Source: Hippasteria phrygiana
Lineage: Eukaryota; Echinodermata; Asteroidea; Valvatida; Goniasteridae
Assembly (NCBI GenBank): GCA_037893225.1
Contig: JAZGUH010000624.1
Span: 62,001-126,000 of the forward strand
Direction: 5' to 3'
DNA: 64,000 nt
Below the pieces are notes generated by a model. It searched no databases. It saw nothing but the letters and a program-made list of their open reading frames with translations, and had not been told where the DNA came from. The position numbers and the translations under genes were made by a program. Numbering within the stretch: position 1 is the first letter of the stretch; every line of letters starts with the position of its first letter. Below, piece by piece: positions 1-64,000 of this stretch.

Positions 1-633
1 TCACCATACCATGGCCCAGTTGCATTGTGGGTATGACCCCTGACCCGCATACATTTGCATACAACCGGAGGAATTCCTCCGAAATTTATTACCTGCTACC
101 GGTCCCTACTTTTGAAATCCGAAGGACAATGTAGGGACCGGGAACCAGTCTAGGGGACACCGTTTATACAATTAAGTGATAAAAAGTTCTTGATTTTTTT
201 AATGAAAGAATAGTACTTTGATAATAAAAGCTCGACCAAAATCACAGGATTGAGATAGCTGTAACCGTTACATAAGGTAAATTACTCCACGCCGGAACAC
301 TCAACAGCTGTGCATTAATTCACGCGTAGGAATATCAATGTTAAGCGGTCTCGCGGATTAAGACATGTTATTACAAAAGTAAAAACTAGACAGACAGGCC
401 GTTTTATCAAAGCTACAACTGTTTGTCGTATCTGGGCAAATATCTCAACGTCTGATCTGACGAAACATCCTGGGTGACGACATCGACATGGGAGAGTTTA
501 CTGCATCATTCTACTGGTGAGTTTATGGTTATAACAAGTTATTTTCGTGAAAATGTGAGGACGTACGTTTGCGTATTTCACTATTTGGCCCACCATTCCT
601 CCATCATGTCCATGGGCCTACACAGACGCCACT

Positions 634-1399
634 CACGTTTCTACTGTGCGCACGAAAACCGCTGAACGGTTTTCCCCCAAAATCCCACTAAGCCTCATTT
701 ACATCCTCACCTTGTGTGCGCCAAGCAAAAAATCGCCTGAAGCGGTTCCAATTTTCGAAAAAGGTGGAAAAAAATCTCCGATACGTACTGACAGCGAATG
801 ACACGACATGCATGATGCGACTGTTGCCGGCCGGCCGGGTCATGTGCGCGGGTCCGACCAGACAAGCTCATGATTATTCATGTCAAAAATCTGAAGTACG
901 GCGCGCACGGCATGCGCTGCCGTCGTGTCCATTCCCCGTCCGCATCGCGCGCATCGATCACTAGTGCATGTACTGGAAACATGTACATGTACGTGTATAT
1001 GTGTACGTGTATATGTGTACGTGTACGTAGTGATCGATGCGCGCGATGCGGACAGTAACGGACACGACGGCAGTTGTGTTTGCATGCCGTGCGCGCCGTA
1101 CTTAAGATTTTTGACATGAATAATCATGAGCTTGTCTGGTCCATGGAGGTATTAATACCTCCATGTCTGGTCCGACCCGCGCACATCACCCGGCCGGCCG
1201 GCAACAGTCAGTCGCATTGTGCATGTCGTGTCATTCGCTGTCAGTACGGATCGAAGAAATTTGTTCACCTTTTTTCGAAAATTTGAACCGCTTCAGGCGA
1301 TTTTTTGCTTGGCGCACACAAGGTGAGGATGTAAATGAGGCTTAGTGGGATTTTGGGGGAAAACCGTTCAGCGGTTTTCGTGCGCACAGTAGAAACGTG
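634..1399. repeat. Large imperfect palindrome (~330-bp arms)
   Basis: The left arm (about 634-964) is the reverse complement of the right arm (about 1030-1399). Both outer ends carry CACGTTTCTACTGTGCGCAC or its complement, and the centre is a short (ACGTGT)n-type tract. The outer ~110 bp of the right arm recurs at 44108-44230. The right arm differs from the left by one insertion, the 24-bp micro-palindrome at 1142-1165. It is probably a foldback or MITE-like element; no target duplication was identified. Small reading frames here are not convincing genes. Confidence 0.85.
1142..1165. mobile_element. Micro-palindromic insertion M1 (24 bp, 7-bp TSD)
   Basis: A perfect 24-bp palindrome begins CATGGAGGTATT and continues with its own reverse complement. 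It is flanked by exact 7-bp direct repeats TCTGGTC (1135-1141 and 1166-1172). The opposite arm of the surrounding palindrome carries the uninterrupted sequence with a single copy of the 7-mer, so this is an insertion with a visible empty site. Four relatives lie at 13210, 42889, 42983 and 43230. Confidence 0.85.
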
Positions 1400-1715
1400 A
1401 TTGCATGGGAATGACTTTCTTATTCTTGCTGTACTAGCCTATGGGGAACCCCATAGTTCTAGGGGTACCCCGCGTCTTGGTGATATGGTAGGGATATCGG
1501 GTCTGTCTCGTCGCGGGACACGGACGGTACTCGTGCAGTGGATGTCCGCGGGGCCAGCCTGGCGCCAACGCATTGTGTGGTACAAGAAGGTCTGGTTCCC
1601 AATGCTGTTTTTGTATCATGATCATATATAGATATCGGTTCGTGTGCCTCATCAAGCCTCAAAATGTATTGCCAAATAGACGTGAACATATAGGGGACGA
1701 TTTACTACTGGAAAT
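1400..1715. repeat. Dispersed repeat S, copy 1, left part
   Basis: The stretch around 1460-1610 (sharing for example CCAGCCTGGC, CAACGCATTGTGTGGTACAA and GGTCTGGTTCCCAATGCTGT) matches 35936-36062. The repeat resumes at 3063 after foldback element FB1. About 80 bp near 1618-1704 is absent from the other copy. No gene was seen. Confidence 0.8.
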
Positions 1716-1726
1716 GCTTTACAGTC

Positions 1727-2006
1727 ACTTCGCCCAAAAACCACATCGCCCTCAACCACTTCGCCCTCAACCACTTCGCCCAAATCCCACTTCGCCCAAA
1801 CGCCACTTCGCCCAAACGCCACTTCGCCCAATTACTACTTCGCCCAAAAACCACTTCGCCCAAAAACCACTTCGCCCAAAAACCACTTCGCCCAAAAACC
1901 ACTTCGCCCAAAAACCACTTCGCCCAAAAACCACTTCGCCCAAAAACCACTTCGCCCAAAAACCACTTCGCCCAAAAACCACTTCGCCCAAAAACCACTT
2001 CGCCCA
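1727..2006. repeat. Tandem array of 16-bp unit (left arm of FB1)
   Basis: The unit CTTCGCCCAAAAACCA is repeated about 17 times, nearly perfect at the inner end and variant (CCCTCAACC, CCCAAACGCC, CCCAATTACT) at the outer end. The outer variants occur in the same order in the right arm, so the arms share an ancestor and the inner part has since expanded. Frames that translate the unit repetitively are artefacts. Confidence 0.95.
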
Positions 2007-2195
2007 TGCCCGATCCGTATGCCTTATTTTCATTTTATTAGTTCGTTACATACATCATAATCCCTCATATCAGTTAAGATGTTACATTATAAATGTTTGT
2101 AAAAAATTACATTGTAAATTTCACGCAATTTTTATAAAAACCTCTTGGAAAATATATCAATTTTAAAAATCGTAATCATTTGAATGACCACTTGA

Positions 2196-2381
2196 CAGGG
2201 GCGGATCTAGGTTTTCACTAAGGGGGGGGGGGGGGGGGTTACATGAGGTGATAGGCGCTGGCCTACACACCCCATCGTGCCGAATTTTCGACACCCGACA
2301 CTATTTTTAATTTTTTCTCAGCCCAAGGGGGGGTTTAAACCCCCAACTCCCCCCCCCCCCCCCCCCGTAGATCCGCCACTG
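2196..2381. mobile_element. Poly-G/poly-C MITE nested in FB1
   Basis: Terminal inverted repeats CAGGGGCGGATCTAGG and GTAGATCCGCCACTG enclose a G-run (from 2222) and a C-run (from 2349). It resembles the CAGTGGCGTA hAT family elsewhere in the window but ends in the variant GGCGGATCTA. Only CTTGA is shared by the flanks, so no clear 8-bp duplication is visible. Confidence 0.6.
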
Positions 2382-2865
2382 CTTGATGAAAATAATTGCC
2401 CATATATAAGGCATATTACTAATAAGAAAAGAAAAGCATGGTCACAAAAAGGATGTCACAAAACTCAATTTAAGAACGCAAATACAGTCTTGAATGCACC
2501 ATAATTTGAATATGACCAAATAAACGAAAACGGCAAATTGCCCGCCAGGAAAACCTATATTACAAACACGACTATATATGGCATTAATATTTACACGCAT
2601 ACAAGTACCCACACAAATAAATTAAATCTGCATATATACAATAACTTAGGTTTTAACTTATTCCAGTATTGTCGTGATTCCTGCTTTACCGTACGGGCGG
2701 GAAGGGCGAAAAAAACACCGCGAAAGTCATTTTGTACTTTCGAAAAACACGGATAGGCCCTATCCTTTTTTGGCTTAAAACTCTTCCAGGGCAGTGGCGG
2801 TGCATGTTTTTTAAAAAGTCTCAGTAACATTCAGTTAGAACTGATAAATACACTGGTAAGTGTTT

Positions 2866-3052
2866 TTTGGGCGAAGTGGTTTTTGGGCGAAGTGGTTTAT
2901 GGGCGAAGTGGTTTTTGGGCGAAGTAGTAATTGGGCGAAGTGGCGTTTGGGCGAAGGGGTAATTGGGCGAAGTGGGGTTTGGGCGAAGTGGCGTTTGGGC
3001 GAAGTGGTTGAGGGCGAAGTGGTTGAGGGCGATGTGGTTTTTGGGCGAAGTG
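2866..3052. repeat. Inverted tandem array of 16-bp unit (right arm of FB1)
   Basis: About 12 copies of the complementary unit TTTTTGGGCGAAGTGG, inverted relative to 1727-2006. The outermost variants mirror the left array (GGTTGAGGGCGAAGTGG next to the terminus). Confidence 0.95.
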
Positions 3053-3062
3053 ACCGACAACC

Positions 3063-3249
3063 CTGGAAATATGTCTATGTTTCGCGGGTCAGATGTCAGG
3101 GGTCAGAGGCCAATTTTTTTTTTGTAATCACTACTCACTAATTACAACACATTATACGTGGTTTTTTGCATGAACAACTCTTATAAACGATAAGGAACAT
3201 TTCGAAACGGCAAAATTTCATGACATTTGAAGGCAATGTGTCCCTTGAA
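3063..3249. repeat. Dispersed repeat S, copy 1, right part
   Basis: Matches 36068-36258: TATGTCTATGTTTCGCGGGT, the GGTCAGAGGC segment, CACTACTCACTAATTACAAC and CATTTGAAGGCAATGTGTCC. This is the continuation of 1400-1715 across FB1. Confidence 0.85.
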
Positions 3250-3416
3250 GGGCCGGTCACACTGGCCACGATAACGAAGACGATAACGAAAACTGTGAGA
3301 ATAAACGGCATTGATTGGTGGAATTGTCGCGCGTGTAATACGCGCGCGTTCCATCCACCAATAGGGAGGGTTTATTCGCATCGTTTTCGTTATCGTGGCC
3401 AGTGTGACCAGCCCTT
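3250..3416. mobile_element. MITE with ~30-bp terminal inverted repeats
   Basis: The left end GGGCCGGTCACACTGGCCAC, followed by GATAACGA, is mirrored at the right by TCGTTATC and GTGGCCAGTGTGACC. The interior has a GC-rich inverted core (GCGCGTGTAATACGCGCGC). It abuts repeat S at a GTGTCCCTT motif. No coding capacity. Confidence 0.75.
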
Positions 3417-4046
3417 TAGTGCGTGTGCTGCGCTTCCAGCAGCCTGCATTGGGCCTGATAAGTCCGTGCGTCCCAAACATTACTAAACAGTCATCAGCTT
3501 AAAAAACAAAAAACAGACTCGCCGGAAAAAGGCAAAAGAATACATTGTTGGCCTTGGATTTAAGCATCTCATGCAAGAGTTATTACGACTGTACAGTACG
3601 AAAAATTGAAATGATACGTCAGTGAATGACGTGGACCCATGAAAATCTTTCGGCGAAAACGGCAAGTCAGTAAATTCACTTGCCAAAATATTTTAATCTG
3701 TGACATGAGAAAAGAAAACTTAATAAAGTCAATAAAAAAAGATGAATGTTGACTAACATGCCCAGGGAAAACAAAATTTTGACTGGCATTTCACGTCTGA
3801 AGAGGCCAACTACAAGATAATTACAAATTGACGAACTGCATTATGGGTAATAGTGAAGCGATTTTCAAATTTCCTTTTTGACTATTGCAAAATTATGGAC
3901 ATTGAAATTTGTGAACAAATATAGAAAACTAATTTGGTTGCACTAGGATTAATTCTTATTTAATCAAGTGATCCGGAAACGTCAATGATCCGGAACTGTC
4001 GCACTGACTGTATGAACGTGTAACCTCGCGTGGACTGATGTTTTTT

Positions 4047-6036
4047 TTCTCGAAACCTTGGCTTCGTCTCCGACTTCTGAATAACTGAGAAGCAAACCAA
4101 ATGTAACTAGAGGTTTTTCGTCAATATGACGAAAAAAGCTGCTCCTCAAGGATGTTTATGATGTGCATCGTATAAATCTATATATACTAGCACACATACA
4201 AGTAAATATGGCTCAGGTGAAAGTGTGGCCACATCCCGATATTTAACCCAATCGGAGCTGTATGTCTGTAGATTTAGGCCTTAGAAAAATCCGAGTTTAA
4301 TGTAACGTCATATGACACGTGATGACGTCATCATTTCGTCAGTTCAATTTCCATCTATCACACATGATGGTCTGAGCACATACCGAGATTCAGCTTAATC
4401 GGACCTGTAGTTCTAAAGATGTAGGCCTTAGAAAAATGCACCTTAAATGTGACGTCGTATGGCACGGGATGACGTCATCATTATGTCAGTTAAATTTTCA
4501 TCTATCACACATGATGGTCTAGGCGCATCCCAAAATTCAATCCAATCGGTATAGTTCTCTAGATGTGGGCTTTAGAAAATTGCACCTTTAATGTGACGTC
4601 ATATGGCACGCGCTGATGTCATTACGTAAGTTTAATTTTCCTGTGTAACACATGATGGTCTGGGCAGATCCCGAGATTTAACCCAATCGGACCTGTAGTT
4701 CTAAAGATTTAGGCCTTAGAAAAATGCACCTTTAATGTGACGTCATATGGCACGCGCTGATGTCATTACGTAAGTTTAATTTTCCTGTGTAACACATGAT
4801 GGTCTGGGCAGATCCCGAGATTTAACCCAATCGGACCTGTAGTTCTAAAGATTTAGGCCTTAGAAAAATGCACCTTTAATGTGACGTCATATATCACGTG
4901 ATGACGTCATCATTTCGTCAGTTTAGTTTGCATCTATCACACATCATGGTCTTAGCACATACCGAAATTCAGCCCAATCGGACTTGCAATTCTGTAGATG
5001 TAGGCCTTAAAAAATGCACCATTAATCACGTTGGAATTGTCTGAAATCATAGTCACGAGATGGCGCTATACACATTTCCAGCTCAGACACTTTAGCAGAA
5101 TATCTAAATTCCACCTCATTCTTGGAAATTCTGCAACCGCTAAGGTTGTCTGCTGCCCTCAACACATTGGTAGATATGCCCTAACGTGCGGGATGAATTA
5201 GACTACTTCCCGCACCATACGTTATATCCTAATCCTGTATTAGAAGTCCGAAGGACAAAGGAAGGACCGATAACGAGTCTAAATCAGTCTGCACATAAAT
5301 TCACACGCGCTACAAAATACCCACGGTTACTGCCTTCCCAGAATTCTTATGTTATCTTATTGCTTTTCGCTAAATTTTGAAATGGGCCTTATTTCACACT
5401 GAAATGAGCCACGATCATTTCCGCTTGCAGTAAGGTCGACCAAAATACAATGTATGAATTGTCTTATGCTTGCTGTCATAGGAGGTTGCTAAACACGCAA
5501 AATCGTGCTTTAAGTTAATGGCCTCCAGATGACGTCATGATGACGTCACGAATATTTTACTCAAACAGAAACATCTTTGCCGCCCAACTAATGCTTTGCA
5601 ATAGATATAAACTTCACATCTCGATTGGTTTTTCAGATATTGAGCCTGCAAGCGTGGAAAATTAAATATTCATGAGGCCACAATTTGAAAACTACTGACG
5701 TCATCGCTTTAGGACCATCTACGCTATATGGTCTTTGTTGTGACAACTCGAGGGGACAACACGAGCTTTAACAGTATGAAATTAGGTGGGAAAGGAAGTT
5801 GTGTACTAAACCTATGGCAAAAAGGGCAGAAGAAAAAAAAAAAAAATCTTAACGAAAACAATAGCTGCTCCGCAGCGCTTCGCGCCGGAGCAGCTAAATA
5901 TTCTAATGTTTGCTTTCATATCGAATGAATGTTCCTGAAACAAAACATGCACAAATTTAGAATATTTCTATTTGGTTTATTGCTTCTCAAGTCGGAGACG
6001 AAGCCGAGATCGAGACGAAGCCAAGGTTTTGAAAAA
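4047..6036. mobile_element. ~2-kb TIR element carrying CRE-rich repeats
   Basis: The left segment 4054-4102 (AACCTTGGCTTCGTCTCCGA, then AGAAGCAAACCAAAT) is the reverse complement of 5969-6028 (ATTTGGTTT...GCTTCTC, then TCGGAGACGAAGCCAAGGTT). Between them lie the TGACGTCA-rich repeats (about 4290-5040), a region (5390-5560) related to 62030-62180, and a short hairpin TTTTCGTCAATATGACGAAAA near 4119. No transposase frame was found. Confidence 0.65.
4240..5040. repeat. CRE-rich tandem repeats with exact 143-bp duplication
   Basis: Degenerate units contain TGACGTCA next to conserved phrases such as CCAATCGGACCTGTAGTTCT and TAGGCCTTAGAAAAATGCAC. One unit is duplicated almost exactly with a 143-bp period (CGTCATATGGCACGCGCTGA starts at 4598 and 4741), showing recent tandem expansion. 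Related families occur at 23.6-25.6 and 61.2-64.0 kb. Confidence 0.85.
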
Positions 6037-6126
6037 AACCACAATTAGGCAGATTCATGAACATTTTAAGTTGCATCAATTCTTTTAAATCATTGGAAAC
6101 AGTAAAAAATTACAAATAAAATGAGG

Positions 6127-6511
6127 GAAAGAGTACTTTTATAGTCTTTATTACTCCCCACCAAAATTATTCAGGAACAGTAAAATCTTGGAAAATAACC
6201 AACCCTTCTTGAGAACAACCAACCCTTCTTGAGAACAACTGTCTAAACATGTGGCACAACCTGTTATTTCAAGATTTATGTCAGCAAAATCTGTAAAGAA
6301 TGAAGCAGAAATCAACATGTATATGTGCCACTTTGAGTGACCATACAATGTGCACAGAAAACACAAGCTTTCCTCCGGATTGCACGAACATTTCCCGACT
6401 AAAGTCTCAAAATTAAACATTGTACATTTCTTAACACAAATGAATGGTTATTTTCCAAGATTTTGCTGTTCCCGACTAATATTAGTGGGGGTATTAAAGT
6501 AAAATCTTTCC
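6127..6511. mobile_element. MITE family X, copy 1
   Basis: About 385 bp ending in inverted AT-rich termini: GAAAGAGTACTTTTATAG, and at the right GTATTAAAGTAAAATCTTTC. Inside is an AAAATCTTGGAAAATAACC-type segment. Copy 2 is at 13450-13845. Non-coding. Confidence 0.65.
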
Positions 6512-7575
6512 AAAATGAGGGGTCAATGGTCACGATAGGTTAACCATGGAGGAGGGAAAGTGCAAAGTTATATATTTTTGTGATTTAAATTTGTGGTCAT
6601 TTTGGAGGACAATTTCAGTTAAAGTAGTGTTGGCTATTATTCTTTTTTGATGGGCTTTGGTTCATTTAGTTTAATATTTACAAGCCCATTCATAGCTTGT
6701 TTTGAATTGAATCATAACTTAATTTCAGCAAAAGCCATCTTGGAAAACATTTGCAGTGATGGGAGCAGCCATCTGAGAAAACATTGCCTACCATGATCTA
6801 AAATAGAAGTAATGAACAAAAAGGCATTCTTCCATCCCTTTTTTAAAAACAAAAATTAATAATTTAAAAAATGTGAAATGTGCTTTAATAGCTTGAGGCA
6901 TTTGTAAAAAAAAATCTAAACTGTACCAAATGTTAGGATTGTTGAAATTGTTTTGCAAATCACGGGCTTGAGGCTGTTTCTGTACATAAACGTAACTAAC
7001 AAATTAAACAGTTGTGTAAACCAAATTTATTCGAATTTGTCTCAATGTCTCATATCTTGTATTTTCTGCTCTTTTCTTGTACAGCGGTGTACATGTACTT
7101 CACTTGAAGAGGAGCATGAAGGAGTTGCAGCTGATTTATCTACAAGTACAAGAGGATGCCATGCTTGGAACTGACTAGCTACCTAGCTTCGTTGTTGGGC
7201 GGATTAACAAGAGTCCTACCTTCATAAAGTTTCAAAGAGGAGATGAATTTAATTGTTTGTCACAAATATGTAGGGCCTATTACAATCTTATAGGAGTGTA
7301 TGGAAAAATCAGAAATTACATTTGGTAATTCTTGTGATTAAAATTCAAAATATATTTCTGTCCGAGGTGCCTACAGAAATGCCCAGCATTATTATGTATT
7401 ATGGAAACAGCCTAAGAAACCAATTATTGACAACAATTCGGATGTTTTCCCCAAAGAATATAATTTAAAATGTTGCTGCTGGAATTGTGATACATGTAGT
7501 AACCATGTTATTTTGTCATCTTGCAGTTGGATAACTTTTGGAGAAAACACATGGGGTTCACGGGAACTAGCCACG

Positions 7576-7998
7576 GGGGGGGCCACGGGGGGGGGGGGGG
7601 GGTGCACGGGGGGGGTGCACGGGGGGGGCGCACGGGGGGGTGCACGGGGGGGGTGCACGGGGGGGGGTGCACGGGGGGGGTGCACGGGGGGGGGGGGTGC
7701 ACGGGGGGGGTGCACGGGGGGGGGGGTGCATGGGGGGGGTGCACGGGGGGGGTGCACGGGGGGGGTGCACGGGGGGGGTGCACGGGGGGGGTGCATGGGG
7801 GGGGTGCACGGGGGGGGGGGGGGGGGGGTGCATGGGGGGGGGGGGTGCACGGGGGGGGGGGTGCACGGGGGGGGTGCACGGGGGGGGGGGGGTGCACGGG
7901 GGGGGGGGGGGGTGCACGGGGGGGGGGTGCACGGGGGGGTGCACGGGGGGGGGGGGGGTGCACGGGGGGGGTGCATGGGGGGGTGCATGGGGGGTGCA

Positions 7999-8030
<32 letters not shown>

Positions 8031-8465
8031 CGGGGGTGCACGGGGGGGTCGTGGGGGCACGGGGGGGTGCACGGGGGGGTGCACGGGGGGGGTTGCACGG
8101 GGGGGGTGCAAGGGGGGGGGTGCACGGGGGGGTTGCACGGGGGGTGCATGGGGGGGGTGCACGGGGGGGGTGCACGGGGGGGGTGCACGGGGGGGTGCCA
8201 CGGGGGGGGTGCACGGGGGGGGTGCACGGGGGGGGTGCACGGGGGGGGTGCACGGGGGGGGTGCACGGGGGGGGTGCACGGGGGGGGTGCACGGGGGGGG
8301 GGGTGCACGGGGGGGGTGCACGGGGGGGTGCACGGGGGGGGTGCACGGGGGGGTGCACGGGGGGGTGCACGGGGGGGGGTGCACGGGGGGGGTGCACGGG
8401 GGGGGTGCACGGGGGGGGTGCACGGGGGGGGTGCACGGGGGGGGTGCACGGGGGGGGGGGTGCGG
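7576..8465 (+). repeat. GTGCAC(G)n minisatellite (~65 units)
   Basis: About 890 bp of the unit GTGCACGGGGGGG with the G-run varying from about 5 to more than 20. Nearly every unit has a run of at least five G, so the plus strand has extreme G-quadruplex potential. GTGCAC is itself palindromic. Long frames here encode only low-complexity Gly- or Pro-rich peptides in several registers and are not genes. Confidence 0.95.
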
Positions 8466-8826
8466 GAACTTACCCACGGGGAAGGCACGGGAACTTACCC
8501 ACGGGGGCATGGGAACTATACCCACGGGGGGCACGGGAACTATACCCACGGGGGGCACGGAAACTATACCCACGGGGGGCACGGAAACTTACCCACGGGG
8601 GGGGGCACGGGAACTTACCCACGGGAACTTACCCATGGGGGGGGGGGAGCACGGGAACTTACCCACGGGGGGGGGGAGCACGGGAACTTACCCACGGGGG
8701 GGGGGAGCACGGGAACTTACCCACGGGGGGGGGGAGCACGGGAACTTACCCACGGGGGGGGGGGCACGGAAACTATACCCACGGGGGGCACGGAAACTAT
8801 ACCCACGGGGGCACGGAAACTTACAA
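8466..8826 (+). repeat. GGAACTTACCCACGGGG minisatellite
   Basis: Adjoining and evidently related to the G-rich array, with units of about 20-30 bp such as CACGGGAACTTACCCACGGG followed by a variable G-run, and a subtype with GGAACTATACCCACGGGGGG. About 15 units. Confidence 0.9.
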
Positions 8827-9105
8827 AAACATCAGATTTTACCCTTAAAACTACTACAAACTACGCCACCTGCGGAACAAGTGGAGTTCCATGATTAGAT
8901 GGAGTACTAAGGTTCACTTACCATCCGGATAAAAAGTGAAATTTACCGTTCAATTCACAGAGACACCCGTAAGACATGTCTTTTCGCCGTCATGGAGTTC
9001 AAATCGTGACTTCTCGACCTAATGACGTCACCCCTGTGCAAAGTGTGGACGATTCCTATCTGCGAAGGCTGGTCAGCGGCTATTTACTTACAGAAATTAC
9101 GGATT

Positions 9106-9480
9106 TTTAGTTGTCCACTTTTGAGGCGTCAAGAAAAGTCGCAAAATATAACCCAATATTCTGCTAGCAGAAAATTGACATTAATAAAAACGGGTGTTGC
9201 TACTTCTAAAATCTAAATCTCTGCTAGCAGGAAATGGGAATACGGGGTTGTCCACTTTTGGAGCATCATGATTTTTATCAGTAAGAATTTGAGATTTTTA
9301 GTTGTCCACTTTTGAGGCGCCGAGATCGTCAAAGTAAAATCCAAATTTCTGCTAGCAGAAAATTGAGTTTTTTTTAAAACCGGTGTTGCCATTTCTAAAA
9401 TGCTAAAATTCTACTAGCAAAAAATGGGAAAATACGGTTGTCCACTTTTGACGCTCCATAATTGTACATCCCTGGCCGGC
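9106..9480. repeat. 191-bp tandem duplication
   Basis: TTGTCCACTTTT recurs at 9112, 9247, 9303 and 9438, and CTGCTAGCAG at 9159, 9221 and 9350. The spacing of corresponding marks is 191 bp, so two tandem copies of a ~190-bp unit are present. Non-coding. Confidence 0.75.
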
Positions 9481-9872
9481 CGGCCCTTCGACCCGCCGTG
9501 GGCGTGATTTTCGCGGGCGTGTGGAGGAGGCTTTGCTTCGAAGCTGTGGACGTCGGCCAGGCTTCCTTTTTTTAACTCGTAAAAAGCATAGTGCATTCGC
9601 AGGGCTCACTTCCATTTTTTAGGCTGCAGTGATGCAAACTATATAGAGCCATAATCCTTCCTGTATAGCTTCCTATATTTAAAGAAGGATTATGAACGAG
9701 TCCTACTGGACGGTTTGCCAAAAACAAAATGCGACGAAACAAAATCAACAGCCCATACAAAAAACTGGTTCACCCACGAGATGCTGATGGCCCCGGCCCC
9801 CGTTCCCCCATTCGGAAAAATATTGAATTATGAATTAACGTGACGATTAAACTGCTAAATTATAAAAATAAT

Positions 9873-10068
9873 CGCACAAGGCCAGCACAAGACCAGCAGT
9901 CTTAATCTAAGTCTCAAGTTATATTCAAATGAGCTGTAATATAAGCATTCCTTTGTCATGGTTTATGCCCGTTACTTGTGCCTGTTGCAAGCTGGTCTTG
10001 TGCTGGTCTTGTGCCTGGCCTTATGCCTGGCCTTGTGCCTAGCCTTGTGATGGCCTCGACTACAACAC
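9873..10068. repeat. Inverted repeat related to the hAT MITE at 38499-38701
   Basis: Left GCACAAGGCCAGCACAAGAC is mirrored at right by CTTGTGCTGGTCTTGTGC. The interior resembles the 38.5-kb element (CATTCCTTTGTCAT, TTACTTGTG) and the right terminus GGCCTCGACTACAACACTG equals that of the 66-bp element at 44539. The 8-mer GTCCGAGT follows the right end as in repeat R copy 2; the left end with its duplication was not found. Confidence 0.55.
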
Positions 10069-10798
10069 TGGTCCGAGTAATGTTCAGACAAGAACTGAAT
10101 GTATTGGTGGAAATTTGTTTTTCAGGGGTTTTATGTTAGCGATGCTTAACAAAACGAGCCAAGAAAAGACTGAAACTTACCCATTGCGGTTCTTTACAAG
10201 ATGTTCAAAGAGATTGTTTGAGAAAATCGGTAGCAAGTGAACTAGGATGGTTGTTGTAGAGAGGTTGGCGCGTACTAGGCTGGATCATGGAGGCTGGATC
10301 ATGGAGGTTGGATCATGGAGGTTGGATCATAAATTTAGTGTCAAGGCGTTGCCCCATTTATAGTGATGCGTATGGAACTACTTTATGCCACACTGGCTAA
10401 TGAGATGCAAAACAATGTTTTTCAGTAGGAACTATATTTTTCGAGGCAATCCAAAAATATACAAACACATGAAGCGGATGAATACTAGCATTAGACTTGC
10501 GCAGCAAAAATATAGCAGTGACGTCAGCGATATTTCCAGAGCATTACGGTAAGCACTTATAAATCCAGAACCACCAAAATGACATCGTCGCGCGCATCAC
10601 GCCTTGTGCAAATAGTGCCTATTCAATACGGCCTAGTGCATTTTCAGTAATACATGATGATGTCTTTTTGGTGGTTCTGGATAAGTGATTACCGAGCATT
10701 ACATACACTCCGTTCCAATGCGCATGCGATGAATTGTACAGTCCATTCCAATGAAAGTAGGGGGGGGGGGGGGGGGGGCCCTACACCGGCAATGTATA

Positions 10799-12277
10799 CA
10801 CTGAAAACAAAATCTAGTCAATTTGAGAGAAAAATTAGTCAAGTCGGTAATAGAAATCAGTCTTTCCATGTCTGACTAATTGTTCAATCTAAATTACTAA
10901 TCGAATTACTGTTGAATAATTAAACAAAATGAAGTACTAACTTAACATTTTCAAAGACTAACACGAATTTTCGTAAGACTAAGTTTGCTTTTGGACTAAT
11001 TGATACATCAATGATTTACTAATGTGGTTAGTCTTCTCAATAGGAAATGACGAACTAATATGTAAATGACTAATAGACTGACTAATTTATTACCGAAATA
11101 CTAATAACAATATTTTGGCACCCAGCCAAGTCGCTCGGTGTATTTCACATTCAGTGAACAGTTTCAAGCTCATTCGAGTGGTGAGTGCAATTAATAGAAC
11201 AGCTGCTTATCACTGACTTCGCGCTAATTCTTCTTCGTCGTATGTAGGCATACGCGTACAGTACGATCGATTGGTGACACACTTTCCTTCATCAATGTTT
11301 AATTAAGGTAAGAATTAATTGTATTTTTAAACATAGACTGGTGTAATTATACCGCTACATATAGATGATGAGAACCAGTTGAAGTTAAAAACAGTTCGGG
11401 GTCAGTCAAGGGTCAGTGCTCATGCAGACGAGTCTGCTCGCCGTGATGACTCGAGAGACCGATTTGTGAGCAGTGTTCTGTCGTGTCTGACCTTGATGTT
11501 AGGTTAGCCTTTACCTGCTGAAAACGTGGCGGTTGTCCCGTTCCCTTTTAGATTATTGGACTTACCAAACTAGTTTGCAGCATTTTAGCATGCGCGAACA
11601 GGAGTGTCATCTTGACATAGTTAGAGGACAGGGTTTAGATTTTTTTGAGGGAAATGTTGGTGTATTAAGATGATGATGAAAGATGACAAAACGCAACACG
11701 AAAAATAAAGATGGCTACCGCGATGCACGGTGAACGTGCAGTAGCGCACAGATTTGCACGACTTGCCTGGGAACATCGCAATTTTCTACATCAAGAAACT
11801 GTTCAAAATTACACAAATTGTCACTCTAGTGTGTGTTATAGCTTCTTGTAGATGTAGTGACATGGCTAGGTTGTTGGACATTGACAATACATTTACAGTG
11901 ACTTTTAAAGTCATAATTGTGTGCAATAAACTATAGTTTTGCACACAATTTATTAGTCATATTTATTTTTCCACAAAATTTATTAGTCTTTTAATTAGTC
12001 TGACAAAACCAATAACTATATAGTTAGACTAATTAAAAGACTAATTCATTTTGTTGTTTGACAAATTAATTATCTTGCATTACTAATTAAATTTCGAGGA
12101 TTACTAATCTCAAGAAAAATTAGTAAAACTAAACCATTTTGAAAGACTAATTATTATTAGTCAATTTAAAAGTGAATTGACTAATCTTTTGATCTGTTGA
12201 CCAATTAAAGATTGGTAAAACTAAACATGAAAATGAAAATTCTTTTTTAGTCAACTGACTAAGTGATGTTTTCAGTG
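10799..12277. mobile_element. TA-flanked DNA transposon, non-autonomous, in R copy 1
   Basis: The terminal inverted repeat is CACTGAAAAC at left and GTTTTCAGTG at right, flanked by TA on both sides. The empty site in R copy 2 (about 51170-51182) reads CTATACTATAAAGACCC. TA duplication suggests the Tc1/mariner superfamily. Both subterminal regions (10815-11105 and 11940-12260) are crowded with TTAGTC or GACTAA motifs, probably degenerate subterminal repeats. No transposase was recognised. Confidence 0.75.
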
Positions 12278-12635
12278 TACTATAAAGACCCTAACGTGCG
12301 CAATCTTGGAATCTTGGAATTAGAACCGCGCCATCTTGGAATTAGAACCGCGCCATCTTGGAAAAGTGCGTCACGTTTGGTCGATCGGCGTGGTGTCGCC
12401 GGTGATCGGGGGCGGGGAGGGTACCAGAGTTCGGAGGCTGGATCACGTGATGATGTCTCCCGAACGGCCGTGCTGCGATAACGTCTGATTGGCCGTTACC
12501 AACGGACCTCCAGATTGGTCCGTGATGCGAGAAACCTCCCGAACTGCCGCCTTCCGGCGTGTCCGATTGGTCGTTTCCGACGAGCCTCCCCGTTATGGCA
12601 AGCCAAAGCGGAATTAATTCAAAACACCGTTTTTC

Positions 12636-13066
12636 TTGCAAGAACAAAAAAAATCATTCAAGATAAACGCAAAATTATCATGCAAGACCAACATTTTCAT
12701 GCAAGACCAGAATTATCATGCAAGATCAAAATTTTCATGCAAGATGAGAATTTTCATGCAAGATCAAAATTTTCATGCAAGATCAAAATTTTCATGCAAG
12801 ATCAAAATTTTCATGCAAGATCAAAATTTTCATGCAAGACCAAAATTATCATGCAAGATCAAAATTTTCCTGCAAGATCAAAATTTTCATGCAAGATCAA
12901 AATGTTCATGCAAGATCAAAATTTCAATGCAAGACCAAAATTATCATGCAAGACCAAAATTTCTATGCAAGACCAAAATTTCTATGCAAGACCTAAATTT
13001 CAATGCAAGACCAAATTTATCATGCAAGACCTAAATTTTCGTGCAAGACCAAAAAAAATCGGGCAA
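12636..13066. repeat. 19-bp tandem array, left arm of FB2
   Basis: About 22 copies of CATGCAAGATCAAAATTTT, with AAGACC and ATTATC variants. Because 19 is not divisible by 3, the unit reads through all three frames without stops, giving repetitive frames that are not genes. Confidence 0.95.
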
Positions 13067-13209
13067 GAAAATAAAACCAAGAACCTCGTCCCCAGGGGCT
13101 TACTTTATTAATATATCGCTTCCAAAACTCGCTACCCGGCCCCGGACTCGTATCGATCTCGATTCAATCATATTGCACAATCTGCTAAAGGAAAAGTGTT
13201 TCCTTGTAC

Positions 13210-13235
13210 CATGAAGGTATTAAAATACCTCCATG
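13210..13235. mobile_element. Micro-palindromic insertion M2 (26 bp, 7-bp TSD)
   Basis: CATGAAGGTATTA is followed by AAATACCTCCATG, a near-perfect palindrome, flanked on both sides by exact CTTGTAC (13203-13209 and 13236-13242). The ends are the same as in M1, M3, M4 and M5. Confidence 0.8.
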
Positions 13236-13449
13236 CTTGTACTGAAGCGTCAAGAAACAAGGTGACACTAACTGGACAGCAATTTGGCCGAAATCGATCG
13301 TGCAGTAGCGGCGACTGTGGATGTCACGGAATGTCACGACTGTCGATGTCCCGTCCGTATTGACACGACAGGCGCTGGGTTTCATCTGGAATGATAAACT
13401 CGATCTGTTTTCCTTCCTCCATGGCTCCGTACTATTCACTGCAGGAAAC

Positions 13450-13845
13450 GGAAAGATTTTACTTTAATACCCCCACCCCCCCCCCCCCCCCCCCCACTAA
13501 AATCGGTCAGGAATAGCAAAATCTTAGAAAATAACCAACCCTCCTTGATCATAACTATGGCACAACCTGTTATTTCAAGATTTAGGCCCATGTCAGTAGA
13601 ATCTGTAAAAATGAGGCAGAAATTATATGTACATGTACGTAAACAATTCCTTCATGCGTTGAGTGTGCCAACAACATTTAACACAGAAAACGCAACCTTA
13701 ATTTCTTCTCCTTTATTGCACGAAAATTTCCCAACTAAATTCTCTAAATTAAAGGTTGTGCCAATACAATTCTGAACAGAAATGGTTCATTTTAGATTTG
13801 CTGTTTCAGACTGATTTTGGTGGGGTATTAAAGTAAAATCTTTCC
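13450..13845. mobile_element. MITE family X, copy 2
   Basis: The left end GGAAAGATTTTACTTTAATA, followed by CCCC, is exactly mirrored by GGGGTATTAAAGTAAAATCTTTCC at the right (13822-13845). A C-run of about 20 lies just inside the left end. It shares its interior with 6127-6511. Confidence 0.8.
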
Positions 13846-14889
13846 GTATTAAAAAATTGCTATCGGGTTGATCAAAGTTATATTTTGTTATATGCAATCT
13901 CACTTATTTCATAACTTTATTAAAATTGTAAGCCAGGCATCTCAACTAACATGATTTGTTGACAACATTTTGAAATTATAGCTCGCTACTACATAGGGGC
14001 CATACATTTTTACGAGGAAGCTGGGTTAAATATGGCATCCAGGGTGCACATTTTCATTTTGTAAAATAGTAACTGCTGTAAAGTAGTAAAGCAAGTTCTG
14101 ATAGCCATTATGAAAACCAAAGCAAACATTTACGCGAGATTGAGCCGTTCTAGTAATCCTTATGTTCATCTTAAATGTCTGCTTAAAGATGCTTTCTGTG
14201 TTTCTAGTGTATTTTAATTTATTTTTTAAAAGGAAAACAAATACCTCACTAGTGATTCATATCAGAATATTCCTGCAATTTATTTATTGTTTATACATAT
14301 ACAGATGTACACGCATGTTGCCTGTCATTCTACCTCATTATCACTGTATGTCCATGGTTTCAATCAAAAAGCAATGCGAAATGGTATTTAGTAACAATAG
14401 TAAATAAGGTTTTCAAAATAGACAATTTAAAAAGACAACTTAAGTTTGAAGTATTCTCATGAAACTGATCATTTGCTATAGCAGCATGCATTATGAACAA
14501 GTCCACTAATAACCTTTAAAGTAGTTCAAATTGTTCATAAATTTACATTTTTAAACCATTGCATCAGAAATATTTGTTCAGTCCCCTTAACGAAAACTTT
14601 AGTTTTGGGGGGTGGGGGGGGGGGGGGGGAGTTGCCAGACAGACTAATCGCCCCTTGTAAAATCACGCCTGTATTGCAAGGGTGTTAGATTGAGTATGAA
14701 ACTACTCTTGTGATGTCACTCTATTCAGAAAAGTGTCGATTCTTTTTCAAGAATGTACAGTTAAGTTAATTGACTTAATTCATCTCATACCTCAAAGCAT
14801 TAGTAACAATGGACACATTTTGTTCCCTTGAAATCTTGACAATAGGTGAAAGGGACGTAGTTTAAGTAGGAGAAACGACTCAAAATGTG

Positions 14890-14953
14890 TACATTCTTTG
14901 ATTGGAATGGGCTCGGATGCTTTGCGTCCTCGCCCATTCCAATCAAAGAATGT
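14890..14953. repeat. Hairpin, ~22-bp arms
   Basis: ACATTCTTTGATTGGAATGG and its reverse complement are separated by about 20 bp. The surrounding 13850-15590 is AT-rich with no recognised gene. Confidence 0.8.
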
Positions 14954-15590
14954 CCACTTTATTGTCATTTCTCCTTAACATATTTATCATTTTGATCGTT
15001 TCAACAATGTCTACAAAAATATAATCCATCCATTTATTGAATATATCTTAAAAGTGGTATTTCTCAAATTTCACATGCCGCTCATCATGGAATGGACAAT
15101 AATAAATGTTATTACATAAATTTGTAAACTTTTGTCAGAAATTTCTTTATTTTTATCTTAATTGTAATACTAACTGAAACAAGAAATTAGATAGTGGAAA
15201 GTGCTTTTAGCCATTGGATTTAGCTAATTTTTTTACTCCTTTCAGTCTCTACACGGAACTTCACTTCCAACAGCTATTTGAAAAAAATTGGGCATTGACC
15301 ATTATCTTGCAATATTAATTCAAAAGTTTTTAGAAAATAGATTGCCACAGTCCACTGTTGTTCTCAAACCTTACAGTTCCAGCTAAAGAATGGCAGTATT
15401 AAGTTATAAAACAGTCACCGATATTTAAAACATCGTTAATATCACATTATATTATTCAAGGCTTTTTGAGGTCCATAAAGGAACAAGACTGAAGAATGAG
15501 AGGCTCTATATTGCGTAATGGTTGATGGTCCATCGGATGGCACATTAAGAAAGCGATCCCTTGGTACAGTAGTACTTGCATCTGGTCGCG

Positions 15591-16280
15591 TTAAGCCCCA
15601 GTCCCACTAGGACCTGCGATTTCCCGCAACCAGTTCAGTCGTGCGACAAGGCCGGTCATGGGTAGTCGTGAATATTTCCTGCAATTTGAGCCTAGCAGTC
15701 ACATTGTAAGACCAGTCGTGCGACCTGCAGAAGACTTGTTTCCGACTGATAGCAGCATTAATCGCACGACTACCCAAGACTACGTAGTACATACAAGTGG
15801 TAAGGTCCTGTCGCACGACTGGCTACGACCAATCGTACGACTATTCGTACGACTTGTCGTGGAGTTGCACGACTAGTCTTGTTTGATCGTGCATCTAGTC
15901 GTGCAATCAGGTCTAAGTGCACGACAAGTCGTGCCAGTAGTCGTGGAAGTCGTGCGACTGTTGTACGACAGGAGAATCCTACGATCAGCCACGACAATGA
16001 AGGACCACCCAAGACTTGTCCCACGACCATCGCACGACTGTCGCACGACTGTCGCACGACAAATGACTAGGCTGCGACAAGATGAAACTAATTCAGTCGC
16101 AGCCAGGTTTTTAAACAGTTTATAAACCTGTCTGCGACTGATTTCATTCTTGCGAATATCCAAGACCACCCAGGACCACCGAAGACTTGTGGCACGACTT
16201 TTCTAAGATTGCCTGCGATTTCCTGTCGCAGCTTGTCGTAAGTTGTCGTATATGTAACTCCTAGTGGGACTAGGGCTTAA
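15591..16280. mobile_element. TTAA-bounded MITE filled with TCGTGCGAC motifs
   Basis: The left terminus TTAAGCCCCAGTCCCACTAG is mirrored by CTAGTGGGACTAGGGCTTAA at the right. Flanking TTAA (or TTA) suggests a piggyBac-like or PIF/Harbinger-like target. The interior has roughly twenty copies of TCGTGCGAC or its complement in both orientations, with variants such as TCGTACGAC. Confidence 0.75.
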
Positions 16281-17270
16281 AGTAATGAAAGACACTTTCT
16301 CGGAAGAAAATGACTTTAGCTCCAATGTCTGCTCAAAATCCAAGTAGCTTCATCAGTGCCGCCTCATCAGTGAAATTCAACAAGGCATAAGTACAACATG
16401 CAACATAGAAAGCAACAAAAAATTGCCTTGACTCAAAAAATAAGGTCACAGTAAAATCAAGTTGCCTTTCTTCCTCGATAAATGAATGGAGTGCCCAGTC
16501 GATCCAGTCCTCAGTGAAATCCAAAAAGGCGAGCACAAAAGATTATTTTCCTACATCAGATAAAAATCCAGTTTCTTCTGCCTTGATCATGCTGGTGGAG
16601 TTTCTATGGGCCCTTTGAAATTTGAAGATCCTTCCCTCGACCCTCGTGCTGAAAAAAAGGAAAACAATAATAAAATACATGTAAAGTGAATATTCAGGAT
16701 GGTTGGATCCTTCTCTCAGATGTTGATATAGTCTGCTAATATCTTTAGGATGTCCTGATTAAGGCCCATTAACGAAATTTATTGGGAAATGTTAAACTTG
16801 TCAGGCAAATTCATTGGAAACAACTTGCTGGAACATGTCAAGTTGTGCAAAATCAAACCAACCAATGAGTTTTTAAAGGGGGGGGGGGGGGGGGGGTGGT
16901 GGTTAAAGGACACAATAGTTTGGCTCATCATTTTTTGAATTATTTAATATATTTAACGGAAGGTATGCAGCATCCTGCCGTTGCTTTTACCATATTACTT
17001 CTATGATGGTCAGTCATTATAGATATGTTGAAAAGGGAAAAAAACATGAATTTTAACCATTTTTTGTGGTAAACTCTGCAGCGTCTTTTTGTGTGCACAG
17101 TGCATGAAAATTGTGTTCTTATTCTTGCTAGTAGCCAATGGGAAAATTGGGCTTCTTTCTATGAGGCTTCGGTAGGAGCCCTATCCATAGTTTAGGGGTA
17201 ATATCGACTAAACGATTGGTGTGGGTGGCTAGCTGGATTTGAAGATTAATGATAATGAGGGCCCTCACAT

Positions 17271-17946
17271 CAGTGGCGTACCTATGGGGGGAGGGGGGAG
17301 CACAGGGGGCACGTGCCCCCCACCAGAGGTCCGTGCCCCCCGGTTGCCCCCCCCCCCCCCCCCCCCCCCCCCCCATTTGAAATTTCGGTAATTGTTACCT
17401 TTAGGACCCCGTTCTATATAAGAGAACGAAGGAGACAGTTTATGTTTCGGAACTTACCCCAATATTTTGCAATGATAAAGGCAGGAAAAGTCACTCTGTG
17501 TGCTTGAAATCATCTAAATAGTTCGCTAAGATATCATGTTGAATATGAGCAAGCTTAATTTTGTGGAAAGAGGGCATGGTTTTGATTTATGAGGGAAATT
17601 ATGGGGTAAAACGGCAATGTCTCTGACTGCAAAAAAAAGTAGAAAAGTCACATTTTCTTTGAAAGTGCATTTCAAAATTACAACAAACATGAGTTAGGCT
17701 AATCTGAAGAAAAAAAGACTGCTCTAACCTGCGCTACTGCAAAAGTCACTTTGGTACTGTAAAGTCATCTGCAAAAAACAGTTTTGAACGGAACTCATCA
17801 AAAAAATAGGTGTCCTATAAAAGGTAACGATTACCGAAATTTCGAATTGCACACAAACAATACATCTGTTGCCATTCGTTGCCCCCTAATTGGTGCACCC
17901 CCAGGCATGCCAGGTCCCCCCTACAAATTCAACCTTTACGCCGCTG
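17271..17946. mobile_element. hAT MITE, CAGTGGCGTA family (676 bp)
   Basis: The left terminus is CAGTGGCGTACC and the right terminus TTTACGCCGCTG, flanked by an exact 8-bp duplication CCTCACAT (17263-17270 and 17947-17954). Eight-bp duplications and CA(G)...(C)TG ends are typical of hAT elements. It includes an interior C-run of about 25. Confidence 0.85.
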
Positions 17947-18479
17947 CCTCACATAACCTACCTACCTCCATGATATGATGTACATGAATACATGGGACCG
18001 AGTCTTCGTTGCATGCAGTTTGGGAAATCAACCAAAACATGTATTACTGCATCAATCTAAATATACGGAATTCGAAGAAATAACCCCGCTTTCAATTTTC
18101 ATTTTGCTTGCTCACCTGGGTATACCCTCACCTGACATATCCCCCATGCAGAAGCTAGCTGGCGATTCGCAATAGGGCCCGCGATTCGCCCGATAGAGCT
18201 GCCTGTGGCTATTGTATGGCTCCCAGACGTCATATACACACGATGAACTGCGCCAGACTAGTAACTTTTCAGCCTCTTTCCGTTAAAAGAAATACAAATG
18301 TTCTAATTATTCAGCGTGTAGTGCTCATTAACAAACAAGATTCACAAAAAAACTAGTCCTATCTCTAATATTTATTTCTATTGAACGAACCAAAAAGAAA
18401 CCATCCTACTTAGGTACATAACGAAGGGGTTCTTTTTGCGCCTCGACCCACGGCCGGCCTAATCACGTGATAGTCACGT

Positions 18480-18840
18480 GCATCTTGCACGAAAATTTTG
18501 GTCTTGCCCGATTTTTGTTAGTCTTGCACGAAAATTTTGGTCTTGCATGATGAATTTGGTCTTGCATTGAAATTTAGGTCTTGCATTGAAATTTAGGTCT
18601 TGCATGATAAATTTGGTCTTGCATTGAAATTTAGGTCTTGCATAGAAATTTTGGTCTTGCATGATAAATTTGGTCTTGCATTGAAATTTTGATCTTGCAT
18701 TGAAATTTTGATCTTGCATGAACATTTTGATCTTGCATGAAAATTTTGATCTTGCATGATAATTTTGGTCTTGCATGATAATTTTGGTCTTGCATGATAA
18801 TTTTGCGTTTATCTTGAATGATTTTTTTGTTCTTGCAAGA
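18480..18840. repeat. 19-bp tandem array, right arm of FB2
   Basis: About 19 copies of the complement of the left-arm unit (AAAATTTTGATCTTGCATG). The order of unit variants near the element terminus mirrors the left arm. Confidence 0.95.
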
Positions 18841-19092
18841 AAAACGGTGTTTTTAATTAATTCCGCTTTGGCTTGCCATACCCCGTTGGTCGGCCTGACC
18901 TGCTGAATCCTCGGTGGTGCCGCGATATGATTTCCCCCTTGCCGACTGCGGGTTTGCTCAAAACGGAGTACCGGTTACGGTCGCGATGTCCGGAACTGGC
19001 GCCTGCGGAATGGCCGTTGCATATTATCGGGGTCACATTTGGGCTTGCCGAATTTTCATGCCTGGCTGTTTTCACGGCAAGACGCTTTCGCC

Positions 19093-20199
19093 CATATGAA
19101 TTTGTTAACCCCACTTTTGTTCACTTAATTTCACAGTTTAAATCTGGCGCGTAGAGTATAATACAGAGGTCTATGGTTATTAAATTGGATTAACGCTGGT
19201 CCTGTGTAGCTGTGCGTTCGGCCCTGAAATGTGGCCCGGCACACTCCATTCACAAAATGGGTAAAACAAAACATCTTTGCACGAGGGCATGCATAAACAC
19301 AGGCACTGGTTTATAGCTGCAAGTAGGAAACAAAGATATAGTTAAGTTTAGTAATTGTTTAATTTTCTAAACAACACATAATCTCAATTATTTTGGAAAA
19401 GACATACGTATGTGGGTGTACATGCATATATATACTCCCCACATACAAAATGGTACGGCCCAATAAACAAGTGTACGTTCTTTGCATCACATAATTTCTG
19501 TAGCTGCCTTGAATGAACAGTATTCAGTTCCAAATTTACATTATTTCAAAATGAAATTAACTCCTCAAAAGAACACAGTTTTAATGCCAGATAACTGATT
19601 CACAAATGGATAGTTTTTAAATGTCTTAGTTACAGTAAAATCGAAGAAAATCTGTCTTGTAAAACGGGTGATGAGCAGAGTCCAAGATCATGTAACGCGT
19701 GGTAAGCAATGGTAAATCGATGTAAGTCTCGAACAATGCCTTATCGATCGAAAGTTGTCATTGGCCACTTTTTTCTTTGTGAAAAGTACGTAGGTGTTTT
19801 TCAACCAATCATAACAGGTTTTACATGTAAGGAAAGAGGAGGATCTAAGCTATTCGATTCCGTTTAACCCCGTACGATTCGATACTCCAGTAAGGAGTTA
19901 CAGTCAAAAGAGTCGACGCGAGGGCGCTCAATCGGTGCGTTTACACAGACAAATGATGAAAAGTTCACATTTTCAAAGCCGAAAGTACGTGGATTTTTTT
20001 CAAGATAAAATATATGTATATATATCATGAGAACGACAAAGAGTTAAATCGTATAGAACCGTTTAACCCGGTGAAAAAGACCGCATGGTTATCAAACTAT
20101 GACCCGAAACGTCGAAAAAAAGGGTCATTTTACGCGGATTTTCGCCCGGAAATGGGCCCCGCACAGAGGTTTGAGCTTAAGTGAACACAACAAATTCAT
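19093..20199. mobile_element. 1.1-kb TIR element in R copy 1
   Basis: The left end CATATGAATTTGTT...GTTCACTTA is inverted relative to the right end TAAGTGAACACAACAAATTC, then ATATG. R copy 2 lacks the whole segment: CGCTTTTGCC joins TTTATTGCCAATACGG directly at about 51710. No target duplication beyond the palindromic CATATG ends. Non-coding. Confidence 0.7.
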
Positions 20200-21656
20200 A
20201 TGTTTATTGCCAATACGGTGGCCGATAAACAACGTCATTAGAAAATATCAATGTAAATCTTCAAAATCGGTCGTCTCTCTCTTTTAAATAGCTTGCTGGC
20301 GAAATGCTGGCACTTTCTGCCGATGGTTTCCAATTTTTTTTTTTAGAAAAGCAAACAAATATACATAAAATAGTTAAGTAGACCAAAAAACGTTTTAGGC
20401 TTACGCACCGTTAGGCCTACAGGCGAACGTACGTGGCGCTATTCATAAGGCCAAAAAAAATTGTTGTTTATCTCGGCCGACAAATTGGAAAAGAGGGTCA
20501 GTCGGTCGGGATTTTTTTCGTATTCACGCTCACCCGGGCGTGTTTAGGCCTACACATTAAACGAACACCCTGGTTTAACAGACATAAAGGCTGAGTTATG
20601 TTTTTATTGATATGTTTAAAAAAATCGCCGACCCTGAATCTGTCGATTTTTACGGTCGTCGGTTTGAGGGCGACACAACAATTTCTTAAGTTTGCCTAAT
20701 GACTAGAATACCATACGTGTGCACGACTACTTGCAATGGACTAATTACTTTTCCCAGCGATTTTGTACTTTTTGTAAATGTTTTGGAATTTTAAAAATAT
20801 TATCCCCTACAGTATGAAAAAAATCTTGACCTCAAACCCAAACGCGGCTCTACTGAATCGGTGCAAAAACACAGCCAACCTAATTAATCCGACTAAAAAT
20901 TCCGATTCTGAAACTAAAAAGTTGAAAATCAGTCTTAGAGTGCCGGATGCCGTTTTCCAACGATTTTGTACCATTCTAAATGTCCGGGAAAGTCAATTTA
21001 TTAAACAAATGGAAATTATCAAACCCTGACCTCCAACGTCCTAAATGCGCTCCGAATAAAACAGTGCAGAACCAGTGGCTCAACTCATTCAAATTAAAGA
21101 AGGATTTTCGGTTAAACAGCTGAAATCAGTCCAAAAATGGCAGAATGTTTATATTTGTCTCAATTCAATTGAAAGAACGACCCCTGACCTCCAACCTAAA
21201 GACGGCCCGAATGAAACGGTGCAGAACCAGTACGGTAGCCTAAGTCAAATTAAAGACGGATTTTCGCCTTCGGTTAAAAAAAGCTGAAACAAAAAGCTTA
21301 ACATCGGTCTTAGAGTGGCGGCCGGAATGCCGTTTCACGACGATCTTGTACGTACCATTCTAAATATCCGAACAATTATTTTTAAACAAATTAAAAGATC
21401 AACCTTCGACCTCCAACCTAACTGGTGCCCCGAATACAACGGTGCAGAAACAGTCAGCCCAAAAAGAATTTAAGACGGATAACAAAACACAAGTCTGTCA
21501 TAAAAAGGCCAAATTCCATTCCCTCAACTTTTGTACCATAAGACAATGTTAGAAGTGCCCCGCCGCGCAGTCCTACCATCTAGCGGGTGCCGCGCGAAGG
21601 AATTTCACATTAGCCCCTTCTGCGCACTTCCGGGTTGAAAGCGATAATGTCAGTGG

Positions 21657-21860
21657 CAGTGGCGTAACTGGGCGAAATTTCGGGGGGGGGGGGGGGGCAC
21701 ATGGGGGTGCACAAATTTGTTTCAAGGGGGCACCGACAGTACATAAGCTGCACCTTGTATATTTTCTTGTACATTTGAAGATTTCAAATGGGGGGGGGGG
21801 GCACCCAGGGGGGCACGGATGTCAGCTGGGGGGAACGTCCCCCCCGTAGTTACGCCACTG
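21657..21860. mobile_element. hAT MITE, CAGTGGCGTA family, nested in R copy 1
   Basis: The termini CAGTGGCGTAACTGG and AGTTACGCCACTG enclose two long G-runs. The flanks are GTCAGTGG and ATCAGTGG (7 of 8). The same insertion is at 53111-53331 in R copy 2, so it predates the R duplication. Confidence 0.85.
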
Positions 21861-22049
21861 ATCAGTGGCAAACAAAACAACGCTTTTCAGCACATTCATT
21901 CATGCGGCCATAAAAGGCAGCGCAGGCGTTAGTCTTGGTTCCAAGACATCCTCAGGGTGCACCACAGGTCTCGAGACCTATATACAACACTGGTGGGAAG
22001 CCACAGCCCAAGAGTGGAACGGATCTACACAGAGCAGGATATCGTTTTG

Positions 22050-23481
22050 TGTATATTAACTCAGCTGTAGAACTGGGTGCACAAGCTGTACTAGATCACC
22101 AACAGAAACATCCCGAGTGTGATGGTCGACCAAAACTATTGGCAGATGCAGAAGAGTGTAGAGGTTTAGCCGTCTCAGAGGTGATGTCCTGCGAAAAGTG
22201 TGCTTATAAAACAGGACTCGACAAAACTGTACAGTGAAATACCTCACAAGGGCAGGAGGCGGGGACGACGCACTGCCACTCCCAACATGGATTTCCAAAT
22301 TGGACTGCAGAACACTGGCATCGCAACCTCGGCTGCAAGGAGGCTCTTGACATCAATGGACACAGCTGTACCATCCACCAGTGGGCTGCAAAAAATGTCG
22401 AACAAATGTGGCGAAATCATTATGAACGAAAATATCAGGGACATGGCGGACAGAAAAAAACTAGTGAAAGACATCCAGGCTTCAAGGCTTCGAACGAGAG
22501 AGTCCAATTGCCGTTGAGGTGGACAGGCAGTACAATAATCCCCTCCGCAACTGCAGAAAAAACACCATTCGTGCCTGCTACACAGACTAGAGACACTGTA
22601 TGCGAGAACGTGGCTGCTGCCAAGTTTATTGTCATGTTTAATCATGAGAGCAAACTTTGTAAAAGTGGTGAACATTCACAAGCCCTCTTCAGTCAACAAA
22701 GTGAATGCCCAAAACACAGCCAAAAGTGCACAGCCACACGTCCACCCCATTTCAACATGGGAGATTAGAGGGAAGGGGGAGTACAATCTGCTACTAAGCT
22801 TTTGAACTGCGAAGAACCATTGCTGGTGAACAGGGTTACAACAGACGCGGATGGTTGTTTGGCACAAGGCATAAACTCAGTAATGAAAAAACAACTGGAC
22901 AGGAAACAGAGACTCTTTTTGACCCATCGCATTTAAATCGTTAACTTTGTGCAGCAATAAGTCGAGCAAACTTCAGCAAGGGCATGTTCCCTGGGAATAC
23001 AGCGAGAGAACGAAATCATGTTCAGGACCGCTTTGCTGATGACATCAGCCATAGGGTATCAGAGGTATACCAAATATCACAAAAATGTGGACATGACATT
23101 GCCATGATGAAAAAAATGGCTTCCAAGGCAATCGCCGCAATTCCAAATTGCTATATGGGAGACCATGGGAAATGCAAAACAAATTCTCAAGTTTGCCATG
23201 GCAAATATAAGTACCCATACCTCTCCCGCTATGTCCGGGGCAGATTGATTTTAACTACTGAAGATGAGGAACTCTTAAAAGAACTTTTGGGAAAACGCAT
23301 AGGTGATGAGGCAATAGAGAGAACAAAGTACAGTACGGGCACACAGAAGTCTGAATCTATGAACCACGCGTACGCTAAATCCAAAAGGAACACTTACATT
23401 TTCGAGAAATGCAGCCTCAGGAGATCACAGCGCCATACATTTTGTGAACAACCAACACGCAAACTTTATCAAAAAGTGTGA
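22050..23481 (+). pseudogene. Decayed Mutator-like transposase (MULE-type)
   Basis: Consecutive plus-strand segments in shifting frames look like one invertebrate transposase-like protein. They include a zinc-binding-like SCEKCAYKT (near 22190), a TTDADG acidic motif (near 22845), the segment MFPGNTARERNHVQDRF (from 22984), and a C-terminal part with GDHGKCKTNSQVCHGK and TQKSESMNHAYAKSKR. The spacing recalls Mutator-like transposase families with a TTDGD motif and a Cys/His cluster. Several frameshifts and stops mean it is inactive. It begins where repeat R copy 1 ends. The family is assigned from memory of pattern only. Confidence 0.5.
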
Positions 23482-23599
23482 AGCTGCTGGCTGCCCCATA
23501 TCCGCTGGTTCACAGCAAACATTTGCGACGTGGTCTTGGTCTGTGTCATATTTAGAGTCAATCTGATCAATGACAGTGTAACATTTTGAGAGTACAACA

Positions 23600-25580
23600 A
23601 AAGTTGAAACATTTAAAAATCCCTAGAAAATCGGCTGATGACTTCATCATGACGTCACTTCGGGTTCTGCGTACTAGTGACAATATCTACCGACCCAGCA
23701 ATTTTCATGACGATCGGACCTACCTTTATATGTGTTTCAAATAAGCATATTTTTATGACGTCACCATGACGTCACACATTTTTCACTTTTATATGTATCT
23801 ATGATCTCAGAAATCTGATACAAAAGGAATTTTGGAATTAGCATGTTCTGTTGATGAGATATGGCTTTAAGGTCCAAAAACTTAACATTTACTATAAAAT
23901 CGTATGATGACGTCATTATGACGTCACATCAATTTTCATCTATAACACAAGCCGGTCTACCAACAAACCACGTTTGAGCTGAATCGGACACACGGCTCTC
24001 TAGATATGGGCCCTTCAAAAACGCACATTTAAGATGAAGTCACGTGACGATGTCATCACGACGTCAGAGTAATATGTACGAGTTGGGTGTGGAGTCTCAG
24101 TCTGTGCATAAATTTGTTTAATGGCAAAAATGACGTCCGGAATGAAACATGTGCAATTGTCTATGGCAATTTGAAACATTGAAAAATTCGTAGAAAATCA
24201 GCCGATGGCGTAATCATGACGTCACTTCGGATTTCGCATGCTAGTGACATTGTCTACCTACCCACCAATTTTCGTGACGATCGGACGTACATGTACCCTT
24301 GTGTGTGTTTCGAAAAAGCACATTTTTGATGACGTAATCATGACGTCACACATTTTTCACTTTTATATGTATCTATGATCTCAGAAATCTGATACAAAAA
24401 GAATTTCGAAATTAGCATGTTCCGTTGATGAGATATGGCTTAGAGGTTCAAAAACTTAGAAATTACTATAAAATCGCACTATGATGTTATCATGACGTCA
24501 CATCAATTTTCACCTGTAACACATGGCGGCCTACCCACATAGCAACTTTTAAGTCAATCGGAGCTACGGTTCTCTAGATATGGGCCCTACAAAAATGCAC
24601 CGTTAAGATTACGTCACGTGATCCATTATGATATCATCACTAGTGCACGTGTGAAAGCAAACATTCGCAATGTGGTCTTGTCCTGTGTCCAGATTGGAGT
24701 CAATCTGATCAATGACAGTGTCAAATTTTGAGAGTAGAATGAAATTTAAAACATTTAAAAATTCATAGAAAATCAGTTGATGACGTCATCATGACGTCAC
24801 TTTGGATTTTGCATGCTAGTGACAATATCTACCAACCCACCAATTTTCATGACGTTATGTCAACATGACGTCACATAAGTTTTCATCTATAAAATACATG
24901 CCGGCATGCCACAATTGAACACAATCACACGTACGGTTTTCTATATATATATAGGACCTTTAAAATGCATTTTTTTTATGAGGTCATCGTGACGTCACAT
25001 ATTTTGCCCCACTTTGTGCATAGAATACGCCATACTAAAGCTATTGCAAAAGGAATTTTGAATATAGCATTTTTCGTTGTGTAGTTAATTTAAAAAGAAT
25101 ATTAAATATATTAAATAGAATCTAAATCAGACAATGACGTCATAATGACGTTACCTCAGATTTCATCTTTAATACATTTATGTATGCATACAAGTTTTAA
25201 ACCTGCGGACTTTTTGTTCGATATTGGACCTTCACAAATGCCCCTATAATGTAACATGTTACCTGATGACGTCATCATAATATCATTATTCCAAACACAT
25301 CTACGCTATGATGTGCTCTTTCTTTGGGCTAATTTTGATAAAGATACGACTTTAAAAAGCGTCAAAAGTACTCGGCAGAAAAAGTGTGTATGAAAGTGTG
25401 CGGTTCTACAGATATAGGACCTTTAAAATATCGACCTTTAAAATGTTTTGTCAAAAGTGCAGGCCGAAAAAATTTAGTCACTATGAGAGTTGGGCATAGG
25501 CCTTAAAAATGCACCATTAATGTGATGTCACATAATTATAAATGACGTTATCGGTATGCTACCTCATTTTTCATCTATAA
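23600..25580. repeat. CRE-rich tandem repeat block (~570-bp period)
   Basis: Landmarks such as GAAAATCRGCYGATG...ATCATGACGTCACTTYGG recur at about 23627, 24193 and 24768, giving a period of about 570 bp. Each unit holds several TGACGTCA palindromes, the phrase TTGATGAGATATGGCTT and the phrase GGTTCTCTAGATATGGGCCC. Copies decay toward 25580. Not coding. Confidence 0.85.
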
Positions 25581-26845
25581 AACATGTCATTTGGTTGTTT
25601 CAATGTTATTTTCTAATGCAACCCAATTGTCCAATGCAATTATTGTAATCTCGCAATTTTTAAAATGAAAACAAATTTCTTATAATAAAGTATACCATAC
25701 CATAGCCAAAACTGCCCACGACCTTTTAACACACGTTTCCTCTTTAGTTTATTCGATGTTATAGTCTCTGACAAGAGCGAAATGACTTTAAAGCACGCTG
25801 TCATGCATGCAACTGGACGTACATAAACTCGGTTTTGCGCAATTATAAATCAGAGCCGCTTGTGATGCGTCCTTTGACTATACTTTATACATTCGTCATT
25901 CATAGTTGTTTCACCACGTGTCCGATTATACTTTTCCGAATTATAGATTGTAGCTTGGGTAACTATAAGAATTACTCTTCATTCTCATTTCGCCAAACTT
26001 CATAGCCTATGCACAGTTGCTCGGTATGCCTAACGAGTCATTTCGTTCTCGTGTAAAACATAAAAAAAAAACAATTAAAGAAAATATAATTACACATGTG
26101 TTCTTTTACACTGAGTTTTCTTGCATCATCATTTAGTGATGATGACAATTATACGATAAAAAGTCCAAGATCCCCTTTCCTAATTGCCTTGCTACTAATT
26201 CTGTTTAATTTTTCATTTTGTCATAGCATGATGGGTTAAATAGAAGGACGCCGTTCAAAGGAAATCTTTGAACGAGAAATACCCCCCCCCCCCCCCCCCC
26301 ATTGCACTAACATTTTTGTTCCAAAGAATATAGGCGTATTTCTGGATTTCTTGTGGGGTTACGGTTTTCCCTCGTGATAAATTGTTGTTCCAGGTTACCG
26401 TATCTATCTTTTGAAAGATTTGTTCCTTTCTTCCTGGCTGTCCTTTCCCCTCCCTTTGATGTTTACCCACTGCCACGCTCATTTGCATCCCTCTTTTGTG
26501 TTTCTCCACCCACCCCCTCATGCATGTGTGTGTTCCCTACATGTTTGTTTCTTGTACTCTGTCATTTGCCTTTGAGAAAGAACTTGCTTAAGTTCGAAAC
26601 GTCAGGCCAGCTATTTTTTATATTTGTATATTTCAGGTCCATTCAGTCAGTCAGCAGTTTGCAACAGTTTAATTCATTTTCATTTTGAAAGATTTGGACA
26701 TTTTGATGAAAATACTTTGCTATGACGTGGTTTGAGTCAGAATCCTGCGTCTTTCCTTTTCTACGACAGAGTCATGAACAGACTGTAAAGGTACAAGAGT
26801 GGCTTTTGAGTTCCGGGAGTTGGCTACGGTAGTCGTCGTAGGCAT

Positions 26846-28432
26846 CTATACCAGGAGATGTTTGGCGGCCAGAGCCAAGGCGAGTAGGGCCGCGAGAGGG
26901 CGGGCAGCGCTCACGCCGTTGCAGTTGTCATTTGAGCAGTAGCACACATCAAGGTCGGCAGTCCCACTGCCTATGTTGATATTGGCTGATACGCACGCAT
27001 CGGCTTGGCCGGGAAGTGCAAAGCATTGCCTGACTGTCAAATCGATGGACTGGTCATTTCCCGCTAATTAAAAAGGAAAAGTAAAAAAGTCGGGATGATT
27101 TAGTAATCCGCCAAATCCGGCCCAAAGCTTGTCTGTTTGATTTGTATGCCTGCTACACGATTGGTAATCCTCAAATTTTTTCCCACTGAATTATTATACG
27201 GCCGGCAATCGTTGGAAAACTGCCCTGTAGCCTTTAGTCAAGGCGCGCGTGGCTACCCAGACGAGTGGCGCGCCCCGGATATTATGCTGGCATATCCGGG
27301 GCGCGTCACGCGCCCAGATAGCCACGCGCGCCTTGACTAAAGGCTATCATCCGCCCGACGGTTAAAACGAACGCCTTTTTTTCCTCGCTTTTTGTCGCCA
27401 TCCAACAACGCAAAACTTTGAACAGGTCAGTGGAACGATATTTCCTATAAAATACTGACCCCCAAATCCGCCCATTTCTGAAAATTGCATGTGTATCGAA
27501 ACATAGATCAAAGAGATTCAGATATCCAGACACTTAATAATTAACGCGATAAAAAAACGAAAAGTGCTTATCGACAGGTATACTTGGAAACGTCGTTCGA
27601 AATTTTAGAACTCAAGGGAATTAGCAATTTTCCTGTGAAAAAACACCTTTTGTATGAAATAACTAGTAGATACGGCTCAGTTGGACTGAGCTACCACTCA
27701 ATGTGTAGCACGTTCCTTCCTTCACTTTGACAGAAACTTTGATCTTAAAATAAAATAATAAGTGTTAACTTATTAGGCTATTATTATTTAAGTGTTCATC
27801 AAGCAATACATTTCAGTTTGATGTAAATTTCACTTCAACAAAGGGAGACATTGCACACCTACCTGCGTCTTTTCCGGCTACTGTCCCTGACAGTGTTGCA
27901 CACACATTAGAATCAGCCGGACAAGCAACTCCTTTGTAGGCTTGGTCTGGCCAGTTAGCGCAGTTAGCCTTGCCCGTATTGTCAAGGGGTACCATTGGAT
28001 AACCAGGTAGAGTTGAACACTGGTAGCAGTTGAGTCCGACAGCTGCATTGAGAAACGGAGGAGAAACGGAGGAGAATCCGAAATGAAAACTGACCCGTCG
28101 AATCTTGGCAATTGCGGGACTCACACCGCAAGTCCCCATTAATTGTTGACGCCATATTATCATCTCCTGAATGCAATGGTTGAAGGCGGAATTGATCTGT
28201 ATTTTCTGCATCTCTTGGCTTGACTTGCAACGCTTTGTCTTAGTGGGAGTTGCAGAAAATATATTGCGGTTGGACTTCTGCTGTTTCAACCTGTCCGCCT
28301 GTGTATGCACTGTGGTAATTATTGTTAAAAGTAATCTTTACGTTTGACTGAAAGGGGAAAACATGTTTCTGGTGTTTAACTTACCTTTTCCAGCTGCCAG
28401 GGCAAGGACAAAAAACAAGAGGAGCTTCACAC
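26846..28432 (-). CDS. Ly6/uPAR-domain GPI-anchored protein gene 1 (exons)
   Basis: Three coding exons are visible: 28385-28432 (signal peptide core KLLLFFVLALAAGK), 27863-28042 (VGLNCYQCS and onward) and 26846-27063 (to the stop). All junctions are GT/AG in phase 1 and join in frame. The product has ten cysteines in Ly6/uPAR style (CYQC near the start and CYCSNDNCNG at the end of the fold) followed by a hydrophobic tail RPLAALLALALAAKHLLV typical of a GPI-attachment signal. The predicted role is a cell-surface three-finger protein; ligand unknown. The first exon with the ATG was not found: exon 28385-28432 opens at an acceptor with one base still owed. Paralogue: 56491-59045. Confidence 0.85.
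27228..27346. repeat. Long hairpin in intron 2 of Ly6 gene 1
   Basis: Arms of about 55 bp: TAGCCTTTAGTCAAGGCGCG through GGATAT, mirrored by ATATCCGGGGCGCG through CTAAAGGCTA, with a loop of about 10 bp. It is absent from the paralogous locus and so was probably inserted after duplication. Strong stem in the pre-mRNA. Confidence 0.85.
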
Positions 28433-28999
28433 CTGTGGAGGAATACAAAGAGGGATAGAGGAATGTAAAATAAAAGTTACAAGGGTACTGAGGATTGAGC
28501 GAGGGGTCGAGGGGAAGCCAGAGGATGGTATGGACCCGGCGCAGCAAGACGCATGCAGGTACCACAGTAAAAACTCCACGTGTTACAACATATGTTCCGA
28601 ATTACGCAATTAGTAAATGAATTCGGTGAAGCATTAAATCTTTTCAATTGATTTTAATGTCTCGAGGTTCACGAATCTTCAGTTTGTCAGACAATTAAGA
28701 ATAACGTAAAAAAGAAACAAATAATAGGGAAAAACTAAAAAACAAATAACCTTCTGCATGTGCAGTATGTATGCGGGATAGTCCTTTTCCTCGTCTCGTG
28801 AAAACGTGTTTTAACACCCCCCTAAAAAAAATTGCTATTGAATTTATTCGCAAATTAATTCCGTGCATGGTAACTTCGTGAGGTGATAGATCATGGTTAA
28901 TTAATTAATTAATCAATCAATTACAACTCGACATTTCGTGTTTGTTGTTACATGATCACAAAATAAGAACATGGTGCCTCATTCATTCGACAGTTGTAA

Positions 29000-29590
29000 T
29001 TGAAACATACGTATAAATTTTGACCTTAATCTAATGATTAATAGGTTGGTATCTATAGTCACGTCACATGACGTCATCAAGAAATTTACATATCAACATC
29101 AAGGTTTGTACGCCACAAGTTTCGCTGTGAGTGGTGCTAGAATATGGAATTATCTTCACAAGCAATTAAGAACCATGAACTCCTTAGGTACATTTAAATC
29201 GGAGCTACGTAAAGCCGCCAATTAGTGATATTTCTGCCATGTGCACTAAACTTGGTTGCCACAGTAATTTGGAGCCGGGTGGAAATTTCCCCCTTTTCAC
29301 CAAAAGGGTTTTTCCAAGGTTGTTTTGCCCATCTGTAAATCAGCGATAGCGTTATACAGAACGCTAAAAATTCAACCGTCTACATTAGTGTATAGTTCCT
29401 AATGTGTAAATATTCTTGTATTATATGTGTGTAAATATTAAGTTTTTTGTCAGTATTGATTTTTAATTTAAAATGTATGCAGGGCCCCAATGGAAACCAG
29501 TTTTAAACTGTTTGGGCACACCCTGGGTAAAGAAATGTAAAACATAAATAAATAAATATATAAATAAATAAAAAAAAAAATAAATACATC
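29000..29590 (+). mobile_element. 3' end of a non-LTR retrotransposon (CR1/L2-like)
   Basis: Frame 29034-29225 ends with FAVSGARIWNYLHKQL...TFKSELRKAAN and a stop, the typical C-terminus of LINE reverse-transcriptase proteins (a G-x-R-x-WN motif followed by F-K-x-x-L). A roughly 300-bp 3' UTR follows and ends in (TAAA)n at 29546-29590, as at LINE 3' ends. 5'-truncated. Confidence 0.75.
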
Positions 29591-30447
29591 AATTAAATAA
29601 TTCATTAATCCTCTATTTAGATCTGGACCCAGGAAAACCGTAAGGGTGGTAGGGCTGGCAACCTAAAATGTGGCCAACCCCACCACCACCTCTGTTGTAG
29701 CCCTTTAAGGCATCAGAATCCAACTAACAAACTATTTATGCCGGTCACGTGAGAGGGTTTAACCAATAATAGGGAAGAGGAGTCGGACATTCATGGGAGT
29801 CGGATATTCATATAACACCGCGATTGCCGGGTTCGTATTCATATCAGGAGGTCCTCCTGAATAATAGACAGGCACATTATCACACCTCTGACAATGCCAG
29901 TGTGGTTTGTTCTTTATGAACGCTCACCGCTTCCCAAATAACTATAATAATGCATGCACAATACCAAAAGTTCCACTTTGGGGTTTGACGAAACTCCCTA
30001 GTCTCCGGGCAGGATACGGGCGTGTGGTAGCATAAAAGCTGCAAAACGTGAAGAATTGTTTTCATTCATACGACTCAATATGTCTAGTCTCCACAAATCT
30101 GTCCTTGCACTTTCCATGGATGTGGTGTGCAAAAAAAGGACCATTGCTATGGGAAGCAAGCATCACGTATCTTTTGTGACGACAAAATCGTTGAAAGGTT
30201 GGATAATTGAGAAAAATGCCCGTCATTGATGATTGAAAATCGTTTTGCTTGGTTTGGTACATTACACTTGACAATTGAAGAAAAAGTTGCGTAAACAGCC
30301 CACCTACGCAACATTTAATTTTCTTGATAAGTGCGATGACAGATTTGAATTGTCGAAGAAACTTATCAGTAAACCGTTGTCAAAAATTACTAGACGGTGG
30401 AAAGTAGACACAATTACGGTCATGAACCCACATAATTCAAACTAAAC

Positions 30448-30765
30448 ATGCCGAAACTCTTGCCAGAGAGGACGACTCGGCACAGGGGTGCTTGTCCATG
30501 TAAATGTGCACAGCAAAACTGCAACGTGTCTTGTCGCTGTGGGACAGTTTGTGCTAAATTGTGTACACAAAATCCCACAGGCGGGGTATCCGTAAAGGGG
30601 TCTATGTATTATGTGTACATTCATTTGTATCTTGCATGTAAACTTAGGTCGATACAAATCTTCAGGCGTATTTTGACCTGTCCCTTTAATAACAAAATTA
30701 TCATGCTACTAAAGAGGGGTATAGTGGCTGCAGACAGTTCTTTAGCAGCGAACAAAACAATTTAA
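30448..30765 (+). other. Small Cys-rich frame, unrecognised
   Basis: A plus-strand frame beginning MPKLLPERTTRHRGACPCK continues with a dense cysteine stretch (CAQQNCNVSCRCGTVCAKLC). Such short Cys clusters occur at the C-termini of some transposon-encoded or CXC-type proteins. No supporting splice sites or homologous copy were found, so it may be chance or a terminal exon remnant. Confidence 0.2.
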
Positions 30766-31322
30766 ATCTAGAACTTATCAGTACATTTTTTTTGAAACAG
30801 TTGATAGATGGAGCTGAAACAACTTCGCTTGGTCGCTATTCCACTGGCACTTGTCAACAACTCGCTGTGTGAAACAATATTTCCGCACATCAAGTCTACA
30901 TGTAATGTACATGTACATGTGAATGTACAGTACATACATTACATGTACAGTACATCCGATCCATGTACTCGGTATGTGAATTGTTCATGTCATAAAAAGT
31001 AATAATAAGCGAATAATTCGTGCAAAACAGGTGAAAATTAGGGTTGTTTGAATATTTGTCGGGGTGTTTATTTCTTTGTTTCTTCGGTAGTCAGCCAAAC
31101 TGGAGAGGAGAAAGGCTGAACGCAAATGGAGACTTTCTAATTTTCAACAGGATTTAGACTCATTTAAATTTCATAGAAATAAAGTCATTTTTTTTAATAA
31201 ACTGTGCTCGTGAGTTTTACACCAATTTTGTTGACAAGAATAGTCATGATCAAAGGACATTTTTTAAGGCAAGCAGATCTCTTCTTAACCTTGACAAGTC
31301 TGCCATTCTACCATGTCACTTG

Positions 31323-32409
31323 CAGCGGCGTATTTAGGGGGGGGGGGGCCATTGGGCCATGGCCCCCCCCCTCACTGTTGCCAAAAATGTTGAAAATTTT
31401 CCGTCAATACGAGGTCAACTGGCCAAGATGCCCGGGCACAGACCGTTCCAGTCCGGCCCCCGGTATTCCACCAGAAAATGGCTATATTATGCTTCATTCA
31501 ATCATTGCCCCACAAACACTAACAAGTTTCTGTAGCATTGCCCTATAGCTGTAGTATTAGCGTCGATGTGCGCTACGCTCGTATACAACGAACAGCTGTT
31601 ACCTACAACCTGCCCTGCCTGTAGCGATTAGCGAACATGTATCCTATTGATATACGTGTACACGTCTCGGTAGCGAATAACTTTTCACCTTGCTCGCTTT
31701 GCGAACGAGCATGTGTACTGTGTAGTGATACAGCATGGTTTATACTCTACGTGAAACTGGGTACATATCCAGTGATCACAGCTTTGTTGCAAATTTTCGC
31801 AACCATGCCAGTAACAACAGCAACTGGTGAGCGATCGTTCAGCGCACTGAAGTTAATAAAGACATTCCTGCGCTCCACCATGTCCGAACACCGGCTGAAT
31901 GGGCTATCACACATGTACATCAATAAGGACCTGGAACTGAATCATGACCATATGTGATCGATGAATTTGGGCGGAACAATCGTCGGCTGGTGTTCATCTA
32001 GTTCTTCTAGTTCTTCTCTGGACATATATGTTTTTAACTTGAACATCCAGTTTTCAAATGGAACTAGATCAACTAGTCACACTCAGAACTGTAAAGGTAT
32101 GACTGAACCAATGGTGCAGAGGCTCTAACCTAAAAATTATAGGGACAAAAATCAAGGGCTAGACAAACGCGCTTTATAGTTGTAAGCAAGATTTTTTTCC
32201 AAGAACGATTAACCTAAAAAATATTAATTCATGAGTACAAATTACACCTCAGAAGTTACCCTATGTTGCACCAGATCGCATGTGAGGATGCTCGAATTCC
32301 CAAAAAAATTCCAAAGGGGAGGGGGACACCCCCTCCCCTTAGACCCCTCCCCCAGGACGGCGATCAATAACCGTGGCCCCCCGTCCCCTAAATCCTGCCT
32401 ACGCCGCTG
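31323..32409 (+). mobile_element. hAT element with transposase remnant
   Basis: The ends CAGCGGCGTATTTAGGGGGG and CCTAAATCCTGCCTACGCCGCTG (inverted) are flanked by an exact 8-bp duplication GTCACTTG (31315-31322 and 32410-32417), splitting a LINE frame. It contains the hAT dimerisation-domain fragment at about 31750-31957. G-runs next to the ends tie it to the CAGTGGCGTA MITE family. Confidence 0.9.
31750..31957 (+). pseudogene. hAT transposase C-terminal dimerisation domain fragment
   Basis: The frame contains TYPVITALLQIFATMPVTTA, then GERSFSALKLIKTFLRSTMS and RLNGLSHMYINKDLELN, the conserved end of hAT transposases (ERSFS.LK.IK...LR). The RNase-H-like catalytic core and zinc finger are missing, so the element could move only in trans. 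Confidence 0.85.
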
Positions 32410-33132
32410 GTCACTTGGATGATATTTCCGTGGCCAATGATATGGGTTCCTTCTTTGTTCGGAAGATTGCTAATATTCGGTCGAGGCTAAGTAATGTAAT
32501 CTGCTCGCCTATATTTGATCTTTCGGATTTAACATCCTCAGCTGTTGGTACTCTAACTGAATTCACTCAGCTTTCGGAATTTTCAGTTCGTAAGCATCTT
32601 TTAGGCTCTAGTAGGAAATGTTGTATTCTCGATCCCATACCAACAGGACTACTAGTTGATAGTTTAGAGGTTATCTTACCTGTTATCACTAATATGATTA
32701 ATAGTTCTCTGCGCACTGGTCATTTCGCTACAACGTGGAAATCAGCCATCGTGTCCCCGTTGTTGAAAAACCTAGCCTTGACTTAGTGGTTGAGAATTAT
32801 CGGCCTGTCAGTAATTTGCAATTTATCTCTAAATTAGTGGAGCAAGCAGTTGCAGATGAATTGAAAGCCCATTTAGAATTGCATAAGTACCACAGCACAG
32901 AGACGGCTTTACTCAAGATCTAGAAATGATTTATTAATGGCTATGGATAGACAACATGTTTCTCTGTTAGTTTTGCTCGATTTGAGTGCCGCATTTGATA
33001 CTTTAGATCACAATATTTTATTGAATACCCTCCAGTCTAAATTTGAAATATATGGTACTGCTCTTAAATGGTTTAGTTCATACTTGTCTGGTAGATCCCA
33101 AAGATCATGCTCTTACCTGACTTCAATTTAAG

Positions 33133-33626
33133 GCTGAGTTCGGGCGAGTTGTTTTGCTCAAGAACAACTCGTGTCTTCGTTCGTGTTCCGGCCGCTCGAA
33201 CGCCAAAGAACGTCTGATAGCCAAGAGCGCCATCTATCGCTGGTAAACCACGCAAAATGTAATGGCTGCGCCCATGTATGTTATTCAAGCATTCGTTTCA
33301 AAAACCTGAATTTCAGACGCAAAATAATTTAACGGAAGCACAATATTTAGACTGCATTTTCCCCAAGTTTGTTCAGAAAAAGCTGTATTTTTCAAAACGT
33401 TTGGAAGGGAATTTTAGGCAACATTACGCCGACTTTCATGCTTCGTCAAATCATCCGCCATCTTTGGTCGTCTTCTACGTCGCGTCAAATTACATCATGT
33501 TCTTGTAAACCCCGACTGGTTGGTGGTGTGTGATCTTGTTCCGAGTGCAATGTTCGCGGGTCGTATTCCCGCCGTCGGGCGCAAGAACAGGGAACTCATA
33601 TTAAGAACAGACCGCCCGAACTCAGC
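33133..33626. mobile_element. MITE (~494 bp) interrupting the 3' side of the LINE remnant
   Basis: The termini GCTGAGTTCGGGCG and CGCCCGAACTCAGC are exact inverted repeats, with further inverted similarity inside (GAACAA...GTTCTT). It begins immediately after the last recognisable LINE codon. No clear target duplication. Confidence 0.7.
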
Positions 33627-34425
33627 ATGTGTCTGGTTCCCGCTGTGATATTCTTATTGAAAACGCAATTATCGAGAGTCAGCGAACAGACAAAGCAATC
33701 CCACTGGTGGTATACGAGTATCAAATGAACGAGGAGCGCGGTGCGGATACCAGCGACGGAAGTGCGGTTGCTATGTGGACAGCGCCCTCATTCGACGGCG
33801 CACGGAGCCCTATCCGCTTTTGTGTCGATTCCAAACTGGACCTTGGCCTGCTGGTGCCATGACACTGATAAACTCTAAGACGCGATTCTGTGTTCACAAT
33901 GAACAGGGTGATTGTGGATCTCTTTCAGTAAATATTAAAAATTTTGACTGAAACTTTATTCCCTGTTATTTAGCCACCCCCCCCCCCCCCCCACCCCACC
34001 TCCATTTCGCCTCAAATATCATGCATGCAAGAACATAATGAAATTAACGCATATTTCATTGACAGTTTTGTTTGGTTTTTCTTATTCTGTGATATTTTGT
34101 TGGACAGTTAATTGATCTTGCTGTTTTGTTTTCACCATAAATCATCACGTTCGGGCCCACATGACACTTAGAGAGGTTTAGCAGCACGTTTTAAGTGAAC
34201 GCGAACGAGAAAATTGCGTGTTCTTTTGCTGACGTAATCAATTCCAGCGTATTGTTACTCACGTACGTGCTTTCACACGGACGTCAAATACGTGAAAATG
34301 GTGAGTTCACGTTGGGTCATAACGTGAGTAATTGCAATTTGTTTTAAACATTTGTAGACATTGCAATCTATATTTGTCTTATGAGAATTATAGCTCATTG
34401 AATATACAACGCTGAATATGCATTT

Positions 34426-34960
34426 TTAGGTCAAACTAAGTCCAGTTCGATGTATTTCTGAAGTTAAAGAAATCCCTTGCTTGTAAAGCTTTCGTGTTGG
34501 AAAACACCGTAGTTGTGCATGATACCCGTCGTGACGTGCAGCTAAACGTTTCATTGCGCGTCCAATTACGCCCGGGTTATTAAGTTTGACCGCCGCTCCA
34601 AAAATGTCCGGCGCGCTCGCGTTGACGTTCGCGTAATACGTGCTACTAAACCTCTCTAAGAAGAAATCGCACGGAGTGAGGTCTGGGGATCTGGGTGGCC
34701 ACTCGTCACAGACCTCCTTATTCCTTGAGTCATGATGTGTACATAAATGCCCCACTTATCCCGAACAAAACCAAATCTGAAATCGCAACTTCAAATTGTC
34801 TCTGATCAGTCATGCATGTACCATCATAATTTCATATCATATGAAAGAAGACTATGATCTTTCACCTGAACATACCATTATGGGTTTTAAAAAATTCGGT
34901 TGTTGGGTAATTTACCTGAAAAGATGGGTTTTCTTTTTGTGGGACACCCTGTATATCCAC
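34426..34960 (-). pseudogene. Tc1/mariner-like (DDE_3-type) transposase remnant
   Basis: The minus-strand frame 34755-34426 contains EWPPRSPDLTPCDFFL, the signature around the third catalytic acidic residue in Tc1/mariner-related transposases (WPxxSPDLxPxDFFLW). The first two catalytic positions are not present. About 34915-34955 reads AAAGATGGGTTTTC...GGGACACCCTGTAT, resembling a terminal repeat. Confidence 0.65.
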
Positions 34961-35670
34961 TAGACTAGTCTGTAGCAGCTCGACAACAGCCGTTCTTTAA
35001 AATGATTGAATGTAACTAGTTGACTGAATAATAACAATGCTGTGACGTTCTGTTCTATTATAATGAATAAACATTACTTTCTCATAAAAACTACCGGTAC
35101 TGAATTATTCATGATTATTGCTTAACCGGCCTACGGAAAAACAATACGCTGAATCTTCGATTGAACGGTGTGTGTTCGGGATTGGGAGGGACAGGTTTTT
35201 TGTCGAGGCTTTGCGGAACAATTTGGTAAAATATTCTTTAAAAATTTGACCCCGTTTATCCTCCAGCGATAGGAAGGGCGGGGACTAATTTTGAAATAAA
35301 GGCGCTTTCATTCCGAAGTGTTTCTTTTGGGGGGGGGGGGGGGGGGGGGGGCAGGTGAGCTCAATTACCTTCATGGTTATTTACACCGCCTTCTGCCTTC
35401 CAAATGTCCACATATGAAATTAGGTTTACTGCTAGCAACTGTTACTTGTACAACTGCGTCCCACTTTTGCCGCCAGTATTGGAATTCCCACTTTCTGGGC
35501 AAATTAGAGTTTGGCCAGTTTCTTTAAAGGGACACATTGCTTTGGATTTAGCGATTTGGGCTATAAAAATTAAATGGATATGGTTGGGAAGCTTTTTTAA
35601 AAGTAGAATATAGAGATTCACATAACTATCCCTTCAAATTGCGTGGTTTTGTTTTATTTCGTGACAAATA

Positions 35671-35724
35671 ACGGTCCGCCATTTTGTAGAACCAAATTTT
35701 TGACTCCACAAAATGGCGGACCGT
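35671..35724. repeat. Hairpin ACGGTCCGCCATTTTGT
   Basis: Exact 17-bp inverted arms (35671-35687 and 35708-35724) with a 20-bp loop. The arm contains CCGCCATTTTG, a YY1-like consensus in both orientations. No gene identified nearby. Confidence 0.8.
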
Positions 35725-35864
35725 GTTCACCAGTCGTATTTCCAGTCGCAGCTGGTTGAAGTACGTCTGGGCAATTATTATTACAATAACCGTCTGTTTG
35801 TGATATTCAATTACTTTTTTTATATTTAATATATAAAAATACATGTTGGAATACTTTTGTTATT

Positions 35865-36248
35865 CTATTATGGTCAAGCCGCAAACCTTGTAAGGAGAAT
35901 TGTGTTGCCTGGCCGGGTGAAGCGAAGCCTGCCCCGCGTCTTGGGTGATATATGGTAGGGATATCGGGACTGTCTCGGACAATACTCGTAAATGGATGGC
36001 CGCGGGGCCAGCCTGGCACCAACGCATTGTGTGGTACAAGAAGGTCTGGTTCCCAATGCTGTTGTACTACTGGAAATAAGTCTATGTTTCGCGGGTCAGA
36101 TGTCAGGGGTCAGAGGCAATTATTTCTTTTTTTAATAATCACTACTCACTAATTACAACACATTATACGTGTTTTTTTGCATGAACAACTCCTATAAAAG
36201 ATAAGGAACATTTCCTAACAGCAAAATTTCATGACATTTGAAGGCAAT
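35865..36248. repeat. Dispersed repeat S, copy 2 (empty site for FB1)
   Basis: Matches 1400-1715 joined to 3063-3249 without the foldback element: GTACTACTGGAAATAAGTCTATG spans the junction. Its right side is cut by the Harbinger element. Confidence 0.85.
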
Positions 36249-36561
36249 GTGTCCCTTTAAAATATCTTCATACTTCATGCGAATACGAAGCGAATTTTAC
36301 GTCATCATTCCTTCGCAACTGCTTCGCTGCGAAATTCGCAGCGAAATATCAACCCGGACGCGAAAAATATTCGCTTCGCTGGCAGTTTCGCCCGAGTTGA
36401 ACAATGTTCAACTCCACGAACCTTCGCAAAGCTGTCAACCAATCAAATCGTAGTATTTATCTACCACTTGAGGGCGCACTTTGGATAGTTACTTTTTTGG
36501 GCCGGCGGCTAGCAGACGACATCATCGACTGTACACGTACGTACGTACACGTATGTATAGT

Positions 36562-37430
36562 CAGACTCCCTATTATCGCGGCAACTCTATTATCGCGGCA
36601 TCGGAAATTTCTCTTTTTTGCGTTGCCAAAACTCCTTCGTGTGGCAATTTTTCATTCAGTTAATTAGGCATTAAGGACTTCCTGCTGAGTTGTATAAAAA
36701 TGACGATTATAAAATGTTGTGTCGGGACTTTTAATGATTTTTAATAAATATTCACGTTTTCCAAAACTTGTAAATTTTGCCTCACCGTGTCTGCTAAAAA
36801 GTACCGTCTATATTTTAACATAAATCTTTAATGGTGGTCTGTCCATGGAAGTTCCATTGTCTGGTTCCCATTCTACAGCTGCAAATGCAAAATGACGCCG
36901 AAGGACGATATTTCCACCGCGAAATCGTAGAAACATTTACGGGAAGTGCGGTAAAACAAATAAAACGATGCGCCGTGTAAAGTGAATGGCGCCCCCAATC
37001 GTCAATCAGTAGACTTGTCTCAGTGAATTTTGTCGCCTTCCAGGCAGGGGGGACAGGGTGTTAAGAAATCATCCTGCAGGCCTAATCGTCTTTAATCAAC
37101 TTGAACTTTACAGGGAAAATATCATACTTTATTCAGGGGATGTTTTGGTCAAACATTAACTACGAATACAAAGTTGAGATCATTGTAAAAACCACTTCCC
37201 ACACCGCGATAATACAGAATCTGTACTCCGCCGAGAGCAATGACGAGCATGTCTAGTTTTACAGGCATTGCATGGGAATAAACCAAACCACCGTTGGATT
37301 TTATGATGTCAGTGTAAAAAAGCAAGAGTTATACAAGACAAAAGACAGGACAATTCGGGAAGGTTGGTGAGCAATCTCTATTCCGATCGGGAAACGTGAT
37401 AAGTACCGCGATAATACAGCGTCCCGTCCT
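36562..37430. mobile_element. Possible pogo-like non-autonomous element
   Basis: CAGACTCCCTATTATCGCGG at left (36562) and CCGCGATAATACAGCGTCCC at right share an inverted TATTATCGCGG core; a third copy of the core is near 37206. The ends are imperfect and no target duplication is clear. Confidence 0.35.
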
Positions 37431-37433
37431 ACC

Positions 37434-37614
37434 ATGGAGGGGACGAACAGCTTTCTGCACGTTATTGATGCCGAAAAGCTAATTGAGGTAGTCCGGGGAT
37501 ATCCCCATCTGTATTATCCCGGAGCAAAGGATTATAAAGATCAGTTGAGAAATAACAGCTGGAAGGCCATTGCCAAGGAAATTGGTGGTGAGGCTGAGGG
37601 TTGTTCAGCAGTTG
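37434..37614 (+). pseudogene. MADF/Myb-like protein of Harbinger element, exon 1
   Basis: ATG at 37434; the frame reads IDAEKLIEVVRGYPHLYYPG, KDYKDQLRNNSWKAIAKEIG, a MADF (Myb/SANT-like) domain N-terminal half with the expected V-x-x-YPxLY and K-D-Y-K-D motifs. It ends at a good donor (G|GTAAGA at 37615) in a split codon. The downstream exon was not recognised. In autonomous PIF/Harbinger elements a Myb-like partner binds the transposon ends and helps import the transposase. Confidence 0.65.
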
Positions 37615-37658
37615 GTAAGACTTGTTCATCAGTTCATTGTTGGCCTAGTTGTTGTTGA

Positions 37659-37756
37659 GACGTCACAATGGTAATACAAGGGATTGTGGGAAGGAAACGT
37701 GCACAAAAATTGCTCCTATTTCCTTCCCACAATACTTTGTGACCATTGTGACGTCT
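37659..37756. repeat. Small hairpin element
   Basis: AGACGTCACAATGG is mirrored by CCATTGTGACGTCT, with a second inner pair TGTGGGAAGGAAA and TTTCCTTCCCACA. It lies just downstream of the MADF exon donor, probably a MITE in the intron. Confidence 0.7.
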
Positions 37757-38498
37757 ATTTTTTTCAAAGTGAACAAAGAAACTGGCAGGAGTGGGATTCA
37801 AACCTAGTCAGTTTCCCTTGTGGATTGTTTGACGATATATTTTTGTTATTAGGCAGTAGCTATTATTAGTATTAATATGACAGTAAACCGTCTGGTTCCC
37901 AGACCTAGTAATAGGAAAATTCAACGTCAATATCTTTGGCTGCTAGAACCAGACAATCAACAGACTTTAGGCCTAATTCCACTTTTTTATTTATTAAAAA
38001 GGCCGCCCAAAGCTACTGATTACAAAGAAGAAAATTAAGAAAACTGTTGAGTGAGAAAAAATTGTGCTGCACAAATTCGATCCCGGAACTAGTTATAGTA
38101 GTTGAAAATTTAATTCATCAAGCCACCGCGCTCTGGTTGGATGGGCAGTTATAAATGTGATATAGATTCACAATGGTGTTTTTACAACGCCGTAACTATA
38201 GCCACTATGGATTTATTAATGTATGTCAACAAAAAACTGATTGCCGATTAGTGTAGGAGGTTTTGTTTATAATTATGAATAAGCAAATACACTGTAACCC
38301 TGACTAAACAAGAATTACCACACTAGACAAATTTAACATTTGTAATCTTCAATTTATTTTCAAAAAACTGTAGTACATTCATGTATTTTTCCAAATACCG
38401 TACTTAAAATGAAGAAAATAAGGCTGTTCCAAATGTTTAAGTATTTGGGACCATTGAACAGGCTTTGCAAATATCACATACTGTATTTCATTGAATAA

Positions 38499-38701
38499 CA
38501 GAGTTGTATTCGAGTCCCTGCAAGTCCTTTTACAAGTCCTTTCGCAAGCCCAGTCAGAAGTCCTTTCATAAAGCCGGTCACAAGTAACTGGATGAAAAAT
38601 GACAAAGGAATGCCTTTGTCACACCTCATTTAAATAGCTTGTGATTGGGATTAGGACTTGAGAGCTTGTGATGGACTTGCAGGGACTCGAATACAACTCT
38701 G
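38499..38701. mobile_element. hAT-type MITE (203 bp, exact 8-bp TSD)
   Basis: The termini CAGAGTTGTATTCGAGTCCC and GGGACTCGAATACAACTCTG are exact inverted repeats, flanked by TTGAATAA (38491-38498 and 38702-38709). The interior repeats CAAGTCC and is related to 9873-10068. Confidence 0.9.
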
Positions 38702-39409
38702 TTGAATAAAAAGCAGAATATAGATTCAGTTACCAAATAATAACAGAATTACATGTAAAGGTAGAGTAGATCATTTGTTATTTGTGCATTTTTTTGTTTG
38801 AAGCAATAAAAGTGCTCAAACTCTAAAGACGGGTGTGCTTGTGACGTTTTAGCTCTGTGACTGCCGTTACACATGTAAATTCCGAGAAAAAAATATTCTA
38901 GAATCTTGATTTCAATTCTAAAGTTGTTGAGTCGTGTTTTGAATTGAGTATAAAAAGCCACGCCCCTTAGACAACTTTACACACGTGCAGCACGTGGATG
39001 CGATGCGCGAAACGCGCAGAAGCATATTACGGGGAATCATTGCATACACGCTCTCTCTGACCGGATACAGGAGTTTTCTCAGATTTCTGAGACAACTTTG
39101 CCCACGTGTGCATGCAGACTTTCGTGCGACCACTTCCATGTATTGTAAAAAGTGGGAAAATAGCGTTTCCCAATTTCCAGCCTCTCGTTATAACGCATAT
39201 CTGAATAATGCAGACTCTCCGGAAACCACTTACATAATTTTGACCGTCCGAAAATCGGAAATACTCAAAGAAATATAAACAGAACAAACTACACTAAACA
39301 GGTTTGGCCAATGTGCTGCAAACAAAATTAGTATATGAAAACGTGATGGGCCGGTTGAGCGTTTGCGTTAAATTTGACGTGTATTCGCGTACTGCGTTTC
39401 AACGAACAG

Positions 39410-39540
39410 GGCGCACATGCGGCCGAATAATGCACATTTTTGGAATGTATTTTTGTTTGTCCAAGATTTGGAATATCATGTGATGTTCAACAGATGCTAC
39501 GATTGGATAACGTCATGAACGGCGATACATGTAGGTCAAC
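39410..39540. repeat. Dispersed repeat U, copy 1
   Basis: Contains GCGCACATGCGGCCGAATAA, TTGTTTGTCCAAGATTTGG and ACGTCATGAACGGCGATA. The inverted counterpart is at about 60955-61095. Confidence 0.7.
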
Positions 39541-39573
39541 TGTGTCCAAAATCAGCATCAGGGACACAGTATC

Positions 39574-39645
39574 ATTCAGCGGGATTCGAACCTACGACCT
39601 CCGAAATACCGTACCGGCACTCTACCAACTGAGCTATCCTACCCT
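39574..39645 (-). repeat. tRNA-derived SINE head, copy 1
   Basis: On the minus strand this reads GATAGCTCAGTTGGTAGAG (A box) and GGTTCGAATCC (B box), with a loop reading ACGGTAT and a mostly paired CCGG/TCGG anticodon stem. The acceptor stem does not close. It is followed by the same GGCGGTCTCTCAAATTG...GGGTGGGCGCTAGTCAGAAG tail as copy 2, so it is a SINE rather than a tRNA gene. Confidence 0.75.
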
Positions 39646-39808
39646 ATGGCGGTCTCTCAAATTGTCAGTATCTTTGTTCGGGTGGGCGCTAGTCAGAAGT
39701 CATAAACCCAGAATGCCATATAGCCAGGGATCACACCGAATTTTACGATACAACCTGGGAAGCGACATTGTGGGCATCACTCAATTAGGATATGATTTTT
39801 TAACTGAT

Positions 39809-40110
39809 AATTCGTCAAACAATCCACAAGGGAAACTGACCAGGTAAATTCCGAATACATTTTTAAAGTAAACAAAGAAACTGGCAGGAGCGGGATTCGA
39901 ACCTGCGACCTCCGGAATACCATAACAGCGCTCTACCAACTGAGCTATCCTGCCCTATGTTGGCGGTCTCTCAAATTGTCAGTATCTTTGTTCGGGTGGG
40001 CGCTAGTCAGAAGTCATAAACCCAGAATGCCGTGTAGCCCTTTGTAGTTTACTTTGAAAATGTATTCGGAATTTACCTGGTCAGTTTCCCTTGTGGATTG
40101 TTTGATGAAT
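39809..40110. repeat. tRNA-like core flanked by inverted ~65-bp arms
   Basis: The left arm (39809-39873) contains CAATCCACAAGGGAAACTGA and AATTCCGAATACATTTT; the right arm (40045-40110) is its reverse complement. Between them is a 72-bp tRNA-like sequence (39883-39954) and the SINE tail. A deleted relative of this unit is at about 37775-37840. Confidence 0.8.
39883..39954 (-). repeat. tRNA-Thr(GGT)-like sequence in SINE, copy 2
   Basis: Minus strand: GGCAGGA acceptor with a perfect 7-bp partner TCCTGCC, D arm GCTCAGTTGGTAGAGC, loop ATGGTAT (anticodon position GGT), T arm with GGTTCGAATCC. Two of five anticodon-stem pairs fail (CTGTT with TCCGG), and a near copy with the same tail lies 300 bp away, so it is more likely tRNA-derived SINE than a working tRNA. 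Confidence 0.7.
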
Positions 40111-41090
40111 AAAAAAAAATTATAAACGTCGGTTAATTGTCAGGTCAGGGAACTAGACTAGCTGGCTTGCACCCGTTCACAGATGTTTAACCGATTGCAA
40201 ACAAAATGTGGACTTACTAAATTTGGTAAATTGGGGGGGGGGGGGGGGCAGTATTAAAAAAAAGCAGGTTTTTCCAGTGATGGTTGGCTAACCAAAGGGC
40301 CACCCTGGCGTTTTCAACCCCCAAGTTCAACCCCACATCGTTTCAAACTCGTTTTGCGCAAACCTACCTCAGCCAACCCTGGGGCGAGCTTGCTCCGGGT
40401 TTGGGCATGAACGGTTAACACTAATCCACTTTATTTTCTTCCCTTTTGTCTTCCATGATTATTGAATGTACGACTATACAAATTATCCGTGGTATGCTGC
40501 GCTTTTTGCCAAGCTGTACAATTAACAGAAGCGCGCGCTTTGAAATGACCTTTGGAATTCCTTTGTCTGGACCACCCGTTTTTCAACCCGGGTTGCACAA
40601 AGCCCCGCACGCGGGCGGTGAGAATGTGGGGCGGTGAGAATGTGCGACATTTCACAAAAACTATTTCGCCCCGGGGCCACCCCCGGGATCGGTCTCGCCT
40701 CGGGTTGAAAAATCTCACCCCTGGCCCGGAGCAGGGGTGAGTTCGCCCTGGGGCGAAAATAGCTAGTGTGAAACGTCGCACATTCTCCCCTCCGCGTTGC
40801 CCTGGGGCAGCCCCCAAGATTTTGTCTAGTGTGAAAAGGCCTAATGTTGGAATTAGATACACAAATTAAATTTTTCTTGAAAATGACAACTTGGGTGCCA
40901 TAATTTCACAGGATGCTTGAGACTAGTATTATTCACTTACAGTCAAGTCAGGTATTTCATGACAATTTGGCAGTTTCTTTTTTGATATTTTCCAAATGTT
41001 GTATATTACCTTTAAACAAAGTAAGCTTTTCAACAGTAATTTCGTCAGTTACATGTACTTTTGGATAGCTGCAATTGATCTGCTCTACCT

Positions 41091-41738
41091 TCAAACAAAA
41101 GATGGCGTGCTGCCACGTCTTACATGGTTGTACTGCCACTGGACTTCCCCAATTCGTGATGAAAAGTACTGGCAGTAAGCATCCCGAATGGATGATGAAA
41201 TAGCGCTGTAGTTATTGCTGCCCACATGTTGAATACTCTTCAGCCCAACACTAGCAGCAGCTTCATCACGCCATCCTCCAGGTGCTGTCGTACCATCTCC
41301 TTTCTCAACATCCGAGTAATCAAGTGGGCAGTAGCATCTGCTTTCTGCAGGTTGTTGCTGATCGGCCATCTTCAGCCAGTTGTGAAGGGCACAGGCTGCC
41401 TTGACAACGGATGTCACTTTGCTTGTTTTGGCTATGATAAGTCGATGGAAAACTCTCCACCTCGCAGATAGTATGCCAAATGCATTCTCAATGGTGCGTC
41501 GAGCACGTGACAGCCTGTAGTTAAAGATGACTTGCTTTTCTTGGAGCTGTCTCCCTGGGTATGGTCTCATAATGTTAGGCTGCAATGGAAAAGCTTCATC
41601 AGCTACGAAGACAAAGGGTAGCTCTTCATCTACTCCAGGAAGACTTGCAGATGGAGGGAGGCCTAGTGAATCTGCCTCGATGGCTCTACCAAATCCTGAT
41701 GCTGAGAAAACACCTCCATCAGCGTTGCGGCAAGATAT
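41091..41738 (-). pseudogene. HARBI1-like transposase, C-terminal exon (internally deleted)
   Basis: The minus-strand frame contains NADGGVFSASGFGRAIEA, FVFVADEAFPLQPNIMRPYP, FNYRLSRARRTIENAFGILS, ARWRVFHRLI and VKAACALHNWLK, the C-terminal half of the DDE_Tnp_4/HARBI1 nuclease with its last acidic catalytic residue in IENAFG. A good acceptor (CTTTCAG) precedes 41738. In one frame the first codons continue exon 1 exactly as family members do (SMTLR joined to YLA). The stretch between there and NADGGV, which would carry the first catalytic Asp, is deleted and the frame shifts. Confidence 0.85.
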
Positions 41739-42387
41739 CTGAAAGATAAGAAGAAGAATGTGAATAAGTAGACAGGTACGTTGTAGTAACACAGATTCGG
41801 AAGGTACATGAACATTGGAGGATTGGTGATTATCCAAAAAGAATTACTGATTTTTAATCTGAAGGGTTACTTGATGAGTTGGTAGTAGCACCGATCACCA
41901 GAGAAATATTTTTGTGTGAAATGCTGTCAATCATCGAGAAAACTGTGATTTAACACAATTTCATCTTTGTGGCCCCCAACAACCCTCTGAAGGGCCAAAC
42001 AATTATTTTAGAGAAGACATTAAACAAAATTAATAAAGAAAATCCATACAGTCTGTTGACCATTTAAAAAATTGAAGTGTTTTAATTCCACAATTGACCT
42101 ATCGCCGTTTATGAGTTAACCACGCCCCTTAGACAACCTTATGGGAATTGTGTGTGGTAATTTTTGTTTGTCTCAGATTGTGTGTATTCCACGTGGAATT
42201 ATAATTGATGTGATTGGACAATAATACACAAGCTGCGTTGACGCGATTCGACCGCGATAGGTCAATTATGAATAGGATAATTTACAATGGCAATGCTGTT
42301 GTGAGAGGGCTTTACTGCCTGAAAAAAATGATGCAAGCACTGTTTGAAAAAAACAAACCAGTATACATATCACTTCCATGCACGAGC

Positions 42388-42444
42388 GCAAAGGCCGGTT
42401 CATATACTTCACGCAAATGGGAATGTGAAGCGAATTTATGACGT
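42388..42444. repeat. Isolated Harbinger-type terminal repeat
   Basis: GGCCGGTTCATATACTTCAC, then GAATGTGAAGCGAATTTATGACGTC, resembles the left end of the surrounding Harbinger element. It lies inside the transposase intron, so it is a fossil end of a second, mostly deleted copy. Confidence 0.6.
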
Positions 42445-42615
42445 CAATGCCAAATATTCCTGAAGGATTGGTGGTGGTGGGGGAGGGGGGGGGGGGGGGT
42501 GGTTACTCATGTCTCAAAATATTATGCATTTCTTAAACTTCATTTTGAGTCTTTTTAACATGTATAAAGAAATACATTTACTGTGCTGTAAAAATGCGAA
42601 ATGCTGTAATGCTAG

Positions 42616-42686
42616 ACCCGTAAACAGTGCCCTCCGAATACTCCTTCGTCGATGAAGGAGTATCCGGAGGGCACTGTTTATGGGTA
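42616..42686. repeat. Near-perfect hairpin, ~32-bp arms
   Basis: ACCCGTAAACAGTGCCCTCC...ACTCCTTC is mirrored by GAAGGAGTATCCGGAGGGCACTG and onward, with a loop of about 6 bp. One or two mismatches. Possible very short MITE. Confidence 0.85.
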
Positions 42687-42888
42687 AACATACATGCTTA
42701 AATCTTCAAATGATACCCATAAACAAAAAATGGTCAAGATGACATGCCAAGTTCAAGATCTAAAATACTAGGCCCAGTTTGACCATTACTAGATCCACCA
42801 CACTTATCACAGGATAAACAAAACTTATAAATAGGCCTATATAAAAATAAGTTATAACTATAAACAAACTTATCTTCCTCTATCCCAT

Positions 42889-42921
42889 CATGGAGGAAGG
42901 AACAGTGTTCCTTCCTCCATG
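42889..42921. mobile_element. Micro-palindromic insertion M3 (33 bp, 7-bp TSD)
   Basis: CATGGAGGAAGGAACA continues into its complement TGTTCCTTCCTCCATG around one central G. The flanks are exact ATCCCAT (42882-42888 and 42922-42928). Confidence 0.85.
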
Positions 42922-42982
42922 ATCCCATTAAAGGGGGAATCACTATCCAGCATCAGACAGTAGTGACTTGTGTCAGTGAGTG

Positions 42983-43011
42983 CATGAAGGAAGGAACTTC
43001 CTTCCTCCATG
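42983..43011. mobile_element. Micro-palindromic insertion M4 (29 bp)
   Basis: CATGAAGGAAGGAA with partner TTCCTTCCTCCATG. The flanks are GTGAGTG (42976-42982) and GCGAGTG (43012-43018), 6 of 7 matching. Confidence 0.75.
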
Positions 43012-43229
43012 GCGAGTGTGAACCTGCATGAACAGTGTCATGTGCTTGTGTGCTCAGTGCTGGGCAATATCCGTGCCACACAAGTTGTGAGGCTAGTTTC
43101 CTTCATCCACCACGACCATGCTGTCCCAATTCGATGTGAACAAAATGACCACGTTATAGTGATACACATGGCTCCCTTGTAGATTTTGGTATTTTGCCAT
43201 TAGCGTGATTATGGCGACTATGATATAAA

Positions 43230-43253
43230 CATGGAGGATTTCCTACCTCCATG
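43230..43253. mobile_element. Micro-palindromic insertion M5 (24 bp, 7-bp TSD)
   Basis: CATGGAGGATTT followed by CCTACCTCCATG (imperfect centre). The flanks are exact ATATAAA (43223-43229 and 43254-43260). Confidence 0.8.
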
Positions 43254-43350
43254 ATATAAAGTACAACGGGAGCGACAACCAATGACCAGGTGAAATATAC
43301 ACAACATGAACTACATGCGCTGCATGCTTGTGCTGCGTACATGTGTACGA

Positions 43351-43508
43351 ACCATAGAGTTATATACTTTCTATAGGCCGTGTCCGAAATGGGCTTCCAG
43401 AGCTACGGCTACGGCTATTGTCAGCATTTCTGCACGTAGTTGTAATGGGCGCACACACCTAGACAATAGCCGTAGACAAGAGTTTCTGATGCGGCCTAAC
43501 TCTATGGT
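43351..43508. mobile_element. Small MITE with 12-bp inverted ends
   Basis: ACCATAGAGTTA at left and TAACTCTATGGT at right, with inner inverted similarity (CTACGGCTATTGTC and GACAATAGCCGTAG). Flanked by ACGA on both sides. It lies in the Harbinger transposase intron. Confidence 0.75.
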
Positions 43509-43655
43509 ACGAACGCACATCCCACACGCACGTAAAATTGTTGAGCGCCACCAAGTGGCGAACAAACGACAAATTAGGCCCAATTATTTACAGGACTGAA
43601 CATGATGAATACTTGTGTGCCTAAATAAAGTAATATTTATTGAATAAAGACCTAC

Positions 43656-43954
43656 CGAAGTGTCATTGAAAGTCGTTCTTCTGCAGATATCGGGAATGCG
43701 TGGGTTTCTTTATGGTGAATTTTCGGAGCAACCATTTCCAACAACCTTTCGAACTGGCAGGGGTTCATTCGGAAGGCGCTGAAAAACAAACTGTGGTCTG
43801 CCAGCATCATTTCCCGAACGAGGGTTTGATGAGCTTCTTCAAGTGGTCGCAATTGGTTTATTCTACGAACATCAATCGATCGCTTTTTAATACTTTTCTT
43901 GCGACGTAGCAGAAGTACAAAAAGAACCAATCTTTTTTGCTCTACCGGCAGCAT
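43656..43954 (-). pseudogene. HARBI1-like transposase, N-terminal exon
   Basis: The minus-strand frame from 43954 includes LADHSLFFSAFRMNPCQFER, LLEMVAPKIHHKET and SAEERLSMTLR, the N-terminal region of PIF/Harbinger transposases (FRM...F..LL..V.P.I...). It ends at a donor CG|GTAGGT at 43655. The start lies about 150 bp inside the right terminal repeat, as expected for the element's main gene. Its partner exon at 41091-41738 is deleted and frameshifted. Confidence 0.8.
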
Positions 43955-44107
43955 GGTAGACTTCGCACTAAACGATTCGCAAAAAGTATGAACGTCATTT
44001 TCGCAACGAATTAATTCGTCCCCTCTCGCTGCGAATTATTCGCGCCCGGTGCGCGAATTCGCAAGTAGAAATTCGCTTCGCATTCGCATTCGCATGAAGT
44101 ATGAACC

Positions 44108-44330
44108 GGGCTTCAGGCGATCTTTTGCTTGGCGCACACAAGGTGAGGATGTAAATGAGGCCGAGTGGGATTTTGGGGGAAAACCGTGCAGCGGTTTTCG
44201 TGCGCACATGTCAAACGCGAGTGCATGGGAATTTCTTTTTGTTATTCTTGCTGTACTAGCCTTTTAGAAAAATACGCGTCTTTCTATGGGGTTCCTGTCG
44301 GGAACCCCATATTTCTAGGGGTAACTTGAA
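44108..44330. repeat. Copy of the segment seen at 1287-1475
   Basis: Shares TTGCTTGGCGCACACAAGGT, GAGGATGTAAATGAGG and GTGGGATTTTGGGGGAAAAC, and then the TATGGGGTTCC/GGAACCCCATA small hairpin. It abuts the right Harbinger end. Confidence 0.8.
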
Positions 44331-44538
44331 CCGTACTTTCTCCAGATCATGTCCAAATGTTAAAAAGAGGGTCCTAGTTACTCGGACTAATCATTTATGA
44401 TGAGTAAGAGTACATGGAATTTTTCTCATTTGAGTACGAGTACGAGTACGAGTACTACAACAATGTAATCAATTAAATGTCATTTCTGTCGAGTGTCCGA
44501 GCATGGAAGAATAAAACACATTTTTCCATGGTCCGAGT

Positions 44539-44604
44539 CAGTGATGTAGTCGAGGCCATCACAAGGCCACACAGACCCTTGTGATGGCCTCGACTACAAC
44601 ACTG
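44539..44604. mobile_element. 66-bp hAT-type MITE (exact 8-bp TSD)
   Basis: CAGTGATGTAGTCGAGGCCA at left and GGCCTCGACTACAACACTG at right form a near-complete hairpin. Flanked by exact GTCCGAGT (44531-44538 and 44605-44612). Confidence 0.85.
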
Positions 44605-45410
44605 GTCCGAGTAATGTTCAGACATTAATTAAGAACCGAATGTATTGGTGGAAATTTGTTTTTCAGGGGTTTTATGTTATCGATGCTTAACAAAACGAGC
44701 CAAGAAAAGACTGAAACTTACCCATTGCGGTTCTTTACAAGATGTTCAACGGGATTGTTGGAGAAAATCGGTAGCAAGTGAACTAGGATGGTTGTTGTAG
44801 AGAGGTTGGCGTGTACTAGGCTGGATCTTGGAGGTTGGATCATGAATGTAGTGTAAGGCGTTGCCCCCATTTATAATGACGCGTATGGAACTACTTTATG
44901 CCACACTGGCTAATGAGATGCAAAACAATGTTTCTCAGTAGGAACTATATTTTTCGAGGCAATCCAAATATACAAACACATGTAGCGGATGAATACTAGC
45001 ATTAGACTTGCGCCGAAAAAATATAGCAGTGACGTCAGCGATATTTCCAGAGCATTACGGTAAGCAAAATATCTAGAACCACCCAAATTCCCCAATTACA
45101 TAAAGGTACTTACCTGCAATATAATTAGAAATATATGAGACAATGGAGGAGAGACTCACCCTGTAGATTGTTCCTTGTGATGCAATCTGATCCACCCTTC
45201 GCAGCTAATGGAATCAACCTCATTAGTATGCAAAACTCCCAACGACTGCTACATATACCCAGTGATGCCTGGAATCGCTGTCTTTTTTAAGCTTGACGCT
45301 GTGTGATGGTACGGTATCTCATGGAGGTATATCTGTCATCGGCGCTCGGGAGGGTGTAAAGGTCAAAGACCTACATAAAAAAACAAAGAAAAGAGACATA
45401 GGGAGGGAGC

Positions 45411-45505
45411 GTGAGTCTCTCCTCCATTGTCTCATATAATTCTAATTATATTGCAGGTAAGTACCTTTATGTAATTGGGGAATTATATTTCGCCAATTCC
45501 GGAGA
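45411..45505. repeat. DIRS internal complementary region
   Basis: 45411-45482 (GTGAGTCTCTCCTCCATTGT and onward, to CTTTATGTAATTGGGG) is the reverse complement of the left terminus. It is followed without a gap by TATATTTCGCCAATTCCGGA, the reverse complement of the right terminus. It would template the circle junction. Confidence 0.9.
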
Positions 45506-45522
45506 GACTCACCCTGTAGACT

Positions 45523-46147
45523 TCAAAGCATCTCTGCCGATGACGATGCCAGGATTGCTCGGCCAAACTCTGAAGAGGATGAAGACCTATTGTAAAATTT
45601 TGCGAATGTGTTGGCCGAAGGCCAATCTGCCGCCTTTAGGATATCAGGCATGGAGACACCCGCCTGAGCTGCTGCTGAGGTAGACGCACCTCTAGTTGAA
45701 TGACCTTTAAAGGATGAAGTGTCAATCCCTGAAAGAGACATGACGTCTCTGAGCCACCTGGAAATAGTAGAAGGCACTACTGGGTGAAAAGGCCTAGCAT
45801 GAGACAGAAGTATTGACTGAATCGTGAACTACCTTCACCTCTGCAATGCTGAGTTCGATCAAGATACTCCTGAAGAGCCAGAACAGGGCATAAATTCCTG
45901 CAAGCCGGGAAAGGATGAACTTCTATGTTATGAAATGGTTTAGCGACCGAAACACGCTTAGAGGGGTGAACCAGCCAGAAAACACATAAGCGCCGTTTGC
46001 CTGCCTGACCATCTGGGTAAGATGGATCGCTGTCAAAGACGAAACACGGCTAGCGGTTACCAAAGCTAACAACATCGTTAGCTTTAAGGTGAGCTGCTTC
46101 CGTGACAAACGTCTGTTGTCCGGCAAGGACTTAAAGGGAAAGTCCAC
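45523..46147 (-). pseudogene. DIRS tyrosine recombinase, catalytic part
   Basis: The frame 46147-45923 carries LTLKLTMLLALVTASRVSSL, the motif with the first catalytic Arg. The frame 45777-45523 carries FKGHSTRGASTSAAAQAGVS (H-x-x-R box), then W...TFAKFYNR with the nucleophilic Tyr. The stretch between them is frameshifted (45780-45920). The N-terminal part is separated by the insertion at about 46135-46780. Confidence 0.8.
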
Positions 46148-46780
46148 CCTGAGTTTATAATAACATAATGTTAAAGAACGTTAATTGGAATTGTGACTTA
46201 CCTTTTATTTCATTTTGATTGGTTTCGATAATCGTATAAACCCGATGTTTTTTCATAACGCGCCTGCTGTCATGCGGGCTGCCCTTTTGCTCTAGAATAT
46301 CGGTACATCCGGGATACTGTGACGTAGTGGCTGCACTACCAAGCCGGCCGGCCGGCCCCGCAGCCTGAGCTGTGCGAGTGCAGTGAACCATTGTCCATAC
46401 ATGCAACACACACGAGAACGCGGCAGTGTTGTTCCTTGACGCACGTCTGTTTTCCATATTCCTGGCGAATTTTTGCCTGACTGCTAAAGCAAAACTCGGT
46501 CGTGCTGTAGTACAGCAACATCATGACGATTTGGCAAGCTTTTGGCTGCTCAAATACACCGAATTCTCTAAAAGGTCTCAGCGCCTTCTTCCAAATTCCC
46601 AATCCCCCAAAGTCAAACGACCGGATATTTGTAAGAAATGGCTGAACAATATAAAAACGCGACGACTTCGAACCGGATTGCTTTGAGGAAAATCGGCAGG
46701 CAGTTCTCCTGGGGTAGGCTAAGAATCTTCGAGATGATGCAGTGCCTAACATATTTTCTTTCCGACCAGAACAGATTTTG
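46135..46780. mobile_element. Unclassified insertion splitting the DIRS recombinase
   Basis: Recombinase sequence runs to GAPIGQHHLVTRFFKGILTL, then RPFRRA (near 46780), and resumes at SLPDNRRLSRKQLTLKL (near 46130). The ~650 bp between does not fit the family and includes GGCCGGCCGGCCGG near 46344. Exact ends and target duplication were not determined. Confidence 0.55.
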
Positions 46781-46860
46781 TGCTCTTCTAAAAGGTCGTA
46801 GCGTGAGAATACCTTTGAAAAAACGTGTAACCAAATGGTGTTGACCAATGGGAGCCCCAT

Positions 46861-47082
46861 TCACAAAACTATGAGCGGAAGATATGGCCGAACGGTAAAC
46901 ATTAATGTCCTATAGATGAAACCCTTGTCGAAGAGACCTTGCAGGAAATTTAAAAAATCAGCTATAGATGAATAAACCGGATCCACCTGTCTTTGAAGAC
47001 ACCAGCTATTCCAACTCTTCCAAGCGGAGTTGAATTGCCTGTGAGTCCCTTCCTGCCAGGAGCATAGAATAGTGGAGGACAC
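46861..47082 (-). pseudogene. DIRS tyrosine recombinase, N-terminal part
   Basis: The frame includes SAWKSWNSWCLQRQVDPVYS and ADFLNFLQGLFDKGFIYRTL, the SAM-like DNA-binding domain of DIRS recombinases. It overlaps the end of the RT/RNase H ORF in another frame, a common arrangement in DIRS elements. It continues after a frameshift at about 46864 with APIGQHHLVTRFFKG. Confidence 0.75.
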
Positions 47083-49013
47083 TGCAAGTTAAAGTCCCTC
47101 TGACTGCAAGTTCTCCCGGATAACTTCCATGCGGCCAGTTCTAGCTGATTCGTCAATGGATGCACAAGGCGGTGATCGTGCGGGAGACGAAGCAGGTCTG
47201 CTGTCCGGGGCAGGATAACAGGAAAATCGACGAGAAGCTCCAACAGCCTAGGGTACCACGCTTGAGTCCTCCACACCGGGGCAATCAGGACCACTGTTGC
47301 CTCCTCCTCCCGAATCTCGTGTAAGCATTTCGTGAGGAGATCAAACGGAGGAAAAGCATAACCCTGGGTTCCCTTCCAGTCGAGAAGTAGAGCGTCTATT
47401 CTCCAGGCCACGGGGTCGGGCTGCCACGCGACAAAAGTGGTTAGCTGGGTGTTCAATCTGGTTGCAAACAGATCCACCTGCGGGGAGAACTGCAACATCA
47501 GCATGACCCTGTGAAAAATCCGTGGGTCGAGTTGCCACTCTGCCCGATCGTTGAAAACTCTGGACAATTGGTCTGCAGTGACGTTGTGCGATCCGGGAAT
47601 GTGTTGCGCCGACAGATAGATGTTGCGCTTGAGGCACCAGAGCCAGATTTTGATGGCCAGACGGGCAAGGTCCTCGGAGTGTGTACCGCCCATGCGATTG
47701 ATGTAGGCGATTGCCACGGAGTTGTCTAGCTGGAGGCGAACCTGGAGATTGCGTCGATCTTTCAGAAGAGTCTTCAGAGCATAAAAGACTGCCAACAATT
47801 CCAGGAAGTTTATGTGCTTCAGTTGTTCTAGCACCAACCATCGGCCCCCTACTTTCTGACTGTCGAGACAGACTCCCCAACCCAACATTGATGCATCTGT
47901 CTGAATTGTGACATCTGGGGAATGACGAAGAATACTGCGACCGTTCCAAGATTGTAGATATTGAGTCCAAGTAATGAGCTCCTCCCTGGACTCTGGGGTA
48001 AGAGAAACTAGGGACTCGGAATCGCCGCTCTTGTGAAGGGCCAAAATCTTGTCGAATTGAAGGTGTCGATAAAATAACGGAGCTGGAAATACCGCTTGAA
48101 CCGTCGAGGATAACCTGCCCACCAAACTGGCAACCTCGCGTGCCGACGTGGACTCTGCGGCCAACATCTCGTGGCAGTGGCGGATGACTCTGTCTATTTT
48201 CGTTTGGCCGAGGGAAAGGGTCATTGATTGTGAATCTATGACAAATCCCAGGTACTGTGATGGGTGAAGAGAAGATTTGTTATGATTTATGATAAAACCC
48301 AACTTCTGAAGAAGATCAACTGTCTCGTGAGTGTTGCTCAAACACTCCTGCATCGACGAACCAAGAACTAAAATATCATCAAGGTAAATGATACAACGGA
48401 TTCCCCGCTCCCTGAGGAAGGACACTACGGGTTTCAAAATCTTTGTGAATGTGCGAGGGGCACTGCAAAGCCCAAAAGGAAGGCAGGAAAATTGATAAAG
48501 AACCCCTTTCCAACAGAAACGGAGATATTTACGATGGAGGGAGTAGACAGGAACCGTAAAATAAGCATCCTTAAGGTCAATTGTAGTCATCCAATCGTCC
48601 TTAGATAAAAGATCTTTGACCGCCGAGATGTTCTCCATCTTAAAATGTTGATAAGCAATAAAATGATTTAAAGGACGCAAATTTATAACCGGGCGAAGAT
48701 CTCCTGAAATCTTTGGGACCATGAAAAGAGTAGAAATAAATTGTCCTGAAACTGGAAGCTCAACAGTTATGGCCCCTTTGTCCAACATCTTTTGCACCTC
48801 CTGATCAAAATGAAATTCATGACGCTTAGACTGAGCTCGAGGCTTAGGAACACGAACTTGAAATGGAGTAGAAATAAATTCTATATGATAGCCGGAAACG
48901 GCATTGAGGATCCAAGGATCATTGGTGATCAAACTCCAAAATTTAGTGAAAAACGTTAGTCTACCAGCAAGAGGTGCAGAAAAGGTTGGAGCACAAACAC
49001 GGTGAGAAAACAA
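46962..49013 (-). CDS. DIRS reverse transcriptase-RNase H polyprotein (683 aa)
   Basis: An uninterrupted frame. The RT domain includes VPKISGDLRPVINLRPLNHF, MTTIDLKDAYFTVPV, FSCLPFGLCSAPRTFTKIL and CIIYLDDILVLG; YLDD is the catalytic motif. The RNase H domain follows with VTIQTDASMLGWGVCLDSQK, INFLELLAVFYAL, LQLDNSVAIAYINRMGGTHS and IPGSHNVTADQLSR. Intact length suggests a fairly recent copy, although the flanking ORFs are broken. Confidence 0.9.
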   Translation of the reverse strand: MFSHRVCAPTFSAPLAGRLTFFTKFWSLITNDPWILNAVSGYHIEFISTPFQVRVPKPRAQSKRHEFHFDQEVQKMLDKGAITVELPVSGQFISTLFMVPKISGDLRPVINLRPLNHFIAYQHFKMENISAVKDLLSKDDWMTTIDLKDAYFTVPVYSLHRKYLRFCWKGVLYQFSCLPFGLCSAPRTFTKILKPVVSFLRERGIRCIIYLDDILVLGSSMQECLSNTHETVDLLQKLGFIINHNKSSLHPSQYLGFVIDSQSMTLSLGQTKIDRVIRHCHEMLAAESTSAREVASLVGRLSSTVQAVFPAPLFYRHLQFDKILALHKSGDSESLVSLTPESREELITWTQYLQSWNGRSILRHSPDVTIQTDASMLGWGVCLDSQKVGGRWLVLEQLKHINFLELLAVFYALKTLLKDRRNLQVRLQLDNSVAIAYINRMGGTHSEDLARLAIKIWLWCLKRNIYLSAQHIPGSHNVTADQLSRVFNDRAEWQLDPRIFHRVMLMLQFSPQVDLFATRLNTQLTTFVAWQPDPVAWRIDALLLDWKGTQGYAFPPFDLLTKCLHEIREEEATVVLIAPVWRTQAWYPRLLELLVDFPVILPRTADLLRLPHDHRLVHPLTNQLELAAWKLSGRTCSQRDFNLQCPPLFYAPGRKGLTGNSTPLGRVGIAGVFKDRWIRFIHL

Positions 49014-49054
49014 TGTATGAGTAGAATGTACATCGGACTCAGGCTCAATATTAG

Positions 49055-50434
49055 CTAGTTTTTTGCATTCTGAGAGTGCGAGGATCTGGCAAATTTAGCC
49101 CTATCACCCCCATAGGAGGTGCCACCCCTGGAGAAACTCTGAAAGGTACCCCTATGAGAACTACCTCTGCCGCCTGAAGAAGAGAAGCGTCTCCATCTGG
49201 CGGTTCTGGCCAAACTCTGATACGGAGAATAACGCCTTCCCCTGGAACTGGAGGGCCTAGGCTTGGTGTAGGTCACCTTTTGCGGCCAGCCTGTTCGCCT
49301 TCTCTGTATCCTCGATGTCCTTTAAAACGGACGCACCAAACAGCTCATTCAAGGATGGCGATTTTTTCTTGATGACATCAAATTTGTTGTCGACAATGTC
49401 ATCAAAAGCATGCTGCCAAGAGAGGGCCAAGCTTTGGCTCGCTGAGCCGAGGAGTATAATTCCGGAGGATACAAATTGTAACACATTCTCCCTGGAGATC
49501 TCCTCAGGACAATCAGGGTCAGCCACGGCATCGAAAACGTCTCAAGAAAGGGAGAGCCGCCTTGAGGACATGACCATGGGATAGGCGTAGCTTATCATCA
49601 ACGGAAACTGTACTAGAATTCGCTTGTCTGAAAACCTTTTTAATACCGGTAGGTAACTCAGGGGCAGAAAAATACTTCTCCTGTTCCTCGGGAACGGAGT
49701 GTGTACTAACCTCCTCCTTGAAATCCTCAGACGAGAGACGATGAGATCTGAGCTCTTCCCACCACTTCAAAACCTTCTCCGAGATGGGATTACCCAAGTT
49801 CTTACGATGAGGGTTACGAAAAACCTCAACATTCGAAGGTGATGCTGTGGCTGCCAAAAACTGGGATTTTTCGCCGTCACTGTCACTAGTTGCGCTAGGC
49901 GGGTCAGACACGGTGTACCGTTCCGACGCGTCCAAAATGGCGTCGGTTAAATCCTGAGGAGTGGGCAGGGGTTTCACATTCCCGGATGATCTATGACGTC
50001 AGTCAACGGTCAGTGAAGCCGACGGCTGTTCGGTGTGGGATTGTTGGGCTGTCGGGAACCACTGTCGACATACCCCAAGGATTAAGAAAATACGGCAAAC
50101 CGGGAGCCGGAGCGTAGCCTGGAGCGTAGCCCGGAGCAACATTTTGTGGTGGGAAATTCAAGGGGGTCTGTCCCCACGGCGGAACTGAAGGCAGCGGCTG
50201 CATGAACACCGGTCGCTGCTGTTGGGCCCATGATGAATATGGATCCCCAGACTGAAAGAGCCCACTGGTACTGTCACCGGGGGCCACGCCGCTGACCTGA
50301 GCCGAAGGCACGGGAGTTGAGCTGGAGCTGGACCCCGCCTGGAAAAAACGTTCCGACGGAGCAGATGAGTGGGCCGGTAAGGGCTTCGGGGACGACACCC
50401 CTCTACCCGAAAAACTTTCAGTCCGCGACGGCAC
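49055..50434 (-). pseudogene. DIRS gag-like ORF1 (frameshifted)
   Basis: Successive frames 50434-50003 (Ser/Pro-rich), 49977-49519 (VSEKVLKWWEEL-like helical part), 49526-49257 (NVLQFVSSGIILLGSASQSL) and 49276-49055 (Arg/Gly/Ser-rich, SSGGRGSSHRGTFQSFSRGG) overlap at their ends, as expected for one ORF with three frameshifts or stops. The basic RG-rich tail directly precedes RT and probably binds nucleic acid. Confidence 0.7.
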
Positions 50435-50810
50435 GTGGACAGAAGTTCGGCACTATGCTGTTGGTCCAACCCAAGATCTGGGTTGGCCAAATCTGCCAGG
50501 CCCCGGTTCAGTCTCACCATTTTCCTTCGCCGCCAAGGCCAGGATATCCACGGGGAGTTGCTCGTCGTCGTCCGGCGGAGGTCGAGAAAAGGGATGTTAC
50601 GATCAGACTGCACATGTGCACAAGTAACAAAAGACAGCGATTCCAGGCATCACTGGGTATATGTAGCAGTCGTTGGGAGTTTTGCATACTAATGAGCTGC
50701 GAAGGGTGGATCAGATTGCATCACAAGGAACAATCTACAGGGAGAGTCTCTCCGGAATTGGCAAAATATAATGACATCGTCGCGCGCATCACGCCTTGTG
50801 CCTATTCAAT

Positions 50811-50988
50811 AGACCTTTATCATGGTACAGCCATCTTGTTTTTCTCCTATTAAAATCAATGTAACCAAACCGAGGCTGGAAGGAAAAATAGTCTGGCGCC
50901 TTCATTCAATAATTATTGGAATCACTATTCATAATTGCTAATGCATACAGGAAACAAGACAAAGATAGGGACAGCATGATAAAGGTCT
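50811..50988. mobile_element. Small MITE in R copy 2
   Basis: AGACCTTTATCATG at left and CATGATAAAGGTCT at right are exact inverted repeats, with TA/AT flanks compatible with a TA target. The 18-mer GCCTTGTGCCTATTCAAT occurs on both sides, whereas R copy 1 has one related copy. Confidence 0.75.
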
Positions 50989-53110
50989 ATAGGCCTTGTG
51001 CCTATTCAATAAGGCCTGGTGCATTTTCAGTAATACATGCTGTTGTCATTTTGGTGGTTCTGGATAAGTGATTACCGAGCATTACACTCCGTTCCAATGC
51101 CAATTTGTTTCTGCGGCTCTTCGCATGCGCTGAATTGTACAGTCCATTCCAATGAACTACACCGGTAATCTATACTATAAAGACCCTAACCTGCGCCATC
51201 TTGGAATCTTGGAATTAGAACCGCGCCATCTTGGAATTAGAACCGCGCCATCTTGGAAAAGTGCGTCACGTTTGGTCGGGTGACTCGGCGTGGTGTCGCC
51301 GGTGATCGGGGGGCGAGGAGGGTACCAGAGTGCTTCCCGGATGCTGGATCACGTGATGATGTCTCCCGAACGGCCGTGCTGCGATAATGTCTGATTGGCT
51401 GTTTCCAACGGACCTCCCGATTGGTCCGTGATGCGAGAAACCTCCCGAACTGCCGCCTTCCGGCGTGTCCGATTGGCCGTTTCCAACGAGCCTCCCCGTT
51501 GGTCGGCCTGACCCGCTGAATCCTCGGTGGTGCCGCGATATGATTTCCCCCTTGTTGCCGACTGCGGGATTGCTCGAAACGGGGTACCGGTTACAGTCAC
51601 GATGTCCGGAACTGGCGCCTGCGGAATGGCCGTATCATATATTATCGGGATCACATTTGGGCTTGCCAAATTTTCATGCCTGGCTGTTTTCACGGCAAGA
51701 CGCTTTTGCCTTTATTGCCAATACGGTGGCCGATAAACAACGTCATTAGAAAATATAAATTTAAATCTTCAAAATCGGTCGTCTCTCTCTCTTTCAAATA
51801 GCTTGCTGGCGAAATGCTGGTACTTTCTGCCGATGGTTTCCAATTATTTTTGTTAGAAAAGCAAAAATATATATAGGCCTATATAAAAGTTAAGTAGACC
51901 AAAAAACTGTTTAGGCTGGCTTACGCACCGTTAGGCCTGCAGGCGAACGTGGCGCTGTTCATAAGGCCAACTAAAATTGTTGTTTCCCTCGGCCGACGAA
52001 TTGGAAAAGAGGGTCAGTCGGTCGGGAATTTTTTTTTCGTATTCACGCTCACCCGGGCGTGTTTAGGCCTACACATTAAAAGAACACCCTGGTTTAACAC
52101 TTTTTTAGACATAGAGGCCGAGTTATGTTTTTATTGATATGTTTTTAAAAAAACGCCGACCCTGAATCTGTCGATTTTTACGGTCGGTCGGTTTGAGGGC
52201 GACACAACAATTTCTTTTTTTGCCTAATGACCAGAATACCATACGTGTGCACGACTACTTGCAATGGACGAATTACTTTTCCCATCTTGACCTCAAACCC
52301 AAACGCGGCTCTACTGAATCGGTGCAAAAACACAGCCAACCTAATTAATCCCAGTAAAAATTCCGATTCTGAAACAAAAAAGTAGAAAATCAGTCTTTAA
52401 TAGAGTGCCGGATGCCGTTTTCCAACGATTTTGTACCATTCTAAATGTCCGGGAAAGTCAATTTATTAAACAAATGGAAATTATCAAACCCTGACCTCCA
52501 ACCTAAATGCGCTCCGAACAGTGCAGAACCAGTGGCTCAACTCATTCAAATTAAAGAAGGATTTTCGGTTAAGAAGCTGAAATCAGTCCAAAAATGGCAG
52601 AAAGTTCATATTTGTCTCAATTCAATTGAAAGACCGACCCCTGACCTCCAACCTAAAGACGGCCCGAATAAAACGGTGCAAAAACAGTACGGTAGCCTAA
52701 GTCAAATAAAAGACGGATTTTCGCCATCGGTTAAAAAAAGCTGAAACAAAAAGCTTAACATCGGTCTTAGAGTGGCGGCCGGAATGCCATTTCACGACGA
52801 TTTTGTACCATTCTAAATATCCGAATTATTTTTTTATTAAACAAATTAAAAGACCAACCTTCGACCTCCAACCTAACTGGTGCCCCGAATACAACCTTGC
52901 AGAAACAGTCAGCCCAATTCAAATTTAAGACGGATAACAAAATAAAAATCTATCATAAAAAGGCAGAATTCCATTCCCTCAAATTTTGTACCATAAGACA
53001 ATGTTAGAAGTGCCCCGCCGCGCAGTCCACCCATCTAGTCTATTTAAATTGAGGAACTTCACATTAGCCCCTTCTGCGCACTTCCGGGTTGAAAGCGAGA
53101 ATGTCAGTGG

Positions 53111-53331
53111 CAGTGGCGTAACTGGGCGAAATTTGGGGGGTGGGGGGGGGGGGGGCACATAGGGATGCACACATTTTTTTTCAAGGGGGCACCGACAGTA
53201 CATAAGCTGCACCTAGTATATTTTCTTGTACATTTGAAGATTTCAAATGGGGGGGGGGGGCACCCAGGGGGGCACGGATGTCAACTGGGAGGGGGGGGGG
53301 GGGGGCACGTGCCCCCGTAGTTGCGCCACTG
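53111..53331. mobile_element. hAT MITE, CAGTGGCGTA family, nested in R copy 2
   Basis: The termini CAGTGGCGTAACTGG and GTAGTTGCGCCACTG are flanked by an exact 8-bp duplication GTCAGTGG (53103-53110 and 53332-53339). Three G-runs inside. Orthologous to 21657-21860. Confidence 0.9.
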
Positions 53332-53440
53332 GTCAGTGGCAAACATAACAACGCTTTTCAGCACATTCATTCATGCGGCCATAAAAGGCCATGCGTTAGT
53401 CTTGGTTCCACGGACATCCTTATAGGGTGCACCACACTAA

Positions 53441-54650
53441 ATAAACTCCCATTGTCCATCAACTTCACAGTGAACAAATCCTTATCCAGGAGTCTCTCAG
53501 TTTTGGTGACACAACTGAAAATTATACTTTGATTATTAATCTGTCAAATTCTGTTCAATTTTGTGGCAGGTCAGCCGTTGATTTTTTTGCTATTTGTCCC
53601 CAGAGAGTACCACCCCCTAAAATGTGGTTTTTCCCAAACCGGCTAGCTGCCATTTTTCATAAAGCATCCCTCCACTTCACAAGCCAAATAGGACCAATTT
53701 TAAAGCCAAAATTTATCAAGTCTTCGCAAAAGTTGAAGCACAGAACCCCCAGGTTATGATAGCTGATCATAATAACACAATCTATCAACTGCATGACCCC
53801 CAAAAATGTATTATTCAAAAAACGGGGTTTACAATTTATGCAAATCAGTTTGGCGCAGCCATTTTGGCCTATTTAGTTTGGTGCACCCTTTAAAAGGAAT
53901 CAATTTCTCTTTCTGGTTAATAAATTACGCTGGAAATATAGAGTGTCGGTCACAGATCTGACATCTGAAAAAAATTGAAAAAATTCTATTGCGTTTGTCT
54001 ACAACAAGGTCAAACATGCGTGAGCATTTTCATGCTACTTTGAACAATTTGAGAAGAAAAACCTGCATGACATTGTGTACACTCTGTTGACAAGTCAGAA
54101 GTTATATCCACAAATTCTCCCTCAAAAAGATATTTTGACGTCTCACTTTTGATCATAAGAATTCTCACAGCTTTACAAATCTTTTATATTTAGAGGGGGG
54201 AAATTAGTATGGGGAAGCTGTGAAAGAGGAAGGGAGATGGGGGGGGGGGGGGGGTGGTTTGCTTTCCCCTCAACATTTCTAACCATGCATTCATATGAAG
54301 TTGTGTGCTACTTTATTACGAATAGAAAATACACAGTGTTACGGTCTGAAAATCTCCATACTAATATGTGGCTTGTCGAGTAAACTCGACATTGGTAACA
54401 AAAGGGTTAATCGGACAGCATAATTATGCATGAGTTGAAACACAAAGGAAACAATGGGGGACCTAAAAATCTTAACGATCGAAACCGTTTGGGCAGAAAT
54501 AATTCGAACCCCCCCCCCCCCCCCCCCCCCCCGGCCCGGTTGCGAATGACCCGACAAAAATCGCTTGAGTAAAGTCTAACTTTTAATGTAAACCTATGTA
54601 TTTTGTTCGTAATACAGCCACACGTATACGCGCGTTTCAGTGGTCTGATC
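53441..54650. other. No recognised gene
   Basis: AT-rich single-copy-looking sequence with a G-run at about 54239 and a C-run at about 54511. Short frames show no recognisable domain. Confidence 0.5.
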
Positions 54651-54662
54651 CGCTCATGCAAC

Positions 54663-54935
54663 CAGTGGCGTAGCCGGGGGGGGGGGGGGGGGGGGGGGGG
54701 GGCAACTTCCCCCTGTGGGAACTCCCCCCCCCCCTCTTGCCCCCCCCCCCCTGGAAAATTGACATGTTTTTTTTTTTTGGGGGGGGGGGGGTTGTCGCCA
54801 TCTGTAGTGTGTAGATATGCGTTACTATAGCGTGAACCTATTTAACAGTCGAATTTCCTCCCTTGAAAATAGCCATGCCCCCCCCCCCCCCCGTTTTCCC
54901 CCCACCCCTCTAGAAAGAGCCTGGCTACGCCACTG
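54663..54935. mobile_element. hAT MITE, CAGTGGCGTA family (273 bp)
   Basis: The left terminus CAGTGGCGTAGCC and right terminus GGCTACGCCACTG are exact inverted repeats, flanked by an exact 8-bp duplication CATGCAAC (54655-54662 and 54936-54943). The interior is almost entirely G- and C-runs. Confidence 0.9.
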
Positions 54936-54973
54936 CATGCAACTATGCGGGTATGGTGTCCTCATAACTGCAA

Positions 54974-55297
54974 ATGGAAAACAGATGCTATTCCAAAGAC
55001 GAACTTTCAGACTTCTTGCAAACTGTGCTTGACTGGCTCCCTGGTGGTTTGAAGATCACAGTCAACGGTATAGCCTGTATTTGTACAGGCGACGGCTGCA
55101 ATGGCGTAGGCTCCATCAAGCCGTTTCTTTGGCTGACACTTTGCTTCTGCTTAATGTCACAGTTATTGCTCAAGTTAAAAAATAAAAAGTTACGACTTAT
55201 TAGATTAAAAGATGGGTGGAAGCAAGTTGAAGCACGTTGTCATAGCTACAGTAGTAAGAATAGAATTATTATTGTTTCCTCTTCCAAGAGGAATTGA
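54974..55297 (+). pseudogene. Ly6-like last exon, third locus (gene fragment)
   Basis: The plus-strand frame includes CYSKDELSDFLQTVLDWLPG, then IACICTGDGCNGVGSIKPFL and WLTLCFCLMSQLLL. CICTGDGCNG matches the CYC/CFC...CNG end of the two Ly6 genes at the same distance from a hydrophobic tail, but a basic extension follows the tail. No upstream Ly6 exon was found (a hAT MITE lies immediately upstream), so it is either a fragment or a gene with distant exons. Confidence 0.55.
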
Positions 55298-56490
55298 AGG
55301 GCAGCCTTGTCTTGCTTTACGCCATTCATTAGTGTTATAAGAAATCCGTCTGGTTGAGAACAGAAACAATACGCATTTATTCGCTACTGTGAATTTGTGT
55401 TCTGTTTTTTTTTATTAACAAGAAATCAATATAAAATCAGCCAAAACACAATTTTTTGTTTAATTATAATTGGATGCGCCAGAATATCATTCTACATGCC
55501 TGTTGATTGCTTACCCAATTTGCTTGATTGAATTTAGCTTTCCTATGCAACCCAAATTTCAAATGCAATTGTTTTAATCTCGTAATTATTAAACTGAAAA
55601 CAAGTTTCTAAATAAACTGTGCAATACCACAGCCAAACTGCACGCCACTTTTAACACACGTTTCTGCTTTTTATTCGATGTAGTAGTTTCTGACAAGAGC
55701 GAAATGACTTCAAAGCACGCTGTCATGGCAACTGGATATAAACTCGGTCTTACGCAATTAGTAAATCAGACCCTCGAGTGAAGCGTTGGCTATTGTACTT
55801 TATGCATTCGTCAATCGCAATTGTTTCATCATTTTTCCGATTGTACATTGACGAATTATCGAGTGCAACTGGGTAACTAAGAAATATAATACGGTAATTC
55901 ATTTCCATCTTCATAAAAACGTCATTATCTATACACAGTTGCTCAGTATGCCTTACAAGTCATTTCGGTCTCGTGTAAAACATTAATTAAGGTATGAAAA
56001 TATAATTAAACCATTACACTTTTTTCTATTGGATGCATCATTTCGTGGTTATGACAACCAATTAACGATTAAAATGTCAAGATCCACTTCTCCAATGGCC
56101 TTCTCGTGCAACTAATTCTGTTTAAGTTGACATGTCATAATTGTCATATGTTTGGTTAAATGCAAGGACGCTGTTTAAATGAAATCTGTGAAAGCAACAT
56201 TAATTAAAACCTTTAGCGCATTTGAATAGGCACTCCCTCACTGCAATAATAAAAAAAATACAGGCGTATTTCGAGATTTGTTGCGGGGGTTACTGTTTTC
56301 ACTCGTGTTGAAATTTTGTTGCGGTTTAGCTATGTCCGGAAACAGATTTTGACATTTTGATGAAAATACTTTGCTGTGTTTTATACATTTACGACAGACT
56401 CATGAACAGACTTTAAAGGTGCAATCCGCTTACACTACAATGGCTTTTACTAGAGTTCCGGGAGTTGGCTACAGCAGTCATCGAAGGCAT

Positions 56491-59045
56491 CTATACCAAG
56501 AGATGCTTGGCGGCCAGGGCCAAGGCGAGTAAGGCCGCGAGAGGGCGGACAGCGCCCACACCGTTGCAGTTGTCCTTTGAGCAGAAGCATAAAGTACCGG
56601 TAAAATCGCCAGCTCCAGGAATGGATTGGGAAGTTGTTTCACACTTGTTTTGAAGACTGTCGGGAACTGCAGTTGCGCATTCTCTCATTGTAATATCGAT
56701 TGTCTGGCCTTTTCAAGATAATTAAAAAGAAAAATCAAAAGGAATCAGGATGATAACACACTAAAAGAATAAACAAAAAGGTAGCCTAAATTGTACTGCA
56801 CGTGCTTACCCGAAAATGTATTCTTTTCTGCAAACTAATTGTCAAACAAAACTATACTCGGAAACCGAAAATAAATTTTCTAGACCTATTGCCTTTTGGG
56901 AACACAAGAAGATCAAATTTAAGCATGCAATTCTGGGATGGGCGAAAACGGAGTACGAAATGGGCGAAATCATCGCCAAACACTCATTTTGGGAAATACC
57001 AGAACATGGTATATTCACATCCTGCTGTAAAAAAAAACTATGTCCATGGCAACAGCTAAGTTTACCAACTCCCGCAGCACAAATTGAAATTAAATGAATT
57101 AAACGGGAGATGATTAAAATTAGCAGAAACATTACTATAGCTGAACATGTATACACGACATTAGATTTGAAAAGGCCTATACGATAATTATTCAATTAAC
57201 ACACGCACAACTCGTATATAAGCAAATTCAATATAAAAATTATGGGGTTTTGCACTTCACCGACTTATTTTATAAACACTGTATACTTAGTGTTGTCAGA
57301 TTCGAAGCAGTCAGCCGTCTCCGGCAAGCTCGGTGGTCGATTGGTAAGACGTCTGCACTAAAAGACAGGAGGTCGTGGGTTCGAGTCTTACCCGAGTGAT
57401 TGTCCCCCCACTTATAATCTCTCGGGACAACACTGAGTATACAGTGTTTATAAAATATTGAATTTACATCACCCCATCTTATGAATATTTTGCATTAGCA
57501 ATAGACGCACTAATTCGGAGTCAGGACATTTAACGCTAGGATGAGGCACTCAGAATAAGGGCGTCTGTTTTTCAACGCACGCATGCAGTCCCAGCAATGC
57601 TTGTGAAAGTTTTCACCCCCCCCCCCCCCCAAAAAAAAAACAACCCCAAAACAACCAAACAAACACCCAACACCCCAACACACAAACTAACACTGCAATC
57701 GGGCACCTCCTATTGTTCATACTTTAACTTTTTGGCAAGGGCCCTCATTGGTTTTGTACACGATTTTCAAACGGGGACCTTTCTCAATCGGGGACCCTAT
57801 TGTCCTCTATTGTAAAAGGTCCCCTATTGAATGCAAAAACAAACTCACAAACACCCCAACAAACAATCGTCACTGCAATATTCATGTTAATAGATTGTCT
57901 ATAGTTCCACGAGTGTTTTAATTAAGGAAAATAAATTTCTTGTACAAATATTCCAAAATAGTATGTATAGTTATCTTCAGCAACGGAGCTGAAAAGTGCT
58001 AACAGCCAGATACTTTAAATTTAAAGTATGATGTGACTTGCAGTTTTGGAACTCAAGGGATAAATTAATAGCAACATTCCCTGTGAAAAAAAAAATTGTA
58101 TAAAATAAAAATGGTAATCAAAATAAGTTTGACTGACCTACCATTACATGGATTGCACTTTAAGTTCTTCATTTTAACAGAAACTCTGTTGTCTGTGGTA
58201 GTTTGAGTGACTAAAAATAAGTTTCTGAACCCTTCCCAAATGCTTTATCACACAACATGACATTTCGGTTTCAAGTTCCTTTAGATCCAAGAAAGAGAAT
58301 CTATTAACACCTACTACTGACGTCGACTGTTCCTGCAATTGTTTGACAAGAATCAGCGCCTGCGGAACAAGTTGCTTTGTAGTTTTGGTTTGGCCAGTCG
58401 GCACAATCAGCCTTGTTGTCGTTTGGTATTGCACCGCCAGTACTTATCGTTGAACACTGGTAGCAGCTGAGTGCGGAAGCTGCAGTGAGAAACGGAGAAG
58501 CATTCTGAATGAAAAATATAAACCCGTCGAAGTTTTCCCAACATATCGCGCGACTCGTATACCACAATAAAAAGAAAACATCTATTATTTGCGACGTCAT
58601 ATTATCGTATTCTCAAAGCAACGGTAAAAGAATAAGTTTGTATCTCCTGCAACTGCTGGCTTGACTTGTAACGTTTTGGGCTTAGCGTGAGCTTGAGAAT
58701 TCTATAGGATACCGTCAACGGACTTCTGCTGTTTCGATCTGATCGGATCCGACCGGATCCGGATCCAGTATAGGCCAGTCCAGTCAATTTCAACATTTTA
58801 AAACAAAAAAAGTGACAGAAAGACAAACCAGTATTTCGACGTGAAGTTAAACTGAAATAGTAGTACAGACCTAGTGCAGTGGTGATGGGTGTCAGAAACG
58901 GGTAAAATAAGTGGAAGATTTACGGGGAAGGAGATTGTTTTATACAGTTTGTCCACCGTGTATATGATATGTCCACTTGGTGACGTCTCACTTGACTTAC
59001 CCTTCCCAGCTACAAGGACGACAACAAACACGAGGAATTTCACAC
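56491..59045 (-). CDS. Ly6/uPAR-domain GPI-anchored protein gene 2 (exons)
   Basis: Exons: 59001-59045 (VKFLVFVVVLVAGK, signal peptide core), 58315-58479 (SALSCYQCS, CADWPNQNYKATCSAGADSC) and 56491-56708 (MRECATAVPDSLQ, LCFCSKDNCNGVG, GPI-type tail). All are phase 1 with GT/AG borders and join in frame. Exon 3 is 218 nt, as in gene 1, and the last 18 residues (RPLAALLALALAAKHLLV) are identical to gene 1, while the middle exon has diverged. Diversified ectodomain with a constant anchor suggests gene-family evolution by duplication. The ATG exon was not located. Confidence 0.85.
57266..57457. repeat. tRNA-like core flanked by inverted 32-bp arms
   Basis: The left arm TATTTTATAAACACTGTATA...GTTGTC (57266-57297) is mirrored by 57426-57457 with one mismatch. 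The core (about 57325-57398) reads GCTCGGTGGTCGATTGGTAA (A-box-like) and GTCGTGGGTTCGAGTC (B-box-like), with pairable CTCGG/CCGAG ends. It lies in intron 2 of Ly6 gene 2. Confidence 0.75.
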
Positions 59046-59109
59046 CTATGAAAAGGATAGAGACAGGTGAAAGAAAAGCTTTTTGTAAACATTTCGGGCT
59101 CGTACAGGA

Positions 59110-60230
59110 TTGAACAAACGCAGGGCAAACCCAGACGGGAGATGAACTGTCATTGTGACCGGACGGCCATGGGTAATCAAGGCCTACATTTTAGTTATTT
59201 CGAAGTTCTAACAAGACTAATTCCTTCCTCCATGATACAACTAATATACAAAAGTCCACCCTTTGTCTTATATGATTTTGTTTAGGATTTACAGGTATAA
59301 CTGAAGAAACCTGGCAAACATAGAACGTCCTGCCCCCAAATTAGGCACTGTACTGATGTCGTTTGTGGAAAAAAAATTATAATTAGTTGTCGGACGGCCT
59401 TCGGTAATCAGCCCCACACCACGACCCTCGGTTGCCCACAGACCAAACGAAATACTTATGTTGAAATCCTGAACCAAACTATATTTGGACTTTCTGATCT
59501 TCAAGGACGTCTGTTACTTTGAAGGGTTGTTTATGTCTAAGGAGGACTTTGTTGGGTTTGCATTATACAAACAAATCAAAGACCCGTGTACGATTCGTGA
59601 CACGGCCGTCAATTTATGGTAATTGATTGCTTTGAAAATTGTTTCGCATTTGGACGCTAAGCGTTTATACGAATTGATCGACCAGAAAGCAATGGCCAGA
59701 ACATATTTAAACAATATTCCCTAATTCTAATAAATGGGAACCAGAAACGCTACGGTACTCATTATTATGTACATCAGTATCAAATTTACATTTTGCTAAT
59801 TCGTCATTTCAATGGGAGAATCGAAAAGTTTGTGCGCCTAGGCCCATATATGTATGCGTATACACGATTTTTGTTACCGTCCAATGTGCTCTGATTTTAT
59901 TCCTTTGTTTGTTTCCCGTTTTATGCTCGTATCCACCGCCCTATCCAAGGTCGTTGGTAATGACTAAATATATTTGAACACTCGTGGAATGAGAATTTGT
60001 GTAACCTTCCACGCGTACTCGCCCCAAGGTTCGAGAAATGGAGGTCATCAACAGCTAGGGTTTTAAATTTGAGTGTGATGCGCGCGCTGGATGTTGATCA
60101 TAGATATGAAATAAATAAAAATAATACACGCGTGCAGACGCGCCAGTGGCCTTGCACAAACTTTTCGGTTTGTCCATAGACGCGCAAAAAGGTCACGTGC
60201 TGGAGGAATATTAAACGCGATGCTCTTGAT
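59110..60230. other. No recognised gene
   Basis: Moderately AT-rich sequence upstream of Ly6 gene 2. It may contain that gene's first exon and promoter, but no TATA box or initiator could be assigned. Confidence 0.4.
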
Positions 60231-60237
60231 GATGCAG

Positions 60238-60600
60238 TGGCGTACCTAGATTCTGCTTTGGGTGGGGGGAGGGGGGGGGGGGGGGCACAGGCATTATCAG
60301 GGGAACAAGTGACAATTTATTCCCAGCTTTTTTATAACTAAATTGTCAACATTGTTTTTTTTTTAAGTTTCCAGATGTTTTTGGGGCCGGCCCGGCAAAA
60401 TCATTTCAAAAGCGTGGGCCTAGGCGCTTTCAAAAGCCTTGCCATGCTATGCCAAAGCTGAAAGCATATAAACACACTAAAGATGAAGTGGCGAAAGCCT
60501 CTCAAATTCTTTTTAAATATCTTTAAAAAGTCCGGGAGGCAAGAGTTTCGGGGAGGGAACATTTCCCCTCCCCCTCGGCTACCTAATAAAACCGTGTACG
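60238..60600. mobile_element. Degenerate CAGTGGCGTA hAT relic
   Basis: The left terminus CAGTGGCGTACCTAG is followed by a G-run, with CCCTCCCC-rich sequence near 60570. A matching right end CGCCACTG was not found, so the element is truncated. Confidence 0.5.
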
Positions 60601-60954
60601 CATGTTCGCAGTGTGCTTGCTGGCGTGTGACTTAACCGACTTACTGTGGTATGGTGTACTGAAAGGACCACCGCTCTGACGAGATTAAAATGGTACCGGT
60701 ATAATATAAACGAGAGCTATTATGTCTGTTTGATAAACAGAAAATAGGGCTTTTCCGCATTAAAAATAAACGAGTTTATGTTTTGTTTTTGTGCAAATGC
60801 AGTTAGTAAAATTCTATACATAGTGCCAAATGACTTATTAAGCTGTTCTTGTAGTTGTCCAGAGATAGGATTAAAATGCACCTTCAAGATGACATGTCAT
60901 AATCCACAATGATGTTATGATGACGTCAATCAAATTAATGTATACGTATGTGTA

Positions 60955-61095
60955 TACGTCATTGTGTGTACATGACCTATCGGCGTTTATGACCATTATC
61001 AAATCGCAGCGTCGGTTGAACATCACATAATTGCTAAATCTTGGACAAACAAAAACATTCCAAATACGCGCATTATTCGGCCGCATGTGCGCCCC
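60955..61095. repeat. Dispersed repeat U, copy 2 (inverted)
   Basis: Reverse-complement counterpart of 39410-39540: GACCTATCGGCGTTTATGAC, CCAAATACGCGCATTATTCG, GCCGCATGTGCGC. A related CCTATCGCCGTTTATGAG is at about 42100. Confidence 0.7.
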
Positions 61096-61199
61096 ATAGA
61101 TATATAATTAACTATATGTCTGTTTGATAAACAGATCATATGGCATTTCCGAGATATTTTTATATGCGTTTTAGCCTTTTTGAGTGTAGAAGGAAATTA

Positions 61200-64000
61200 A
61201 AAATATAAAAAAAAATCATAGGAAATCAGCCGATGATGTCATCATGACGTCACTTCGGATTTTGCATTCTTGTGACAATATCTGTATACCCACCAATTTT
61301 CGTGACGATCGGATGTACCCTTATACGTGTTTCAAAAAAGCACATTTTTTGATGACGTCCTCATGATATGACAACACACATTTTTCACATTTATATACAA
61401 TTATGTATGATCTAACAAACCTATTACAAAAAGAATTTCTAAATTAGCATGTTCTGTTGATGATATATGGCTTTAAGGTCCAAAAACTTAACAATACTAT
61501 AAAATCATATGATGACGTCATCATGACGTCACATCAATTTTCATCTATAACATGCTCACCTACCAGCCTACCAAGTTTGATCTAATCAGACCTACGGTTC
61601 TCTAAATATAGGCCCTTCAAAAATGCACCTTTAAGATGACGTCATGTGACACGTGATGACGTCATCATGACGTCAGAGCAATATGCACGATTTCAGCACA
61701 GGGTCTCAGTCTACGCAATCTTTCATCAAGATGAAAGATCTGTTTACTGGCAAAAGCGCCGGCGAGAATGAAACGTGCATTGCCTATGGGATTTCTGATA
61801 TCGCACGATTTGCGATGTCCCTTCTGAGCCACCTTACACCATTGGTACACGCTGCATGCAGAGCTGCGTGTATCACTTTGTATTTGCTCGTACAGCGCAA
61901 CACCACACACGTTTACGTTGAAATGTAGGAACGTACAAAATGACACCCATGGTTACACTGCCTTCCCAGAATTCCTTTGTTATCATTTTGTTTTGGGGCT
62001 AAATATTGAAATTGGTATATTTTGACGCTGGAGTGAGCTATGATCATGGGAACTTGGAATTAGGTACACAAAAATACAGTGTATAAAACTTCCGAAGGTT
62101 TTTGTCATAAGAGATTGCTAAAAGATTACCAAATTTTGACTTGAATTTAATGACCTCTAGATGACGTCATGATGACGTCACATCAATTTTTTGTTATCTG
62201 TAACAAATCCTGGCCAATCAGCATTAAGACTGCACCCAATCGGACGTACGGTTCTCTAGATATAGGACCTTAAAGTGTGCACCTTTAAGATGACGTCACG
62301 TGACCCACGATGACGTCATCACAACTGTACTTGTCGAAGCAAACATTTGCAACGTGGTCTTGGCCTGGGTCGAGTTTAGAGTCAATCTGATCAATGACAG
62401 TGTAAGATTTTGAGTGTATAATGAAATTTGAAACATAAAAAATCATAGAAAATTAGCCGATGACGTCATCATGACGTCACTTCGGATTTTGCATGCTAGT
62501 GACAATATCTGCCCACCCACCAATTTTTGTGACGATCGGACCTACCCTTATGTGTTTCAAAAAAAGCACATTTTTGATGACGTCATCATGACGTCACGAA
62601 TTTTTCACGTTGATGTGTAAGTGTCTATGAGCTAACAAACCTATTGCAAAAAGAATTTCGAAATTATCACGTTCCGTTGATGAGATATGGCTTAAAGGTA
62701 CATAAACTAAAAGAAATGTATAAAATCGCATGATGACGTCATCATGACGTCACTTCAATTTTGGTCTATAACACAAGCCGGTCTACTCACAAACCAAGTT
62801 TGAGCTCAATCGGACCTACGGTTCTCTAGATATGGGCCCTTGAAAAACGCACATTTGAGATGACGTCATCGTGACGTCAGAGTAATATGCACGACTTCGA
62901 TATAGGGTCTAAGTGTATGCCAACTCTCATCAAGATTGAAGTCTGTTTACTGGCAAAAGTGACCCCGAGAATGAAACGTGTGCTTTGTCTATGGCATTTT
63001 TGATAGAAGAACAAGAAGAAGCGGAAGAAAAAAAAACTAGAGGTTAAGCGTCTGTTGAGGTCAACAGACGCATGGCTTTTCCTGGTTTTTTTTTTATCAG
63101 CATTAAAGTTGTTAATGGTTTTGTTTTCGCTGAGTTTTCTAAGATCTGAGATTATTTCATGATCTAGATTTCTTACTTGAAAGTTGACCTTTAAGTTTAT
63201 ATTACTTGACCTATGATGACATTATAAGGATAGTACTTATACATGGTGTTGGCCTGTGTCGAGATTGGAGTCAATCTGATCAATGACAGTAATATATAAT
63301 AATATGTTAAATATTAAAAAATTCATAGAAAATCAGTTGATGACGTTATCATGATGGCACCTCAATTTTCATCTATAACACGAGATACACTAGCAACATA
63401 CCAGGTTTGAAGGCAATCGGACGTACCGTTCTCTAGATATGGGCCCTTGAAAAATGCACCTTTAAGATGACGTCACATGACACGTGATGACGTCATCATG
63501 ACGTCACGTTTCGGCATACATTTTCAGCTTAGGGTCTCTGTTTGTGTTAAGCCTGATTAAGATCTGATGTTGTTTAGTGACCAAAGTGTCCCGTACAAAA
63601 TTCGTGTACAAAGTCTATGGGATTTGGGATAGAACTAAAATAATCATAGAAAATCAGCCGATGACGTCATCATGACGTCACCTCGGATTTAACATGCTAG
63701 TATCACTATCTACCTGCACACTAATTTTTATGACGATCGTCCCTACCCTTATATGTGTTTCAAAAAAGCATATTTTTGATGACGTCATGATGACGTCACA
63801 CATTTTTCACATTTATGTGAAAGAATATAGGAGCTAACAAAGCTATTACAAAAAGAATTTTGAATTTAGCGTGTTCTGTTGATGAGATATGGCTTTAGGA
63901 AACTTTGAAGTTCAAAAACTTTAATATTACTGTAAAATCGTATGATGACATCATCATGACGTCACCTCAATTTTCATCTATAACACGAGCTACCATACCA
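61200..64000. repeat. CRE-rich repeat block, continues past the window
   Basis: The same family as 23.6-25.6 kb: TGATGACGTCATCATGACGT recurs every few hundred bp, with GATATGGCTT, TCTCTAGATATGGGCCCTT and TTTTCATCTATAACA landmarks. About five decayed ~600-bp units. A small hairpin GCGTCTGTTGAGGTCAACAGACGC is at 63049-63072. No gene. Confidence 0.85.

Follow-up and report, generated by a model that had tools for sequence, protein, structure and literature searches.

Short CATG-ended inserts between 7-bp target duplications as probable excision footprints of P-like DNA transposons

The P-element transposase makes a staggered cut of 17 nt at each end, an unusually long stagger that sets P elements apart (PMC7776569) and is called atypical in a second account (PMC10983969), and excision leaves 17-nt 3′ tails at the donor site (PMC2895639). 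In that work the fly tails are called non-complementary (PMC2895639), so pairing rests on short stretches. Table 1 of the same paper gives the P{wa} junctions a common architecture, a duplication, a CATG... arm, a ...CATG arm and the duplication again, and they read duplication-CATGATGAAATAAC(AT)GTTATTTCATCATG-duplication plus variants (PMC2895639). Summed over the table as displayed, which holds 66 isolates where the figure legend gives 68 sequenced, both 8-bp duplications are whole in 44 of the 66 isolates. The remaining 22, which lose part of the duplication and include a long-microhomology class of 14, stand outside our counts, as do Tables 2 and 3 of that paper (mus308 double mutants, with some insertions of >40 nt). 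Among the 44 duplication-keeping junctions, 20 are perfect palindromes and 25 measure 20–34 bp, with 14 longer through insertions and 5 shorter; the commonest, a 30-bp perfect CATG...CATG palindrome, was found in 14 isolates (PMC2895639, Table 1).

Here we describe six inserts of comparable layout in a 64-kb stretch of DNA, hereafter the window; coordinates are given without strand unless one is stated. The window reads as animal-type DNA and contains an RVT_1 reverse transcriptase, a DDE_Tnp_4 transposase fragment, hAT and Mutator-like pieces and an ORC5-lid match. Retroelement pieces at 45526–49998 (−), with a 710-aa reverse transcriptase ORF (RVT_1) and a weak, below-cutoff tyrosine-integrase match, suggest a DIRS/Ngaro-like element. 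Tandem arrays are frequent, comprising a very G-rich 13-bp array (about GGGGGGGGTGCAC, ~880 bp) at 7575–8459, 16-bp arrays (CACTTCGCCCAAAAAC) at 1726–2006 and 2858–3052 in opposite orientations that form large inverted repeats, and 19-bp arrays (CAAAATTTTCATGCAAGAC) at 12670–13054 and 18483–18805, also in opposite orientations. Many GATGACGTCATC/TGACGTCA palindromes lie at irregular spacing between 61200 and 63960.

M1 and five further inserts with CATG ends

A large imperfect palindromic (fold-back) repeat occupies positions 630–1403, and its right arm carries the insertion M1, in which a perfect palindrome of 24 bp, CATGGAGGTATTAATACCTCCATG (1142–1165), a candidate pair of joined P-type terminal-repeat remnants, lies between exact copies of TCTGGTC at 1135–1141 and 1166–1172. 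The sequence thus reads exactly as in the original prediction, which had further claimed that the opposite arm holds one TCTGGTC and no palindrome; alignment of the two arms bears this out, placing the lone TCTGGTC, the empty target site, at 856–862 on the minus strand (GACCAGA on the plus strand) and leaving a clean 31-bp gap at the M1 position. The direct repeat can alternatively be read as GTCTGGTCC, 9 bp, reaching into the ends of the palindrome, and the net insertion is 31 bp (24 + 7) under either reading. The arms are 96% identical between 630–773 and 1260–1403 and 98% identical between 856–915 and 1082–1141, and their other differences near M1 are single bases, one of which adjoins the duplication and is C where the site is filled and G where it is empty. 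When the flanks of M1 are joined into an empty site, 41 of 43 bases match the opposite arm, this empty site being the paralogous arm of the fold-back and not an allele. By eye, the palindrome at 634–1399 has a truncated second copy at 44100–44270 (AGGCGATCTTTTGCTTGGCGCACACAAGGTGAGG... to TTCTTGCTGTACTAGCCT), spanning its right arm and right flank, and the fold-back is therefore probably a dispersed repeat.

Together with M1 (scar 1), the window contains six CATG...CATG inserts of 24–33 bp, five flanked by exact 7-bp repeats and one by a 6/7 match. Pattern and motif scans recovered scar 2 (13203–13242; CTTGTAC, 26-bp CATGAAGGTATTAAAATACCTCCATG, CTTGTAC) and scar 4 (42976–43018; GTGAGTG, 29-bp CATGAAGGAAGGAACTTCCTTCCTCCATG, GCGAGTG, the 6/7 match), pattern and motif-free scans recovered scar 3 (42882–42928; ATCCCAT, 33-bp CATGGAGGAAGGAACAGTGTTCCTTCCTCCATG, ATCCCAT) and scar 5 (43223–43260; ATATAAA, 24-bp CATGGAGGATTTCCTACCTCCATG, ATATAAA), and the motif-free scan recovered scar 6 (44495–44537; GTCCGAG, 29-bp CATGGAAGAATAAAACACATTTTTCCATG, GTCCGAG), so that the inserts measure 24, 26, 33, 29, 24 and 29 bp from scar 1 to scar 6. 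The target duplications differ at all six sites, which therefore represent six independent insertions.

No two inserts are identical, and all six have in common only the outer CATGRA. Scars 1 and 2 share the arm CATGRAGGTATTAA, yet differ in length (24 versus 26 bp) and centre, and scars 3 and 4 share the arm CATGRAGGAAGGAAC, yet likewise differ in length (33 versus 29 bp) and centre, these two pairs being the only cases of junction variation within one arm type; the arms of scar 6 are related to, but different from, those of the other scars. The two arms of an insert are complete or partial mirror images: M1 and the 33-bp scar 3 are perfect palindromes and the other four inserts have 3–9 mismatches to their own reverse complement, with the arms agreeing over only 8 nt in scar 5 and only 7 nt in scar 6 and diverging already at the fifth base in scars 2 and 4.

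Four of the six sites fall within 1.64 kb (42889–44530; p ~0.0009 under uniform placement), a clustering that may stem from a hot spot, from local jumping or, with one window sampled, from chance. Scars 3–5 sit between a DDE_Tnp_4 fragment at 41094–41843 and an ORF at 43655–44035. The first is PIF/Harbinger-like and the second a possible N-terminal exon (both −); this ORF looks like a Harbinger N-terminus, with no match to a Pfam family. Adjoining scar 6, a 66-bp hairpin at 44531–44612 (CAGTGATGTAGTCGAGG...CCTCGACTACAACACTG), flanked by eye on both sides by GTCCGAGT, resembles a very small MITE of the hAT type whose duplication is 8 bp, and the GTCCGAG target was thus hit twice.

Duplication length, size limit and the search for parent elements

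The pattern CATGRAGG-N(4-30)-CCTYCATG matched five times in the window and never in 100 shuffles, and a 7-bp direct repeat borders each of the five matches, exactly in four cases and at 6/7 in one. Of 85 CATG pairs enclosing inserts of 16–40 bp, six have exact 7-bp flanking repeats, five once the G-rich tandem repeat at 7974–7989 is set aside, while repeats of other lengths are scarce (one pair at 4 bp, none at 5, one at 6 and none at 8–12), and the largest exact 7-bp count over 200 dinucleotide shuffles was 0. Seven is a specific length for the duplication. An excess of 7-bp flanking repeats over shuffled controls, anticipated by the original prediction, is therefore present inside the 64-kb window (5 versus 0 in 200 shuffles). 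Shifting the right-hand repeat gave 0–1 exact matches; a shift by 7 gave up to 8 matches with one mismatch, perhaps from the G-rich array.

A scan allowing at most two mismatches per 8-bp end and at most one in the repeat returned exactly the six sites. At up to three end mismatches it added two TTGGAAT matches (12313 and 51208, with identical inserts) and two G-rich matches, all dropped. A motif-free scan (inverted ends of at least 6 bp, an exact 7-bp flanking repeat, up to 80 bp) gave six matches in the window, four of which start with CATGG, including the new one at 44502–44530 (scar 6); the matches at 6459 and 41601 have other ends and were taken as chance. In motif-free scanning of shuffled sequence (inverted ends of at least 6 bp, 12–60 bp), 3 of 40 shuffles held at least one match with a repeat of at least 7 bp. 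Matches with CAT-only ends at 594, 2053, 7794, 7974, 19539, 30933 (exact) and 60601 were left uncounted, as was a 10-bp CATGAATGTC between exact CGACTCC copies at 29795 (−), a possible one-armed scar or chance; the remaining extra rows listed with it are tandem arrays, and 10286–10321 was dropped as a short tandem repeat.

The inserts of this kind in the window stop at 33 bp. Extending the CATG scan to 34–80 bp with at most one mismatch in the 7-bp repeat gave four matches of 41–78 bp, all rejected: two belong to the G-rich array (7729, 7794) and two to ACGTCA-palindrome repeats (24790). Between 46 and 3000 bp the window yielded no element whose ends resemble CATGGAGG (one mismatch at most per end) and whose 7-bp duplication is exact. 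The 64 kb likewise contain no recognised full-length parent element. Single ends of CATGGAGG at 6545, 13423 (−), 17972 (−), 37433, 45320 and 59234 (−) and of CATGAAGG at 7115, 13656 (−) and 35375 (−) were tried as ends of longer elements, and neither kind had a CAT-starting partner with a 7-bp duplication (at most one mismatch) within 12 kb; weak partner ends, one for 13423 and two for 59234, match the end at only 6–7 of 10 bases. The end at 13423 (−) matches the arm of scars 3 and 4 over 14 bases and was dropped as a plausible coding start by eye. At 59234 (−), CATGGAGGAAGGAA matches that arm over 14 bases too, stands without a partner end or duplication, and may be an element end or a scar with one arm.

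Among longer pairs, 57045–60446 has the size of a P element (3.4 kb), CATGGCAA inverted ends and CTATGTC/CTATGCC flanks, and is probably a chance pairing; its outer 250 bases contain no common 9-base words beyond the ends and no subterminal repeats. The pairs at 17991–23106 (5-bp ends, 6/7 duplication) and 2437–3707 (4-bp ends, exact duplication) were also taken as chance, and several further long CATG pairs lie inside the G-rich array and the ACGTCA repeats. A scan of 112 hand-picked ORFs from the window, nearly all of at least 80 aa, detected neither a P transposase nor a THAP domain at E ≤0.01; it covered a minority of the 326 listed ORFs of at least 60 aa and stayed outside low-complexity ORFs and tandem arrays. 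Six scars without a single parent in 64 kb make for a high ratio, which counts against reading the inserts as scars.

Excision footprints and rival explanations

Taking these observations together, we consider it likely that M1 and its five companions are footprints left by the excision of P-superfamily-like DNA transposons. A P-like element whose ends read CATGRAGG... (or CATGGAA...) would have inserted and duplicated 7 bp of its target, and a transposase would later have excised it, presumably cutting one strand ~17 nt inside each end in the source organism as well, leaving donor ends with 3′ single-stranded tails that each correspond to the first ~17 nt of the element. The two tails, copies of one inverted terminal repeat, would then have been end-joined, partly through pairing of short self-complementary stretches (for example TTAA), giving a short palindromic or near-palindromic insert between two target duplications; in M1, a joint on the self-complementary stretch TATTAATA would yield the perfect 24-bp palindrome.

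Given that each tail would have at most 17 nt, their joining would place at most 34 bp between the duplications before any inserted bases, and the 33 bp of scar 3 (17 + 17 − 1) would fit two 17-nt tails overlapping by one base. A footprint would also keep two full target duplications and no more than 17 nt from each end of the element (34 in total before untemplated insertion); both duplications are kept at each site, exactly at five and at 6/7 in one, and all six inserts stay within that length. Independent repairs would be expected to leave differing centres within same-arm pairs; copies of a single mobile unit would not.

The original prediction had seen a signature of transposition at M1, and the 7-bp duplication, the empty site and the CATG ends recurring at six sites uphold it; the part left unsupported is that the 24-bp unit itself moved, as all six inserts share only the outer CATGRA, none are identical, same-arm centres differ and none exceeds 34 bp. 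Self-mobile micro-elements, non-autonomous units of 24–33 bp (below the size of any ordinary MITE) on which a P-like transposase acts in trans while reading only the outer CATGRAGG, are accordingly quite improbable, despite a separate target duplication at every insert, CATGRA ends in all of them and the lack in the window of longer, exactly duplicated relatives that end alike. Against them stand the 0 identical pairs among six, the differing centres of same-arm pairs, sizes that end at 33 bp, and the binding of P transposase to internal sites beyond the 31-bp terminal repeat, for which such units have no room (PMC7776569). That a P-like transposase needs little beyond the 8-bp CATGRAGG, with the varied centres arising from repair between jumps, is a slimmer prospect still; if true, these would be among the smallest transposing units known. 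Internally deleted P elements of 0.5–2.8 kb are known (PMC7776569), and the inserts could in principle be P-like MITEs from extreme interrupted gap repair, still insertions rather than excision sites, but a broad size range would then be expected, against none of 46–3000 bp (exact duplication, CATGGAGG-like ends) and six of 24–33 bp in the window, and we regard this origin as very improbable.

Chance palindromes or template-switch (hairpin) mutations without a transposon are scarcely credible. A template switch is plausible inside a long palindrome, where M1 lies, but five of the six sites are outside it; of 200 permuted end words, one scored nearly as well as the real motif (maximum 5), but the mean was 0.22 matches, and one end motif with one duplication length recurs at six sites against 0 in 200 shuffles. 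The excision scar is better supported than the P superfamily, to which we tentatively and indirectly assign the parents from their end sequence, the 7-bp duplication length and the scar anatomy, no transposase having been recovered. The scars could instead belong to a non-P transposon group that likewise duplicates 7 bp and cuts deep within its ends, which we judge unlikely, given that the 17-nt stagger is described as unusual and a P feature (PMC7776569, PMC10983969) and that the inserts start with CATG as does the Drosophila P end (PMC2895639) and with CAT as does zebrafish Pdre2 (PMC10983969). Target duplications of 7 or 8 bp are a mark of the P superfamily and here measure 7 bp; the CATGGAGG end is identical to none of the P-family ends compared here.

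If the inserts are P-type scars, an animal-type genome would be a readable archive of natural excision, marking sites where P-like elements sat and recording germline breaks with defined 3′ tails joined by microhomology, bluntly or with insertion. To our knowledge, Drosophila assays have been the main source of P-type excision junctions to date. This kind of scar is already known and is here recognised in number; a limited literature search of titles and abstract openings found no published genome-wide set of P-type scars. Six scars in 64 kb, including four inside 1.64 kb, a density from one window chosen for interest and not a genome rate, suggest that mining the genome could reveal repair signatures and insertion hot spots, and also that parents may be gone while scars remain. 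A micro-palindrome between target duplications is not necessarily a transposon.

Comparison with known systems

Copies of a MITE, itself a mobile unit, have their interior in common. The window inserts resemble MITEs in having terminal inverted repeats and target duplications, but differ in that they lack a common interior and are <34 bp.

Within the P superfamily, 1360 has 7-bp duplications at 274 of 279 D. melanogaster sites, where the other terminal-inverted-repeat families tabulated have 8 bp (P-element, hobo) or 5 bp (hopper, Transib) (PMC3276498, Table 3), and the duplications of Galileo are mostly 7 bp (PMC4168063). Both thus resemble the window sites in duplication length (PMC3276498, PMC4168063); Galileo differs in its target consensus GTANTAC, which is not evident at the six sites (PMC4168063). 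Zebrafish Pdre2/THAP9 is a P-like case outside flies whose 13-bp terminal repeat starts with CAT, and Pdre2 differs in its CATACC start and 8-bp duplications (PMC10983969).

The P{wa} footprints differ from the window sites in having 8-bp rather than 7-bp duplications, and they are fresh laboratory events in spn-A (Rad51-lacking) flies, whereas the window sites are genomic (PMC2895639). The Drosophila P end reads CATGATGAAATAACATA and the window inserts CATGGAGG..., with the CATG start common to both (PMC2895639). Junctions of >34 bp make up 14 of 44 in the fly and 0 of 6 in the window, which is compatible (~10% by (30/44)^6); junctions that lose part of a duplication would be invisible in the window, so its scars are undercounted. 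By contrast with these differences, the two sets of sites share the layout of duplication, CATG arm, ...CATG arm and duplication, with up to 17 nt per arm and a centre that in P{wa} varies with microhomology or insertion (PMC2895639).
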